A stretch of DNA of 55,077 nucleotides from Flavivirga aquimarina. GTDB lineage: Bacteria; Bacteroidota; Bacteroidia; Flavobacteriales; Flavobacteriaceae. Location: NCBI RefSeq assembly GCF_030540835.1, contig NZ_JAUOEK010000050.1, positions 1 through 55,077 of the forward strand. Reading direction: 5' to 3'. A model generated the notes under the pieces. It was not told the origin of the DNA. It searched no databases and saw only the letters and a list, made by a program, of their open reading frames with translations. The translations under genes were made by a program, and so were the position numbers. This document shows, one piece after another, positions 1-55,077 of this stretch (positions within the stretch are counted from its first letter, which is position 1; every line of letters begins with the position of its first letter).

Positions 1-141
1 CCGTTGAAATTGTCATTCCCGTGAAAACGGGAATCTAAATACAGAATTTCGGTTTTTGACCTTTTTAGGTCAAAATGAAACCAGCGAAATACCTCTATGG
101 CTCTGCCTCGAGGATAGTTGGTTTCAAGAAATTCTTTATTA
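1..141. repeat. Intergenic repeat debris with two hairpins
   Basis: No gene is visible. Positions 15-34 form a perfect 8-bp stem (ATTCCCGT / ACGGGAAT) closed by a GAAA loop, and 54-75 form a second 8-bp stem (TTTTGACC / GGTCAAAA). The words CCGTTGAAATTGTCATT (1-17) and GGCTCTGCCTC (99-109) recur near 33.3 kb and, more diverged, at 6.94 kb, so this is one member of a dispersed intergenic repeat family. The second hairpin lies just past the stop of the minus-strand gene but has no clear T-run on either strand, so a terminator role is unproven. Confidence 0.55.
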
Positions 142-142
142 T

Positions 143-736
143 TTATAATATAACAGATAAACCCAAAATCAATTGATTTGGTCTGGTGTCTAATCTACTA
201 GTATCAACATTATTATTATTTAAAAATGTTGCTTCATTTTTACTAAAGCCTCTTTCATAGCGCAAATCGATGCCTACCCTTTTTATATTAAACCCTATAC
301 CAAAATTAAGTCCAACAGAGAAATCATTCTCGATCTCATTAATAGAAATATTGTTAAACTCAGAATCTAGAATATATTGAAGCGAAGGCCCTCCAAATAC
401 ACTAATAGGTCCCAATATTCTTGTGCCAATTAATAGAGGCACATCAATTTTTTGCATCTTAAAGCTATTGTTAGTATAATCACTTTTAGTACTGGTATAA
501 ACAACCTCAGGTTTAAAATAAAGCCTGCTGTTTCCAATTTTACCAAATAAACCAACATGATATCCAATATTACCATCAGGATTATCAGCATTCGTATCAA
601 TGGCTTCGAAATAATTGCCATTAGCATTATAATTTAAACCAGCTTTAATCCCTATACCTGTACTCATTTGAGATTGAGCCATTGTTGTGACCGGAATAAT
701 TAATATAACTACCAAAATAAAAAATAGATGTTTCAT
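143..736 (-). CDS. Outer-membrane beta-barrel protein (PorT/OMP_b-brl type)
   Basis: A 197-residue exported protein. Residues 1-20 form a typical signal peptide with a hydrophobic core ending TTMAQ, cleaved before SQMSTG. The rest has the alternating polar/hydrophobic strand pattern and glycine turns of a small 8-strand Bacteroidota barrel: GIGIKAGLNYN early, GYHVGLFGKIG, FSVGLNFGIGFNIKRVGIDLRYERGF, and a final strand ending in hydrophobic LGLSVIL. This matches the PorT-like/OMP_b-brl_2 families, which sit in the outer membrane and mostly have no known function. It is divergent from tgt and has no operon partner on its strand in the window. A specific role cannot be assigned; the barrel call itself is fairly safe. 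Confidence 0.75.
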   Translation of the reverse strand: MKHLFFILVVILIIPVTTMAQSQMSTGIGIKAGLNYNANGNYFEAIDTNADNPDGNIGYHVGLFGKIGNSRLYFKPEVVYTSTKSDYTNNSFKMQKIDVPLLIGTRILGPISVFGGPSLQYILDSEFNNISINEIENDFSVGLNFGIGFNIKRVGIDLRYERGFSKNEATFLNNNNVDTSRLDTRPNQLILGLSVIL

Positions 737-936
737 AAGATTCGTTTTAAGATTTGATTCATAATAACAAAAACGTTGCCAAAAGGATATTATTTCCTTT
801 TTATATAACTATTGCTATAGAATTTTAGTTATTTATCTTTTAATAAATTAGAAGAGGACTTACCTTAATTTGGTAAAATAAAACTAATTTAAAATTAAAA
901 AAATATGTAGGTTTGCCAACATATAATGTAGTTGAG

Positions 937-2067
937 ATGAAATTTGAATTAAAGGCAAAAGACCCCCTAAGTAAAGCCAGAGCGGGCAAAATAACTACCG
1001 ATCATGGTAGTATAGAAACCCCTATATTTATGCCAGTAGGTACAGTTGCCACTGTTAAAGGAGTGCATCAGCGAGAATTAAAAGATGATATTAATCCCGA
1101 CATTATTTTAGGGAATACCTACCATTTGTACTTACGTCCTCAAACAGATATTATCGAAAAGGCAGGCGGACTCCATAAGTTTATGAATTGGGATAGAAAT
1201 ATCTTAACAGATTCTGGAGGATATCAAGTATATTCATTATCAGCTAATAGAAAAATTAAAGAAGAAGGCGTTAAGTTTAAATCGCATATAGACGGAAGCT
1301 ACCATACATTTACACCAGAAAATGTTATGGAGATTCAACGTAGTATAGGAGCCGATATTATTATGGCTTTTGATGAGTGCACACCATACCCATGCGACTA
1401 TAATTATGCAAAACGCTCTATGCATATGACGCATCGTTGGTTAGACAGATGCATTAATCATTTAGAAAAAACACCTTTAAAATATAATTACAATCAAGCA
1501 TTTTTTCCAATAGTACAAGGGAGTACCTATAAAGATTTGCGTATGCAATCTGCAGAATACATTGCAAATTCTGGTGCTGTTGGTAATGCTATAGGCGGTT
1601 TATCGGTAGGAGAGCCTGCAGAAGAAATGTATGCCATGACCGATGTGGTTTGTGCTATTTTACCAGAAGAAAAGCCACGTTATTTAATGGGCGTTGGAAC
1701 ACCAATCAATATTTTAGAAAATATTGCGTTAGGAGTAGATATGTTTGATTGTGTTATGCCAACAAGAAATGCCAGAAACGGTATGTTATTTACAGCTCAT
1801 GGCACTATAAATATTAAAAATTTAAAATGGGCAGACGATTTTTCGCCTATTGATGCTATGGGAATAACATTTGTAGATACCGAATATAGTAAAGCATACT
1901 TAAGACATTTATTTACCGTTAATGAGTTGTTAGGCAAACAAATAGCAACCATACACAATTTAGGATTTTATTTATGGTTGGTTCGAGAAGCAAGAAAACA
2001 TATATTAGCAGGAGATTTTAAAACATGGAAAGACAACATGGTAAAACAAATGGATAATCGCTTATAG
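937..2067 (+). CDS. tgt: Queuine tRNA-ribosyltransferase
   Basis: Exchanges guanine-34 for a 7-deazaguanine precursor in GU(N)-anticodon tRNAs during queuosine synthesis. The ATG at 937 gives a 376-residue protein starting MKFELKAKDP, which matches the family; the open frame extends to a TTG at 913, but those 8 extra residues are probably not translated. Visible signatures are TDSGGYQVYSLS with the general-base Asp, the GGLSVGEP loop, and DMFDCVMPTRNARNG with the nucleophile Asp. The usual CxCxxC zinc ligands are absent: the equivalent ungapped segment reads GITFVD, while the fourth ligand His in TIHN is kept. The stop lies 5 nt before the LptF/LptG-type gene, so the two are probably cotranscribed. 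Confidence 0.95.
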   Translation: MKFELKAKDPLSKARAGKITTDHGSIETPIFMPVGTVATVKGVHQRELKDDINPDIILGNTYHLYLRPQTDIIEKAGGLHKFMNWDRNILTDSGGYQVYSLSANRKIKEEGVKFKSHIDGSYHTFTPENVMEIQRSIGADIIMAFDECTPYPCDYNYAKRSMHMTHRWLDRCINHLEKTPLKYNYNQAFFPIVQGSTYKDLRMQSAEYIANSGAVGNAIGGLSVGEPAEEMYAMTDVVCAILPEEKPRYLMGVGTPINILENIALGVDMFDCVMPTRNARNGMLFTAHGTINIKNLKWADDFSPIDAMGITFVDTEYSKAYLRHLFTVNELLGKQIATIHNLGFYLWLVREARKHILAGDFKTWKDNMVKQMDNRL

Positions 2068-2072
2068 AGTTT

Positions 2073-3149
2073 ATGAAGATTCTCGATTGGTACATACTAA
2101 AGCGCTATTTGTTTACATTTTTAATGATGTTACTTCTGTTTATTCCCATAGGAATAACAGTGCACCTTGCAGAAAAAATAGGTAAAATATTAGAAAATGA
2201 AGTCCCTTTTGGGGAAGTCATGCTTTATTTCTTAGACTTTACAATTTATTTTGCTCACTTACTTTTTCCACTATTCTTATTTCTATCGGTAATTTGGTTT
2301 ACCTCAAAACTAGCAAATAATACAGAGGTTATTGCCTTTTTAAGTTCGGGTGTTTCATTCACACGTTTTTTAAGGCCTTACATGATAGGGTCTTCGGTAG
2401 TTGCTGTATTAGCAATTGTTTTGGGTCTATTTTTAGCACCAAAAGCAAGTGAGGGTTTTAACGATTTCAGCTTTAAATATTTAAAAAAAGGCAGAAGTGC
2501 CGTAAATAACAAAAATGTATTCAGGCAGATAAATGATAACGACATTATTTATGTAAGCAGTTTTAATGAAAAAAGCAAAGAAGGAAGAAATTTTACTTTA
2601 GAGCACTTTGAAGGAAACGAACTTGTTTATAAAATAACTGCCGATAGAATAAAGTATATAGAAAAAGATACTACATATCAATTAACTAATTACCTTAAAA
2701 GAGATATTGGTAAAACGGCAGATATTTTAGAACAAACTAAAAAGAAAGATACCCTTTTTTCTTTCCATGTAGATGATCTTATTCCTGAAATATATGCAGC
2801 CGAAACCAAAATGTACGGTGATTTAAAACGTTTTATAGCAGAAGAAGAAGCTAGGGGTTCTTCTAACGTAGGGCGTTTTCAATTGGTTTTATATAGAAAA
2901 TGGAGTTTGCCGGTTTCAGTTTTTATTTTAACAATTATAGCAGTGGCCGTATCGTCAATAAAAAGACGTGGAGGTATGGGGGTTAATTTAGCTGTAGGTA
3001 TCTGTATCGCTATGATCTTTGTGTTTTTCGATAAAATTTTTGGAGTTATGGCAGAACAATCCGATTTTCCGCCATTAGTTGCAGTATGGTTTCCTAACAT
3101 CATTTTTAGTGTTTTAGCAGCATATCTTTTATATAATGCCAAGCGCTAG
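2073..3149 (+). CDS. LptF/LptG family permease (YjgP/YjgQ)
   Basis: A 358-residue inner-membrane protein of the LPS-export ABC transporter (LptB2FG), which pulls lipopolysaccharide from the inner membrane toward LptC/LptA. It starts MKILDWYILKRYLFTF, the standard opening of the family. Three membrane helices lie in residues ~10-130, followed by a periplasmic beta-jellyroll (~135-265) and three C-terminal helices (~270-355), including the IKRRGGMGVNLAVGICIAMIF segment. It begins 5 nt after the tgt stop, a tgt-lptG pairing I recall from other Flavobacteriaceae. Sequence alone does not separate LptF from LptG; the short jellyroll and gene context favour LptG. Confidence 0.88.
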   Translation: MKILDWYILKRYLFTFLMMLLLFIPIGITVHLAEKIGKILENEVPFGEVMLYFLDFTIYFAHLLFPLFLFLSVIWFTSKLANNTEVIAFLSSGVSFTRFLRPYMIGSSVVAVLAIVLGLFLAPKASEGFNDFSFKYLKKGRSAVNNKNVFRQINDNDIIYVSSFNEKSKEGRNFTLEHFEGNELVYKITADRIKYIEKDTTYQLTNYLKRDIGKTADILEQTKKKDTLFSFHVDDLIPEIYAAETKMYGDLKRFIAEEEARGSSNVGRFQLVLYRKWSLPVSVFILTIIAVAVSSIKRRGGMGVNLAVGICIAMIFVFFDKIFGVMAEQSDFPPLVAVWFPNIIFSVLAAYLLYNAKR

Positions 3150-3281
3150 GGTTTAATAAGAAATAAGATGTACAGAATTTACTGAGGTATTTTATGTAGT
3201 AACGAGGCAAAAAATGCAGATATAGCCAAAGCTAAATCGAGGCTTTTTAACAAAGTTAATGTGTAAAAAGAACGAGTAAAA

Positions 3282-4193
3282 ATGGATAGATTATTTCATA
3301 ATAAGCCCAAGTTTAAAAACTATTTACACCTTCATTTTTTAGTCTTTATTGGAAGTTTTACAGCGATTCTCGGAGAATTAATTACAATAAAAGAGATACC
3401 ATTAGTTTGGTATAGAATGGTATTAGCGTCAGTTTTAATGTTTGTTTATATTAAAATAGCTAAGGTTAAATTAAAAATCACTCTAAAATCCGTTCTCAGA
3501 CTTTCAATAGCAGGCATCATCATTGCATTACATTGGATTACTTTTTTTGGAGCCATAAACGCCTCTAACATATCAATAGCATTAGCTATGTTTTCAACAG
3601 GTGCCTTTTTTACTTCTTTTATAGAACCTGTTATTTATAAAAGACCTATTATTTGGTATGAAATCCTTTTTGGAATTATAGTGGTGATAGGCGTTTTTAT
3701 AATTACACAAAGTGAAATGAAATACCTCAAAGGCATTCTCCTTGGAATATCTTCAGCTCTTTTTTCTTCATTATTTGCAGTATTAAACGGGAAATTTTTA
3801 ACGAAACATACCGCAACCGTAATTTCGTTTTACGAATTTTTAAGTGGCGTAATATTCATTTCTATTTATATTTTATTTTTCGGAGATGGGTTTTCTTTAG
3901 ATTTTTTTAAAATAAGTACCTCAGATTTTGGATATCTTTTCATATTAGCATCTATTTGCACAGCCTATGCTTTTATTGCAGCAGTTTATGTTATGAAGCT
4001 TATTAGCCCGTATACAGTTATGTTAACGTATAATTTAGAACCTGTATATGGTATTATTATGGCAATTATATTGTTTCCAGATAAAGAACAAATGAGTGCA
4101 TCATTCTATTACGGGGCCATCGTAGTCGTAGCCGCGGTTATTTTAAATGGCATTTTAAAAAACTCAATAAAATTAAAAAGAAAGCAGACATAG
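3282..4193 (+). CDS. EamA/DMT-superfamily transporter
   Basis: A 303-residue inner-membrane protein with about ten hydrophobic helices arranged as two EamA repeats (roughly 10-145 and 150-290). The first repeat carries the typical W-Y-R segment (LVWYRMVLA) and GIIIALHWITFFGAINASNIS; the second ends with the LEPVYGIIMAIILFPD motif of the family. Members export amino acids, metabolites or drugs, but substrate cannot be read from sequence. It is separated by 130 nt from the upstream permease, and that gap shows no strong structure. It is followed after 70 nt by accA, which seems to have its own promoter. Confidence 0.85.
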   Translation: MDRLFHNKPKFKNYLHLHFLVFIGSFTAILGELITIKEIPLVWYRMVLASVLMFVYIKIAKVKLKITLKSVLRLSIAGIIIALHWITFFGAINASNISIALAMFSTGAFFTSFIEPVIYKRPIIWYEILFGIIVVIGVFIITQSEMKYLKGILLGISSALFSSLFAVLNGKFLTKHTATVISFYEFLSGVIFISIYILFFGDGFSLDFFKISTSDFGYLFILASICTAYAFIAAVYVMKLISPYTVMLTYNLEPVYGIIMAIILFPDKEQMSASFYYGAIVVVAAVILNGILKNSIKLKRKQT

Positions 4194-4216
4194 CAGTATA
4201 AGAAAATTAAAGTTTT

Positions 4217-4224
4217 TATATTTG
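4217..4224 (+). promoter_or_regulatory. Predicted -7 promoter element of accA
   Basis: TATATTTG matches the Bacteroidota -7 consensus TAnnTTTG exactly and lies 40 nt before the accA ATG. No clear TTG -33 partner stands at the usual 18-21 nt spacing, so only the -7 half is well supported. Confidence 0.45.
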
Positions 4225-4263
4225 TACGCTAACCAAAAATATTAAAAGTAAAACAGAATTCTT

Positions 4264-5217
4264 ATGGAATATTTGGAATTTGAACTACCTATAAAAGATT
4301 TGGAAGATCAACTACAAAAATGTAGAGTGATAGGAGAAGAAAGTGAAGTAGATGTTACCGAAACATGCTCTCAAATCGAAAAGAAGCTAAAAGAAGCTCA
4401 AAAAGATATTTATAAAAACTTATCGCCATGGCAGCGTGTACAATTGTCTCGCCATCCTAATAGACCTTATACATTAGATTATATAAGTGCTATTTGTGGA
4501 GATTCGTTTTTAGAATTACATGGAGATCGTAATATAAAAGATGATAAAGCCATGATAGGTGGCTTAGGAAAAATAGGCGATCAAAGTTTTATGTTTATTG
4601 GCCAGCAAAAAGGCTATAATACTAAAACGAGGCAGTATAGAAATTTCGGAATGGCTAACCCCGAAGGTTACCGGAAAGCATTGCGTTTAATGAAGTCTGC
4701 TGAAAAGTTTGGAATACCTGTTGTAACTTTAATTGATACACCAGGAGCATATCCAGGACTAGAAGCAGAAGAACGCGGACAAGGAGAAGCCATAGCCAGA
4801 AATATTTTAGAAATGACACGTTTAAAAGTTCCTATTATAACTATAGTAATAGGAGAGGGAGCCTCTGGAGGCGCCTTAGGTATAGGTGTTGGCGATAAAG
4901 TATTAATGTTAGAAAACTCATGGTATTCTGTAATATCACCAGAGAACTGCTCTTCAATCCTATGGCGTAGTTGGGAATATAAAGAACAAGCAGCCGAGGC
5001 TTTAAAATTAACAGCAACAGATGCTATGAAGATAAAAGTAGTAGATGGTGTTATTAAAGAACCACTTGGAGGGGCACATAGAGATCGTGAAAAAACATTT
5101 TTGGCAGTGAGTAATGCTATCGTAAAATCTTTTGAAGCACTAAAAAACTTATCACCAACAGATTTAATATCCGAGCGTATGGATAAATATGCAAATATGG
5201 GAGTATTTAAAGGGTAA
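4264..5217 (+). CDS. accA: Acetyl-CoA carboxylase carboxyltransferase subunit alpha
   Basis: The alpha half of the carboxyltransferase that moves CO2 from carboxybiotin to acetyl-CoA, giving malonyl-CoA for fatty-acid synthesis; it acts in the cytoplasm with AccD. Length (317 residues) is standard. Visible are an N-terminal helical segment (1-60), the [19 protein letters not shown] motif, the [16 protein letters not shown] stretch, DTPGAYPG, and the oxyanion-hole region [15 protein letters not shown]. The C-terminal EPLGGAHRD segment is also typical. It is a stand-alone gene here, with dnaB 170 nt downstream. Confidence 0.97.
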
Positions 5218-5386
5218 CTCTTTTAAAACCATAACATAAAAGAAATCTGAAACATATAGTTTTGGATTTTTTTATGCTTATTAACAATATTTTTAAGTTG
5301 TTAACAGTTAAATTGTTAATGCTCTGTGAGCAATCCAGATTCATTTTTTGTTTAAATAACCTTTCTTTTTAATTACTTTCGTAAGT

Positions 5387-6928
5387 ATGAAACAACCTAA
5401 CCAAATTCAAGGATATAAAGTCGATAAAAGTACTATTATTAGTCTTGAAAAAGGGAAAATACCCCCTCAAGCACTTGATTTAGAGGAGGTTGTTCTCGGC
5501 GCAATGATGATTGATAAAAAAGGAGTTGACGAAGTTATCGATATTTTAAGTCCCGAAGCGTTTTATAAAGAATCACATCAATATATATTCGAAGCGATTT
5601 TTCAGTTGTTTGAAAACAGTGAACCTGTCGACTTATTAACCGTTTCTACACAATTAAAGAAAAGTTCAAAATTAGAACTAGCAGGCGGTGATTTTTACCT
5701 AATTTCATTAACACAAAAAGTGTCGTCTTCCGCTCATATAGAGTTTCACGCACGTATTATACTACAAAAATTTATTCAGCGTAGCTTAATAAAAATCTCC
5801 AATGAAATTATTGAAGATTCTTATGATGAGACTAAAGATGTGTTCGATTTATTAGACAAAGCAGAAGCAAAACTATACGAAGTTACACAAGGAAATATTA
5901 AAAAATCGAGTGAAACAGCTCAAGATTTAGTTATTCAAGCCAAAAAGAAAATTGAAGAAATTTCAAATAAAGAAGGGCTTAGTGGTATTCCAACAGGATT
6001 TAACAAACTAGATAAACTAACATCTGGATGGCAGCCATCCGATTTAATTATTGTAGCTGCACGTCCGGGTATGGGTAAAACCGCTTTAACACTTTCTATG
6101 GCAAGAAATATAGCCGTAGATCAAAATATACCAGTGGCATTCTTTTCTTTAGAAATGGCATCCGTACAATTAATTACCCGTTTAATTTCTAGTGAAACAG
6201 GTTTGTCCTCAGAAAAACTACGTACAGGAAAGTTAGAAAAACATGAGTGGGAGCAACTTAACGTAAAAGTAAAAGGCTTAGAAAAAGCACCGCTTTTTAT
6301 TGATGACACACCATCCCTTTCCATTTTTGATTTAAGAGCAAAAGCACGTCGTTTATCATCACAGCATGGCATTAAATTAATCATGATTGATTACTTGCAG
6401 TTAATGACAGGTGGTAATAGCCATGGAGGAAACCGTGAACAGGAAATTTCCATGATTTCCAGAAACTTAAAAGCATTAGCAAAAGAGTTGATGGTTCCTG
6501 TAATTGCCTTATCACAATTATCGCGTGCCGTAGAAACCCGTGGAGGCAGTAAACGACCACTGTTATCAGATTTACGTGAATCTGGAGCCATAGAGCAGGA
6601 TGCCGATATTGTATCGTTTATCTACAGACCCGAATATTACAAAATAGACGAATGGGATGATGAAGAACGATCGCCAACAGAAGGGCAAGCAGAGTTTATC
6701 GTTGCAAAACACAGAAATGGAGGTTTAGAAAATATACGTTTAAAGTTTATTGGACATTTAGGTAAGTTTGATAATTTAGACGATTTTGATTCGCCATTCG
6801 AATTCCATTCCAAGATGAATGCCGCAGCTAACGACGATACTTTTAAAGCTGACGATTTTAAAGCAAGTCCAGACCAGGCTTTCGGAAGTTCGTTTAACGA
6901 AGGCGATGATAACGATGTACCGTTTTAA
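5387..6928 (+). CDS. dnaB: Replicative DNA helicase DnaB
   Basis: The hexameric 5'-3' helicase that unwinds DNA at the replication fork. At 513 residues it is slightly longer than E. coli DnaB because of N- and C-terminal tails. Residues ~25-130 hold the N-terminal domain (PPQALDLEEVVLGAMM opening), then a linker helix region to ~190, then the RecA-like motor. The Walker A loop is ARPGMGKTAL (~223-232), Walker B is IMIDYLQLM (~331), and the DnaB-specific LSQLSRAVE and LSDLRESGAIEQDAD motifs follow. The C-terminal tail after ~460 is acidic and low in complexity (ends GDDNDVPF). No intein interrupts the motifs. Confidence 0.97.
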   Translation: MKQPNQIQGYKVDKSTIISLEKGKIPPQALDLEEVVLGAMMIDKKGVDEVIDILSPEAFYKESHQYIFEAIFQLFENSEPVDLLTVSTQLKKSSKLELAGGDFYLISLTQKVSSSAHIEFHARIILQKFIQRSLIKISNEIIEDSYDETKDVFDLLDKAEAKLYEVTQGNIKKSSETAQDLVIQAKKKIEEISNKEGLSGIPTGFNKLDKLTSGWQPSDLIIVAARPGMGKTALTLSMARNIAVDQNIPVAFFSLEMASVQLITRLISSETGLSSEKLRTGKLEKHEWEQLNVKVKGLEKAPLFIDDTPSLSIFDLRAKARRLSSQHGIKLIMIDYLQLMTGGNSHGGNREQEISMISRNLKALAKELMVPVIALSQLSRAVETRGGSKRPLLSDLRESGAIEQDADIVSFIYRPEYYKIDEWDDEERSPTEGQAEFIVAKHRNGGLENIRLKFIGHLGKFDNLDDFDSPFEFHSKMNAAANDDTFKADDFKASPDQAFGSSFNEGDDNDVPF

Positions 6929-7290
6929 CCGAAAAGAATTTCTCTAGGCTTTGTCTCGGGGTTTCCGTTAAAATTCCTATTTCTGCGTAGACAAGAATCT
7001 ATCTCTATTTTAACTTCCTATTTATTAAATGTTCAAGAAGCTGAAACATGAATAAATAGAAAAGGAGAAAATGATTTTAAAGTCATAGTATTCATTATTA
7101 TCATATTAAATAAAAAGAGCGAGTGAGATTTACATAGGAAAGCACGATATATTTTTTTATAAAATATGTTTGAACAAAATGTTAAATCATTTTAATCAGA
7201 CTAATTTTTAAGTATCTTTCAACTTCAATAAGAGTTTCTGTCATTTCGAAAAAGGAACGGCTGAGAAATCTCATAAATTTTTACTTTAAA
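6929..7290. repeat. Gene-free region with two dispersed intergenic repeats
   Basis: This 362-nt stretch holds no credible gene. Positions ~6930-7000 are a diverged copy of the repeat seen at 1-140 and 33.29 kb; shared words include CGAAAAGAATT, CTAGGCT and GGGTTTCCGTT. Positions ~7240-7274 (GTCATTTCGAAAAAGG ... GAGAAATCTCAT) belong to a second type of intergenic repeat that I recall as widespread in flavobacterial genomes. The rest is AT-rich with no clear promoter or hairpin. Confidence 0.6.
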
Positions 7291-8550
7291 TTGAAAAAGC
7301 TATTTATAAGTTTACTTTTTATTTTAATAGGTATTAATACCTATGCTTCTTACATCCTTGTTCCTATGGATGCAGAAAGTCAAAAGAATCATCTAAAAGC
7401 CTATGGTATCACTTATTGGACACTTAATAAGGAGCTAAAAGTAAAATGGCTTTTAAACTACAGAGGTGGGTCTTTTTTATTACCAGACACAGAACAAATC
7501 CAAAGAGAATGTCAAATTAGGGGTGTTTCTTTCGAGGTTATTTCGAACACTAAAGCAGAAAGTATTTTAGAAGAGATAAACAGTCCAAGTAAAAATATGG
7601 AAGCCGTAGTGTTAGAAAAAGCACCAAAAATTGCTGTCTATACACCAAAAGGTAAACTGCCTTGGGACGATGCCGTAACGATGGTATTACAATATGCCGA
7701 AATTCCTTATGAAAAAGTTTATGATGAAGAAGTATTAAATGACGGTTTGCTGTTGTTCGATTGGCTACACTTACATCATGAGGATTTTACAGGGCAGTAT
7801 GGCAAATTTTATGGAAGGTATAGAGCCATATCTTGGTATATAAATGAAAAGAAAGAAGCAGAAGCTTTAGCCACAAAACTGGGGTATAGTAAGGTATCTG
7901 ATGAAAAATTAGATGTCGCTCTAAAAATTAGAGATTATGTAGTTGGTGGTGGATTTATGTTTGCCATGTGTAGTGCCACAGATAGTTTTGATATTGCTTT
8001 ATCTGCCGAAGGGGTAGACATTTGTGAGCCCATGTTTGATGGTGATGGTAGCGACCCAGCCTATCAAAATAAAATTGATTATAATAACACTTTTGCGTTT
8101 ACTAATTTCACGTTAGAACGAAGCCCTACAGCATATGAGTTTTCTTCAATAGATATGTCGAACAAACGTAGAGTACCTAAAACAACCGATTATTTTTCAT
8201 TAATGGAATTTTCGGCAAAATGGGATCCCATCCCAACCATGCTATGCCAAAATCACACCGCTTTAGTAAAAGGGTTTATGGGGCAAACAACATCTTTTAC
8301 AAGAGACGAAATTAAATCGAATGTATTAGTTCTAGGAGAAACAAAATTAAATGGCGAGGCAAAATACATCCATGGTATAAAAGGAAAAGGTTTTTTTACA
8401 TTTTATGGAGGACATGACCCCGAAGACTATCAACATATGGTAGGAGATGCCAAAACAGAATTAGATTTACATCCAACATCTCCGGGGTATAGACTTATTT
8501 TAAATAATGTATTGTTTCCAGCTGCCAGAAAAAAGAAACAAAAAACCTAA
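7291..8550 (+). CDS. Conserved exported protein, commonly mis-annotated 'asparagine synthetase B'
   Basis: A 419-residue secreted or periplasmic protein of a family conserved in Flavobacteriia. Translation must start at the TTG at 7291, because only this start gives the signal peptide (MKKLFISLLFILIGINTYAS); the next ATG falls after the cleavage site. Databases often call homologues asparagine synthetase B, but I see neither the N-terminal catalytic Cys2 of the glutaminase domain nor an SGGxDS pyrophosphate loop. The segment GGGFMFAMCSATDSFD (~residues 220-235) and GGHDPEDYQH near the end resemble a class-I glutamine-amidotransferase-like (GATase1) fold with a candidate nucleophilic Cys. True function is unknown. 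No operon partner is on the same strand. Confidence 0.8.
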   Translation: MKKLFISLLFILIGINTYASYILVPMDAESQKNHLKAYGITYWTLNKELKVKWLLNYRGGSFLLPDTEQIQRECQIRGVSFEVISNTKAESILEEINSPSKNMEAVVLEKAPKIAVYTPKGKLPWDDAVTMVLQYAEIPYEKVYDEEVLNDGLLLFDWLHLHHEDFTGQYGKFYGRYRAISWYINEKKEAEALATKLGYSKVSDEKLDVALKIRDYVVGGGFMFAMCSATDSFDIALSAEGVDICEPMFDGDGSDPAYQNKIDYNNTFAFTNFTLERSPTAYEFSSIDMSNKRRVPKTTDYFSLMEFSAKWDPIPTMLCQNHTALVKGFMGQTTSFTRDEIKSNVLVLGETKLNGEAKYIHGIKGKGFFTFYGGHDPEDYQHMVGDAKTELDLHPTSPGYRLILNNVLFPAARKKKQKT

Positions 8551-8554
8551 AGCA

Positions 8555-8998
8555 TTATTCTTGAACCTCTAAAACTTTCTTAAATGTATATATAAAACCA
8601 TCCGCTACATCACCTTCAGATGTGGAATTTTCATCAATTTCAAGATAACTTTGAGTTGTAGTTGTAGTTAACAGTCCCATTTCATTATTCTCAACAACAA
8701 GAAATTCATCGTCCCCTTCAGTTATAATAGAGAAATCGTACGTGCCTGAATCTAGACCATCTACTTTAGTATCATCTGTATTATTGTTAACCACTGTAAT
8801 AACACTATTATTTCCATCAAAAATCCAAATGATAGTTTTTAAATCAAAAGTATCATCAACACCAGCTAAACCCCCAGTAACATTTGTTAAATGCCAGGTA
8901 GTAAATACAACTGTATCATCTGAATTATTATCGTCATTGAGTGAGCAATTAGTTAAAACAAAAAAACAGGTTAATATGATTAATAAATTACGTTTCAT
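8555..8998 (-). CDS. Small lipoprotein, lipocalin-like
   Basis: A 147-residue lipoprotein with a clear lipobox: hydrophobic residues 5-17 then LTNC, with Cys18 as the lipidated residue, followed by an acidic linker (SLNDDNNSDD). The mature part reads as alternating beta strands (TTWHLTNVTGG near 33, IIWIFDGNNSVITVVNN, GTYDFSIITEGDDEFLVVENN, GFIYTFKKV at the end). This is the pattern of the lipocalin-like/DUF5004-type lipoproteins common in Flavobacteriia. It is convergent with the upstream gene, leaving 4 nt between stops. No ligand or function can be given. Confidence 0.7.
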   Translation of the reverse strand: MKRNLLIILTCFFVLTNCSLNDDNNSDDTVVFTTWHLTNVTGGLAGVDDTFDLKTIIWIFDGNNSVITVVNNNTDDTKVDGLDSGTYDFSIITEGDDEFLVVENNEMGLLTTTTTQSYLEIDENSTSEGDVADGFIYTFKKVLEVQE

Positions 8999-9057
8999 AA
9001 TTTTTAAAAATTTAGGTTTATTTATAATAGATGAAAAATAGTAGAAAAGGTTGCGTG

Positions 9058-9084
9058 AAGTAAATAAAGTATTTACTTATAAGT
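9058..9084. promoter_or_regulatory. Palindromic element upstream of yjbQ
   Basis: AAGTAAATA (9058-9066) and TATTTACTT (9070-9078) form a perfect 9-bp inverted repeat with a 3-nt spacer. It overlaps a second perfect palindrome, ACTTATAAGT (9075-9084). The element ends 32 nt before the yjbQ ATG, in the place expected for an operator or promoter-proximal site. The base composition is AT-rich, so chance is possible. Confidence 0.4.
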
Positions 9085-9116
9085 AAAGTTAATCCATAAA
9101 TTTAAAATTTACCATT

Positions 9117-9539
9117 ATGAATTTTTTTCAAAAAGAAATAAACTTACAACCTTATACAAGAGGGTTTCATTTAATTACTGATGTAATTTTAAATGAAATT
9201 CCAGGTATAAAACAAATTAATGTAGGGCAATTACAAGTGTTTATTAAGCATACATCGGCAAGTTTAACCATTAATGAAAATGCAGATCATACTGTAAGAA
9301 CAGATTTTGAAAGTCATTTTAATGTTATGGTTCCAGAAAATGCATCATATTATAAACATACCTATGAAGGTTCAGATGATATGCCAGCGCATATAAAAGC
9401 ATCATTACTTGGTACCTCAGTGCAGATCCCAATAACTAATGGTAAATTAAATTTAGGTATTTGGCAAGGTATTTATCTTTGTGAGCATAGAAATAGTGGC
9501 GGGATAAGGACTATAGTAATCACTGCTTTTGGAGTATAA
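9117..9539 (+). CDS. yjbQ: YjbQ family protein (UPF0047)
   Basis: A 140-residue cytoplasmic protein of the YjbQ/UPF0047 family, of the usual length. Conserved blocks visible are FIKHTSASLTINENAD (~43-58), the DFESHFN and YKHTYEGSDDMPAHIKASLLG segments, and the C-terminal LGIWQGIYLCEHRN followed by GGIRTIVIT. The invariant His residues in KHTSASL, YKHTYEG, AHIK and CEHR are all present. E. coli YjbQ shows weak thiamine-phosphate synthase activity in complementation, hence the automatic name 'secondary thiamine-phosphate synthase'; the physiological role is unsettled. It is a monocistronic unit ending in a strong terminator. Confidence 0.92.
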   Translation: MNFFQKEINLQPYTRGFHLITDVILNEIPGIKQINVGQLQVFIKHTSASLTINENADHTVRTDFESHFNVMVPENASYYKHTYEGSDDMPAHIKASLLGTSVQIPITNGKLNLGIWQGIYLCEHRNSGGIRTIVITAFGV

Positions 9540-9540
9540 A

Positions 9541-9568
9541 AAAATCCGATTCGAAAGAATCGGATTTT
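9541..9568. terminator. Bidirectional intrinsic terminator
   Basis: A perfect 12-bp stem (AAAATCCGATTC / GAATCGGATTTT) with a GAAA loop, flanked by A-run and T-run. It lies 2 nt after the yjbQ stop and 45 nt beyond the rplT stop of the opposing operon, so it can serve both converging transcripts. Confidence 0.9.
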
Positions 9569-9612
9569 TTATTATTAAGCGAATAATATGTTTTACAATA
9601 GGCGAAAACGCC

Positions 9613-9957
9613 TTATTTTACTTTCTGTATTACAGCTTTAAAAGCCTCAGGGTTATTCATCGCTAAATCTGCTAAAACCTTACGGTTTAATTCAATATCA
9701 TTAGCTTTTAATTTCCCCATAAATTGAGAATAAGATAAACCATGTTCTCTGGCTCCTGCGTTAATACGCGTAATCCATAAAGCACGGAATGTTCTCTTTT
9801 TGTTTCTACGGTCTCTGTACGAGTATTGCATCGCTTTATCAACCGCATTTTTAGCTACTGTCCAAACGTTTTTACGTCTTCCAAAGTAACCTTTTGCTTG
9901 TTTTATTACCTTTTTTCTTCTAGCTCTTTTTGCTACAGAATTTACTGATCTTGGCAT
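9613..9957 (-). CDS. rplT: 50S ribosomal protein L20
   Basis: A 114-residue early-assembling large-subunit protein that binds 23S rRNA. The start [20 protein letters not shown], the [10 protein letters not shown] motif, the [20 protein letters not shown] core and the ending [12 protein letters not shown] are diagnostic. It is the last gene of the thrS-infC-rpmI-rplT operon, 146 nt after rpmI. In E. coli L20 represses rpmI-rplT through mRNA structures; here the intergenic segments contain short hairpins, but a specific L20-binding site could not be identified by eye. Confidence 0.97.
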
Positions 9958-10103
9958 AATTTTAATTGTTTTTTGTAGTAGGCGTCCCGAACTTGTTTCG
10001 AGAACTTTTTTATTTTTTTAAATCGTAAATCAAAAATCTACAATCGTTAATCAATGAGCCTAACTCCAGGGTTTATAAATTTGTTTAACCGATTAAAACG
10101 ATA

Positions 10104-10301
10104 TTACTTTAAACGTAACATGGTTTTAATATTATCTTCATCCGACTTATGTACTAAAGCATCATGAGTCAGAGCAAGTTTACGCTTTTTAGTCTTCTTT
10201 GTTAAGATGTGACTTTTAAAAGCGTGCTTTCTTTTAATCTTTCCAGTACCCGTTAACTTAAAACGTTTCTTGGCACTAGATTTTGTTTTCATTTTAGGCA
10301 T
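10104..10301 (-). CDS. rpmI: 50S ribosomal protein L35
   Basis: A 65-residue, very basic ribosomal protein. [20 protein letters not shown] and the [14 protein letters not shown] motif are the family signature. It lies between infC and rplT in the conserved order, 85 nt downstream of infC. The gap to infC holds a 21-nt hairpin that belongs to a dispersed repeat. Confidence 0.97.
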
Positions 10302-10341
10302 TTTCTTTTCCTAGTTTTAATTATTTCGCTTAATTATTTTA

Positions 10342-10362
10342 TGCTGAACTCGTTTCAGCATC
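10342..10362. repeat. Short hairpin repeat between infC and rpmI
   Basis: ATGCTGAA (10342-10349) and TTCAGCAT (10355-10362) form a perfect 8-bp stem around a CTCGT loop. A close relative, ATGCTGAACTTGCTTCAG, occurs at ~33349-33366 and a diverged one at ~9987-10002. It sits inside the operon, so it may be only a repeat insertion or may adjust expression between infC and rpmI. Confidence 0.55.
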
Positions 10363-10386
10363 TTATTTTTTTATAATACGTGCTTA

Positions 10387-10935
10387 CTATTTTTTTGGTG
10401 CAATAAACATGGTCATACGTTTACCTTCTAAACGAGGCATTTGTTCTACTTTACCAAGTTCTTCTAAGTCTTGAGCTAAACGCAACAATAAAATCTGTCC
10501 TTGCTCTTTAAAAATAATGGATCGTCCTTTAAAAAACACAAAAGCCTTAAGCTTAGCGCCTTCTCTTAAGAACTTTTCAGCATGTTTCTTTTTAAATTCA
10601 TAATCATGATCGTCTGTTTGAGGACCAAAACGAATTTCTTTAATAATAACTTTAGTAGCTTTAGATTTTAAAGCCTTATCTCGTTTCTTTTGCTCGTAAA
10701 GAAACTTTTTATAATCCATAACCTTACAAACAGGAGGATCAGCTTTAGGAGAAATCTCTACAAGATCTAATCCTTGCTCATCAGCTATTTTTAAAGCATC
10801 TCTAGTAGAATATACACCTACTTCTACGTTATCTCCAACAAGACGTACGTTTGGCGTTGTAATCTTAGAGTTTATTTTATGTTTATCCTCTTGTATAACC
10901 CTTCTATTGGGTTGATTTCTTCTTCGAATTGCTAT
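10387..10935 (-). CDS. infC: Translation initiation factor IF-3 (non-canonical AUA start)
   Basis: IF-3 keeps 30S subunits free and proofreads the start codon. The C-terminal domain is obvious ([28 protein letters not shown]). The first ATG in frame, at 10719, would discard the whole N-terminal domain. Reading upstream, the same frame stays open and encodes [34 protein letters not shown] and [23 protein letters not shown], the standard N-domain and linker. The only in-frame candidates where homologues start (MAIRRR-) are ATA at 10935 or ATT at 10929; there is no ATG, GTG or TTG between the upstream TAA and there. ATA gives 182 residues. A non-canonical start matches the known IF-3 autoregulation through AUU in enterobacteria. 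thrS ends 31 nt upstream. Confidence 0.9.
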
Positions 10936-10966
10936 GGCTTTATTTTTTTAAGTTAAACTTTATATT

Positions 10967-12901
10967 TTAGAACGATTTTAACGTTTTACTTATTTCTTCT
11001 TTTATAATTTCAGAGAAGTTTTCAATGGAAATCATTCCTAAATCTTCTCCACCATGCTTACGCACAGTTATTTTGTTTTCTTTCTCTTCTTGCTCACCAA
11101 TAATAATCATATACGGGTGTTTCTGCATTTCGGACTCTCGAATCTTTTTCCCGATAGTCTCATTTCTATGATCTGCAAGGGCGCGAATTTCGTCATTTTC
11201 TAGCAAATTTAAAACTTTTTCAGAGTATTTTTCGTATTTCTCACTAATTGATAATATTATTGCCTGTGTTGGCATGAGCCAAAGCGGGAAATTACCAGCC
11301 GTATGTTCTAACAAAATAGCAATGAATCGTTCCATACTTCCAAAAGGAGCACGGTGTATCATTATGGGTCTGTGTAGCTCGTTATCACTACCTTTATAAG
11401 TGAGTTCGAAACGTTCGGGTAAATTATAATCTACTTGAATCGTTCCAAGCTGCCAGCGTCTACCTAAGGCATCCTTTACCATAAAGTCTAACTTAGGGCC
11501 ATAAAAAGCAGCTTCACCAGTTTCAATAACAAAATCTAATCCTTTATCTGTTGCCGCATTAATAATTGCTTGTTCTGCTTTTTCCCAATTTGCAACATCA
11601 CCTATATATTTGTCTGGATTTTCAGGATCCCTTACAGAAACTTGTGCAGTAAAATTTTCAAACCCTAAAGAACCAAATACATAAAGAACGAGGTCTATAA
11701 CATCTTTAAACTCTTTATCCAATTGGTCTGGTGTACAAAATAAATGCGCATCATCTTGAGTAAAACCTCTTACTCTGGTTAAACCATGTAATTCACCACT
11801 TTGTTCGTACCTGTATACAGTTCCAAATTCTGCATAACGCTTAGGTAAATCTTTATAACTCCATTGTGCACTATTATATATTTCACAGTGGTGAGGGCAG
11901 TTCATAGGTTTTAACAAAAACTCCTCATCTTCTTTGGGTGTGCGTATGGGCTGAAAACTATCTTCACCATACTTAGCATAATGGCCAGAAGTCACATATA
12001 ATTCCTTTTGTCCAATATGAGGAGAAATAACCATTTCGTAACCCGCTTTCTTTTGTGCAACTTTTAAAAAGTTTTCTAAACGCTCACGTAAAGCAGCTCC
12101 TTTTGGTAACCATAACGGCAAACCTTGTCCAACTTTTCTAGAGAATGTAAACAATTCTAATTCTTTGCCTAATTTTCTGTGATCGCGTTTTTTAGCTTCT
12201 TCTAATAGTGCTAAATATTCTGTAAGTTCTTTTTGCTTTGGAAACGATATGCCATAAACACGTGTTAATTGAGGCTTGTTTTCATCACCTCTCCAATAAG
12301 CTCCGGCAACCGATAAAATTTTTACGGCCTTAATAATACCAGTATTTGGGATATGACCTCCGCGACATAGATCGGTAAAAGTTGAGTGATCGCAAAAAGT
12401 AATCGTTCCATCCTCTAGGTTTTCAACCAATTCTGTTTTAAAGTCATTATCACTATATAATGATAAAGCCTCGGCTTTCGTAGCAGAACGCATTTTAAAA
12501 TCATGTTTCCCACGAGCAATCTCCAACATTTTTGTTTCAATGGCTTTAAAGTCTTTTTCAGAAACAACATGCTCACCAAAATCGACATCATAATAAAACC
12601 CGTTTTCAATCGCAGGACCAATGGTAAGCTTAGCACCAGCATATAATTCTTCAATAGCTTGAGCCAAAACGTGTGCACTACTATGCCAAAAAGCTGTTTT
12701 ACCAGCCTCATCTCGCCAGGTATATAAAACTAGCGAGCCATCGGTGGTTAAAGGCGTAACAGTTTCCACGGTTGTACCATTAAAATTTGCCGAAATCACG
12801 TTTCTAGCAAACCCTTCACTAATGCTTTTAGCAACATCCATAGGCGTAACGTTTTTTTCAAACGTTTTTATAGTACCATCGGGTAATGTAATATGTATCA
12901 T
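10967..12901 (-). CDS. thrS: Threonyl-tRNA synthetase
   Basis: Charges tRNA-Thr. The 644 residues show the full domain set: TGS domain (1-60, starting [11 protein letters not shown]), editing domain (~70-225, with [14 protein letters not shown] and the C-x-x-x-H-like [12 protein letters not shown]), class II catalytic core (~245-530) with zinc ligands in KPMNCPHH and [13 protein letters not shown] and motif 2 [21 protein letters not shown], and the anticodon-binding domain (~535-644, beginning [13 protein letters not shown]). It is the first gene of the operon with infC, rpmI and rplT, and carries its own predicted promoter. Confidence 0.98.
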
Positions 12902-12924
12902 TAAAACAGATTAAAATCAGTGTG

Positions 12925-12955
12925 CAAAGATAATAGTATAAACAAATCCACACAA
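12925..12955 (-). promoter_or_regulatory. Predicted thrS operon promoter
   Basis: On the minus strand TATCTTTG (12932-12925) matches the TAnnTTTG -7 element exactly, and a TTG -33 core (12955-12953) stands 20 nt upstream, the spacing usual in Bacteroidota. The -7 element is 23 nt before the thrS ATG. Confidence 0.65.
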
Positions 12956-13105
12956 TAATATCTGAAGGTATATTCAACCTTAATTGTAATAAATCTCATT
13001 TATGTTAAATACTGGTAAAAAGTCTAAATGAGTTCCTAGATAAACGATTTTAATTCTTTAAGTTTTTATAGAAAAGAAATGTTTAAATAGTTTAAAAGGC
13101 AATAA

Positions 13106-13693
13106 TTAAGTCCTAGCATGTTTTTTTTCAAACAGTAAAAACAATATCCCATCAACTTTTTCAGAAAAGGTTTTGCGTAATATGGAAAATGCCTTGGTTA
13201 TATGTGCTTCAACAGTTTTTATAGAAATATTAAGGTAGTCAGATATTTCTATATTAGTAAGGCCATCTTTTCTACTTAAAAGAAAAACTTCTTTGCATTT
13301 GGGAGGAAGGGTTTCTATTTCTTTTTTGACTCTTTCTATTATTTTTTCAAAAATATTATTTTCATAACTCTCAGTTGTTTTCTCTAGTGCATCAAAATAT
13401 TTTTGCTCTAAAAGCATTGCGGATTGGTTTTTCTTATATTGATTCAAAAATTCATTATGTACAGATTTGAACAAATAATTCTGTAAAGAAGTTTTAATAT
13501 CAATTTTTTTTCTCCTTTCCCAAGTTCTCAAAAAGACATTCTGGATAATATCTTGAGCCATAGCCAAATCATTTGTTAATGATAAAGCATAACCAAATAA
13601 TCTTTGATTGTAGTTATCTACGATATAAATAAATGCTTTTTGCTCACCTTTTTTAAGGTGCTCTATTAATAATTTTTCGTTTTTATAATTCAT
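13106..13693 (-). CDS. ECF RNA polymerase sigma factor of PUL1
   Basis: A 195-residue sigma-70-family ECF factor of the Bacteroidota expansion type. Region 2 is visible as YNQRLFGYALSLTNDLAMAQDIIQNVFLRTWERR (~30-63, core binding and -10 recognition), and region 4 as LPPKCKEVFLLSRKDGLTNIEISDYLNISIKTVEAHITKAF (~133-175, -35 recognition HTH). It is transcribed away from the adjacent FecR gene, the standard ECF/FecR/SusC arrangement in which the anti-sigma factor releases the sigma factor when SusC binds its glycan. It shares extended similarity with the sigma factor at 33.5-34.1 kb, which suggests duplication. Confidence 0.9.
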   Translation of the reverse strand: MNYKNEKLLIEHLKKGEQKAFIYIVDNYNQRLFGYALSLTNDLAMAQDIIQNVFLRTWERRKKIDIKTSLQNYLFKSVHNEFLNQYKKNQSAMLLEQKYFDALEKTTESYENNIFEKIIERVKKEIETLPPKCKEVFLLSRKDGLTNIEISDYLNISIKTVEAHITKAFSILRKTFSEKVDGILFLLFEKKHART

Positions 13694-13760
13694 AAAAAAA
13701 TATATAAGTCGTAATTTTTATAGCATTACAGTGCAAATATCTAAAAAAAATCAACAAAAA

Positions 13761-13790
13761 GTTAGGGTATTGTAAAATAGCATTGTCTTA
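13761..13790 (+). promoter_or_regulatory. Candidate ECF-type promoter of fecR (PUL1)
   Basis: GTTAGGG (13761-13767), then 17 nt, then GTCTTA (13785-13790), ends 20 nt before the fecR ATG. The same GTTAGGG-N17-GTTTTA arrangement precedes the paralogous fecR of PUL2. The spacing and placement suit -35/-10 boxes of an ECF sigma factor. Confidence 0.5.
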
Positions 13791-13810
13791 CTTAAAAGAA
13801 TATTGGTTAA

Positions 13811-14962
13811 ATGGGTTCTAAAAAAATAGAAAATCTTATAAGCAAATACCTTACTAATGAAGTGACTTCATCTGAATTAAATTATCTGTCTAAATGGATT
13901 GAAGACCCTGAAAATGAAAGATTGTTTTATAGCCATGTTAAAACCTTTTATGAAGTTACTACCGCTATGAATGTTCCAAATACTGATGATATTAAGAAAA
14001 ACCTTTTAGAGAAGATAAAGAGAGATAAAAACCCTTTTTATAATGATAAAGTGAGGCGTGTTATGAAATACGCAGCTGTACTTGTTATATTTTTAAGTAT
14101 TGGGTATTTGTATCATGCAGGTTATTTTGATAATAAATCTAAGCTTATTATCCCTAATGAAAGTATTACGCTTCAGTTGGAAAATGGTAATACAAAAGTT
14201 CTTAATGAAGACGGTTCAACTAAATTAGTAGATGCTAAAGGTCGATTAATTGGAGAACAAAATGGGAATCAATTAGTATACACTAATGATGAAGTTAAAG
14301 AGACTATAGTCTATAACACCTTAAATGTTCCTTATGGTAAACGCTTTACATTACAACTCTCTGATGGCACTCTTGTTTATTTAAATTCAGGAACTTCGCT
14401 CAAATATCCAGTAAACTTTATAACGGGAAAAAGTAGAAAAGTATTTTTAAAAGGTGAAGCTTATTTTGATGTAACAAAAGATGAAAATCATCCATTTATT
14501 GTTAATGCAGATGGTATGGATGTAAGAGTCTTAGGAACGCAATTTAATATAGCCTCATATCCAGAGGATAATGAAATTAATACGGTATTGGTAGAAGGAG
14601 CTGTAAGTATCTACAAAACGGAAGCCTCTTATAATACAGAAGATGTAACTATTTTAAAACCTGGATTTAAAGCTGCATGGCAGAAAAATAGTAACCAAAT
14701 ACATATTGGAGAAGTTGATATAGAACTTCATACCGCTTGGATTAATGGCAGAATTATATTTAGGCATATGCCGTTTAATAATATTATGAAAAAACTAGAA
14801 CGCCATTATAATGTAACTATTATTAATAACAATATAAACTTGGGTAATGATTTATTATCAGCCAGTTTCGATGTAGAAACAATCGAACAAGTATTTGAAA
14901 CGATCAATGAAATTCATCCCATTGACTTTGTTATTAAAGACAATAAAATTATAATTAACTAA
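13811..14962 (+). CDS. FecR-type anti-sigma factor of PUL1
   Basis: A 383-residue inner-membrane anti-sigma protein. A cytoplasmic sigma-binding helical domain (1-80) is followed by one membrane helix (~84-102, YAAVLVIFLSIGYLYHAGYF). The periplasmic FecR domain includes VPYGKRFTLQLSDGTLVYLNSGTSLKYP and VFLKGEAYFDVTKDENHPFIV (~180-240), and a C-terminal DUF4974-like domain follows (from ~312, TAWINGRIIFRHMPFNNIMKKLERHY). It transmits the signal from the N-terminal STN domain of the neighbouring SusC to the divergent sigma factor. It has the same length as the PUL2 FecR and long stretches in common with it. Confidence 0.93.
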   Translation: MGSKKIENLISKYLTNEVTSSELNYLSKWIEDPENERLFYSHVKTFYEVTTAMNVPNTDDIKKNLLEKIKRDKNPFYNDKVRRVMKYAAVLVIFLSIGYLYHAGYFDNKSKLIIPNESITLQLENGNTKVLNEDGSTKLVDAKGRLIGEQNGNQLVYTNDEVKETIVYNTLNVPYGKRFTLQLSDGTLVYLNSGTSLKYPVNFITGKSRKVFLKGEAYFDVTKDENHPFIVNADGMDVRVLGTQFNIASYPEDNEINTVLVEGAVSIYKTEASYNTEDVTILKPGFKAAWQKNSNQIHIGEVDIELHTAWINGRIIFRHMPFNNIMKKLERHYNVTIINNNINLGNDLLSASFDVETIEQVFETINEIHPIDFVIKDNKIIIN

Positions 14963-14975
14963 ACTAAATAACTAA

Positions 14976-15115
14976 TTGCCTATGAAATAACAAAAACCAT
15001 CTTACAAGCGAATAATAATTACTATTTCATCGAAAATTAATTGATAAAAAAATCGGAAGACGCTGTGAACGCCTCCCGATAATAAAATAGTGATTAAATT
15101 AATTAACCACTTAAA
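14976..15115 (+). promoter_or_regulatory. Conserved fecR-susC leader element (copy 1)
   Basis: This intergenic leader has three parts that recur in the same order before the PUL2 susC. First is TTGCCTATGAAATAA, with a two-codon ORF exactly 20 nt after the fecR stop. Second is a hairpin at 15052-15080 (11-bp stem with two mismatches, loop CTGTGAA). Third is the block ATAGTGATTAAATTAATTAA starting at 15087. A riboregulator or attenuator role is inference. Confidence 0.55.
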
Positions 15116-15128
15116 GCATAACAAAAAT

Positions 15129-18100
15129 ATGAAAAAAGTACTTAAGCTAGGCTACTACGCTTACATTCCTTTAAAATTTGACCTAAAAATGAAGCTGACA
15201 ACTCTCTTTTTAATAGTTTCTTTATTTCAACTTCAGGCTAATGAGTCTTATGCTCAAAAAACAAAGGTTACTCTAACTTTAGAAAATGTGAGTATAGAAA
15301 GTGTTTTAAATAAAATAGAATCTCTTACAGATTTTAAATTTATTTATAAGTCTAATGAGATAGACTATCAAAAAATAGTCTCAATAAAAGCGAAAAAAGA
15401 ACGTATATCCATTATATTAAAAAATATATTTGATGGGTCTAATACGGTTTTTAAGGTTGTAGATAAACAAATTATTCTAAAGAAAGAACCGTCACAAACC
15501 CCCGAAAAATTAACAGTAAACTCAAGTATAGAAACTGAGATTATACAAGGGATTACAGTTTCGGGTACTATAACAGATGCTAATAACCAACCATTACCTG
15601 GTGCCAATATAATTGAAAAAGGCACTACAAATGGTACACAAACAGATTTTGATGGCAATTTTACCATTGAGGTTAACAATGAGAATGCAACCTTAATTAT
15701 TTCTTTTATCGGTTTTACAACTCAAGAAGTATCCGTAAACGGACAAAGCCAACTAGCTATTACTCTTAAAGAAGACGCAGCGGCTCTTGATGAGGTGGTG
15801 GTTATAGGTTATGGTACAGTTAGAAAAAGAGACCTAACGGGCTCGGTTTCTTCAGTTGATACGGAGGAAACATTCGCAGCACCAGTGTCAAACTTAGATC
15901 AGGCATTGCAAGGTAGGGCTGCTGGAGTTCAGGTAACCACTGTTAATGGTGCGCCTGGTTCAGGGGCTACCATACGTATTCGTGGTGGTAACTCCATTAC
16001 AGCGGGCAATGAGCCACTTTATGTTATTGATGGTTTTGTTGGTGGTGGAGACTTAAATACAATTAATCCAAACGACATTGAATCCATTGAAATACTAAAA
16101 GATGCTTCTTCTACAGCAATTTATGGTTCACGTGGAGCGAATGGGGTTATTTTAATTACTACCAAAAGAGGGAAAAAGGGAAAATTAAGTGTTAACCTAA
16201 AAACTTCGTTGGGTATCCAAAGTCTTCCAAGAAAGGTCGATGTTCAGAATGGAGCAGAATTTGCAAGCTTTATTAACACAGCACTCGCAGATAGATTTGA
16301 CTTGAACAACCTTCCAGGTGAAGATACCGATTGGCAAGAAGTATTAAGCAGAGATGCGGTAATTTCAGACCATGCGCTTTCAATTGCTGGTGGTTCAGAA
16401 AAAACAAATTACTTTGTCTCATTTGGTGCGCTTGATCAGGAAGGTATTCTCAAGGGGAGTGATTTTGAGAGATATACTTTAAGAACCAATATTGACAATC
16501 AGCTTACTAAAACTACAAAGCTAGGTGTTAATCTTGCGCTTACAAGAACAATTACCAATAACTCAATAGGCACTTCAAACCTTCAAGCTATAATTCGTGC
16601 TGATCCATTACGTCCAGCTTTTGATGAAGAGGGTAATTTTACCATTGATAATGTTGGCCTAGATAATTTAGGCCCAAACCTATTAGCCGATGCTGATCTT
16701 AATACAGACGAGACTATTAACAATAGGATACTTATTAATACATTTTTTGAAGCTGTAATAGCAAAAGATTTTACATGGAAATCTACTTTGGGCGGTGATT
16801 TTGTATTTCAAAAAAGAGATGTATTTAGCCCTTCTAGCAACCCTTCAAATATTCAAGCAAACCTGTTGGCTAGTGGTAGTGTAAACCAATTGGACGGTTT
16901 TGTATGGATAAATGAAAATACCTTAAATTACAATAAAATCGTTGGAGACCATTCTTTTAACGCACTGGCTGGATTTACTTCTCAGAGGGGTAGAACTGAA
17001 ACAAATATTACAAATGCTAGCCAGATACCCAGTGATGGTGTGGGATTAGATGCACTTGAATTAGCACCTCAAGAAAATGTAACGATAAATTCCAGTTTCA
17101 CTGAATTTTCTTTAGTATCTTTTTTAGGTAGGCTTAACTATAATTATAAAGGCAAGTATTTACTTACTGCATCTTTTAGGAGGGACGGTTCCTCAAGATT
17201 AGGAACAAATAATAGGTATGCAAACTTCCCATCTGTTGCACTGGCCTGGAGAGTGTCAGATGAACCATTTTTACAGAACAGTTCTGTAATCAGTAACTTA
17301 AAACTACGAACTAGTTATGGTCTTACAGGTAACCAAAATGTTGATGCATTTAGCACCCTATCTTCGCTAAACACAGAGGGAACAGCAATTTTGAATCAAG
17401 GGCTGGTTGTTGGTGCCCAACAAGGTACTTTGGCAAACCCAGACTTAAAATGGGAAACCACGGAGCAATTTGATTTTGGCTTGGAATTGGGCTTGTTTAA
17501 TAATAGGTTAAAAACCGAAATAGATGTGTACTATAAGAAAACAGACGACTTGCTGCTCGACGCCGCAGTTCCAGGTATAACAGGATTTGCATCTACGCTT
17601 CGTAATGTAGGTTCTTTAGAAAATAAGGGAATTGATGTTTCTATTACTGGGGTTATTATTAATACAGAAGATTTTAATTGGACGTCAACATTAAATATTT
17701 CGCACTTTCAAAACAAAGTACTTGACCTAGGCGATGTAGATTTTATTACAACCTTAGAGCTGCAGAGCACGCCGGTAAGTCAATTGATAGAAGGAGAACC
17801 TGTAGGTACCTTTGTAGGGGCTATTTATGATGGAGTGGATTCAGCTACTGGTGAGGCAATTTATAGAGACCTCGATGGGGATGGGGAGTTTAACCCAGAG
17901 TTCGATACCACGGTAATTGGTGATGCAAACCCAGACTTTTTTGGAGGATTCACAAATACGTTCCGATATAAGAATTTTGATATGATGACGTTTTTCCAGT
18001 TTTCTTCTGGTAACGATATCTATAATTTAGATGTGTTTCAGGTCAATGGAACACAATTAAACTCTTATGCAGACTTACGTGCTGGGGTATGGTCTGCAGC

Positions 18101-18422
18101 AAATCCAGATAATGCCACTATTCCTGTCATAGGAAGCGCATCATTGAACAGGTCTAACAGCCTTTTTCTTCAGGATGGTAGCTTCTTAAGATTTAGAACC
18201 CTTCAACTTGGATATTCCATTCCTATGGCTGAAAAGTTAGGCTTAAACTCTTTTAGAGTGTTTGCTACTGCCAATAATCTGTTTTTAGTTGACTCAGATG
18301 ATTTTTTAGGATTTGACCCAGATACCAATAGTGAAGGTACCAATAATGTTCTAAGAGGAATTGATGAATTAGCATATCCTCAAAATCGTTCATTTATTAT
18401 GGGGATTGAAGTATCATTTTAA
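15129..18422 (+). CDS. SusC/RagA-family TonB-dependent outer-membrane glycan transporter (PUL1), with STN domain
   Basis: A ~1097-residue TonB-dependent transporter that imports oligosaccharides together with its SusD lid. An extended N-terminus leads to the signal peptide core MKLTTLFLIVSLFQLQANES (~22-41). An STN signalling domain follows (~47-115, VTLTLENVSIESVLNKIESL) and marks a transducer controlled by FecR/ECF. Next are a carboxypeptidase-regulatory-like domain (~147-225, GTITDANNQPLPGANIIEKG), the LDEVVVIGYGTVRKRDLTGSV SusC box, the plug, and a 22-strand barrel ending in IEVSF with terminal Phe. The start at ATG 15129 is preferred; an in-frame GTG at 15090 is conserved with PUL2 and cannot be excluded. 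Confidence 0.95.
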   Translation: MKKVLKLGYYAYIPLKFDLKMKLTTLFLIVSLFQLQANESYAQKTKVTLTLENVSIESVLNKIESLTDFKFIYKSNEIDYQKIVSIKAKKERISIILKNIFDGSNTVFKVVDKQIILKKEPSQTPEKLTVNSSIETEIIQGITVSGTITDANNQPLPGANIIEKGTTNGTQTDFDGNFTIEVNNENATLIISFIGFTTQEVSVNGQSQLAITLKEDAAALDEVVVIGYGTVRKRDLTGSVSSVDTEETFAAPVSNLDQALQGRAAGVQVTTVNGAPGSGATIRIRGGNSITAGNEPLYVIDGFVGGGDLNTINPNDIESIEILKDASSTAIYGSRGANGVILITTKRGKKGKLSVNLKTSLGIQSLPRKVDVQNGAEFASFINTALADRFDLNNLPGEDTDWQEVLSRDAVISDHALSIAGGSEKTNYFVSFGALDQEGILKGSDFERYTLRTNIDNQLTKTTKLGVNLALTRTITNNSIGTSNLQAIIRADPLRPAFDEEGNFTIDNVGLDNLGPNLLADADLNTDETINNRILINTFFEAVIAKDFTWKSTLGGDFVFQKRDVFSPSSNPSNIQANLLASGSVNQLDGFVWINENTLNYNKIVGDHSFNALAGFTSQRGRTETNITNASQIPSDGVGLDALELAPQENVTINSSFTEFSLVSFLGRLNYNYKGKYLLTASFRRDGSSRLGTNNRYANFPSVALAWRVSDEPFLQNSSVISNLKLRTSYGLTGNQNVDAFSTLSSLNTEGTAILNQGLVVGAQQGTLANPDLKWETTEQFDFGLELGLFNNRLKTEIDVYYKKTDDLLLDAAVPGITGFASTLRNVGSLENKGIDVSITGVIINTEDFNWTSTLNISHFQNKVLDLGDVDFITTLELQSTPVSQLIEGEPVGTFVGAIYDGVDSATGEAIYRDLDGDGEFNPEFDTTVIGDANPDFFGGFTNTFRYKNFDMMTFFQFSSGNDIYNLDVFQVNGTQLNSYADLRAGVWSAANPDNATIPVIGSASLNRSNSLFLQDGSFLRFRTLQLGYSIPMAEKLGLNSFRVFATANNLFLVDSDDFLGFDPDTNSEGTNNVLRGIDELAYPQNRSFIMGIEVSF

Positions 18423-18445
18423 ACGTAATCAAAAAAATTATACAA

Positions 18446-20011
18446 ATGAAAAATTTATTTTATAGGATTCTAGTATTTGTGCTTGTCATTTCCTTAGGAG
18501 GGTGTCAAGACTTCCTTGAAGAAGACGCAAGAGGCCTTCTTACACCAAGCAGTTTTTTTCAAAATGAAGATGAAGCTAATCTAGCACTAAATGGTCTTAT
18601 TGCCACAATGCGAGATAATGATGTAAGTGGTCAAGGTATGATTAGACAGCAAACTATGGGTACTGATGTTTGTGTTTCAGGAAGATTTGCCTTAGCTGGT
18701 GCATGGTTACATTCTTTATATAATCTTCAAGTAGATAATGGGGCGATTTTTAATATCTGGGCCGACCTTTATAGTGGTGTAAAGGATGCTAACTTCATTA
18801 TTGCCAGTGTTGAGAATTCATCTTTGTCTGATGAGATTAAAGGAGCGACCATAGCACAAGCCCAATTTTACCGCGCGTATTTCTACTATCGTTTAACAAC
18901 AATGTTTGGCGATGTTCCTTTCTGGCTTGATGAGTTGAATATTGAAGAAGTTAGCCTATTAGGAAGTACGCCCGTAGCTGAAATTCAAGAGCGTATGATT
19001 TTAGATTTGGACCAAGCAATTAATGCAGGTTTTTTAGCTACAAGTACGTGGGGAGATAATGGTGGTAGACCCACAGTATGGGCTGCTCGAATGATGAAAG
19101 CGCACTTGCACATGTGGCAGCAGCAATGGCCAGAAGCAAGAACGGAGTTGTCCACATTAATTAACAACTCTCCTCATGGCACTACATTGATGCCTTATGG
19201 TGACATCTATAGAGGTGGAAATGAACTTAATAGTGAAATTATATTTGGTGTGGAGTACCTAACAGGGGTGATTGGTAATACCATGAATAATCAAACACAT
19301 TTTAATGCTGCTGGTGAAACGGCAGAAGCAATTGCTGCACATAACGAGTTAGGTATATTTGCTCGTGCTGCTGCAATAACTTGGAGGAGAAGTTTTGCAA
19401 ATAGCTATGCAGATGAGGATGCGCGTAAACCATACAACGTATTTGATAGATTTACATTTCCCAGCACTGGAGAGGAAGTTTTTTTTAATAACGCATATGT
19501 TCCTAAATTTATGCGAGATGTTGTTCCGGTAAGTGACCCTCTTATGATTGTACCTGATGCAAATGGACAAGGTGGTGCTACCATTAATCTTATGACATTA
19601 TCAGAAGCTTACTTATTACTTGCGGAATGTGAGTTCGAAATCGGAGGTTCATCAGGTGTAGCTCTAGAAGCCATAAATGTAGTAAGAAGAAGAGCTAATC
19701 TAACAGACTTGACCGCATTGACGATTGAAGATATTCGACAAGAGCGGGCTTGGGAATTGGCAGGTGAAGGTATGGGTCGAAAAAATGATTTGATTCGTTG
19801 GGGTATTTTAGAAGAAACCGTTCAAGGCATTGCTGCAGCAGAAACTGCGGCAGGTGCGATTCAATTAGCAATTGACAGAGCAGTAGACGAAGCAGCAAAC
19901 ATCGCAGCTGGTCCTGCTGGAAGATTTAATTTCTTACCTATTCCATTGGTGGATATTCTTAATTCCCAACAAATAGGTGGAGCTTTAGAACAAAACCCAC
20001 TGTGGGAATAA
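18446..20011 (+). CDS. SusD/RagB-family glycan-binding lipoprotein (PUL1)
   Basis: A 521-residue surface lipoprotein forming the hinged lid of the adjacent SusC. The lipobox is VISLGGC, with Cys20 lipidated, followed by the typical QDFLEEDARG. The N-terminal SusD-like part shows FFQNEDEANLALNGLIA and the TPR-like helices (ATIAQAQFYRAYFYYRLTTMFGDVPFW, ~134-160). The C-terminal RagB part has EAYLLLAECEFE, INVVRRRANL and IRQERAWELAGEGMGRKNDLIRWG. It starts 23 nt after susC. A hairpin terminator stands just downstream, separating the transport pair from the enzymes. Confidence 0.95.
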   Translation: MKNLFYRILVFVLVISLGGCQDFLEEDARGLLTPSSFFQNEDEANLALNGLIATMRDNDVSGQGMIRQQTMGTDVCVSGRFALAGAWLHSLYNLQVDNGAIFNIWADLYSGVKDANFIIASVENSSLSDEIKGATIAQAQFYRAYFYYRLTTMFGDVPFWLDELNIEEVSLLGSTPVAEIQERMILDLDQAINAGFLATSTWGDNGGRPTVWAARMMKAHLHMWQQQWPEARTELSTLINNSPHGTTLMPYGDIYRGGNELNSEIIFGVEYLTGVIGNTMNNQTHFNAAGETAEAIAAHNELGIFARAAAITWRRSFANSYADEDARKPYNVFDRFTFPSTGEEVFFNNAYVPKFMRDVVPVSDPLMIVPDANGQGGATINLMTLSEAYLLLAECEFEIGGSSGVALEAINVVRRRANLTDLTALTIEDIRQERAWELAGEGMGRKNDLIRWGILEETVQGIAAAETAAGAIQLAIDRAVDEAANIAAGPAGRFNFLPIPLVDILNSQQIGGALEQNPLWE

Positions 20012-20040
20012 TAGACTAATCTTCTATTCACTTTAATTCT

Positions 20041-20088
20041 AACTTAGACGGTCGAGTATTAATAAAGTACTTAACCGTTTAAGTTTTT
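20041..20088 (+). terminator. Stem-loop terminator after susD (PUL1)
   Basis: AACTTAGACGGT (20041-20052) pairs with ACCGTTTAAGTT (20074-20085) over 12 bp with one wobble, and a T-run follows. It lies 29 nt after the susD stop and may reduce read-through into the sulfatase genes. A 13-bp hairpin occupies the same place after the PUL2 susD. Confidence 0.65.
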
Positions 20089-20158
20089 AAATAATTTTGC
20101 TATAATAAATCTATATATAAGGTTAAATGCTTAATTTAAGTAAACCAAGATTTTTACC

Positions 20159-21685
20159 ATGATTAAAAGAATTCTATTTTATGTAATGTTTGTATGTATT
20201 CTATTTACCTATTCTTGTATCGGTAAAAAGGAAAAAGAAGCAGAGCAAAAACCAAAACCCAATTTTGTTTTTATTCTAGTTGATGATTTAGGCAAAGAAT
20301 GGATAAGTGCGTATGGAGCTACAGATATTGAAACTCCTAATATTGATGCATTGGCATCAAAAGGGATTAAATTTAATAATGCTTATTCTATGCCTCAATG
20401 CACACCAAGTCGGGTGGCTTTGCTCACAGGCAAGTATCCTTATGCAAACGGTTGGGTAAATCATTATGATGTGCCTCGATGGGGAAATGGCGCAAATTTC
20501 GATGCTGTTCAAAATCCCACATTTATCAATGAATTAAGAACACATGGATATCGTACTTGTATAGCTGGAAAATGGCAAATCAATGATTTTAGAATAGAAC
20601 CCGATGCATTGGATAAAGCCGGCTTTGACGATTACTGCATGTGGACAGGTTACGAATCAGGCAATCCTGCAAGTGCTGAGCGATATTGGGATCCCTATAT
20701 TTTCACCAAAGAAGGAAGCAAAACGTATAAAGGAGCCTTTGGACCGGATATATTCTCAGATTTTGTTCTTGATTTTATGCGTGACAACAAAGAATCACCC
20801 ATGTGCATATACTATCCCATGGTGTTAACACATACGCCCTTTGTACATACACCACGTCATCAAGAGGCGAAAACCAAGTATGAAAAACACCAAGCCATGG
20901 TGAGTTATACAGATTTTATTGTCGGAAAATTGGTCAACGGTTTAAAAGAGATGGGTTTGACGGATAATACCTACCTTATTTTCACCACAGACAATGGAAC
21001 TGTACCAAGTATAATAGGTAGTCGCGATGATGTATATGTTCAAGGAGGAAAGTCTTACCTCACCGAGAATGGTATCAATGCCCCTTTTCTAGTGATAACA
21101 CCCGATCAACTCAATTTTGAAACGGATGCACTCATTGATTTTACAGACATTTCAGAAACATTGTTGGAGCTGGCAGGTATTGAAGAACCATTAAACCCTA
21201 ATGGTTCAGCGCGTTCGTTTGCTGATGTTTTGACTGGAAAAAACCAAAAGGGTTCCAAAGAATGGATATTAGCTATGGGCGGGCAACCTGCAATACTCAA
21301 TGAAGAGAATAGGGTGGAAAATTACTTCACCTTCAGAGATCGGGTAATTAGAGATAGTAGGTATAAGGTCTATTTGGATACGCTAAAACAGTTGCATCGA
21401 ATTTTTGATATGAAAACGGACCCCTACGAGCAGCGTAATCTGATTGATACGGCAGGTTTAGTGCCCATACTAGAAAAATTTAAGTTGATTGTAAATGCAC
21501 TTCCAAATGAAGATGCACAACCCAGCTATCAAAAAACCGATACCCTATCAGGCAATATCTCAAGGGAAGACCTAAATAGACTAGCGAAGAGTAATCAAAG
21601 AAACTCGAATATGATGCCTTTATCCAATAAAGAAGCATACGTAGAGTTACAAAACGAGACTTTAAAGCCTAACAAAAATAACTGA
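20159..21685 (+). CDS. S1-family formylglycine sulfatase, lipoprotein (GKWQ variant)
   Basis: A 508-residue sulfatase that removes sulfate esters from the PUL1 glycan. The lipobox FTYSC gives Cys20; the charged KKEKEAEQK tail after it is consistent with surface export. The metal site begins FILVDDLG (~38-45). The modified catalytic residue is Cys81 in CTPSRVALLTGKYPY, which needs conversion to formylglycine. The later GKW motif reads GKWQIND, where most S1 enzymes have GKWH; TDNGT supplies the other metal ligand region (~residue 280). It is the first enzyme after the susD terminator, and the next gene starts 28 nt on. Exact sulfate position and S1 subfamily cannot be told. Confidence 0.92.
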   Translation: MIKRILFYVMFVCILFTYSCIGKKEKEAEQKPKPNFVFILVDDLGKEWISAYGATDIETPNIDALASKGIKFNNAYSMPQCTPSRVALLTGKYPYANGWVNHYDVPRWGNGANFDAVQNPTFINELRTHGYRTCIAGKWQINDFRIEPDALDKAGFDDYCMWTGYESGNPASAERYWDPYIFTKEGSKTYKGAFGPDIFSDFVLDFMRDNKESPMCIYYPMVLTHTPFVHTPRHQEAKTKYEKHQAMVSYTDFIVGKLVNGLKEMGLTDNTYLIFTTDNGTVPSIIGSRDDVYVQGGKSYLTENGINAPFLVITPDQLNFETDALIDFTDISETLLELAGIEEPLNPNGSARSFADVLTGKNQKGSKEWILAMGGQPAILNEENRVENYFTFRDRVIRDSRYKVYLDTLKQLHRIFDMKTDPYEQRNLIDTAGLVPILEKFKLIVNALPNEDAQPSYQKTDTLSGNISREDLNRLAKSNQRNSNMMPLSNKEAYVELQNETLKPNKNN

Positions 21686-21713
21686 TCAATAGATTAATAC
21701 AATTTGAACAACA

Positions 21714-23285
21714 ATGATGTATTCTGAAAGAAATAAGATACTTAGTGCATTGATACTATTAGTCTGTATAGCTTGTACTTCCAAATCAGGGGGCGATAAT
21801 GATTCGATATGGAAGATTAAGAGCCAAGAAGAGATGATTGAAAATATTCTTTCATCAGAGGATATGGAAATAAATGAGGGCTTACTATTTCCAAAAAATG
21901 AGTCTGGAAAAATAACAACTAAAATAAAACACTTTACGGAAAAGCGTGCTGCTCAAAAACTGCAAATAGTACAATCTCCAATTTGGGAGAATTGGACAGA
22001 GACATCTGAATTAGGGACGCCAAATATGGCAGATGCCCCAATATTTTTGAGAAAATCACCTGGCAATTATTGGATTTTTTCGCGTAACAATAGTGAGCCA
22101 AACACAACTTTTGTTGCAAAAGATACAACCTTGAATGGTTTTTCTGTACCGCTTAAGACCACCCCTATCTCAAACCAGTTCAATGCATCGGGAGGGCTTG
22201 AAGATGGCTTAGGAGGCTACCATGCATGGCAAAGTCATGATATGGTCAACTGGGTACATCATGGTTCGGTATCTGATGCTGAAGGAAAATGGATGACCAC
22301 TGCAGAACAAGTTGGGGATAAGACCTATCTCTACTATGATTTTCCAAATGATCAAGACCCTCACTTAATCATTGACGAAGACCTGACCGATGGTAAAATG
22401 GGGAAGAAAATGGGTATCGCCTTTAAGGATCCTTCCGATGGTTCTGATGCTGCAATTATTAGAGATTTAGAGGGCAACTTTCATCTGATTCTTGAAGATT
22501 GGAGTCCGTTAAATGCTTCCAAGAGATCTTGGGATTCGCCATTGGCAAGTCATGCCATCAGTAAAGACGGTATTAATGGATTTAAATTAGTAGAACCAGC
22601 TGTGGATTATAGAGCAAAGCCAACAGGAAAATATGATGAATATCCACACCCTCATTGGTACAAGGAAGACCCTGAGAATTTTCCTGGAAAAGAAGCCACC
22701 GAGGCTATTCCTCAACATAGAATCAAAAAGGGTGATATAAAAGCCTTTGCCAAATATGAAATATATGAGCCAGAGCAGCCAGCCTATGGCGATTGGGCTG
22801 CAATAGCTATTGGGGGTCAATATTATCTATTTGGAGATTATGACCCAGTGGGTTTACATGGTCGAGAAAATATGAAAACGGCTTGGTTTACTTCTTCTGA
22901 TATCAATAAACCGTTCACCTTTTGTGGCGCCATAGGAAAGGGGCACCCCGATCCGGATATCATGTTTGCCGAAGGGCAGTTTTATCTCATCAGCCAAACC
23001 AATGACTTTATTAGCCCAGGACCATGGGTAGAAACCGTCACTGTAAGAGTAGGCGTAGATACAGATGATGATGGTGAAATTGATGAATGGAGTAAATGGC
23101 AAGAAGTAAAAGAAAACTATGATTATGTAGAAGGTTTCTCAAAGCAAGTAGCAAAAATACCAGCTGCACTAGATTTAGCTGACTTGCCTGATGGTTATGG
23201 TTTTCAAATTGAACTAATACTCGATGATACAACCGACAACGAATCTAAGCCGATGATAGAAGCGGTTGAGTTAGTTTTTAAATAA
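21714..23285 (+). CDS. Beta-propeller glycoside-hydrolase-like lipoprotein (GH43/GH117-like, family unassigned)
   Basis: A 523-residue lipoprotein (lipobox LVCIAC, Cys at ~22) read in the PUL1 operon between a sulfatase and a GH29-like gene. Repeated blade-like segments of the form aromatic-D/N-G-x-hydrophobic are visible: MADAPIFLRKSPGNYWIFSR, WQSHDMVNWVHHGSV, GDKTYLYYDFP, DAAIIRDLEGNFHLILEDW, GDWAAIAIGGQYYLFGDYDP, and GHPDPDIMFAEGQFYLISQT. This is the signature of a five-bladed propeller hydrolase such as GH43, GH117 or GH32. Acidic residues in ADAP, PDPDI and EDW could form the catalytic set. I cannot place it in a named CAZy family. An exo-acting role on an unusual sugar of the PUL1 glycan is inference. 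Confidence 0.65.
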   Translation: MMYSERNKILSALILLVCIACTSKSGGDNDSIWKIKSQEEMIENILSSEDMEINEGLLFPKNESGKITTKIKHFTEKRAAQKLQIVQSPIWENWTETSELGTPNMADAPIFLRKSPGNYWIFSRNNSEPNTTFVAKDTTLNGFSVPLKTTPISNQFNASGGLEDGLGGYHAWQSHDMVNWVHHGSVSDAEGKWMTTAEQVGDKTYLYYDFPNDQDPHLIIDEDLTDGKMGKKMGIAFKDPSDGSDAAIIRDLEGNFHLILEDWSPLNASKRSWDSPLASHAISKDGINGFKLVEPAVDYRAKPTGKYDEYPHPHWYKEDPENFPGKEATEAIPQHRIKKGDIKAFAKYEIYEPEQPAYGDWAAIAIGGQYYLFGDYDPVGLHGRENMKTAWFTSSDINKPFTFCGAIGKGHPDPDIMFAEGQFYLISQTNDFISPGPWVETVTVRVGVDTDDDGEIDEWSKWQEVKENYDYVEGFSKQVAKIPAALDLADLPDGYGFQIELILDDTTDNESKPMIEAVELVFK

Positions 23286-23292
23286 TTGGTAG

Positions 23293-24876
23293 ATGAAAAA
23301 CAAATTACAGTTAAGCATACTTGTGTTACTCTTCTCTCAAGGCATGCAAATGGTATCAGCCCAGGATAGCCAGGTCATAGATATAAGGAGTGATGACTTT
23401 AATGTATTGATGGGCTATCAGGGAAACTTGGAGGGATCAATTAAATATTCACCTTTAAAAAATGTGGCCAATGCAGAAAAAGATAATGATGTGGTGTATG
23501 GTTTCACAGATACCAATGACAAAATTAGCTGGAAAGTAAACGTGCCTGAAGAAGCTGAGTATTTGGTAGCCATTCAGCATACGGGTAAAAAATTTCATAG
23601 TGCAATAAACGGAGGGGTAAAACCCAACTGTACAATACAGTTGATGGTCAATGGTGTCATGATAGAGGCTGAATTAAAAGGCTTGACTCAATACAATGAA
23701 TTTACAAAAGTTGCTGGCAATCGGGTTTGGTTCAAGGAGCGTTTACCTCTGAAAAAAGGAGAAAACATCATCGTTTTTCATTTCTCTAAAATATCTGAGG
23801 AGCAAGTTGAGGCTGCAGAGGATGAATTGAAAAATGGCACTTTGAAGAAGTCATCAAATTCCATTGCAATCAAGGATTTGGTACTGGTACGACCAGAGAT
23901 TTACAGCAAAATGAAAGAGCGAGCAAAGGAATTAAAGCCGGATTTATCATGGATGATAGAAGGCAAATACGGGCTGTTTATTCATTGGTCCTTGCTAACC
24001 TATCCATTATACGGTGCTGAAAAAGCGTATAAAAATTTCGAGTGGGGTGTTAACAACTTTGATGTTGAGGTCTTTGCAGATATGGTGGAAGAAACAGGTG
24101 CATCCTGGGTGACTTTTACGACCTGTCATGGAGGGCAATATTTTCCGGCACCAACTAAAGCACTTGAGAATGTAATGCCAGGAAGAACTACCGAGCGTGA
24201 CTTAATAGCTGAACTAGCTGATGCCTTAAATAAGCGCGATATAAAGTTGCTGCTTTATTATAATATGTCTCCAAGAGGAGAAGTTGCAGCTAAGCTCGGA
24301 ATTCAAGAGACCCCTGAAAAATGGCTTGAATACCTGATAAATTTTGCTGAGGAGGTTAGTTTGAGGTATAGAAATAAAATCGCCGGGTGGGGCTACATAG
24401 ATTCGTCGGTGGCTGCTTATGTGCTCAATATGCCTTGGGAAAAATATTATCGGGCACTGAAGGCGGGTAATTCAGATGCTGTTGTGGCTATCAGCAGTCA
24501 CTGGTGGGCACAGTATTCTCCTTTTAATGACCTACAGACCAGTGACGCGGGGTGGAGTATAGGCGACCCACTAGATGATAGACTTTTTAAAGATGGAGGA
24601 CGCTATGAAGGCATTCAACAACATGCCTCATTTGTATTGGATGGTGCATGGATTCCCAGAGAGCCATACAATGGAGTAATCAGAAGTGATGCTAATGCCA
24701 AAGAAGGCCCCACCTTTTCAGAGGAGGAATATATTGACTATTTCAAAAAAATGGATGCGGCTAATATTCCCGTGACCGTCAATATTTTGATAACGCAAGA
24801 TGTAATTAAAGGTCAACCATTTGTGAATGCAAAGAGTGTTGAACTGTTGAAAAAAATCAAAAATAAATTAAAATGA
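23293..24876 (+). CDS. Divergent GH29-like protein with N-terminal carbohydrate-binding-like domain
   Basis: A 527-residue exported protein with a signal peptidase I site (MVSAQ, ~23). Residues ~30-200 look like a beta-sandwich binding module (ISWKVNVPEEAEYLVAIQHTG, IQLMVNGVMIEAEL, LPLKKGENIIVFHF). From ~215 the sequence follows the GH29 alpha-fucosidase plan: W-MIEGKYGLFIHWSLLTYPLYG, DVEVFADMVEETGASWVTFTTCHGGQYF, a ~residue 316 LLLYYNMSPRG strand, then GWGYIDSS with Asp370 where GH29 has the LWFD nucleophile. The usual TSKHHDGF motif is replaced by TTCHGGQYF, so substrate specificity or even activity differs. Its stop overlaps the next sulfatase start by 4 nt. Confidence 0.7.
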   Translation: MKNKLQLSILVLLFSQGMQMVSAQDSQVIDIRSDDFNVLMGYQGNLEGSIKYSPLKNVANAEKDNDVVYGFTDTNDKISWKVNVPEEAEYLVAIQHTGKKFHSAINGGVKPNCTIQLMVNGVMIEAELKGLTQYNEFTKVAGNRVWFKERLPLKKGENIIVFHFSKISEEQVEAAEDELKNGTLKKSSNSIAIKDLVLVRPEIYSKMKERAKELKPDLSWMIEGKYGLFIHWSLLTYPLYGAEKAYKNFEWGVNNFDVEVFADMVEETGASWVTFTTCHGGQYFPAPTKALENVMPGRTTERDLIAELADALNKRDIKLLLYYNMSPRGEVAAKLGIQETPEKWLEYLINFAEEVSLRYRNKIAGWGYIDSSVAAYVLNMPWEKYYRALKAGNSDAVVAISSHWWAQYSPFNDLQTSDAGWSIGDPLDDRLFKDGGRYEGIQQHASFVLDGAWIPREPYNGVIRSDANAKEGPTFSEEEYIDYFKKMDAANIPVTVNILITQDVIKGQPFVNAKSVELLKKIKNKLK

Positions 24877-26441
24877 GGAATAACTCTAAATTCTTAGGTT
24901 TGCTACTTTTAGCTTGTCTATTCTCTTGTACGGAGAAGCAAAAAAAACAAGAGCTTACAAAGCCAGTAAAACCCAATGTCATTTTTATATATGCAGATGA
25001 TATGGGCTATGGAGAAGTGCAGGCGCTCAATCCACAGCGTGGTTTAATTCCAACCCCCAATATTAATCAACTAGCCAAAGAAGGCATGGTTTTTACAGAT
25101 GCACATACGAGTTCATCAGTTTGTACACCTTCTCGCTACGCTTTGTTGACTGGGCGGTACAATTGGCGAACTCGATTGCAAAGTAGTGTTTTGACTGGTG
25201 GAAAAGATCCTTTAATTACCGAAGATAGAATGACCTTGGGCCACTTGTTTAGAGATCAAGGATATAGCACATCTTTGATAGGTAAATGGCATTTAGGTTA
25301 TCATTATAATATTCCTGAAGTTGCTGATGAGCCAAAAGAGAACACGGAGACTCATATGTATTCCAAAGCTCCAATAGGTACGAATATTCCAAATGGGCCT
25401 ATTACGAGAGGCTTTGATTCTTTTTATGGTTTTCACCATTCTGGGAGTATGAGCAGTATTGTTGAAGATGACCGAATTGTAAAAGAAATTCCTTTTGTAG
25501 ATGTGCTACCGACCTTGACACAAGAAGTGGTTCGACAAATTGATGTAAAAGCAGAAGAAGCAAAAAATGGCAAGCCTTTTTTTATATACTTTCCGCAAAA
25601 TTCGCCACATAGTCCTGTAGCACCTGCGCCTGAATGGCAAGGGAAAGGTGGTCTGGGAGAGTTTAGTGATTTTGTAGCACAGACAGATGGTTCTGTAGGT
25701 GAAGTGATGAAGGCACTGGAGCGAAACGGACTAACAGACAATACCATTGTTATTTTTAGTGCAGATAATGGTACACATCAGCTTGCCAAATTGAAATTAT
25801 TAGAAAAGCAAGGACATTTTTCTAGTGCCAATTTTCGTGGCCATAAAGCAGATCTTTGGGATGGTGGACACAGAGTACCCTTTATTTGGAGGTGGCCTGG
25901 TGTAATTAAAGCTGGCACACAATCAGACCAGCTTATTTGCCTTACGGATGTGATGGCAACCTTTGCAGCGTATTTCTCAGTAGATTTTAATGATAAGACG
26001 GCAGAAGATAGCTATACTTTCTTGCCTGCAATTCAAGGCAGTGTTATAGATGAACCAAGGAGTGACGTCATCCATCATTCAATAAACGGACGTTTTGCTA
26101 TTCGCCAAAACGAATGGAAATTACTTCTGGCACCCGGTTCGGCAGGCCGTTCTTTTCCAGTAGGTCCAGAAGCTATTGCCGAAGGATTGCCAGAGATGCA
26201 ACTGTACAATATGAAGGAAGATGCAGGTGAGCAAAACAATGTGATAAATGAGCATCCTGAAAAAGTTGAAGCTATGATAAAGCTGCTAGAATCTTATGTA
26301 GCTAAAGGTAGAAGCACCCCTGGCATCAATCAAGAAAATGATGTTGCTGTGGACATTTATAAGACAAACCTAAATAGTACGCATAATAATCCTGAAGGGG
26401 TTCAAAAGTATCGAAGACTCGAAGCGGAGATTTATGAGTAA
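24873..26441 (+). CDS. S1-family formylglycine sulfatase, lipoprotein
   Basis: A 522-residue sulfatase. The lipobox CLFSC gives Cys19. The metal-binding start is FIYADDMGYGEVQ (~38-50), the formylglycine site is Cys84 in CTPSRYALLTGRYNWR, and GKWHLGYH and FSADNGTH complete the active site. The C-terminal subdomain contains HHSINGRFAIRQNEWKLL and the closing GRSTPGINQEND. Overall it resembles the arylsulfatase A-like group, and its C-terminal part closely resembles the broken sulfatase at 32.6-33.2 kb. The ATG overlaps the preceding stop (ATGA), so the two are translationally coupled. Confidence 0.92.
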   Translation: MRNNSKFLGLLLLACLFSCTEKQKKQELTKPVKPNVIFIYADDMGYGEVQALNPQRGLIPTPNINQLAKEGMVFTDAHTSSSVCTPSRYALLTGRYNWRTRLQSSVLTGGKDPLITEDRMTLGHLFRDQGYSTSLIGKWHLGYHYNIPEVADEPKENTETHMYSKAPIGTNIPNGPITRGFDSFYGFHHSGSMSSIVEDDRIVKEIPFVDVLPTLTQEVVRQIDVKAEEAKNGKPFFIYFPQNSPHSPVAPAPEWQGKGGLGEFSDFVAQTDGSVGEVMKALERNGLTDNTIVIFSADNGTHQLAKLKLLEKQGHFSSANFRGHKADLWDGGHRVPFIWRWPGVIKAGTQSDQLICLTDVMATFAAYFSVDFNDKTAEDSYTFLPAIQGSVIDEPRSDVIHHSINGRFAIRQNEWKLLLAPGSAGRSFPVGPEAIAEGLPEMQLYNMKEDAGEQNNVINEHPEKVEAMIKLLESYVAKGRSTPGINQENDVAVDIYKTNLNSTHNNPEGVQKYRRLEAEIYE

Positions 26442-26524
26442 TAAATTTACCACATAGTTAAGAGTTAGCGAGAAAAGGATACGTTATGGCGCTCTAAAAA
26501 TTTATAAACATAAAAGAATTGATT

Positions 26525-28042
26525 ATGCGAAGTATTAAGTTGTTTTTATTAGTATTGACTGTGTTTACAGCATGTAACTCTCCAAAAAAACAAAAACAAG
26601 AAGAAAAGATAGCGGATTCAAAAAGACCCAATATCCTTTTTTTGTTTGCCGATGACCAAAGGGACTTCACTATCAATGCACTAGGGAATACAGAAGTGAT
26701 TACCCCTAATTTAGACTCTTTAGTACAAACGGGAACCACCTTTGAAAATGCCTATATCATGGGAGCAATGAATGGAGCCGTATGCGCCCCAAGTCGTGCT
26801 ATGCTCATGACGGGTAGGGCCTTGTTTAACATTGACCCAACCGGAAATACGATAGACAGTGCCCATACCACCATGCCAAAAGCCATGGAAAAAGCTGGTT
26901 ATACCACACATCATATAGGAAAATGGCATAACGGTAAAGAAGCTTTTATCAATAGCTTCTCTGGAGGAAAAAATATCTTTTTTGGAGGTATGCACAGACA
27001 ATACAACGTGCCTACCTTTAACTATTCTGTAGAAGGACATTATGAAGCGGATAAAATGAACCCCCATTCACCCAAGCATTCTTCAGAACTTTATGCAGAT
27101 GCAGCCATAGACTTTTTAAATGGCTACAATGGTAAAGATCCGTTCTTTACCTATGTCGCGTTTCAGGCACCACATGACCCAAGGGAAATGCCTCAAGAAT
27201 ATCTTGATATGTATGATGATGTAACGGTGCAGCTACCTCCCAACTTTATGCCAGAACACCCATTTGATAATGGTGAACTGGATATTAGAGATGAGTGGTT
27301 GGCAGGCTATCCTCGCACATCAGAAGAGGTTATTGCCAATATCAAAGCCTATTATGCCATGATTACGCATTTGGATGCGCAAATTGGTAGAATCATACAA
27401 ACATTAAAAGAAAAAGACTTATATGAAAATACTATTATAGTTTTTGCAGGGGACAATGGCTTAGCAGTAGGCCAACATGGCTTATTAGGAAAACAAAACT
27501 TGTACGAGCACAGTATCAATGTGCCTTTAATCTTTTCAGGACCAGATATTCCAATGGGTAAGAAGACTAGTGCACTAGCCTATCTTTCTGATTTGTATCC
27601 TACTTTCTGTGAGATGGGACCAGGAGTAGAAGCACCTGCTACAGTCGAGGGGGCAAGTCTTAAAGAGGTGATTCTCAGTGATGCGACTGTGCGAGATGCC
27701 ACCTTTCACTGCTATAAAAACTTTCAAAGAGCCGCCAGAAATGACCGGTATAAAATCATAAAATATAATGTTGATAATACGGTTACAACACAATTATTTG
27801 ATTTGAAAGAAGACCCTTTTGAAACAAAAAACCTAGCCAATGATATGCAGTTTTCAGAGCAGTTAGCAACTATGGAGTTGCTTTTGAAAGAACAAATGAT
27901 AACGTATAATGATGAGGCTGATTTCGAAAAGGAAGGATGGGGAGTACCCGTATTGCTAGCTTGGAAAGACAAAACCAATCCCGAAGAAGTAGCACATTTA
28001 AGAGAGTTGGCAAAGGAAGAAAGAAAAATGAGGGGGTTTTAA
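26525..28042 (+). CDS. S1-family formylglycine sulfatase, lipoprotein
   Basis: A 505-residue sulfatase counted from the ATG at 26525; an in-frame TTG two codons earlier is unlikely to be used. The lipobox VFTAC gives Cys17, followed by a basic stretch. Visible motifs are LFLFADDQRDFT (metal site), Cys87 in CAPSRAMLMTGRALFN (formylglycine), GKWHNGKE, and FAGDNGLAVGQHGLLGKQNLYEHS, which resembles choline-sulfatase/iduronate-sulfatase-like S1 enzymes with a long C-terminal part (DPFETKNLAND). It differs clearly from the other two sulfatases, so the three probably attack different sulfate positions. The target position is not deducible. Confidence 0.9.
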   Translation: MRSIKLFLLVLTVFTACNSPKKQKQEEKIADSKRPNILFLFADDQRDFTINALGNTEVITPNLDSLVQTGTTFENAYIMGAMNGAVCAPSRAMLMTGRALFNIDPTGNTIDSAHTTMPKAMEKAGYTTHHIGKWHNGKEAFINSFSGGKNIFFGGMHRQYNVPTFNYSVEGHYEADKMNPHSPKHSSELYADAAIDFLNGYNGKDPFFTYVAFQAPHDPREMPQEYLDMYDDVTVQLPPNFMPEHPFDNGELDIRDEWLAGYPRTSEEVIANIKAYYAMITHLDAQIGRIIQTLKEKDLYENTIIVFAGDNGLAVGQHGLLGKQNLYEHSINVPLIFSGPDIPMGKKTSALAYLSDLYPTFCEMGPGVEAPATVEGASLKEVILSDATVRDATFHCYKNFQRAARNDRYKIIKYNVDNTVTTQLFDLKEDPFETKNLANDMQFSEQLATMELLLKEQMITYNDEADFEKEGWGVPVLLAWKDKTNPEEVAHLRELAKEERKMRGF

Positions 28043-28091
28043 TATTGCTAAACTGTAATCAATTTACAATAATGGATTTTACATCAACACA

Positions 28092-29606
28092 ATGAGGTTA
28101 ATTAAACTATTCATAGTACTTTTTATAGCTGCAATAGGGCATGCTCAAGACCTTCAAGTGGCATCTATCTTTAGTGACCATATGGTCTTACAAAGAGGCG
28201 AAAAACTTCCCGTTTGGGGAAAAAGTGCCGCAAAGCAAAAAATCACTGTTTCTTTTGCAGGACAAATAAAGGCAACTAAATCAGATAAAGCCGGAAATTG
28301 GATGGTATACTTAGACCCTATAGAAGTATCTACTATAGGAAAAGACATGGTCATACAAGGAAAAACGGAGCAGATTCTTACAGATATAGTGGTAGGAGAA
28401 GTATGGATATGCTCTGGACAGTCCAATATGCAATGGGAAACTGATAAGATTCCAGAGGTTAGAGGTTTGGTTCCTTTTGTGAAAAATATCAGAAGTTTTG
28501 AAGTAGAAAGATCTGTTTCATTTAAAGAGAAATCCATGATGAACGGTCAATGGAAGGCAGTGCATCCCTCAAGTGCTGTGGCATTTTCCTTTGCCTACTT
28601 TTTAGAAGATTTAGCAGATGTTCCTGTTGGCATTATTCATACTTCTTGGGGAAGTTCCTCATTAGAAGCATGGATGCCTTATGATATGGTTGAAGATGTT
28701 CCGCACTTCAGCCAAATAATGGAGGATTTCTCAAAAGACACGACTCGTATAAAGAAGATTGGGAAAATTCTAGAAAAGCAAGGAGACTGGGAGACAAAAG
28801 AAGATATCTATCTAAGGAGACAGCCTAGTATATTATATAACGCCATGCTTCACCCCTTAATTCCCTTTAAAGTAAGGGGAATGCTTTGGTACCAAGGGGA
28901 GCGTAATACCAGACATATGAGCGGTCTTCCAGAATACGATGAAAGAGTATGGTTTCACCAAGTATGTGGTATGAAAGATTACGGAGAAGTATTGCAAAAA
29001 TGGATATTGAACCTTAGGGGAAGATGGGGAAATCCAGATATGCATTTTATGGTGGTAATGCTCCCTGGTTTTGGCAAAGGCACTTATCAACAGAAAGAAA
29101 TAGACCCAGAAAGTCCATCTGAACTTTCTTGGGCATGGATGCGGGAATCTCAGTTAGCCACATTGTCATTGCTTCACACCTCTGTTATCAATACTATAGA
29201 CTTGGGAGAAGTTGATAATGTGCATCCTAAAGATAAACTACCCATCGGGCAAAGAGGCGCTTTATTGGGTGCCAAATATACGCTTGGAGACAATATAGAG
29301 GCTTTAGGTCCCAAAATGTCATCCGTAGAGCTAGTAGAAGATAAAATCATTGTGCATTTTGAAAACGCAACACAATTACAAACTTTAGATGGTAAAAGCC
29401 CAACAGCATTTTGGATTGCCAATGAAGACAAAAAATGGGTGAAAGCAGAGGCTAAGATAGAAGAGGAACAAGTGGTTTTAAGTGCTCCAAAACTCAAAAA
29501 TCCAAAGTATGTACGTTATGCTTTTGCTGGAAAGCCAAAGGTTAATTTAGTGAATGCTTTAGGCTTACCTGCCTATCCTTTTAGAACAGACAAGTGGGAT
29601 AATTAA
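28092..29606 (+). CDS. SGNH-type sialate-O-acetylesterase-like carbohydrate esterase (SASA domain)
   Basis: A 504-residue exported esterase (signal peptide ending IGHAQ). The N-terminal beta domain has the classic SDHMVLQRGEKLPVWG. The catalytic Ser is Ser111 in CSGQSNMQW; the second block reads LWYQGERN, and the Asp-x-x-His pair is in GEVDNVHPKDK (~residue 380). The family removes O-acetyl groups from sialic acids, and relatives in algal and plant loci deacetylate other polysaccharides. In this sulfatase and GH29 setting a deacetylase for an acetylated sulfated glycan is the likely role (inference). It follows the sulfatase after 49 nt. Confidence 0.85.
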   Translation: MRLIKLFIVLFIAAIGHAQDLQVASIFSDHMVLQRGEKLPVWGKSAAKQKITVSFAGQIKATKSDKAGNWMVYLDPIEVSTIGKDMVIQGKTEQILTDIVVGEVWICSGQSNMQWETDKIPEVRGLVPFVKNIRSFEVERSVSFKEKSMMNGQWKAVHPSSAVAFSFAYFLEDLADVPVGIIHTSWGSSSLEAWMPYDMVEDVPHFSQIMEDFSKDTTRIKKIGKILEKQGDWETKEDIYLRRQPSILYNAMLHPLIPFKVRGMLWYQGERNTRHMSGLPEYDERVWFHQVCGMKDYGEVLQKWILNLRGRWGNPDMHFMVVMLPGFGKGTYQQKEIDPESPSELSWAWMRESQLATLSLLHTSVINTIDLGEVDNVHPKDKLPIGQRGALLGAKYTLGDNIEALGPKMSSVELVEDKIIVHFENATQLQTLDGKSPTAFWIANEDKKWVKAEAKIEEEQVVLSAPKLKNPKYVRYAFAGKPKVNLVNALGLPAYPFRTDKWDN

Positions 29607-29638
29607 ACAATAAGATAAAACGATAAAAATTTATAAAA

Positions 29639-31234
29639 ATGAATAAACTGTATAAAAACCTCTTCATAACATCTTTGATGTTGATTTTATTTGGTTCATG
29701 CAATACAAAGAAAAAAGAAAAAGAAGTAGCTACCGCAGCCTACGATGGTAGTTGGGAATCATTGCAGCAAATGCCTGTTCCGGATTGGTTCAATGATGGT
29801 AAAATTGGAATTTTTATCCATTGGGGGCCTTACAGTGTAATCGGCTATCGCAAAGGCGGTAGAGGTTACGCAGAACACGTTCCCAAAATGATATACCGAG
29901 AACCTGAGCACTATTACTCTGTTGTGAAAGCGCGTTGGGGGGCTAACCCACCAGAGTTCGGCTACAAAGACATGATTCCTGAATTCAAGGCAGAAAACTG
30001 GAATCCGGATGAGTGGGCAGAACTTTTTGCTGAAGTTGGTGCTAAGTACGTGGTTTTGACAGCAGAGCACCATGATGGTTGGGCCAATTGGGATTCAGAC
30101 CTTACCCCATGGAATGCAGTTGACAAAGGGCCAAAAAGGGATTTGGTTGGTGATTTAGGTAAGGCAGTAAGAAAGCAGGGTTTAAAATATGCGCCATCCT
30201 ACCATCGGGAGCGTCATAGCTCTTTTTTTGCTGAAGAGCTTTATGTTGTTGATGCTCAGCCAATTCCAGATATCGCCAAAGAGATTGAGAACATGCCAGA
30301 AGCCGCTTCTCTGTATGGACCTTTCGGTTTTTCAGAAGAATATGTCGATGATTATGTGGCGCGATGGAAAGAAATAGAAGAAAAGTACCAACCAGATATG
30401 TTGTGGGTGGATGACTTTCCTATCTATACTAGAGGCGGCAACAATGTACGCCAAGGTCAAGCCAAACCAGTCATTCAATATTTCGATGATAAGGTACGCG
30501 GTATGATTACTGATTTTATGAACCAGGGGGCAGCTAAAGGTCAGGCTGTTTATGTTAACAATAAAGGAAAAAACCGTAACTGGCCTGATGGCGTAGGTTG
30601 TTTAGAAAAAGATAATTTAAAATTAAAAGTTATTGGTCCTAAATGGCAAAGCTGTACCACCTTTGGAACATCATTCGGGTATTTAGAAAATGACACCTAT
30701 AAAACTGTAGAAAGCGTCATCCATGAAATGGTGGAGGTGATTAGCCGCAATGGTAATTTTCTTATCAATATAGGACCAAAAGCTGACGGTAGCATTGTTC
30801 CTGAGCAAGAAAAACGTTTAAGAGCTATGGGCGAATGGTTAAAGATAAATGGAGGGGCTATATATGGCAGTAGATACTGGAAGATCAATGACCAAGAAGA
30901 AGGACAGCTGTCTTTCACTACCAAAGGGAAAAATATATATGCAATCGCAAAAGCCAAACCAACAAAACCATTTGTTCTAAAGGGAACAAAAGGTTGGACA
31001 AAGGAAAATGTAAAGTCTGTTCGTTTGTTAGGATCAGAAGCTAAGGTTGGTTATGTCATTAATGAAGCAGGGTTGACCATAACACCACCCAAAGATTTAG
31101 GTGTTAGTCAATATGCTTGGTCGTTTGAAATCGTTACCGATGCGGAACAACATACTCCAAACGTTATCCAAAAAAATGTAGACAAGGCGTTTGAAGGAAC
31201 TAAGAAGGTAGACTTAGAGGGTAATCATCAATAG
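29639..31234 (+). CDS. GH29 alpha-L-fucosidase, lipoprotein (PUL1)
   Basis: A 531-residue lipoprotein (lipobox ILFGSC, Cys at ~21, then KKKEKE). The GH29 core is clear: WFNDGKIGIFIHWGPYSVIGY (~50-70), EFKAENWNPDEWAELFAEVGAKYVVLTAEHHDGW, MLWVDDFP with the nucleophile Asp258, and VISRNGNFLINIGPKADGSI (~365-385). A C-terminal beta domain follows. GH29 enzymes retain configuration and release terminal alpha-L-fucose, or sometimes galactose. The TAEHHDGW motif keeps the His pair that the GH29-like gene at 23.3 kb has lost. It probably acts at the cell surface on PUL1 glycan ends. Confidence 0.9.
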   Translation: MNKLYKNLFITSLMLILFGSCNTKKKEKEVATAAYDGSWESLQQMPVPDWFNDGKIGIFIHWGPYSVIGYRKGGRGYAEHVPKMIYREPEHYYSVVKARWGANPPEFGYKDMIPEFKAENWNPDEWAELFAEVGAKYVVLTAEHHDGWANWDSDLTPWNAVDKGPKRDLVGDLGKAVRKQGLKYAPSYHRERHSSFFAEELYVVDAQPIPDIAKEIENMPEAASLYGPFGFSEEYVDDYVARWKEIEEKYQPDMLWVDDFPIYTRGGNNVRQGQAKPVIQYFDDKVRGMITDFMNQGAAKGQAVYVNNKGKNRNWPDGVGCLEKDNLKLKVIGPKWQSCTTFGTSFGYLENDTYKTVESVIHEMVEVISRNGNFLINIGPKADGSIVPEQEKRLRAMGEWLKINGGAIYGSRYWKINDQEEGQLSFTTKGKNIYAIAKAKPTKPFVLKGTKGWTKENVKSVRLLGSEAKVGYVINEAGLTITPPKDLGVSQYAWSFEIVTDAEQHTPNVIQKNVDKAFEGTKKVDLEGNHQ

Positions 31235-31249
31235 ATAATTAGTATTTTA

Positions 31250-32545
31250 ATGCATACACCAATTAAACATCTGATTTTATTATTCGTTTCACTGTTGGGA
31301 AATCTTTTTTTAGCATCAAGTATTTATGCGCAACACTCTCATGAATTAAGTGGTTATTCCGCTACACATCATCCAGATAGGATTAACATTAGTATTAAGG
31401 ATAATCCGGCATATTCCTTTGCGGTTACTTGGAGAACTGATAGTATCATTGTAGCCTCAATGGTAGAGTTGGCAGTTGCTTCTGATTCAGCTACTGCTAT
31501 GAAGGATGAAGTTGCCCCTTTTGAGATGCCTAACCGTGTATCTTATCAAGCAAGTACGGAAGCACTGGAATTTGAAGGGCACAAAACACTGCATCACTCC
31601 TACAATTTTTCAGAACTTATCCCAGAAACACTTTATGCCTTTAGGGTAGGTGATGGTACTATTTGGAGTGAGTGGTTTCAATACCGTACAGCATCGGATA
31701 AGAATGAAGCTTTTTCCTTTATTTACCTTGGTGATGCTCAAAACAATCTTAAGTCTATGTGGAGCAGAACGATAAGACAAGCTTTTATTTCTGCTCCAGA
31801 TGCAGGATTCATTTTACATGCAGGTGATTTAATTAACGATCGCCATGCATGGGAGTGGGATGAGTGGTTTCAAGCAGGAAGTTTTATACATAGTATGATA
31901 CCTGTAGTACCTGTAGCGGGTAATCATGAGCATTATAGAGATTCTATAGGCGAGCCTATTTATTTGATGCATAATTGGACTCAGCAATTTACCCTGCCAG
32001 AAAATGGGCCATCATCTTCGCAAGAAACAGATTATTATTTTGATTATCAGGGGGTCAGATTTATAGTGCTCAATTCCTCTTTATTTAGGGAAAACATTTT
32101 ATACCGAGAAGAGCAAAAGAAATGGCTTCACAGTATTTTGAGTAATAATTCCAACAAATGGACAATTATTTCCTACCACATACCAATAAACGACACGATT
32201 CTTTTAAAAGAACTTAAACCGATTTTGGAAGAATACGATGTAGATATGGCTCTTCAGGGCCATATTCATAGTTACAACAGAGGGATAACGTGGAATGATG
32301 AAGTCTACGAAAAAGGACCTGTTTATACCGTCTCAGTTTCAGGCCCAAAGTTTTATGATGTAAAAGATTTGAATGGGTTCAACATGATTAGAAGTGGCAG
32401 TCATAAGCAGTTGTATCAGGTGATAAATGTTAGTGCAAATACAATAAATTACAAGGCCTATACTACCACAGGAGTGTTGTATGATGAATTTGAAATCATT
32501 AAAGAAAATGGAAGAAAAGTGTTTTTAGATATTATGAAGGATTAA
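31250..32545 (+). CDS. Purple-acid-phosphatase-like metallophosphoesterase
   Basis: A 431-residue exported protein (signal peptide ending SIYAQ). Residues ~40-145 form a fibronectin/PAP N-terminal-like domain (INISIKDNPAYSFAVTWRTD, LIPETLYAFRVGDGTIWSEWFQYRT). The calcineurin-like domain carries all standard metal motifs: YLGDAQN, HAGDLINDR, PVAGNHEHYRD, ISYHIPI and LQGHIHSYNR. This is the layout of bacterial purple acid phosphatases, binuclear metal phosphomonoesterases. It lies 15 nt after the fucosidase, within the PUL1 operon; why a sulfated-glycan locus carries a phosphatase is unclear. Either a phosphorylated substituent or promiscuous sulfate/phosphate ester cleavage is possible. Confidence 0.85.
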   Translation: MHTPIKHLILLFVSLLGNLFLASSIYAQHSHELSGYSATHHPDRINISIKDNPAYSFAVTWRTDSIIVASMVELAVASDSATAMKDEVAPFEMPNRVSYQASTEALEFEGHKTLHHSYNFSELIPETLYAFRVGDGTIWSEWFQYRTASDKNEAFSFIYLGDAQNNLKSMWSRTIRQAFISAPDAGFILHAGDLINDRHAWEWDEWFQAGSFIHSMIPVVPVAGNHEHYRDSIGEPIYLMHNWTQQFTLPENGPSSSQETDYYFDYQGVRFIVLNSSLFRENILYREEQKKWLHSILSNNSNKWTIISYHIPINDTILLKELKPILEEYDVDMALQGHIHSYNRGITWNDEVYEKGPVYTVSVSGPKFYDVKDLNGFNMIRSGSHKQLYQVINVSANTINYKAYTTTGVLYDEFEIIKENGRKVFLDIMKD

Positions 32546-32638
32546 TTTATCGGCTTATACTTGATTGATTGAAGCCACTTCAATCATCTGTAGATGCCCA
32601 GACTCAATTTGCTTACAAAACAATTGAAAAAGATAATC

Positions 32639-33201
32639 ATGCAAAAAATAGTTCTATTTCTTCTGCTATTAGTGGCCTTTTCCTGTAGACAAAAGCCTCA
32701 ACAGCAGGAACCAGTTCGGTCTACGTTTGATTTGACCAGACCTAAATTATTTATATCATATGTGATGATCTAGGTTATGGAGACGTGCAAGGGTTGGCAC
32801 CAGAGACCTCAAAAATTCCAGATAATGCAGGAGAAGATAGTTATAGTTTGTACCCGATATTAAGAGATGAAAAACAGAATAAAAATCTAAGAGGTGCAGT
32901 AATTCACCATTCGGTTTTAGGTCATTTCGCTATTCGTGATGGGAAGTGGAAACTGAATATGTTACGTGGTTCTGGTGGTTCTTTGGAGCCAACATTAATA
33001 AACCCTGGGCCAAAAGAAGCTATCTATGAACTTTACGATATGGAAAAAGATCCTGAAGAAACAACGAATCTTTATTATGAATACCCTAAAGTGGTTGAAG
33101 GGCTTATTGTACAACTAAGAAAAATCATCAAAAATGGTAGGTCTACCCCTGGACTTCACCAGGACTATGTTAAAGGTGGGTGGGGGAATTTATGTGGTTA
33201 A
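32639..33201 (+). pseudogene. Broken S1 sulfatase: frameshift plus loss of the catalytic core
   Basis: The ATG at 32639 opens a lipoprotein start (KIVLFLLLLVAFSC). After RP the frame shifts by one base near 32746: the next frame reads IIYIICDDLGYGDVQGLAPE, a normal S1 metal-site start. The sequence then jumps from SKIP directly to DNAGEDSYSLYPIL, a segment that lies ~300 residues later in the sulfatase at 24.9 kb. CxPSR, GKWH and DNG are therefore missing. The C-terminal subdomain survives (HHSVLGHFAIRDGKWKLN ... GRSTPGLHQD). It cannot be active. It is the last piece of PUL1, 93 nt after the phosphatase gene. Confidence 0.9.
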
Positions 33202-33375
33202 CTGAAAACTAGTTGAATGATGGTTCTTTTGTTAAAGAGGATATAAAGCCATCATCAGTTAATAACAAATAATATGAAATATTTTAATCGAAAAGAATTC
33301 TCCTAGGCTCTGCCTCTGGGTTTCCGTTGAAATTGTCATTACATTCCTATGCTGAACTTGCTTCAGTAAAAACCA
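33202..33375. repeat. Dispersed intergenic repeat
   Basis: No gene. Positions ~33287-33340 match the repeat family at the window start and at 6.93 kb (CGAAAAGAATT, CTAGGCTCTGCCTC, GGGTTTCCGTTGAAATTG). Positions ~33349-33366 carry ATGCTGAACTTGCTTCAG, a relative of the hairpin repeat at 10.34 kb. The repeats directly border a dead GH29 fragment. Confidence 0.6.
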
Positions 33376-33528
33376 AAATTCTTTATTTTTAGTCGTCACT
33401 TATTTATTGGTTATAACACCAGTATTTTCTCAGTATAAAGAATTTAAAACGCCTTAAATAAATTCTGAAGAATGGTAAATAATGAACCAGTCAAAGTAGG
33501 ATACTAAAGAATTACTTAAAATCTAATA
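33376..33528 (+). pseudogene. Decayed 5' fragment of a GH29 gene
   Basis: This stretch matches the start of the GH29 gene at 48686: the words TTATTTATTGGTTATAACAC, CAGTATTTTCTCAGTA and AATAATGAACCAGTCAAA occur in both, in order. In the gene's frame three Gln codons have become stops (CCT-TAA, TGG-TAA, AAG-TAG). Similarity fades just before the stop of the minus-strand sigma gene at 33530. Only about 45 codons of the ~490-codon gene remain, so it is non-functional. Confidence 0.9.
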
Positions 33529-33529
33529 T

Positions 33530-34111
33530 TTAAGCCTTAGCTTGTATGTTTAAACCAAATAATAAAAACAAAACACCTTCCATTTTACTACCAACAGCTT
33601 CTCGTAATTTAACAAAAGCTTTGGTCATGTGAGCTTCAACAGATTTAACAGAAATATTCAAATATTCAGCAATTTCTATATTACTAAGGCCCTCTTGTTT
33701 ACTTAATAAAAATGTTCGTTTACATTTTGTAGGTAGGTTTTCAATTTCTCGTTTTACTAGAATCATTAGTTTTTCTAACGATTTTTCGTCTTCTTCTTCA
33801 ACAACAAAACTTAATGCGTCAATATATTTTTTATCTAACGGAACAACAGACTTTAAATTTCTATTTTGGTTGAGGAATTCATTGTAAACAGATCTGTATA
33901 AATAGCTTTTAACAGCAAAGTCGTCTTTAAGTTTTAAGCGGGTTCTCCAAATACTTATAAATACATTTTGAACAATATCTTTCGCTAAATCACGATCGTT
34001 AGTGAGCCCATAAGCATAAGAACAAAGCATGTTATGATACGTGTCTACCAAAAAAGAATATGCTTTAGAATTACCTTTTTTAAGATTATGTATTAACTCT
34101 ATATTATTCAT
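33530..34111 (-). CDS. ECF RNA polymerase sigma factor of PUL2
   Basis: A 193-residue ECF sigma factor closely related to that of PUL1. Region 2 reads YHNMLCSYAYGLTNDRDLAKDIVQNVFISIWRTR (~24-57) and region 4 reads LPTKCKRTFLLSKQEGLSNIEIAEYLNISVKSVEAHMTKAF (~130-171). The region 4 recognition helix (IKTVEAHITKAF in PUL1, VKSVEAHMTKAF here) is nearly the same, so the two may bind overlapping promoters. It is divergent from fecR of PUL2 with 130 nt between start codons, and converges on the dead GH29 fragment. Confidence 0.9.
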   Translation of the reverse strand: MNNIELIHNLKKGNSKAYSFLVDTYHNMLCSYAYGLTNDRDLAKDIVQNVFISIWRTRLKLKDDFAVKSYLYRSVYNEFLNQNRNLKSVVPLDKKYIDALSFVVEEEDEKSLEKLMILVKREIENLPTKCKRTFLLSKQEGLSNIEIAEYLNISVKSVEAHMTKAFVKLREAVGSKMEGVLFLLFGLNIQAKA

Positions 34112-34191
34112 AAAAACAACAAATACAATATTATAAATTTGATAATAATGAAGGGGAGATATTGCGAAAATAGAAAAAAGTTACTAAAAAA

Positions 34192-34221
34192 GTTAGGGTT
34201 GTGTAAAATTATTGTGTTTTA
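34192..34221 (+). promoter_or_regulatory. Candidate ECF-type promoter of fecR (PUL2)
   Basis: GTTAGGG (34192-34198), 17 nt, GTTTTA (34216-34221), ending 20 nt before the preferred fecR ATG. Box sequences, 17-nt spacing and distance to the start codon equal those at PUL1. The shared TGTAAAAT inside the spacer adds weight. Confidence 0.5.
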
Positions 34222-34241
34222 GTAATATATCAAACCTAAAG

Positions 34242-35393
34242 ATGATTTCTAAACAGATACAAAGGCTAATAATTCAATACCTTAATAAACAGGCTACTCT
34301 TTTAGAAAGAGAAGAACTAGAACTATGGCTTGAAAATCCTAAAAACTATGAGTTGTTTAAAGGGTACTTAAAAATTAACTATCTAATCGATTTAAATATG
34401 GATATGTTTGATGTTGATGACTCAAAAAAGAAACTACTCGAGTTAATTGATAAAGAAAAAAAGGTATATAGATTACATAAGTATTTCAATGTGTTGAAGT
34501 ATGCAGCTGTTGTTATTCTGTTTATAGGAATAGGCTACTTATATCAAAATGGATATTTTACACAAACTTCAGAAATTATTATTCCTGCAGAAAGTATTAC
34601 ACTTCAATTAGAAAATGGAGATATAAAGATTTTGAATGATGACGGTACATCTCAGGTTGTAGATGCAAATGGAAACATAGTTGGTAATCATGAAGGAAAT
34701 CAATTAATTTATAGCAATAAGATTGATAAAAAAACTTTAGTGTATAATACATTAAAAGTTCCATATGGGAAACGTTTTAAAATTCAATTATCAGATGGTA
34801 CCAATGTTCATTTGAATGCAGGAACTTCCTTAAAATATCCAATAAAGTTTATTAAAGGAGAAAATCGTCAAGTATTCTTAGATGGCGAAGCATATTTTTC
34901 GGTAACTAAAGATGCATCACACCCATTTATAGTGAATGCAGATGAAGTAAACATAAGGGTTTTAGGAACACAGTTTAATGTGTCTTCGTATACAGAAGAT
35001 AGTAAAATAAGTACTGTTTTAGTAGAAGGTTCTGTAGATGTTTATCAAAAAGGAAATACCTACAATTCTAAAACTGCAACAAATCTAAAACCAGGTTTTA
35101 AAGCTGCATGGCAAAAACAAAATAATCAAATAGCTGTAGAAGCAGCAGATATAGAAATGCATACTGCTTGGATTAACGGTAAAATTGTATTTAGGCATAT
35201 TCCTTTTAAAAACATCATAAAAAAATTAGAACGCCATTATGATGTCGTTATAATAAATAATAACAAAGAATTAGGAGAAAAATTTGTTACTGCTAGTTTC
35301 GATATAGAGACTATTGAAAATATTTTCGAAATATTGAATGTTAGTTACAATATAAATTATTCTATTAATAATAATCAAATCATAATTAATTAA
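34242..35393 (+). CDS. FecR-type anti-sigma factor of PUL2
   Basis: A 383-residue anti-sigma protein counted from the ATG at 34242; the frame runs back to a TTG at 34212, but the ATG start gives the same length as the PUL1 paralogue. One membrane helix (~86-103, YAAVVILFIGIGYLYQNGYF) separates the sigma-binding domain from the periplasmic FecR domain (VPYGKRFKIQLSDGTNVHLNAGTSLKYP; VFLDGEAYFSVTKDASHPFIV). The DUF4974-like end carries HTAWINGKIVFRHIPFKN. It couples SusC of PUL2 to the divergent sigma factor. The strong resemblance to the PUL1 copy indicates duplication of the regulatory unit. Confidence 0.93.
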   Translation: MISKQIQRLIIQYLNKQATLLEREELELWLENPKNYELFKGYLKINYLIDLNMDMFDVDDSKKKLLELIDKEKKVYRLHKYFNVLKYAAVVILFIGIGYLYQNGYFTQTSEIIIPAESITLQLENGDIKILNDDGTSQVVDANGNIVGNHEGNQLIYSNKIDKKTLVYNTLKVPYGKRFKIQLSDGTNVHLNAGTSLKYPIKFIKGENRQVFLDGEAYFSVTKDASHPFIVNADEVNIRVLGTQFNVSSYTEDSKISTVLVEGSVDVYQKGNTYNSKTATNLKPGFKAAWQKQNNQIAVEAADIEMHTAWINGKIVFRHIPFKNIIKKLERHYDVVIINNNKELGEKFVTASFDIETIENIFEILNVSYNINYSINNNQIIIN

Positions 35394-35405
35394 CTATTAA
35401 AACAA

Positions 35406-35569
35406 CTTGCCTATGAATTAAAACAAACAAACTAAAAAAGAATATCACTTAATTTTTATTTGCCTTTAAAAACAACATTATTTCAATTTTTTTAGGCTAA
35501 TAAAAAAGGAAGATGCTAGGAACATCTTCCAATTAATAAGATAGTGATTAAATTAATTAACCACATAAT
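35406..35569 (+). promoter_or_regulatory. Conserved fecR-susC leader element (copy 2)
   Basis: Same order as copy 1: TTGCCTATGAATTAA with a two-codon ORF 20 nt after the fecR stop; a perfect 8-bp hairpin at 35508-35530 (GGAAGATG / CATCTTCC) with a 7-nt loop CTAGGAA, close to CTGTGAA in copy 1; then ATAGTGATTAAATTAATTAA at 35541. The region between them differs in sequence and length. Confidence 0.55.
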
Positions 35570-35582
35570 ACATAACAAAAAT

Positions 35583-38500
35583 ATGAAAAAAGTATTTAAG
35601 TTAAGGGAGTTCGCTTCTTTTTCATTAAAATTTGACTTAAAGATGAAACTCACCACACTCTTAATAATTGTAGCGTTATTTCAACTACAGGCTAACGAGT
35701 CATATAGTCAAAAAACGAAGATTACCCTCGACCTTGAAAATGTAAGTGTAGAAAATGTACTGGATAAAATTGAATCTCTTACAGAATTTAAATTTTTCTA
35801 TTTCGATAATGAGGTAGATTATAAACAAAAGGTTTCTTTAAAAGTAAAAAAAGAACCTATCTCAAAAGTCTTAAAAAGATTATTTGCTAATTCTAATATC
35901 GAATTTGTGGTTTTAGACAAACAAATTACACTTAGAGTTAAAAAAATAACAGTAGAAGACTTAAACTTAAAGTCTTCAGAAGTTAAAAAAGAAGATAATA
36001 GACAAGAAATAAGTATTACAGGGACAATTACAGATGCAAATGGACAACCATTACCAGGAGCAAACATCATAGAAAAAGGAACAAAAAACGGTACACAGAC
36101 CGATTTTGATGGAAATTTTTCAATGACAGTCACCGATGAAAATGCTATACTCGTTATTTCCTATTTAGGTTTTTTAACAAGTGAAATTTCTGTAAATGGG
36201 CAAAAAACAATTAATGTTAGTTTAAGTGAGGACTCAGCGAAATTAGAAGAAATCGTTGTAGTTGGTTACGGTTCGCAAAAAAAGGTAAACCTTACGGGAT
36301 CTGTAGTAAGTGTAAAAGGTGACGATATCAATAAACGTCCAATTACACAAGGATCACAGGCATTACAAGGTATAGCTTCAGGAGTTCAAATCAATACTAA
36401 TTCTGGAGAACCAGGTAATGACAACGCATCAATAAGTGTAAGAGGTATAGGTACCTTAAACAACTCAAATCCTTTAGTTTTAATTGATGGTATAGAAGGC
36501 CCGTTAAACAGTATCAATTCAAACGATATTGAAACTATTAACGTATTAAAAGATGCAGCTTCTGCGGCTATTTATGGAACAAGAGCGGCAAATGGTGTTA
36601 TATTAATTACCACAAAAAGAGGAAAAACAGGGGCGCCATCAATTACTTTTAATTCTTCTTACGGTATAACCTCTCCAACCGTTTTAGCAAATACGGTAAC
36701 AGATACTAGAACATATTTAGAAACCTATGTTGAAGCTGCTGCTTATTCTGGTAGAAATCATTCTTTTACACCAGAATTGATTGATGAAATTTCAGCTTTA
36801 GGGTCTAAAGACTGGTTAGATGATTATGTTAATAGTGGTTCAATACAAAATCACGATTTATCAATTTCAGGCGGGACAGAAAATGTTAAGTACCGTTGGT
36901 CTACAAGTTATTTAGATCAAGATAGTTTTTTAGAAGGAGGTTATTATTTAAAACGATTAAACACCCGTTTAAATTTAGATGTTAAATTAAATGATAAAAT
37001 TATAATAGGTACATCGTTATCCTTTGTTAATAGTGATAACAGACAAGCAACTAAAAATGATGCACCAGCTAATAGTACCCAACGTGGTATACCTGAAGGA
37101 GAAGGAATAATTCCTAGTTTTTCAAATGATGGAAACAAAGGAAGCTTTTTATTTACCATACTTAACGTGAGTGCGCCAAATGGGTTTGTTTATGATGATC
37201 TTGGACGATATGGAGGTACAGGTGGTGAATCAACAAGATCGCAACGTCATAACCCACAAGCATTAATTGATAATCAGTGGGTTGATATTGATAGAAATGA
37301 GTTTTTAGGAAATGCATTTATTGAATATGAACCCATTGAAGGTCTTAAGTTTAGGTATACATCTGCGATAAACTTTCAACAAGAATCATATAAAGATACA
37401 CGTTTAGAGCACGAACAATATGACAGATTTGGTAATAGATCGGCACTTCGAGAAGAAGGTAGTTTGTTAATTACTAGAGAATCGACAATATATAATAGAA
37501 CAAATTGGTTACAAGCTAATTATGAAAAATCTTTTGGAGATCATAATTTTAATTTTCTAGTTGGTGCTAACCAAGAAACCTCAGAAATTAGAAGAACTGC
37601 AACCTTCGAAAAAGGGTTTGGATCAACTTCGTTGGTTAAAGTAGGTAATGGTACAGAAGCTGTAGATTTAAATAATTATGATGGAGAATGGGGCTTACAG
37701 TCAGTTTTTGGGAGATTAAACTATAACTACAAAGATAAATATTTACTAGAAGCAAATATTAGACGAGATGGGTCTTCAAGATTTGGTTCAGAGAATAGAT
37801 GGGCTACTTTCCCGGGTATATCTGCTGGATATGTAATTTCTAATGAAAATTTTTGGAAAAGTGAGTTTCTTAGCCATCTAAAGTTAAGAGGATCGTGGGG
37901 GAGATTAGGTGTTCAAAGTACAAACTTGTACCCATTCGCATCAGAAGTTCTTTTAGGATCTGATTATAATGGAGTATCTGGCGCATCTTTAAATAAACTA
38001 GGGAATCCAAATTTACAATGGGAAGAAACCACAGTTACAGATATTGGTATCGATCTTAAGTTTTTTGGTGGAAAAGTGTCTCTAGAAGCAGATTATTTCT
38101 TTAAAGAAAGTGAAGGAATATTAACAGATTTAGCCAATCCACTTACTTCAGGAATTGATTCTGATATATCAGTGAATGCAGCTTCAATTGAAAATGAAGG
38201 ATTTGATTTAACCCTTAATCTACGTCATAATATTGACGATTTCAAAATGTCAGCTGGTTTAAATTTAACGCACGTTAAGAACAAAGTAACTTCTGTAGAT
38301 CCTAGTTTATCTGGCGAAGACGATCGAAGACGAGTAGGTCAAGGTTGGTGGATTAGAGGAGAAGCTATTAATTCTTTTTTCGGTCATGAATTTGGAGGTA
38401 TCTACCAAGTAGAAGATTTTGATACTAATGGCGATTTACTAGAGCCTTTAGACTTTAGCTGGTTAGGAAGTAATACGCCAAGACCTGGAGATATTAAATA

Positions 38501-39065
38501 TACCGATCAAAACAATGACGGCGCAATCAACGAAGCCGATATGGCTGTAATAGGTAATCCAAACCCAGAATGGATATATGGTTTTAGTTTTGATTTTGAA
38601 TATAAAGGATGGGATTTAGGTATGCTATTCCAAGGTACTGGTACTGCAAATTCATTAGTAAATAGATATACAGGTAATTTTGGGCATTCAGGTTTAAGAG
38701 AATATTGGTTAGACGGTTGGACTGAGGAAAACCGAAGCAATACGGTACCAAGAATATTTGTTGACAGAGATGGTTGGAATGGAAACACTATTGAAGGTGT
38801 TGGTCAACTTGCACAAACCTCTAATTGGATAATTGATAGACAATATTTAAGATTAAAGAATATTGTAGTTGGCTATACTATTTCAGAAAAGCTTGCAGAG
38901 AAATTATTTGTTGATTATTTAAGGATTTATTTAAGTGGGCAAAATTTATGGACTAATTCAAAATTAGATGATTTAGATCCTGAAAGAAATGCATTCACCA
39001 ATCACTTTGCTGCTACATTACCACAGGCTAAAGTTGTGACACTTGGAGTTAACTTAAAATTTTAA
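35583..39065 (+). CDS. SusC/RagA-family TonB-dependent transporter (PUL2), with STN domain
   Basis: A ~1160-residue outer-membrane transporter. Order of parts: extended N-terminus, signal peptide core (MKLTTLLIIVALFQLQANES, ~22-41), STN domain (ITLDLENVSVENVLDKIESL, ~47-115), carboxypeptidase-regulatory-like domain (GTITDANGQPLPGANIIEKG, ~145-165), SusC box (LEEIVVVGYGSQKKVNLTGSV), plug, and barrel ending VTLGVNLKF. The first 250 residues closely follow PUL1 SusC, while the barrel diverges, as expected if the signalling part is shared and the ligand is not. The preferred start is ATG 35583; the conserved in-frame GTG lies at 35544. Confidence 0.95.
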   Translation: MKKVFKLREFASFSLKFDLKMKLTTLLIIVALFQLQANESYSQKTKITLDLENVSVENVLDKIESLTEFKFFYFDNEVDYKQKVSLKVKKEPISKVLKRLFANSNIEFVVLDKQITLRVKKITVEDLNLKSSEVKKEDNRQEISITGTITDANGQPLPGANIIEKGTKNGTQTDFDGNFSMTVTDENAILVISYLGFLTSEISVNGQKTINVSLSEDSAKLEEIVVVGYGSQKKVNLTGSVVSVKGDDINKRPITQGSQALQGIASGVQINTNSGEPGNDNASISVRGIGTLNNSNPLVLIDGIEGPLNSINSNDIETINVLKDAASAAIYGTRAANGVILITTKRGKTGAPSITFNSSYGITSPTVLANTVTDTRTYLETYVEAAAYSGRNHSFTPELIDEISALGSKDWLDDYVNSGSIQNHDLSISGGTENVKYRWSTSYLDQDSFLEGGYYLKRLNTRLNLDVKLNDKIIIGTSLSFVNSDNRQATKNDAPANSTQRGIPEGEGIIPSFSNDGNKGSFLFTILNVSAPNGFVYDDLGRYGGTGGESTRSQRHNPQALIDNQWVDIDRNEFLGNAFIEYEPIEGLKFRYTSAINFQQESYKDTRLEHEQYDRFGNRSALREEGSLLITRESTIYNRTNWLQANYEKSFGDHNFNFLVGANQETSEIRRTATFEKGFGSTSLVKVGNGTEAVDLNNYDGEWGLQSVFGRLNYNYKDKYLLEANIRRDGSSRFGSENRWATFPGISAGYVISNENFWKSEFLSHLKLRGSWGRLGVQSTNLYPFASEVLLGSDYNGVSGASLNKLGNPNLQWEETTVTDIGIDLKFFGGKVSLEADYFFKESEGILTDLANPLTSGIDSDISVNAASIENEGFDLTLNLRHNIDDFKMSAGLNLTHVKNKVTSVDPSLSGEDDRRRVGQGWWIRGEAINSFFGHEFGGIYQVEDFDTNGDLLEPLDFSWLGSNTPRPGDIKYTDQNNDGAINEADMAVIGNPNPEWIYGFSFDFEYKGWDLGMLFQGTGTANSLVNRYTGNFGHSGLREYWLDGWTEENRSNTVPRIFVDRDGWNGNTIEGVGQLAQTSNWIIDRQYLRLKNIVVGYTISEKLAEKLFVDYLRIYLSGQNLWTNSKLDDLDPERNAFTNHFAATLPQAKVVTLGVNLKF

Positions 39066-39077
39066 AAAAGACATATT

Positions 39078-40607
39078 ATGAAATTAATAATAAAAATATA
39101 CGTATTACTGATGCTTATTACCACAGCGTCATGTGATGATAATATAGAATTAGTGCCTATAAATTCTGTTGATGCTGATAGTTTTTATACATCAGTTGAA
39201 AATTTAAATGCAGGTTTGTATGGTATCTATGATGCATTACAACTTGAAGGTATGTATGGAGAACAAGTGCTGTTAGATGGTTTGAGTGATAATTGCATAG
39301 TCGATGATACTTTTGCGCCAGATTTTGCAACTTTTGCAGCAGGTAATCAAGTTGAAGTTTCACGTACATTTATAAGCCTTTATCAAGATCCTTATGTTTT
39401 AATACAACGCGCAAATTTATTATTAGATAACGCAGATGGAATACAAGGAATATCTAATTCTGATTTAGAATTAATTAAGGCAGAGGCAAAAGGGTTACGC
39501 GCTTTAGCATATATGCGATTGGTTTACTTGTTTGGCGATGTACCTTTTACAACAACTTCTATAGGTAGAGATGAATCTTTGCAAATAGATAGAACAAACC
39601 GTGATACCATTATTGATTTTATTCTAGCTGAATTTGCTGATGTCGCAACTGTTTTAGGAGCAACATCTTCAGATGGCAGATTAACATCACAGGCGATTCT
39701 AGGTTTGCATGCAAAAGTGATGCTATATGAAGCTAGATTTGGTAATAAAACTTGGTCAGAGGCTCTTAGTGCAATCAACGCATCAATAGCAGCTGCTAAT
39801 AGTGGAGGACATACTTTAGTAGATACAGATACTCCTGAAAATGATTACAAATCATTATTTACCGAAAATGGAGAATCAAATTCTGAGTATATTTTTTCAG
39901 TAAAATATAATTCTATTGACTTATCAAACTCTTATCAAGAAAGATACTCGTGGCAAGCAGGAGTGCTACTTATGTATGTGCACCAAAACTTTGCAGATAC
40001 TTTCGACTATGCAGACGGTTCAGATTACAACCCGGCTGATAATACATTTGTAGGAAGAGACCCTAGGTTAAGTGTTAACGTGATGCACGAAGGCCTTACT
40101 TTCGATGGTTTAACTTATAATGGTACAGATGTAGGCGGTTTTGTTGGAGCTAACTCACCAGGAACTGCTACAAACTTATTTCTTTATAAGTTTATTTCTA
40201 CCGACTTTTCTTCAACCTTTAACCTAGGGACATTAGATGTACCTGTGCTGCGTTATGCAGATTTATTATTGATGCAGGCAGAAGCATTGAATGAAACCAA
40301 TGCAGATGGTCATGCACCACTAAATTTAGTTAGAGATAGAGCTGGATTGCCTGCATTAGTAGGTCTTTCACAAGGAGATTTAAGAAACGAGATTATTCAC
40401 GAACGCAGAGTAGAATTAGCATTTGAAGGGCAACGTTGGTTCGATTTAGCTACGCTAGGTATTGCTGATGTCATTAATGATATAGTTGAAGAAGCTGAAT
40501 TTGTTGATAGAGGTTTTACCCCCAATAGAAATGAATTGTTGCCGATACCTCAAATAGAGCTTGAAGCAAACCCTAATTTGTTGCCACAAAATCCCGGTTA
40601 TAATTAA
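39078..40607 (+). CDS. SusD/RagB-family glycan-binding lipoprotein (PUL2)
   Basis: A 509-residue lipoprotein with lipobox ITTASC (Cys19). SusD features: FYTSVENLNAGLYGIYDAL, the TPR helix ELIKAEAKGLRALAYMRLVYLFGDVPF (~133-160), RYADLLLMQAEALNETNADG, LNLVRDRAGLPAL, and the closing LRNEIIHERRVELAFEGQRWFDLATLG. It lies 12 nt after susC. It is only distantly similar to the PUL1 SusD, in line with a different ligand. A strong hairpin follows. Confidence 0.95.
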   Translation: MKLIIKIYVLLMLITTASCDDNIELVPINSVDADSFYTSVENLNAGLYGIYDALQLEGMYGEQVLLDGLSDNCIVDDTFAPDFATFAAGNQVEVSRTFISLYQDPYVLIQRANLLLDNADGIQGISNSDLELIKAEAKGLRALAYMRLVYLFGDVPFTTTSIGRDESLQIDRTNRDTIIDFILAEFADVATVLGATSSDGRLTSQAILGLHAKVMLYEARFGNKTWSEALSAINASIAAANSGGHTLVDTDTPENDYKSLFTENGESNSEYIFSVKYNSIDLSNSYQERYSWQAGVLLMYVHQNFADTFDYADGSDYNPADNTFVGRDPRLSVNVMHEGLTFDGLTYNGTDVGGFVGANSPGTATNLFLYKFISTDFSSTFNLGTLDVPVLRYADLLLMQAEALNETNADGHAPLNLVRDRAGLPALVGLSQGDLRNEIIHERRVELAFEGQRWFDLATLGIADVINDIVEEAEFVDRGFTPNRNELLPIPQIELEANPNLLPQNPGYN

Positions 40608-40639
40608 TTTTTAAAGTTTTGTTTGTTTAATTAGTTTTT

Positions 40640-40672
40640 AATGCTGCTTTGTTATTATTACAAAGCAGCATT
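40640..40672 (+). terminator. Stem-loop terminator after susD (PUL2)
   Basis: A perfect 13-bp stem (AATGCTGCTTTGT / ACAAAGCAGCATT) with a 7-nt loop, 32 nt after the susD stop. The T-tail is short (TTT then mixed). The remaining 210 nt up to the esterase-GDPD gene show no sure promoter. Confidence 0.7.
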
Positions 40673-40885
40673 TCATAAATAGAGCTAGACAAAAAATTAA
40701 AATAGATACCCCTCCTTATTTTTAAGAACCATTTTTTTAATGAATAGGGTTAGTTAAAAAATATTAACTGGAAGCATTAATGAGCTGTGGTTATAAAGAG
40801 TAATAAATACTTGCTTACACTTTGTTAAACCAGTAAAAAGGCACTTAGTTTAATAAAATTAATAAATAATTATAGTAAAGGATAT

Positions 40886-42535
40886 ATGCTTTTAAATAAC
40901 TTACTAAGTAGAATATATAAAAATTCAGTTAGAATTATCATAGTAACGATTCTATTTCTACAACAAAACGTAAATGCACAAAAAAAACTATTCGTTTTTA
41001 CAGGCCAATCTAATATGGCTGGAAGAGCAGCAATAGAAGAAGTAGATTTTAAAAAAATACCTAATGTCTATTTACTTAATAATGAAGGCGATTTTATTCC
41101 AGCACACAATCCATTAAACCTGCATTCAAATATTAAAAAAGAAACCTATCGGCAACGTTTAGGCCCCGTATATTCTTTTGCAAAAGCAATACATCGAGCA
41201 TACCCTAAAGATTCTATTCTACTAATAGTAAACGCTAGGGGAGGAACAGCTATTGAGCGTTTTATGAAAGGAGATTCTACAGCGTATTACAAAAAAACAA
41301 TTGACCGTATAAAGCATGCACAACAAAAAGAACCATCCGCAACATTAGAGGCTATTGTGTGGCATCAAGGCGAATCTAACAGAAATAATTATCAAACATA
41401 CCTTCCAAATCTAAATAAACTTATCGCAGACTACAGAGCAGATTTAAACAGCCCAGATCTTCCATTTATATGTGGACAATTAGGATTCTGGAACCCAGAA
41501 TATGAACACATACGCAATGAGATTTCAAAAATAGAAGCAACCATACCTAATGCTTTTTTAGTGTCTTCAGACGGGCTCACCAATTTTGATGAACATCATT
41601 TTAATAGCAAATCTCAACGTTTGTTAGGACTCCGTTATGCCAAGAAATATTTAGAAATTAAAAATCTTCCCAATCATGACATTTTAAACGCCACCAATAC
41701 AAGCTCTTTTGCTTCCTTAAAAGAAATGCTACAAAAACCAATAGACAATTACGTCATGGTAGCAGCCCATAGAGGAGATTGGCGCAATGCCCCTGAAAAC
41801 TCATTACAATCTATAGACATGGCTATAGCAATGGGTGTAGATATTGTTGAAATTGATATCGCGGTAACAGCAGATAATATTCCTATTTTAATGCATGACA
41901 AAACATTAAACCGTACAACAAATTGTAAAGGTCTAGTTAAAGACCATACCTATGCATCTATATCAAAATGTAAATTAAAAGATGGTATAGATGATTTAAC
42001 AGGAAGAAATATACCCACATTAGAGGAAGCTCTAAAAAAGGTAAAAGGAAAAATTCTTATTAATATAGATAAAGGAGAAGACCATATCCCTTTAGTTTAT
42101 GCTCTTTTGAAAAAAACAAAAACCTTAGACCAAGCTATTTTTAGTAGTTATTATCCCTATGAAAAACTAAAAAATCTTTCAGGTAGCTTGATTGATAGTG
42201 TGCTCTACATGCCCAAAATAAAACACGATACTAAAGGACCTGAAAAATATTTAAAAACCTTTTTGAAGAATATCCAATCTGTAATTCTACAAACAAGAGC
42301 ATTAACAGAACAAGATTCTTTGTTGCAAATGATACCTAATGCAAAAAGTGAAGGCTTGTGGTTATGGATGAATACATTAGAGCCTTTTCATAGCGCTGGG
42401 CATACCGATGAGAAAATAGTAGAAGACCCAGATACGCATTTAGGTTGGGTACTAGATCAAGGTACAACGATTATCCAAACAGATAGACCCCAAATAGTAT
42501 TAGAATATTTAAGAAAAAAAGGATTACATAATTAA
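40886..42535 (+). CDS. Fusion: SGNH/SASA carbohydrate esterase + glycerophosphodiester phosphodiesterase
   Basis: A 549-residue exported two-domain enzyme (signal peptide ending NVNAQ). Residues ~32-270 are an SGNH/SASA esterase: FVFTGQSNMAGRA with nucleophile Ser42, IVWHQGESN (~155), and the Asp/His pair probably in the FDEHHFNSKSQ segment (~232-242). Residues ~289-549 are a GDPD domain with every hallmark: AAHRGDWRNAPENS, VEIDIAVTADNIPILMHD, and the TIM-barrel ending TIIQTDRP. GDPD enzymes cut glycerophosphodiesters to an alcohol plus glycerol-3-phosphate. The gene is followed after 15 nt by a PafA-like phosphatase, so the pair could release free phosphate. The natural substrate is unknown. 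Confidence 0.88.
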   Translation: MLLNNLLSRIYKNSVRIIIVTILFLQQNVNAQKKLFVFTGQSNMAGRAAIEEVDFKKIPNVYLLNNEGDFIPAHNPLNLHSNIKKETYRQRLGPVYSFAKAIHRAYPKDSILLIVNARGGTAIERFMKGDSTAYYKKTIDRIKHAQQKEPSATLEAIVWHQGESNRNNYQTYLPNLNKLIADYRADLNSPDLPFICGQLGFWNPEYEHIRNEISKIEATIPNAFLVSSDGLTNFDEHHFNSKSQRLLGLRYAKKYLEIKNLPNHDILNATNTSSFASLKEMLQKPIDNYVMVAAHRGDWRNAPENSLQSIDMAIAMGVDIVEIDIAVTADNIPILMHDKTLNRTTNCKGLVKDHTYASISKCKLKDGIDDLTGRNIPTLEEALKKVKGKILINIDKGEDHIPLVYALLKKTKTLDQAIFSSYYPYEKLKNLSGSLIDSVLYMPKIKHDTKGPEKYLKTFLKNIQSVILQTRALTEQDSLLQMIPNAKSEGLWLWMNTLEPFHSAGHTDEKIVEDPDTHLGWVLDQGTTIIQTDRPQIVLEYLRKKGLHN

Positions 42536-42550
42536 TACAATACCAGCCGA

Positions 42551-44185
42551 ATGAGATTATTTTTTATACTATGTTTTCTTAGTCTTAATGTTTTGTATGC
42601 CCAACAGGAAAAGAAACCAAAATTAGTAGTGGGCATTGTTATAGACCAAATGCGAGCAGAATACTTATACCGTTTTCAAGATAATTATTCAGAAGAAGGC
42701 TTTAAAAGACTATTAAAAGAAGGATTTAATGTAAAAAACACACACTACAATTATATACCAACCGCTACAGGGCCTGGACACGCTTCCATTTATACAGGAA
42801 CAACACCAGAAAATCATGGTATTGTAAATAATGATTGGTATGATCGTGCGTTAAAAAAAATGACCTATTGTGCAGTTGATACAACAGTAACATTGGTAGA
42901 TTCCGATAAAAAGCAAACACATAATTTTACAATAGGAAATAGATCACCAAGAAATTTAAAAACAACAACCATTACAGATGAGCTAAAATTATTTAGCAAC
43001 GGCAGATCTAAAATTATAGGTATATCATTAAAAGATAGAGGCGCTATTTTTCCAGCAGGTCATTTGGCAGATGCAGCATATTGGTATAATATTGAAAACG
43101 GAAATTTTGTATCAAGTACATACTATACAAAGCAACTTCCAGAATGGCTCATAGCATTTAATAACAAACATAAAGCAGATTCTTTATTAAATCTTACATG
43201 GAACACTTTTTTGCCCATAGATAAATACATAAAAAGTGGAGTAGATAATGCAACTTTTGAAAAGGTTTATGAAGGAAGAGAAATACCTGTCTTACCATAT
43301 AACTTAAAAAAACTTAGAAAAGATAATGGTAACTTTAAGCTACTTGCAGAAGTACCTTATGGAAATACATTAATAACTCAATTAGCTGCAGAGGCTATTA
43401 AAAAAGAAAATTTAGGACAAGGAAAAGAAACCGATTTTTTAACGATAAGTTATTCTGCTACAGATTACTTAGGGCATTATTTTGGAATTAGATCCAAAGA
43501 AGTAGAAGACACCTATGTTAGAATGGATCGCGAAATAGCTTTGCTTTTAAAAACATTAGATAAAGAAGTGGGTACTAACAATTATACTTTGTTTTTAACA
43601 GCAGACCATGGAGCAAGTGATAACCCCCATTTTTTAAAACAATCTAGATTACCTGGTGAATTTTATTCTCCAAAGAAGATAAAAGAAGAGCTGAACACCT
43701 ATTTGTCCAGAGAATTTGGAGAATCAGACTATATTGCTTTTATCGATAAAACTCAGGTCTATTTTAATAAAATGACAACCCCTAAAGAATTAATAATTAA
43801 AAAAGCGGCCTCTTTTTTAAAAACAATAAAAGGAGTTAAAGCCGTTTTTACACCAAATGTACCAGAGAGCAGTTTGTATAAAAACAACATACAAAACGTA
43901 ATTAATAACAGTTTTTATTTAGAAAATTCTGGAGATATTTTAATGCACTTTCATTCCGGTTGGATGGTAGAAAGACCATATGGAACAACACACGGTACTA
44001 TGTATACAAGCGATACCCATGTGCCGTTATTATGGTACGGGCATAACATTCCAAAAGGAGAAACTGTAAAAAAATATGTGATTACACAAATTGCACCAAC
44101 ACTTTCCATGTTGTTAAATATACCATTGCCAAATACAAGTAATAGTAGCCCAATTGAAGAGTTGTTTAAAACAATAAAAAAATAA
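42551..44185 (+). CDS. PafA-like alkaline phosphatase (nucleotide pyrophosphatase/phosphodiesterase superfamily)
   Basis: A 544-residue exported phosphatase (signal peptide ending VLYAQ). It follows the Elizabethkingia PafA plan: LVVGIVIDQMRAEYLYRF (metal Asp), nucleophile Thr73 in PTATGPGHASIYTG, ENHGIVNNDWYDR, SYSATDYLGHYFG (two metal ligands), and TADHGASDNPHFL. The C-terminal His ligand lies in ERPYGTTHGTMYTSDTHVPLLWYG. PafA is a broad, calcium-free phosphomonoesterase made in the periplasm. Placed 15 nt after the GDPD fusion, it probably removes the phosphate that the diesterase exposes. A diesterase role cannot be excluded. Confidence 0.88.
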   Translation: MRLFFILCFLSLNVLYAQQEKKPKLVVGIVIDQMRAEYLYRFQDNYSEEGFKRLLKEGFNVKNTHYNYIPTATGPGHASIYTGTTPENHGIVNNDWYDRALKKMTYCAVDTTVTLVDSDKKQTHNFTIGNRSPRNLKTTTITDELKLFSNGRSKIIGISLKDRGAIFPAGHLADAAYWYNIENGNFVSSTYYTKQLPEWLIAFNNKHKADSLLNLTWNTFLPIDKYIKSGVDNATFEKVYEGREIPVLPYNLKKLRKDNGNFKLLAEVPYGNTLITQLAAEAIKKENLGQGKETDFLTISYSATDYLGHYFGIRSKEVEDTYVRMDREIALLLKTLDKEVGTNNYTLFLTADHGASDNPHFLKQSRLPGEFYSPKKIKEELNTYLSREFGESDYIAFIDKTQVYFNKMTTPKELIIKKAASFLKTIKGVKAVFTPNVPESSLYKNNIQNVINNSFYLENSGDILMHFHSGWMVERPYGTTHGTMYTSDTHVPLLWYGHNIPKGETVKKYVITQIAPTLSMLLNIPLPNTSNSSPIEELFKTIKK

Positions 44186-44243
44186 CCAATCAGATTTGGC
44201 TTTAGAGACCAAGCGTATTAAATATCTTTCTAGTTGAGGTTTT

Positions 44244-44981
44244 TTATATGTTTATCAAATAACTTTTCTCGTCAGCCTTTTTATAAATATCCATGCTGAA
44301 AGTATAAAGCTGTGCAGGTTTTTTCGAAACACCTACCTGTTTTTCATTTAAAGCAATGATGTATTTTTTTTTAATTACTTTTCTTCTAAAATTTCTATTA
44401 TCAATCTCAATACCTAATACCGCTTCATATAAATTTTGTAATTCGTTAATCGTAAACTTGTTAGGTAGTAATTTAAAAACTAAAGGCTCATGTAAAGATT
44501 TTAATTTCAAGTCTTCATGAGCTTCAGCAATTATTTGCTCATGGTCAAAGCCTAATTCCGGAAGGTTTAGAATAGGGAACCATTGCGGATTATATTTTCT
44601 GTTTTCTAAATTCACATCATTGGTAGAAATAAGAAAATAATAAGCGACAGTAAGAGTTCGTAAATTAAAATTTTCACTATCTGCCCAAATAATATCTTTA
44701 GGGTTCATAAGTCTATTAGGGCTTCCATAGGTCTTAAATTGCTTTTTATACAAATGATCCAGACCCGTTAATTCTTTCATAACTCTAGAAGCAGATTGAT
44801 CTAAAGTCTCATTCTCAAACATGTGGTATCCTGTTAATTTAAAGTCATCAATGATTAGCTCATTACTGTCCTTAGATTTTAATTTTCGTTCTATAAGTAA
44901 AACATTTAAAGATTTTGAGCGAATATTAAATCCAAAGACGACGCAGTCTACAGAAATATTTGGAATTATTTTAGGATTCAT
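44244..44981 (-). CDS. NrtR-like transcriptional regulator with degenerate Nudix domain
   Basis: A 245-residue protein with an N-terminal Nudix fold and a C-terminal winged helix. The Nudix box region reads GYHMFENETLDQSASRVMKELTGL: two of the catalytic Glu positions of the REUxEExGU core are Val and Leu, so hydrolysis is unlikely and ligand sensing is expected. The winged helix includes FTINELQNLYEAVLGIEIDNRNFRRKVIKKKYI (~175-207), typical of NrtR-family regulators; Bacteroidota relatives control sugar catabolism. It is divergent from the NCS1 transporter and mannitol dehydrogenase genes, and a 21-bp palindrome lies between, so it probably controls that operon. The ligand is unknown. Confidence 0.85.
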   Translation of the reverse strand: MNPKIIPNISVDCVVFGFNIRSKSLNVLLIERKLKSKDSNELIIDDFKLTGYHMFENETLDQSASRVMKELTGLDHLYKKQFKTYGSPNRLMNPKDIIWADSENFNLRTLTVAYYFLISTNDVNLENRKYNPQWFPILNLPELGFDHEQIIAEAHEDLKLKSLHEPLVFKLLPNKFTINELQNLYEAVLGIEIDNRNFRRKVIKKKYIIALNEKQVGVSKKPAQLYTFSMDIYKKADEKSYLINI

Positions 44982-45045
44982 AAGGGCAAATATAAAATTA
45001 TAAAGAGCGATTATAAAAAACTTGATTATTTTTTTTAAAATGATA

Positions 45046-45074
45046 TTGTTTTCATTAAAAATAATTTATATTTG
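45046..45074 (+). promoter_or_regulatory. Predicted promoter of the transporter/mannitol dehydrogenase operon
   Basis: TTG (45046-45048) and TATATTTG (45067-45074) match the Bacteroidota -33/-7 pattern with 18-nt spacing. Transcription would start near 45080, at the palindrome. Confidence 0.6.
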
Positions 45075-45079
45075 AATTA

Positions 45080-45100
45080 TAAACGTTATTTAGACGTTTA
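45080..45100. promoter_or_regulatory. Candidate operator palindrome
   Basis: TAAACGT (45080-45086) and ACGTTTA (45094-45100) are perfect inverted repeats with a 7-nt spacer. The 21-bp size and location at the expected start site fit a repressor dimer site, most simply that of the adjacent NrtR-like regulator. Confidence 0.55.
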
Positions 45101-45360
45101 ATAAAAACACCCTAAACTAATAAAGAACTAAGACCAATTTTAATGAATAATACCTTCTTATACGGTTTTTAAAAAATAGATTTTCATTGGCGAGATTATA
45201 AAAAATATCAAATAGCCATTCATTATGAAAACTAAAAAGATGAGAACAGTTTTAAAATAATTAATCCACTGTTGAGCATCATATATCATTTAGATAATAA
45301 ATCCAATTTAGATTTAGCAAATCTTAAAAGCACTAACGAATCATAAAAGAAGAATAAACT

Positions 45361-47076
45361 ATGGATATTGAAAAAGCACCGCAAGTTTTCGAAGACCTGA
45401 ATGAAGAACAATTGCCAATCGCTAAGCATAAATTACACAAGTGGACTCATTTTTTAGGACTATATGCAGGTGAACATGTAGCAGCAACCGAATTTGTTAT
45501 TGGTGCCACTTTTGTAGCACTAGGAGCAAAAACCATGGATATTCTCTTGGGGTTACTAATAGGTAATATATTAGCCATATTAAGTTGGTCATTAATAACG
45601 ACTCCTATTGCGGTTGAGACTCGTATGAGTCTTTACACTTATTTAAACAAAATTGCTGGCGATAAAATGACCAAGCTCTATAATTGGGCGAACGTTATTA
45701 TTTTTACAGTCATATCAGCAGCAATGATAACCGTATCGTCAACGGCGGTACGTTTTGCTTTCGATATTCCTGCCCAATTAAATTGGTATCCTACCAATTT
45801 ATGGTTTGTATTAGTAGTTCTTATTGTTGGTATTGTAGTGGTTTTCGTTGCTATTTTTGGTTTTAATGCAGTTTCTAAATTTTCAGGAATCTGTGCGCCT
45901 TGGTTGTTTGTTATGTTTACTAGTGGAGCATTGGTACTCATGCCAGCCTTATCTTTAGAAGTAATAGGCAAGAGCATGTTAGGAGGCTGGGAAGATTTTA
46001 TGGCTATCGGCAACCAATCTATTTGGACAGGTACTAATAGTAACGGAGAATCTGGCATAGGTCTATTAGAAGTTATTGGTTTTGCTTGGGCAGCCAATAC
46101 CATAACCCATTTTGGATTGATTGACATGGCATTGTTTCGCTATGCAAAAAAGAAAACTTACGGATGGACAACCAGCTCAGGTATGTTGTTCGGACATTAT
46201 ATTGCATGGATAGCCGCAGGAATTATGGGAGCAGGTACCGCAGTACTCGTTGGGAAATCCATTGTAGCTTTAGATCCGGGAGATGTAGCTTATTACGCCT
46301 TGGGATGGTCTGGGTTTGTAATTGTAATCGTTGCAGGTTGGACCACAGCGAACGCTAATCTCTATCGCGCTGGTTTAGCAGCACAAGCTATATTTACACA
46401 ATATTCAAGAAAAACAACCACATTGGTGGTAGGTTTGGTTACGGTAATCGTTGCCTGTTTTCCTTTTGTATTCACACAAATACTTCCACTATTAACTTAC
46501 GCAGGATTATTGGTAGTTCCAGTAGGAGCCATTGTTTTTGCTGAACACCAGATTTTTCCAAGAATCGGATTAACCCGTTACTGGTCGTCGTATCGTCAAC
46601 TCACCACTAGCACACCAGCAATTACCTCATGGGGTCTTGGCTTAATCTTTGGATTTGGATTAGACTTTTTAAATGTCATGTCATTTTATTATTTGTTCAT
46701 CCCTACTTGGATCTTTACAATTTTAATTTACACCCTTTTAGCATCAAAATTCGGAGCGAAGGATAAATACCCTGAAGAAGAAAAGCAAGAAGAAATTCGT
46801 AACCAAAACATTGAAAAATATCAAGAGCAACAGGCAGAAACCGAACCAATTTTAATAAAAGACAATTCAATATTTACAAAACTCCTTCAAGGGATTGCCA
46901 TACTGGTATTAGGAATTACTTTGGTTTTGGCAGGTATAACAATGTTCGCTAGCCCTGATGAAATAGTATATACATCAAATAGAGAGACATTTTATCAATA
47001 TGCCTTTATATGCACTATCGTTTATTTTATAACAGCCTATTGGGCAATGCAAAGAAGAAATAAAAAACAAGAATAA
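45361..47076 (+). CDS. NCS1-family (cytosine/purine permease-like) transporter
   Basis: A 571-residue inner-membrane protein with about 12 helices and a hydrophilic loop near 470-495 rich in Glu/Gln. The opening WTHFLGLYAGEHVAATEFVIGATF and the internal segments GFAWAANTITHFGLIDMALFRYAKK and GWTTANANLYRAGLAAQA match the NCS1 nucleobase/allantoin/vitamin symporter family. Its last base overlaps the start of the mannitol-dehydrogenase-type gene (TAATGG), so they are translationally coupled. NCS1 members are not known to me as hexitol carriers, so the link suggests either a polyol-transporting branch or an unexpected partnership. Substrate is unproven. Confidence 0.82.
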   Translation: MDIEKAPQVFEDLNEEQLPIAKHKLHKWTHFLGLYAGEHVAATEFVIGATFVALGAKTMDILLGLLIGNILAILSWSLITTPIAVETRMSLYTYLNKIAGDKMTKLYNWANVIIFTVISAAMITVSSTAVRFAFDIPAQLNWYPTNLWFVLVVLIVGIVVVFVAIFGFNAVSKFSGICAPWLFVMFTSGALVLMPALSLEVIGKSMLGGWEDFMAIGNQSIWTGTNSNGESGIGLLEVIGFAWAANTITHFGLIDMALFRYAKKKTYGWTTSSGMLFGHYIAWIAAGIMGAGTAVLVGKSIVALDPGDVAYYALGWSGFVIVIVAGWTTANANLYRAGLAAQAIFTQYSRKTTTLVVGLVTVIVACFPFVFTQILPLLTYAGLLVVPVGAIVFAEHQIFPRIGLTRYWSSYRQLTTSTPAITSWGLGLIFGFGLDFLNVMSFYYLFIPTWIFTILIYTLLASKFGAKDKYPEEEKQEEIRNQNIEKYQEQQAETEPILIKDNSIFTKLLQGIAILVLGITLVLAGITMFASPDEIVYTSNRETFYQYAFICTIVYFITAYWAMQRRNKKQE

Positions 47077-48569
47077 TGGATAAACCTATTCCACTAAATC
47101 AAGAAAACCTCTCGCAGATTGCAGAAGTAGTTTCTTGTCCAACCTATGATAGAAGTAAAGTTAATGCAGGAATTGTACATGTAGGTATTGGAGGTTTTCA
47201 TAGAGCACATCAGGCTTATTATACCAACGAACTTCTTGAAAAAGGCGGACACCATAATTGGGGTATCTGTGGAATTGCATTATTGCCTTTTGATGATAAA
47301 ATATATCAAGTATTAAAAAATCAAGATGGATTGTATACTGTCATGATTAAAGAATTGGATGGTAGTTTATCCATAAAAGTTATCGGATCTATTGTCGAAT
47401 ACCTGTTCGCTCCTAACAATCCTTTAATAGTGATAGAGAAAATGGCTGATCCAAACACCAGAATTATCAGTCTTACCATCACAGAAGGAGGTTATAACTA
47501 CGACGAAGCTACAGGAGAATTCATTTTTGAGAATCCTAACATACAGCATGATTTAACACATCCCGATGCACCCAAAACTATTTTTGGATATCTGGCTCAA
47601 GCCTTTAAGCTAAGAAAAGAAAGAGGCACACAGGGTTGTACAATTCAGTCTTGCGATAATATTCAAGGGAATGGACATGTTACCAAGAAGATGGTATTAA
47701 GCTATATAAAAAAGGCAGAACCAGATTTGGTAGCATGGGTAAATTCTAATATAGCATTTCCCAACAGCATGGTAGATCGTATTACGCCAGTAACAACAAA
47801 AGATGATATTGAATTATTAAAAGATAAAACAGGCATTCAAGACGATTGGCCTGTAGTTTGCGAACCTTTTCTGCAATGGGTTATAGAAGATGATTTCAGC
47901 TCAGGAAGACCAGCATGGGAGGAAGTAGGTGCGCAGTTTGTAAGCGATGTAGCACCCTATGAGCGTATGAAATTGAGCTTACTAAATGCCGGACATTCAG
48001 TGCTAGGTATACTAGGAGCATTAGTAGGTTACAATACAATAGACGAAGTAGTCAATGATTTAGATATTAAAACATTCTTGATTACTTTTATGGATAAAGA
48101 AGTTACCCCATCACTTGGTGAATTAAAGGGTATAGACCTTAAAAGTTACAAAGCATCTTTAATCGAACGATTCGGCAACCAAAATATTAAAGATCAAGTC
48201 ACTCGCATTTGCTCAGAAAGTTCTGCGAAAATCCCCAAGTTTCTATTGCCTACAGTTAAATATCAGCTTTCAAATGAGGGCGAATTTAGCTATTCAGCAT
48301 TAGTAATAGCAGCATGGGCGATATATAATAAAGGGCTAAATGAAAATGGAGATTTGTTAGAAATCTCAGACGCTATGAAGGATGAATTAAAGCAAAAAGC
48401 ATTAATGTCAATAAACAATCCAAAGTTATTTCTAGAACTAGAGTCTGTTTTTGGTGTATTGAAAGAATCAAGTCAATTTGTGGAAGCTTATGAAAGAGCC
48501 TATAATAAAATCGTAAAGTATGGTATAAAAAAGTGTGTTAAAGATATAAATAGCAGTCTTAAAAAATAA
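47076..48569 (+). CDS. Mannitol 2-dehydrogenase-type polyol dehydrogenase
   Basis: A 497-residue cytosolic dehydrogenase of the long-chain mannitol dehydrogenase family (mannitol to fructose with NAD; relatives include fructuronate and altronate reductases). The NAD-binding start is GIVHVGIGGFHRAHQAYY (~33-50). The conserved TITEGGYNYDEATG segment, SCDNIQGNGHVTKKMVLSY, and the catalytic K-x5-N-x2-H set in KLSLLNAGHSVLG (~305-317) are all present. It is coupled to the upstream transporter. With the fructokinase-like gene at 53.3 kb it completes mannitol to fructose to fructose-6-phosphate. Mannitol is favoured over hexuronates because of the fructokinase and the family length, but this is inference. 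Confidence 0.85.
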   Translation: MDKPIPLNQENLSQIAEVVSCPTYDRSKVNAGIVHVGIGGFHRAHQAYYTNELLEKGGHHNWGICGIALLPFDDKIYQVLKNQDGLYTVMIKELDGSLSIKVIGSIVEYLFAPNNPLIVIEKMADPNTRIISLTITEGGYNYDEATGEFIFENPNIQHDLTHPDAPKTIFGYLAQAFKLRKERGTQGCTIQSCDNIQGNGHVTKKMVLSYIKKAEPDLVAWVNSNIAFPNSMVDRITPVTTKDDIELLKDKTGIQDDWPVVCEPFLQWVIEDDFSSGRPAWEEVGAQFVSDVAPYERMKLSLLNAGHSVLGILGALVGYNTIDEVVNDLDIKTFLITFMDKEVTPSLGELKGIDLKSYKASLIERFGNQNIKDQVTRICSESSAKIPKFLLPTVKYQLSNEGEFSYSALVIAAWAIYNKGLNENGDLLEISDAMKDELKQKALMSINNPKLFLELESVFGVLKESSQFVEAYERAYNKIVKYGIKKCVKDINSSLKK

Positions 48570-48640
48570 TTTAGAAAACAAAAACTAATCGTGATGAAAA
48601 AAAAGCAATAGTTGTGAAAGCCCTTTTCTATGTGTTCATT
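48526..48640 (+). repeat. Direct repeat, left copy (mannitol dehydrogenase 3' end plus GH29 5' remnant)
   Basis: The last ~14 codons of the dehydrogenase, its spacer, and a dead GH29 start (GTGATGAAAAAAAAGCAATA, GTGAAAGCCCTT) align with 50158-50262. The two copies flank the GH29 gene at 48686-50152. Confidence 0.8.
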
Positions 48641-48685
48641 AATTATTACCAGTAATTTGGAAGCGTATAATTTAATACCATTGAT

Positions 48686-50152
48686 ATGAAAAACTTTAGT
48701 TTAGTCATCATTTATTTATTGGTTATAACACCAGTATTTTCTCAGTACAAGGAATTTAAAACCCCTCAAATAAATTCTGAAGAATGGCAGATAATGAACC
48801 AGTCAAAACAGGATACTAAAGAATGGTTTAAAGATGCTAAGTATGGCATGTTTATTCATTGGGGACTTTACTCCAACCCAGGAGGGATTTGGAAAGGAGA
48901 AAAAATTCACACTATGCGACCACCTCATATAGCAGAGTGGATTATGTATGCTGCTAAAATACCAAGAGCAGAATATGAGCAATTAGCAAAACAATTTAAT
49001 CCAACAAAATTTGATGCTGAAGAAATTGCGAAACTAGCAAAAGACGCGGGGATGAAATATATTGTTATTACCTCCAAGCATCATGATGGATTTGCCCTAT
49101 TTGATTCAAAAGTGAGCGAATACGACATTATGGATGCCTCCCCATTTAAAAGAGACATTATAAAAGAGTTACATGCAGCATGTAAAAAGTACGGATTAGA
49201 GTTTGGACTCTATTATTCGCATAATATAGATTGGCACGATGCATCAGATAACCAATCTGAATTGAGTGCCAAACTGAATCCAAACATTTCAGAACACGCA
49301 AAAACTTTTGGGTCTAACACTTGGGATCCAAGTCCTAATAGCTATGAAGATTATCTAAAAGACAAAGCGCTTCCGCAAGTAAAAGAGATAATGACTCAAT
49401 ATTCAGATTTAAAATTACTTTGGTATGATATGCCTTGGAGAATGAATGCAGAGCAATGTTATGACTTTTATAAAGTAGTATATGATATTCAACCACAGGT
49501 TTTAGTTAATGAACGTATAGGGCAAGGTTTTGGAGACTATTTAATACCTAGCGATAACGAAATTCCATTAGCCTATGGAGATGAGCAAAAACCTTGGGAA
49601 ACCGTAGGGACTTTTAATAATTCATGGGGTTACAATTCCTATGATAATGATTGGAAATCGCCCATAGAAGTACTTTATTGGTTAGCAGAAGTTGTTTCAA
49701 GAGGAGGGAATTATATGCTCAACATTGGCCCGACAGGAGAAGGTGAGGTGCCAATAGAAAGTGTAAAGAATTTAAGAGAGATTGGTAAATGGTTATCAGT
49801 AAACGGAGAAGCTATCTATGGGACTAGGAGGTGGAAAATTATTCGTGAAGGAACAACCAGTTTACATTATAAAGATACAGAAGACAGGGCAGAAAAAGGA
49901 TTTCAAAATAATTTTACTAAAGAAGATTTTTGGTTTACTCAAAAAGATAATAATGTTTATGCCATTTCTTTAGCTAAACCCGAATCAGAAATAGTTATAA
50001 AATCGTTAGAACCTTCAGTAGGAACCGTTAAAAATGTAGAGGTTTTAGGAGTAGGGAAGGTTAAATATAAACAGGAAAAAGATGGTTTAATTGTCAAAAT
50101 ACCAAAAGATTTCCTGTCAGAAAACGGTTTTGTAGTGAAATTAGAATTATAA
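48686..50152 (+). CDS. GH29 alpha-L-fucosidase (flanked by direct repeats)
   Basis: A 488-residue exported fucosidase (signal peptide ending TPVFSQ). GH29 features: [21 protein letters not shown] (~47-67), [23 protein letters not shown] with the His pair, [17 protein letters not shown]-type strand, LLWYDMPW with nucleophile Asp248, and [20 protein letters not shown] (~335-354). The C-terminal beta domain is present, so the enzyme looks complete. It has signal peptidase I processing, unlike the two lipoprotein GH29s that follow. It lies between two ~105-bp direct repeats, and a dead copy of its 5' end sits at 33.4 kb. Confidence 0.92.
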
Positions 50153-50157
50153 AAAAT

Positions 50158-50262
50158 AGTACAAAAAAATGTGCTAAAGATATCATTAGTAATAGTTAGA
50201 ATAATTTAGAAAATAAAATTAATCATGATGAAAAAAATAATAGTTGCCAAAGCCCTTATTCC
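50158..50262 (+). repeat. Direct repeat, right copy (dehydrogenase 3' remnant plus live GH29 start)
   Basis: Aligns with 48526-48640. The first part (AAAAAATGTGCTAAAGATAT, then a stop) is a remnant of the mannitol dehydrogenase 3' end, reading KKCAKDIISNS where the gene has KKCVKDINSSLKK. TAATTTAGAAAA is shared, and the copy runs into the real start of the next GH29. Confidence 0.8.
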
Positions 50263-51658
50263 TATTCTTGTTTGTGTTTTCTTATTATCATGTAAGGAAA
50301 ATAAAAAGGAAGAAACAATTCAAGTTGAAAGTGTAAATTATTTAGAAGAATCTAAAGAAGATTTTAATAAAAGGATGACCTGGTGGCGAGAAGCAAAGTT
50401 TGGTATGTTTATTCACTGGGGCCCTTATGCAGTTCCAGCAGGTATATACAAAGGAGCTGAGGTTGATCATATAGGTGAGTGGATTATGGACACTGCTGAG
50501 ATTCCTATTAGTGAGTACGAAGAATTTGCAAGACAATTCAATCCTGTAGATTTTGATGCAGATAATTGGGTTAGTATAATGAAAAAAGCAGGAATGAAGT
50601 ATGTTGTGATTACATCCAAACACCATGACGGGTTTTCTTTAGGAGACTCAAAAGTATCAGAATATGATATGGTGGATTATACCCCGTATGGAAAAGATAT
50701 TTTAAAACAATTATCTGAAGCCTGTAAAAAACAAGGAGTTAAGTTTGGTGTATACCATTCCATTATGGATTGGCATCACCCACAAGCACAAGCAATTAAT
50801 GAACCCAAGTATAATGTTTGGAGAAAGGACAGCACAAAGGCTAATCCTAAATTTCCAATATACTACGAAGAGTATTTAAAGCCTCAGTTAAAAGAATTAA
50901 TAACAAACTACGACCCAGAAATTCTTTGGTTTGATGGCGAATGGATTCCAGCATTCACACATGAGCAAGGTCAGGCCTTATATCAATATGTTCGATCTTT
51001 AAAACCAGATATTATCATTAATAATCGTGTAGATAAAGGACGTCAAGGTATGCAAGGCATGAGTAAAGATGATCTAAACTATGCAGGAGATTTTGGAACA
51101 CCAGAGCAAGAGATTTTAGAAGGCACTTCCACATTAGATTGGGAATCCTGTATGACTATGAATGACACCTGGGGATACAAGAAAAATGACGAAAATTGGA
51201 AATCTGTAAAAACATTGATTCATAATTTGATTGATGTAGCAGCCAAAGGAGGTAACTACCTTCTTAATGTAGGTCCAACCGCCGAAGGGCTTATTCCTGC
51301 ACCAAGTGTTGAACGATTAGAACATATAGGTGAATGGCTTAGCGTAAACCACGAAGCAATATTTAGTACAGAAAGATTAGCAAAAAACTATAAACAAGGA
51401 GAAACAATAAAATACACCAAAAAGAAAGGAGAATCCGTTTATTTTGCAATTTCTATAGAAAAACCTGAAGATGAAATAATATTTAATTATGTGCAACCAA
51501 ATGCCGATTCAGAAGTTAAGCTTTTAGGCTCAAATGTGCCCTTGAAATGGCAATTTGTAGAAGGCAAAGGATTAACTGTTGAGGTGCCTAAAGCTGTATT
51601 AGAAGAAGTTGGAGAAACCGAGGCTTGGACTTTTATGATTGAAGGAAAAGAATTATAG
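50225..51658 (+). CDS. GH29 alpha-L-fucosidase, lipoprotein
   Basis: A 477-residue lipoprotein (lipobox VFLLSC, Cys23, then KENKKEE). Two adjacent ATGs (50225, 50228) are possible starts. GH29 motifs: WWREAKFGMFIHWGPYAVPAG (~52-72), [48 protein letters not shown] with nucleophile Asp237, and DVAAKGGNYLLNVGPTAEG (~340). The sequence is similar over its whole length to the next gene, clearly a tandem duplicate. It ends with a short beta domain. It probably acts at the cell surface on fucose-bearing oligosaccharides; linkage specificity cannot be read. Confidence 0.92.
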   Translation: MMKKIIVAKALIPILVCVFLLSCKENKKEETIQVESVNYLEESKEDFNKRMTWWREAKFGMFIHWGPYAVPAGIYKGAEVDHIGEWIMDTAEIPISEYEEFARQFNPVDFDADNWVSIMKKAGMKYVVITSKHHDGFSLGDSKVSEYDMVDYTPYGKDILKQLSEACKKQGVKFGVYHSIMDWHHPQAQAINEPKYNVWRKDSTKANPKFPIYYEEYLKPQLKELITNYDPEILWFDGEWIPAFTHEQGQALYQYVRSLKPDIIINNRVDKGRQGMQGMSKDDLNYAGDFGTPEQEILEGTSTLDWESCMTMNDTWGYKKNDENWKSVKTLIHNLIDVAAKGGNYLLNVGPTAEGLIPAPSVERLEHIGEWLSVNHEAIFSTERLAKNYKQGETIKYTKKKGESVYFAISIEKPEDEIIFNYVQPNADSEVKLLGSNVPLKWQFVEGKGLTVEVPKAVLEEVGETEAWTFMIEGKEL

Positions 51659-51752
51659 CATGATCCATTTGCACAGTAAAATACTAACAATATTGTACCT
51701 GAATTATTTGAATTTAGAAACAATAAAACTAGCGGTATAAAAAATAATCAAG

Positions 51753-53198
51753 ATGAAAAACAAATCAATAATAGTAAAAGCCTTTATTCCTGTTCTTATT
51801 TGTGTTTCCTTACTATCATGCAAGGAAAATAAAAAGGAAGAAATAACCCAAGTTGAAGATGTAAATTATTTAGAAGAGTCTAAAGAAGATTTTAACCAAC
51901 GAATGGCCTGGTGGCGAGAAGCAAAGTTTGGTATGTTTATTCATTGGGGGCCTTATTCTGTAGCAGGAGGAGAATATAAAGGAGAAACTATTGCAGGTTG
52001 GGTAGGCGCAGAATGGATTATGAACGATGGAGAAATTCCTATTAAGGAATATGAGAAATTTTCAAAACAATTTAATCCCACTAATTTTGATGCCGATGCC
52101 TATGCCAAATTGATGAAAGATACAGGCATGAAATATGTGGTAATCACATCCAAACATCATGATGGATTCGGATTATGGGACTCTAAGGTCTCAGACTATG
52201 ATATTGTTGACTTTTCACCCTACGGAAAGGATATTTTAAAACAACTGTCAGAAGCTTGTAAAAAATATGGAATCAAATTTGGCCTCTATCACTCTATTAT
52301 GGATTGGCACCATCCACAAGCACAAGCTATTAATGAGCCAAATTATAATGCGGGAGAAAAAGATAGTACGCTATACAATCCAGAATTCCCAAAATACTAT
52401 GAAGGTTATTTAAAAGTACAGTTAAAAGAACTGATAGATAATTATGACCCCGAAATTCTTTGGTTTGATGGCGAATGGATTCCGGAATACGACCACGAAA
52501 ATGCCTTAGACCTTTATCAATACGTACGGTCGTTAAAACCAACTATTATAATAAACAATCGTATAGATGTAGGTAGGCAAGGTTTAATGGGAATGAACAA
52601 AGAAGGAGAAGATTTTGTAGGTGATTTTGGAACTCCAGAAAAAGAAGTTTTAGCAGGCACATCTACTTTCGACTGGGAAGCTTGCATGACAATAAATGAT
52701 ACTTGGGGGTACCGTAAATCAGACCACGATTGGAAATCAGCAAAAACATTAACCCATAACCTTATTGATGCCGCGGCAAAAGGAGGAAATTATCTTTTGA
52801 ATATTGGTCCTATGGGAGATGGCACCATTCCTCAACCCAGTTTAGATCGCTTAGACAAAATTGGGAAATGGGTAAAAGTTAATAGTGAAGCAATTTTTAA
52901 TACAGAAAAATTACTTGGAAATTACCAACAAGGAGAATCTATAAAATACACCAAAAAGAAAGGGCAATCTGTCTATTATGGAATATCCTTAGTACAGCCA
53001 AAAGAGACAATAACTTTTAATTCTTTATTGCCCGATCCCAACTCAAAAATTATGCTTTTGGGGTATGATGAACCTTTAGAATGGGAATTCACAGAAGGCA
53101 AAGGGGTAACAATAAAAGTACCCAATACAGTTTTAGACCAAGTAGGAAAAACAGAAGCTTGGACATTTAAGATTCAAGGTAAAGAAATAGAAAACTAA
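51753..53198 (+). CDS. GH29 alpha-L-fucosidase, lipoprotein (tandem paralogue)
   Basis: A 481-residue lipoprotein (lipobox VSLLSC, Cys22). It matches the preceding gene from signal peptide to end: [68 protein letters not shown] with nucleophile Asp239, and DAAAKGGNYLLNIGPMGDG. Differences cluster after the first strand, where this copy has a longer GETIAGWVGAEWI loop, and in acceptor-side segments (GLMGMNKEGEDFVG against GMQGMSKDDLNYAG). That suggests related but not identical substrates. Spacer to the upstream gene is 94 nt with no clear terminator. Confidence 0.92.
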   Translation: MKNKSIIVKAFIPVLICVSLLSCKENKKEEITQVEDVNYLEESKEDFNQRMAWWREAKFGMFIHWGPYSVAGGEYKGETIAGWVGAEWIMNDGEIPIKEYEKFSKQFNPTNFDADAYAKLMKDTGMKYVVITSKHHDGFGLWDSKVSDYDIVDFSPYGKDILKQLSEACKKYGIKFGLYHSIMDWHHPQAQAINEPNYNAGEKDSTLYNPEFPKYYEGYLKVQLKELIDNYDPEILWFDGEWIPEYDHENALDLYQYVRSLKPTIIINNRIDVGRQGLMGMNKEGEDFVGDFGTPEKEVLAGTSTFDWEACMTINDTWGYRKSDHDWKSAKTLTHNLIDAAAKGGNYLLNIGPMGDGTIPQPSLDRLDKIGKWVKVNSEAIFNTEKLLGNYQQGESIKYTKKKGQSVYYGISLVQPKETITFNSLLPDPNSKIMLLGYDEPLEWEFTEGKGVTIKVPNTVLDQVGKTEAWTFKIQGKEIEN

Positions 53199-53264
53199 TC
53201 TTTTTATTATAGTAACTATATAATTATAGTTGTAATTTCTAAAATACGTTTTAAAAAAAGGAGT

Positions 53265-54152
53265 ATGAATAAAATGGTATGTTTTGGAGAAGTCCTTTGG
53301 GATGTTTTTCCAACTCACGATAAAATAGGAGGAGCTCCATTAAATGTTGCTATACGATTGAAATCTTTAGGTAATAACGTTTCAGTTATTAGCAGAGTAG
53401 GAACCGACGAAAAAGGAAATAAAATTCTTGACTTATTTAAAGAGAAAGATGTAAATATAGAAGGCGTTCAGATAGACCAACAATATAAAACAGGAAAGGT
53501 AAAAGTGATGCTAAATGAAAAAGGTTCGGCATCTTACGATATTATGTATCCAAGAGCATGGGATAAAATAGAACTTACAGAAGCTGCCAAGTCTATAACA
53601 AAACAGTCCGACACTTTTATTTTTGGAAGTTTGGTAGCTAGAGACAATATTTCTAGAAATACACTTTTCGAACTTTTAAAATTAGCTCACTATAAAATTT
53701 TTGATGTTAATTTAAGACCACCATACTATACGATGGAAGTTCTTAAAAAATTAATGAACCAAGCAGATTTTATAAAATTCAATGACGATGAGATTTTTGA
53801 AATTGCAGAAGAGCTAAATTCAAATCAAAAATCATTAGAGCAAACCATTCTTTTTATAGCAAAAGAAACAAATACAAAAACTATTTGCGTTACAAAAGGA
53901 AGGCACGGAGCTATTCTATATTATAATGAAACATTTTATCATAATAGTGGGTACAAAATTCAAGTAGTAGATACAGTAGGTGCTGGCGATTCGTTTTTAG
54001 CATCAATAGTTAACCAGTTGTCAAAAAATATCCATCCGCAAGAAGCCTTAAACTTTGCTTGTGCGGTTGGAGCTATAGTTGCAAGTAGTGAAGGAGCAAA
54101 TCCAATAATAAAGACAGAAGTAATAAATAATATGATGTCTTCTACTTTATAG
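53265..54152 (+). CDS. PfkB-family carbohydrate kinase, probable fructokinase
   Basis: A 295-residue cytosolic sugar kinase. It opens MVCFGEVLWDVFPTHDKIGGAPLNVAIRLKSLG, which holds the PfkB signature 1 region with the substrate-binding Gly-Gly and Asn. Signature 2 is DTVGAGDSFLAS (~236-247), with the catalytic base Asp in GAGD. FDVNLRPPYY and the ICVTKGRHGAILY strand match fructokinase members. It probably phosphorylates fructose made by the mannitol dehydrogenase 5 kb upstream on the same strand; ribose, tagatose or adenosine cannot be strictly excluded. It lies 66 nt after the last GH29. Confidence 0.85.
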   Translation: MNKMVCFGEVLWDVFPTHDKIGGAPLNVAIRLKSLGNNVSVISRVGTDEKGNKILDLFKEKDVNIEGVQIDQQYKTGKVKVMLNEKGSASYDIMYPRAWDKIELTEAAKSITKQSDTFIFGSLVARDNISRNTLFELLKLAHYKIFDVNLRPPYYTMEVLKKLMNQADFIKFNDDEIFEIAEELNSNQKSLEQTILFIAKETNTKTICVTKGRHGAILYYNETFYHNSGYKIQVVDTVGAGDSFLASIVNQLSKNIHPQEALNFACAVGAIVASSEGANPIIKTEVINNMMSSTL

Positions 54153-54159
54153 TATATAT

Positions 54160-54285
54160 ATGTGCGTTCCCCGAAAAGGGTCGGGCTTTCGTCAGTCGCT
54201 TTTTTATGTTGCATATGTGCAACAACATAAAAAGAGCTTCAACAAATGCCTCAATCCCTAACGCGGGGATGTTCGTATAAGTCAT
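54160..54285. repeat. Long imperfect palindromic element
   Basis: The outer arms TCCCCG (54167-) and CGGGGA (~54263-) pair, followed inward by GGG/CCC, GGGC/GCCT and TTT/AAA blocks. In the centre CTTTTTTATGTTG (54199-54211) pairs with CAACATAAAAAG (54223-54234). The whole can fold into one stem-loop of about 110-125 nt. I recall similarly built GGGTCGGGCTTTC ... CCCTAACGC elements between genes of other Flavobacteriia. It may also end transcription of the preceding operon. Confidence 0.55.
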
Positions 54286-54602
54286 TTTATTGACCAAAGA
54301 TTCATGCTACGATTAAAGGTTTCTAATTAATAAAGTATAAAATGATATAAAAAGTCATGACCCATCTTTGGAAACATTACCGATTTGTGATTATCTATAC
54401 GCATATAAGCGCACAATATTCGTCGCACAATTTATCATCTTAGAGCGATTGCGCACCAAAACCGGCAGCTATCCTCTCACAATTTCCCCCACAAATACCA
54501 AAAACGCCAAAAATGTTTAAAAAATAAAGAGTTATAAATATCAGAAAACAAGGCATTTAAAAAGGGAAAAGAAAAAGAATAAAAAAAAGATTAAAAAAGG
54601 TA

Positions 54603-54632
54603 TTGCGCAATACAAAAAGGGTCGTATGTTTG
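54603..54632 (+). promoter_or_regulatory. rRNA operon promoter P1
   Basis: TTG (54603-54605), 19 nt, TATGTTTG (54625-54632): a full match to the Bacteroidota consensus. It is preceded by an A-rich upstream tract and followed by GCAGCCGC, closely like the GCACCCGC after P2. Confidence 0.75.
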
Positions 54633-54742
54633 CAGCCGCTAAAAAAGACAATGTCTAAGTAGCGGAGTTCATTGACAAGCACGATATAAATAAAGCGAAA
54701 AGGGCGATAAAAAACTTTTTTCAAAAAAAGATTTAAAAAGTA

Positions 54743-54773
54743 TTGTGTGAGTTAAAAAAGGGTTTTATATTTG
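54743..54773 (+). promoter_or_regulatory. rRNA operon promoter P2
   Basis: TTG (54743-54745), 20 nt, TATATTTG (54766-54773). The surrounding ~65 nt repeat P1 with changes (GATTTAAAAAGTATTG against GATTAAAAAAGGTATTG; AAAAAAGGG in the spacer), so one promoter arose by duplication of the other. Confidence 0.75.
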
Positions 54774-54954
54774 CACCCGCTTAGCAAGGAAACAAGTTAA
54801 GAAAAGAAATAAAAGTTCATAAACATATTGAATTGACAGCGTAAGAAAGTTATCGGAAACGATAACGATCGACAAACGAGAATAGACCATTTTGAGTACT
54901 AGAAATTCCAAATTTAGTTGTTGATAAAACAAGTCTAACAAGACTTAAAAAATT

Positions 54955-55077
54955 AACGATGAAGAGTTTGATCCTGGCTCAGGATGAACGCTAGCGGCAG
55001 GCCTAACACATGCAAGTCGAGGGGTAACGGGGTAGCTTGCTACCGCCGACGACCGGCGCACGGGTGCGTAACGCGTA
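54955..55077 (+). rRNA. 16S ribosomal RNA, 5' end (truncated by window edge)
   Basis: The start GATGAAGAGTTTGATCCTGG is the universal 16S 5' region. GGATGAACGCTAGCGGCAGG and the short helix-6 region with GGGGTAACGGGG point to Flavobacteriaceae. Only ~120 nt of ~1.5 kb are inside the window. The exact mature 5' end is uncertain by a few bases. Confidence 0.97.

Follow-up and report, generated by a model that had tools for sequence, protein, structure and literature searches.

A Flavivirga SusCD locus with an esterase-GDPD fusion and a PafA-type phosphatase: a predicted import system for small ester-decorated phosphodiesters

What would a SusCD pair import when the enzymes encoded behind it are an esterase, a phosphodiesterase and a phosphatase? 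The question is raised by a locus in a 55,077-nucleotide stretch of DNA from Flavivirga aquimarina (contig NZ_JAUOEK010000050.1), the whole of which we refer to as the window. An initial annotation had read the locus as a SusCD pair followed by a SASA-type esterase joined to a complete glycerophosphodiesterase (GDPD) and then by a PafA-type phosphatase, with no glycosidase. It had proposed an undescribed TonB-fed system for phosphodiester-linked polymers such as teichoic-acid-like material, and a speculative link to the mannitol genes next door. The features of the locus are as follows.

33530..34111, minus strand: ECF sigma factor, divergent (Pfam Sigma70_r2 and r4_2 over cut-off)
34212..35393, plus strand: FecR-type anti-sigma factor (Pfam FecR and FecR_C)
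35544..39065, plus strand: TonB-dependent transporter SusC, carrying an STN signalling domain at its N-terminus (TIGR04056, 867 bits; STN above the Pfam cut-off)
39078..40607, plus strand: predicted SusD surface ligand-binding lipoprotein (Pfam SusD_RagB and SusD-like_3 above cut-off)
40633..40682, plus strand: hairpin in the SusD-esterase gap, a possible attenuator (-18.5 kcal/mol over its 50 nt)
40886..42535, plus strand: SASA esterase-GDPD/DUF4996 fusion, predicted periplasmic (Pfam, 3i10 alignment, invariant residues)
42551..44185, plus strand: PafA-type alkaline phosphatase, predicted periplasmic (NCBIfam alk_phos_PafA, 5tj3 alignment)
44244..44981, minus strand: NrtR/AraR-type regulator, divergent from the mannitol cassette (Pfam NrtR_WHD and AraR_C)
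45361..47076, plus strand: membrane permease, weakly NCS1/CytX-like (neighbour of the dehydrogenase; mannitol is its putative substrate)
47076..48569, plus strand: long-chain polyol dehydrogenase, most like mannitol 2-dehydrogenase (best solved structure 1lj8)
53265..54152, plus strand: PfkB-family kinase, perhaps a fructokinase (Pfam PfkB)

Comparisons with Pfam, NCBIfam and the solved structures 3i10 and 5tj3 bore out the architecture that had been read from the letters. The 278-nt gap between SusD and the esterase contains the strong hairpin, and 15 nt separate the fusion gene from the PafA gene. The tandem SusC/SusD pair of a PUL is in place; the glycoside hydrolase or polysaccharide lyase of a PUL was not found within the unit from the sigma gene through PafA, and the reported lack of a glycosidase held up in that none of the six proteins in this interval matched a glycosidase family of Pfam or NCBIfam at E 0.01. 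Three GH29 fucosidase genes start 4.5 kb past PafA, between the dehydrogenase and the PfkB kinase. By eye, the N-terminus of SusD is lipobox-like. The PUL immediately upstream of the locus encodes a sulfatase and a GH29-like protein.

The fusion is encoded by a single open frame (549 aa), in which Pfam places a SASA domain at residues 33-256 (184.9 bits against a cut-off of 24.8), a GDPD domain at 295-395 (93.1 against 23.6) and DUF4996 at 441-542 (85.7 against 33.7). Residues 278-549 align with the solved GDPD 3i10 (E 3e-62) to the last residue, and the GDPD is therefore complete. Residues S42, D235, H238, H295, E322, D324, H337 and D395 are invariant in all five fused proteins known to us from the searches described below. 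The SASA motifs (the Ser of GQSN and an Asp/His pair, which we take to be the esterase active site) and the GDPD motifs (HRG, ENS, E-x-D and HD), both aligned with solved relatives, are unchanged in the same five; we assume that the HRG and HD histidines are catalytic and that the E/D residues are metal ligands. The third GDPD position, presumably also a metal ligand, is Asp in the fusion and in 3i10 and Glu in 2pz0. The catalytic residues of the fusion thus look intact. A putative signal peptide, read by eye and free of a lipobox, makes the protein probably periplasmic. Its structure prediction (5 rows; mean pLDDT 63.3) was too weak for use.

The 544-aa protein encoded at 42551-44185 (+) scores 686.7 against the NCBIfam PafA model NF042991 (cut-off 650), and its nearest solved structures are those of PafA (5tj3, E 2e-128). 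Alignment with 5tj3 and comparison of seven sequences recovered the nucleophile Thr, the Asn, the Lys/Arg pair and the metal ligands, with D32, T73, N94, K161, R163, D305, H309, D352, H353 and H481 invariant in 7/7. We take the Thr to be the nucleophile and the Asn, Lys-x-Arg and metal ligands to complete the active site. Read by eye, this protein too begins with a putative signal peptide that lacks a lipobox, and it is probably periplasmic. The window's genome encodes one additional PafA copy elsewhere, which is 46% identical.

The initial annotation had suggested that genomes be searched for SusCD next to SASA-GDPD fusions and PafA. We scanned the genomes of 84,980 species, one per species, a scan suited to close relatives only and from which the window's own genome may have been left out, and it returned the same set in 4 further fused loci in 3 genomes. 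L001 and L004 belong to one isolate (also represented by contigs C21 and C20 of genome G207), L002 to a Maribacter and L003 to Flavivirga jejuensis; their four fusions show 68-83% identity. With the window counted, the order FecR-SusC-SusD-SASA/GDPD-PafA is the same in 5/5 fused loci in 4 genomes, which argues that the gene set is beyond chance. Among 397 family genomes, with at most 3 first-look candidates scored in each, the full fusion turned up in two, that of the window and G207. A phylum sample of 395 genomes gave one, again that of the window. As judged from these genomes, the fused gene set is conserved but rare.

The phosphatase of the Maribacter locus bears on whether PafA belongs to the set. 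It is 60% identical to that of the window, whereas the SusC, SusD and fusion of the same locus are 77-81% identical, and in the PafA tree it groups with the enzyme of L047, a SusCD-GDPD-PafA locus, with 100/100 support and apart from the other fused loci. On this tree, PafA in L002 is replaced in place, its position retained while its sequence changed, and because the position was kept through the change we regard PafA as part of the function of the locus.

We fetched 20 regions around the best family matches, of which 1 was fused, 3 held SASA only and 16 held GDPD only. SusC was present in 14 of the 16 GDPD-only family regions, with a recognised SusD as well in 13; SusC was missing from L043 and from L052, a contig of 6.9 kb. 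Both GDPD-only loci from outside the family (L129 and L130) had SusC and SusD. SusC thus lies within the stretch in 16 of 18 GDPD-only loci, all of them chosen as best matches, so that these counts are not representative of GDPD genes as a whole. Of 198 phylum genomes, 4 gave a match to DUF4996. A GlpT/UhpC/PgtP-like MFS protein adjoins the GDPD in six of the 16 family loci and in L129 (7/18); against NCBIfam the MFS proteins of L039 and L046 gave their best scores with models of this kind, under every such cut-off. PafA accompanies the GDPD in two of the 16, adjoining it in L047 and lying 5 kb away in L044. Behind the next-nearest SusCD pair that we identified (L062, about 60%) lies a calcineurin-type phosphoesterase. 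A SusCD pair feeding a GDPD is, from these gene orders, a recurrent arrangement.

These neighbourhoods, and those of the SASA-only relatives, allow the locus to be weighed as a glycan PUL. Its esterase and phosphodiesterase would then only trim acetyl and phosphoglycerol groups from an oligosaccharide whose degradation falls to enzymes encoded elsewhere. Among the closest unfused relatives of the SASA domain, those in L042 and L057 do adjoin GH2 or GH43 genes, those in L133 and L134 adjoin sulfatase-like proteins, and the PUL with the sulfatase lies immediately upstream of the window's locus. However, in none of the five fused loci does the interval from FecR to PafA contain a further frame of at least 120 aa (overlapping frames excluded), so that no glycosidase is encoded within the unit; the GDPD-only relatives have organophosphate-type transporters, and in the SASA-only locus L051 SusCD stands directly before the esterase, with no glycosidase among the genes identified there. 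We consider a glycan PUL very doubtful. Given the SASA-only and GDPD-only neighbourhoods, the fusion resembles a carbohydrate esterase attached to the GDPD of a recurrent SusCD-GDPD type of locus, and we return to uptake of a phosphodiester as the preferred reading.

The regulatory genes point to the substrate as the signal. The sigma factor reached 122.8 bits with NCBIfam Sig70_bacteroi1, slightly below the cut-off of 126.4; its gene adjoins FecR in four of the five fused loci and is absent there in L004, and FecR is present in all five. SusC carries an STN domain in the window and L002 (2/5), with none reported at 1e-5 for the SusC of L001, L003 and L004. Taken together, FecR, the ECF sigma factor and the STN domain of the window and L002 suggest substrate-driven induction. 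The hairpin between SusD and the esterase was matched in energy by 0 of 40 mononucleotide shuffles in the window; it is strong in four of the five fused loci, L003 being without it (22/40 shuffles as low), and it may hold enzyme levels under those of SusCD. A flavobacterial promoter pattern had no match in the SusD-esterase gap or upstream of SusC. The NrtR/AraR-type regulator is probably the mannitol cassette's own: among 20 free-standing cassette regions (see below) it adjoins the cassette in L100 and L115, and it lies near an ABC version in L135.

Does the mannitol cassette belong to the pathway? In L001 and L002 PafA is followed by same-strand genes for the permease, the mannitol 2-dehydrogenase-like enzyme and the PfkB kinase, with 24 nt (L001) and 32 nt (L002) between PafA and the first of them. 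In the window the opposite-strand regulator separates PafA from the cassette, into which the three GH29 genes are also inserted. The cassette is thus behind the fused set in three of five loci, and mannitol-type genes are absent from the stretch in L003 and L004; at another site in the F. jejuensis genome (L003), genes for a dehydrogenase and a kinase adjoin one for an ABC-type permease. Chance adjacency was rejected because the cassette adjoins the fused set in three genomes, although a shared niche may account for it. The dehydrogenase has the mannitol dehydrogenase 1lj8 as its closest solved structure (E 2e-138), and its best NCBIfam models are fructuronate reductase and arabinitol dehydrogenase, both below cut-off; by similarity it is most like a mannitol-oxidising enzyme, with fructuronate or arabinitol as further possible substrates. 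The permease had no hit in Pfam at 0.01 or in the PDB up to E 1 and scored 18.4 bits with TIGR02358, far below the cut-off of 309.85, so that Pfam, NCBIfam and PDB assign it to no firm family; its structure prediction (3 rows; mean pLDDT 33.5) was too weak for use. For the PfkB kinase the NCBIfam ribokinase (120 bits) and fructokinase (115 bits) models both fell below their cut-offs. Its gene directly adjoins that of the dehydrogenase in L001, L002, L100, L115 and L135.

Permease relatives at 74% identity or more were present in 24 of 299 family genomes, including the window's own and G207; in the 23 genomes besides the window's own the identity is 74-95%. From the other 22 genomes 20 regions were fetched, and in all 20 the permease adjoins the dehydrogenase with no esterase-GDPD or PafA in the stretch. 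In the permease tree one clade (100/99) unites the window, L001 and L002 with the unlinked L106, and within it L002 and L106 are sisters. The dehydrogenase tree places the same three within a clade of seven (100/100) with the unlinked L106, L100, L115 and L135; L002 again pairs with L106, and the window and L001 are nearer to L100, L115 and L135 (87/81). On these trees the linked copies are not a separate clade, and the joining therefore may have happened more than once, or have been lost. The Maribacter genome has a second, unlinked permease-dehydrogenase pair in a different part of the trees, which makes its linked pair an extra one. The mannitol link is thus better supported than the initial annotation had supposed, through the cassette behind the set in three loci; its absence from two and its free-standing occurrence in 20/20 regions tell against it, and the mannitol end of the pathway is suggestive.

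The same observations bear on phosphorus scavenging of the kind known as Pus, induced by phosphate starvation, in which the locus would take deacylated phospholipid head groups or similar diesters and the mannitol genes would be neighbours from a seaweed niche. Published PusCD loci pair SusCD with phosphodiesterases or a phosphatase, and their induction is confined to Pi depletion, according to the available text of PMC8115612. The free-standing permease-dehydrogenase pairs, the regulator belonging to the window's cassette and the lack of a clade of linked copies all fit this explanation, and the fucosidases beside the cassette in the window and in L106 point to algal debris generally. It is less easily reconciled with the same-strand mannitol-type genes 24 and 32 nt past PafA in two genomes, with a FecR/ECF pair that suggests substrate sensing, or with a PafA, since PafA is described in part of PMC8812569 as Pi-insensitive and constitutive in flavobacteria and would be odd under starvation control. 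We see Pus-type scavenging as a real possibility, if an unlikely one.

With moderate confidence we favour a different function, SusCD-mediated uptake of a small ester-decorated phosphodiester, with a mannitol-type end in the window and two relatives. TonB-fed uptake, deacylation, cleavage and phosphate release, the chemistry first suggested for the locus, would fit the intact sites, the conservation in 5/5 loci and the SusCD-GDPD loci of the relatives. SusD would bind the ester-decorated phosphodiester outside the cell and SusC would import it with TonB energy, while the N-terminal domain of SusC would signal via FecR to the ECF sigma factor, so that the locus would be switched on by its own substrate. 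In the periplasm the SASA domain would take off an acyl group, most simply acetyl, the fused GDPD would cut the diester, giving a phosphomonoester plus an alcohol, and PafA would release the phosphate. The pathway would continue in the window and two relatives, where the permease would take up the freed polyol, most likely mannitol, and the mannitol 2-dehydrogenase-like enzyme and PfkB kinase would convert it to fructose 6-phosphate; carbon, and not phosphate alone, would therefore be the gain, and we think that import probably serves carbon supply. Counting against this reading are the Asp at the third GDPD metal position where 2pz0 has Glu, the reporting of STN for two of the five SusC proteins, the missing sigma gene beside FecR in L004, the weak family assignment of the permease and the observations above that separate the cassette from the set. 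Polymers had been among the proposed substrates. Because the enzymes look periplasmic and no surface enzyme was recognised within the unit, a small or pre-cut substrate fits better than an intact polymer. Teichoic acid as the named substrate was set aside, as we found no sequence feature specific to its degradation.

A narrower version, dedicated catabolism of O-acylated mannitol-phosphodiesters with phosphate as a by-product of carbon uptake, strikes us as distinctly unlikely. A single two-domain enzyme would deacylate and cut the imported molecule, PafA would dephosphorylate the product, and its mannitol would be burned by way of fructose; the sources in that case may be capsule, lipopolysaccharide, wall fragments or a small algal compound. 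Were the mannitol step true, a sink would be named for mannitol-phosphate material, which occurs in capsules, lipopolysaccharides and cell walls according to the part of PMC10918830 available. For the broader reading that we prefer, uptake of a small ester-decorated phosphodiester, the implication is that cells may use SusCD importers to obtain carbon from phosphodiesters, and not solely for glycans or phosphate scavenging. DUF4996-type GDPD genes behind SusCD would further mark a recurring locus class, of which we found no description in the open-licence literature; nor did we find there a report of the SASA-GDPD fusion or of the mannitol link.

How does the locus compare with known systems? 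Pus loci, with SusCD-like pairs and phosphodiesterases or phosphatases induced under Pi depletion, are described for Flavobacterium (PusCD, PUSI/PUSII) in the available text of PMC8115612. The window likewise has phosphoesterases, not glycosidases, by a SusCD-like pair, which adjoins a phosphodiesterase and phosphomonoesterase. Since such loci have already been published as Pus, the system is not undescribed in principle. Pus is defined by its Pi-depletion induction, and the available text describes no esterase-GDPD fusion or mannitol genes. By gene content, the window's locus would work like a Pus locus in parts. A PhoA that carries an additional PF13653 domain is noted in that text, which disagrees with the available part of PMC8812569 on which F. 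johnsoniae PhoA has this domain. A GDPD gene is drawn next to a PUL with starch enzymes in the part of PMC9131120 available. Set beside the PafA of Elizabethkingia and F. johnsoniae, the window's enzyme exceeds the NCBIfam equivalog cut-off and matches 5tj3 in its active site; it differs in sitting behind SusCD and an esterase-GDPD. The DUF4996-type GDPD of 3i10 aligns over the whole domain, and the window's copy is fused to a SASA esterase. Flavobacterial cassettes of a permease and a mannitol 2-dehydrogenase-like enzyme, sometimes with PfkB and NrtR, consist of the same genes as that of the window, but whereas they are free-standing in 20/20 regions, the cassette is joined to the phosphodiester set in 3/5 fused loci. 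The principle of SusCD with phosphoesterases is already known, and the window's set extends this kind of import system.

The window contains an upstream PUL at 15090-33201, and our domain scan of it covered four genes, listed first below.

20159-21685, sulfatase
23293-24876, distant GH29-like protein
28092-29606, SASA protein
31250-32545, purple-acid-phosphatase-like protein
32785-33201, 138-aa frame with an SGSH_C match under the cut-off
44244-44981, NrtR/AraR-type regulator
48686-53198, three alpha-L-fucosidase genes, downstream of the permease-dehydrogenase pair
L004 14551-21399, 2282-aa protein, two genes downstream of PafA

Since the purple-acid-phosphatase-like gene of this PUL lies 1 kb from the sigma gene, the sigma factor is flanked on either side by phosphoesterases. 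Similarity in the 138-aa frame is confined to the C-terminal end of sulfatases, and the frame is possibly a gene remnant.

The large L004 protein belongs to the second locus copy of the isolate that also carries L001; reading by eye revealed a GDPD-like HRG...ENS stretch within its final third and a sorting tail.

An NrtR/AraR-type regulator also occurs in L100, L115 and L135, regions with dehydrogenase and PfkB genes unlinked to the esterase-GDPD set. Because its association with these genes is seen with two different transporter types (L135 being an ABC transporter version), it is a candidate that may regulate mannitol genes. In another genome, region L106 (6454-12349) has an alpha-L-fucosidase gene downstream of its permease-dehydrogenase pair, 79% identical to the window's third, and a further GH29 gene upstream; the esterase-GDPD set is absent from this region.

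Identity between the window and L001 is 75-84% for SusC, SusD, the fusion, PafA, the dehydrogenase and the kinase, 48% for sigma and 36% for FecR, but 95% for the permeases (45361-47076 and L001 13280-14998). Judged from these sequence identities, the permease gene may have been exchanged, or may be under strong constraint.
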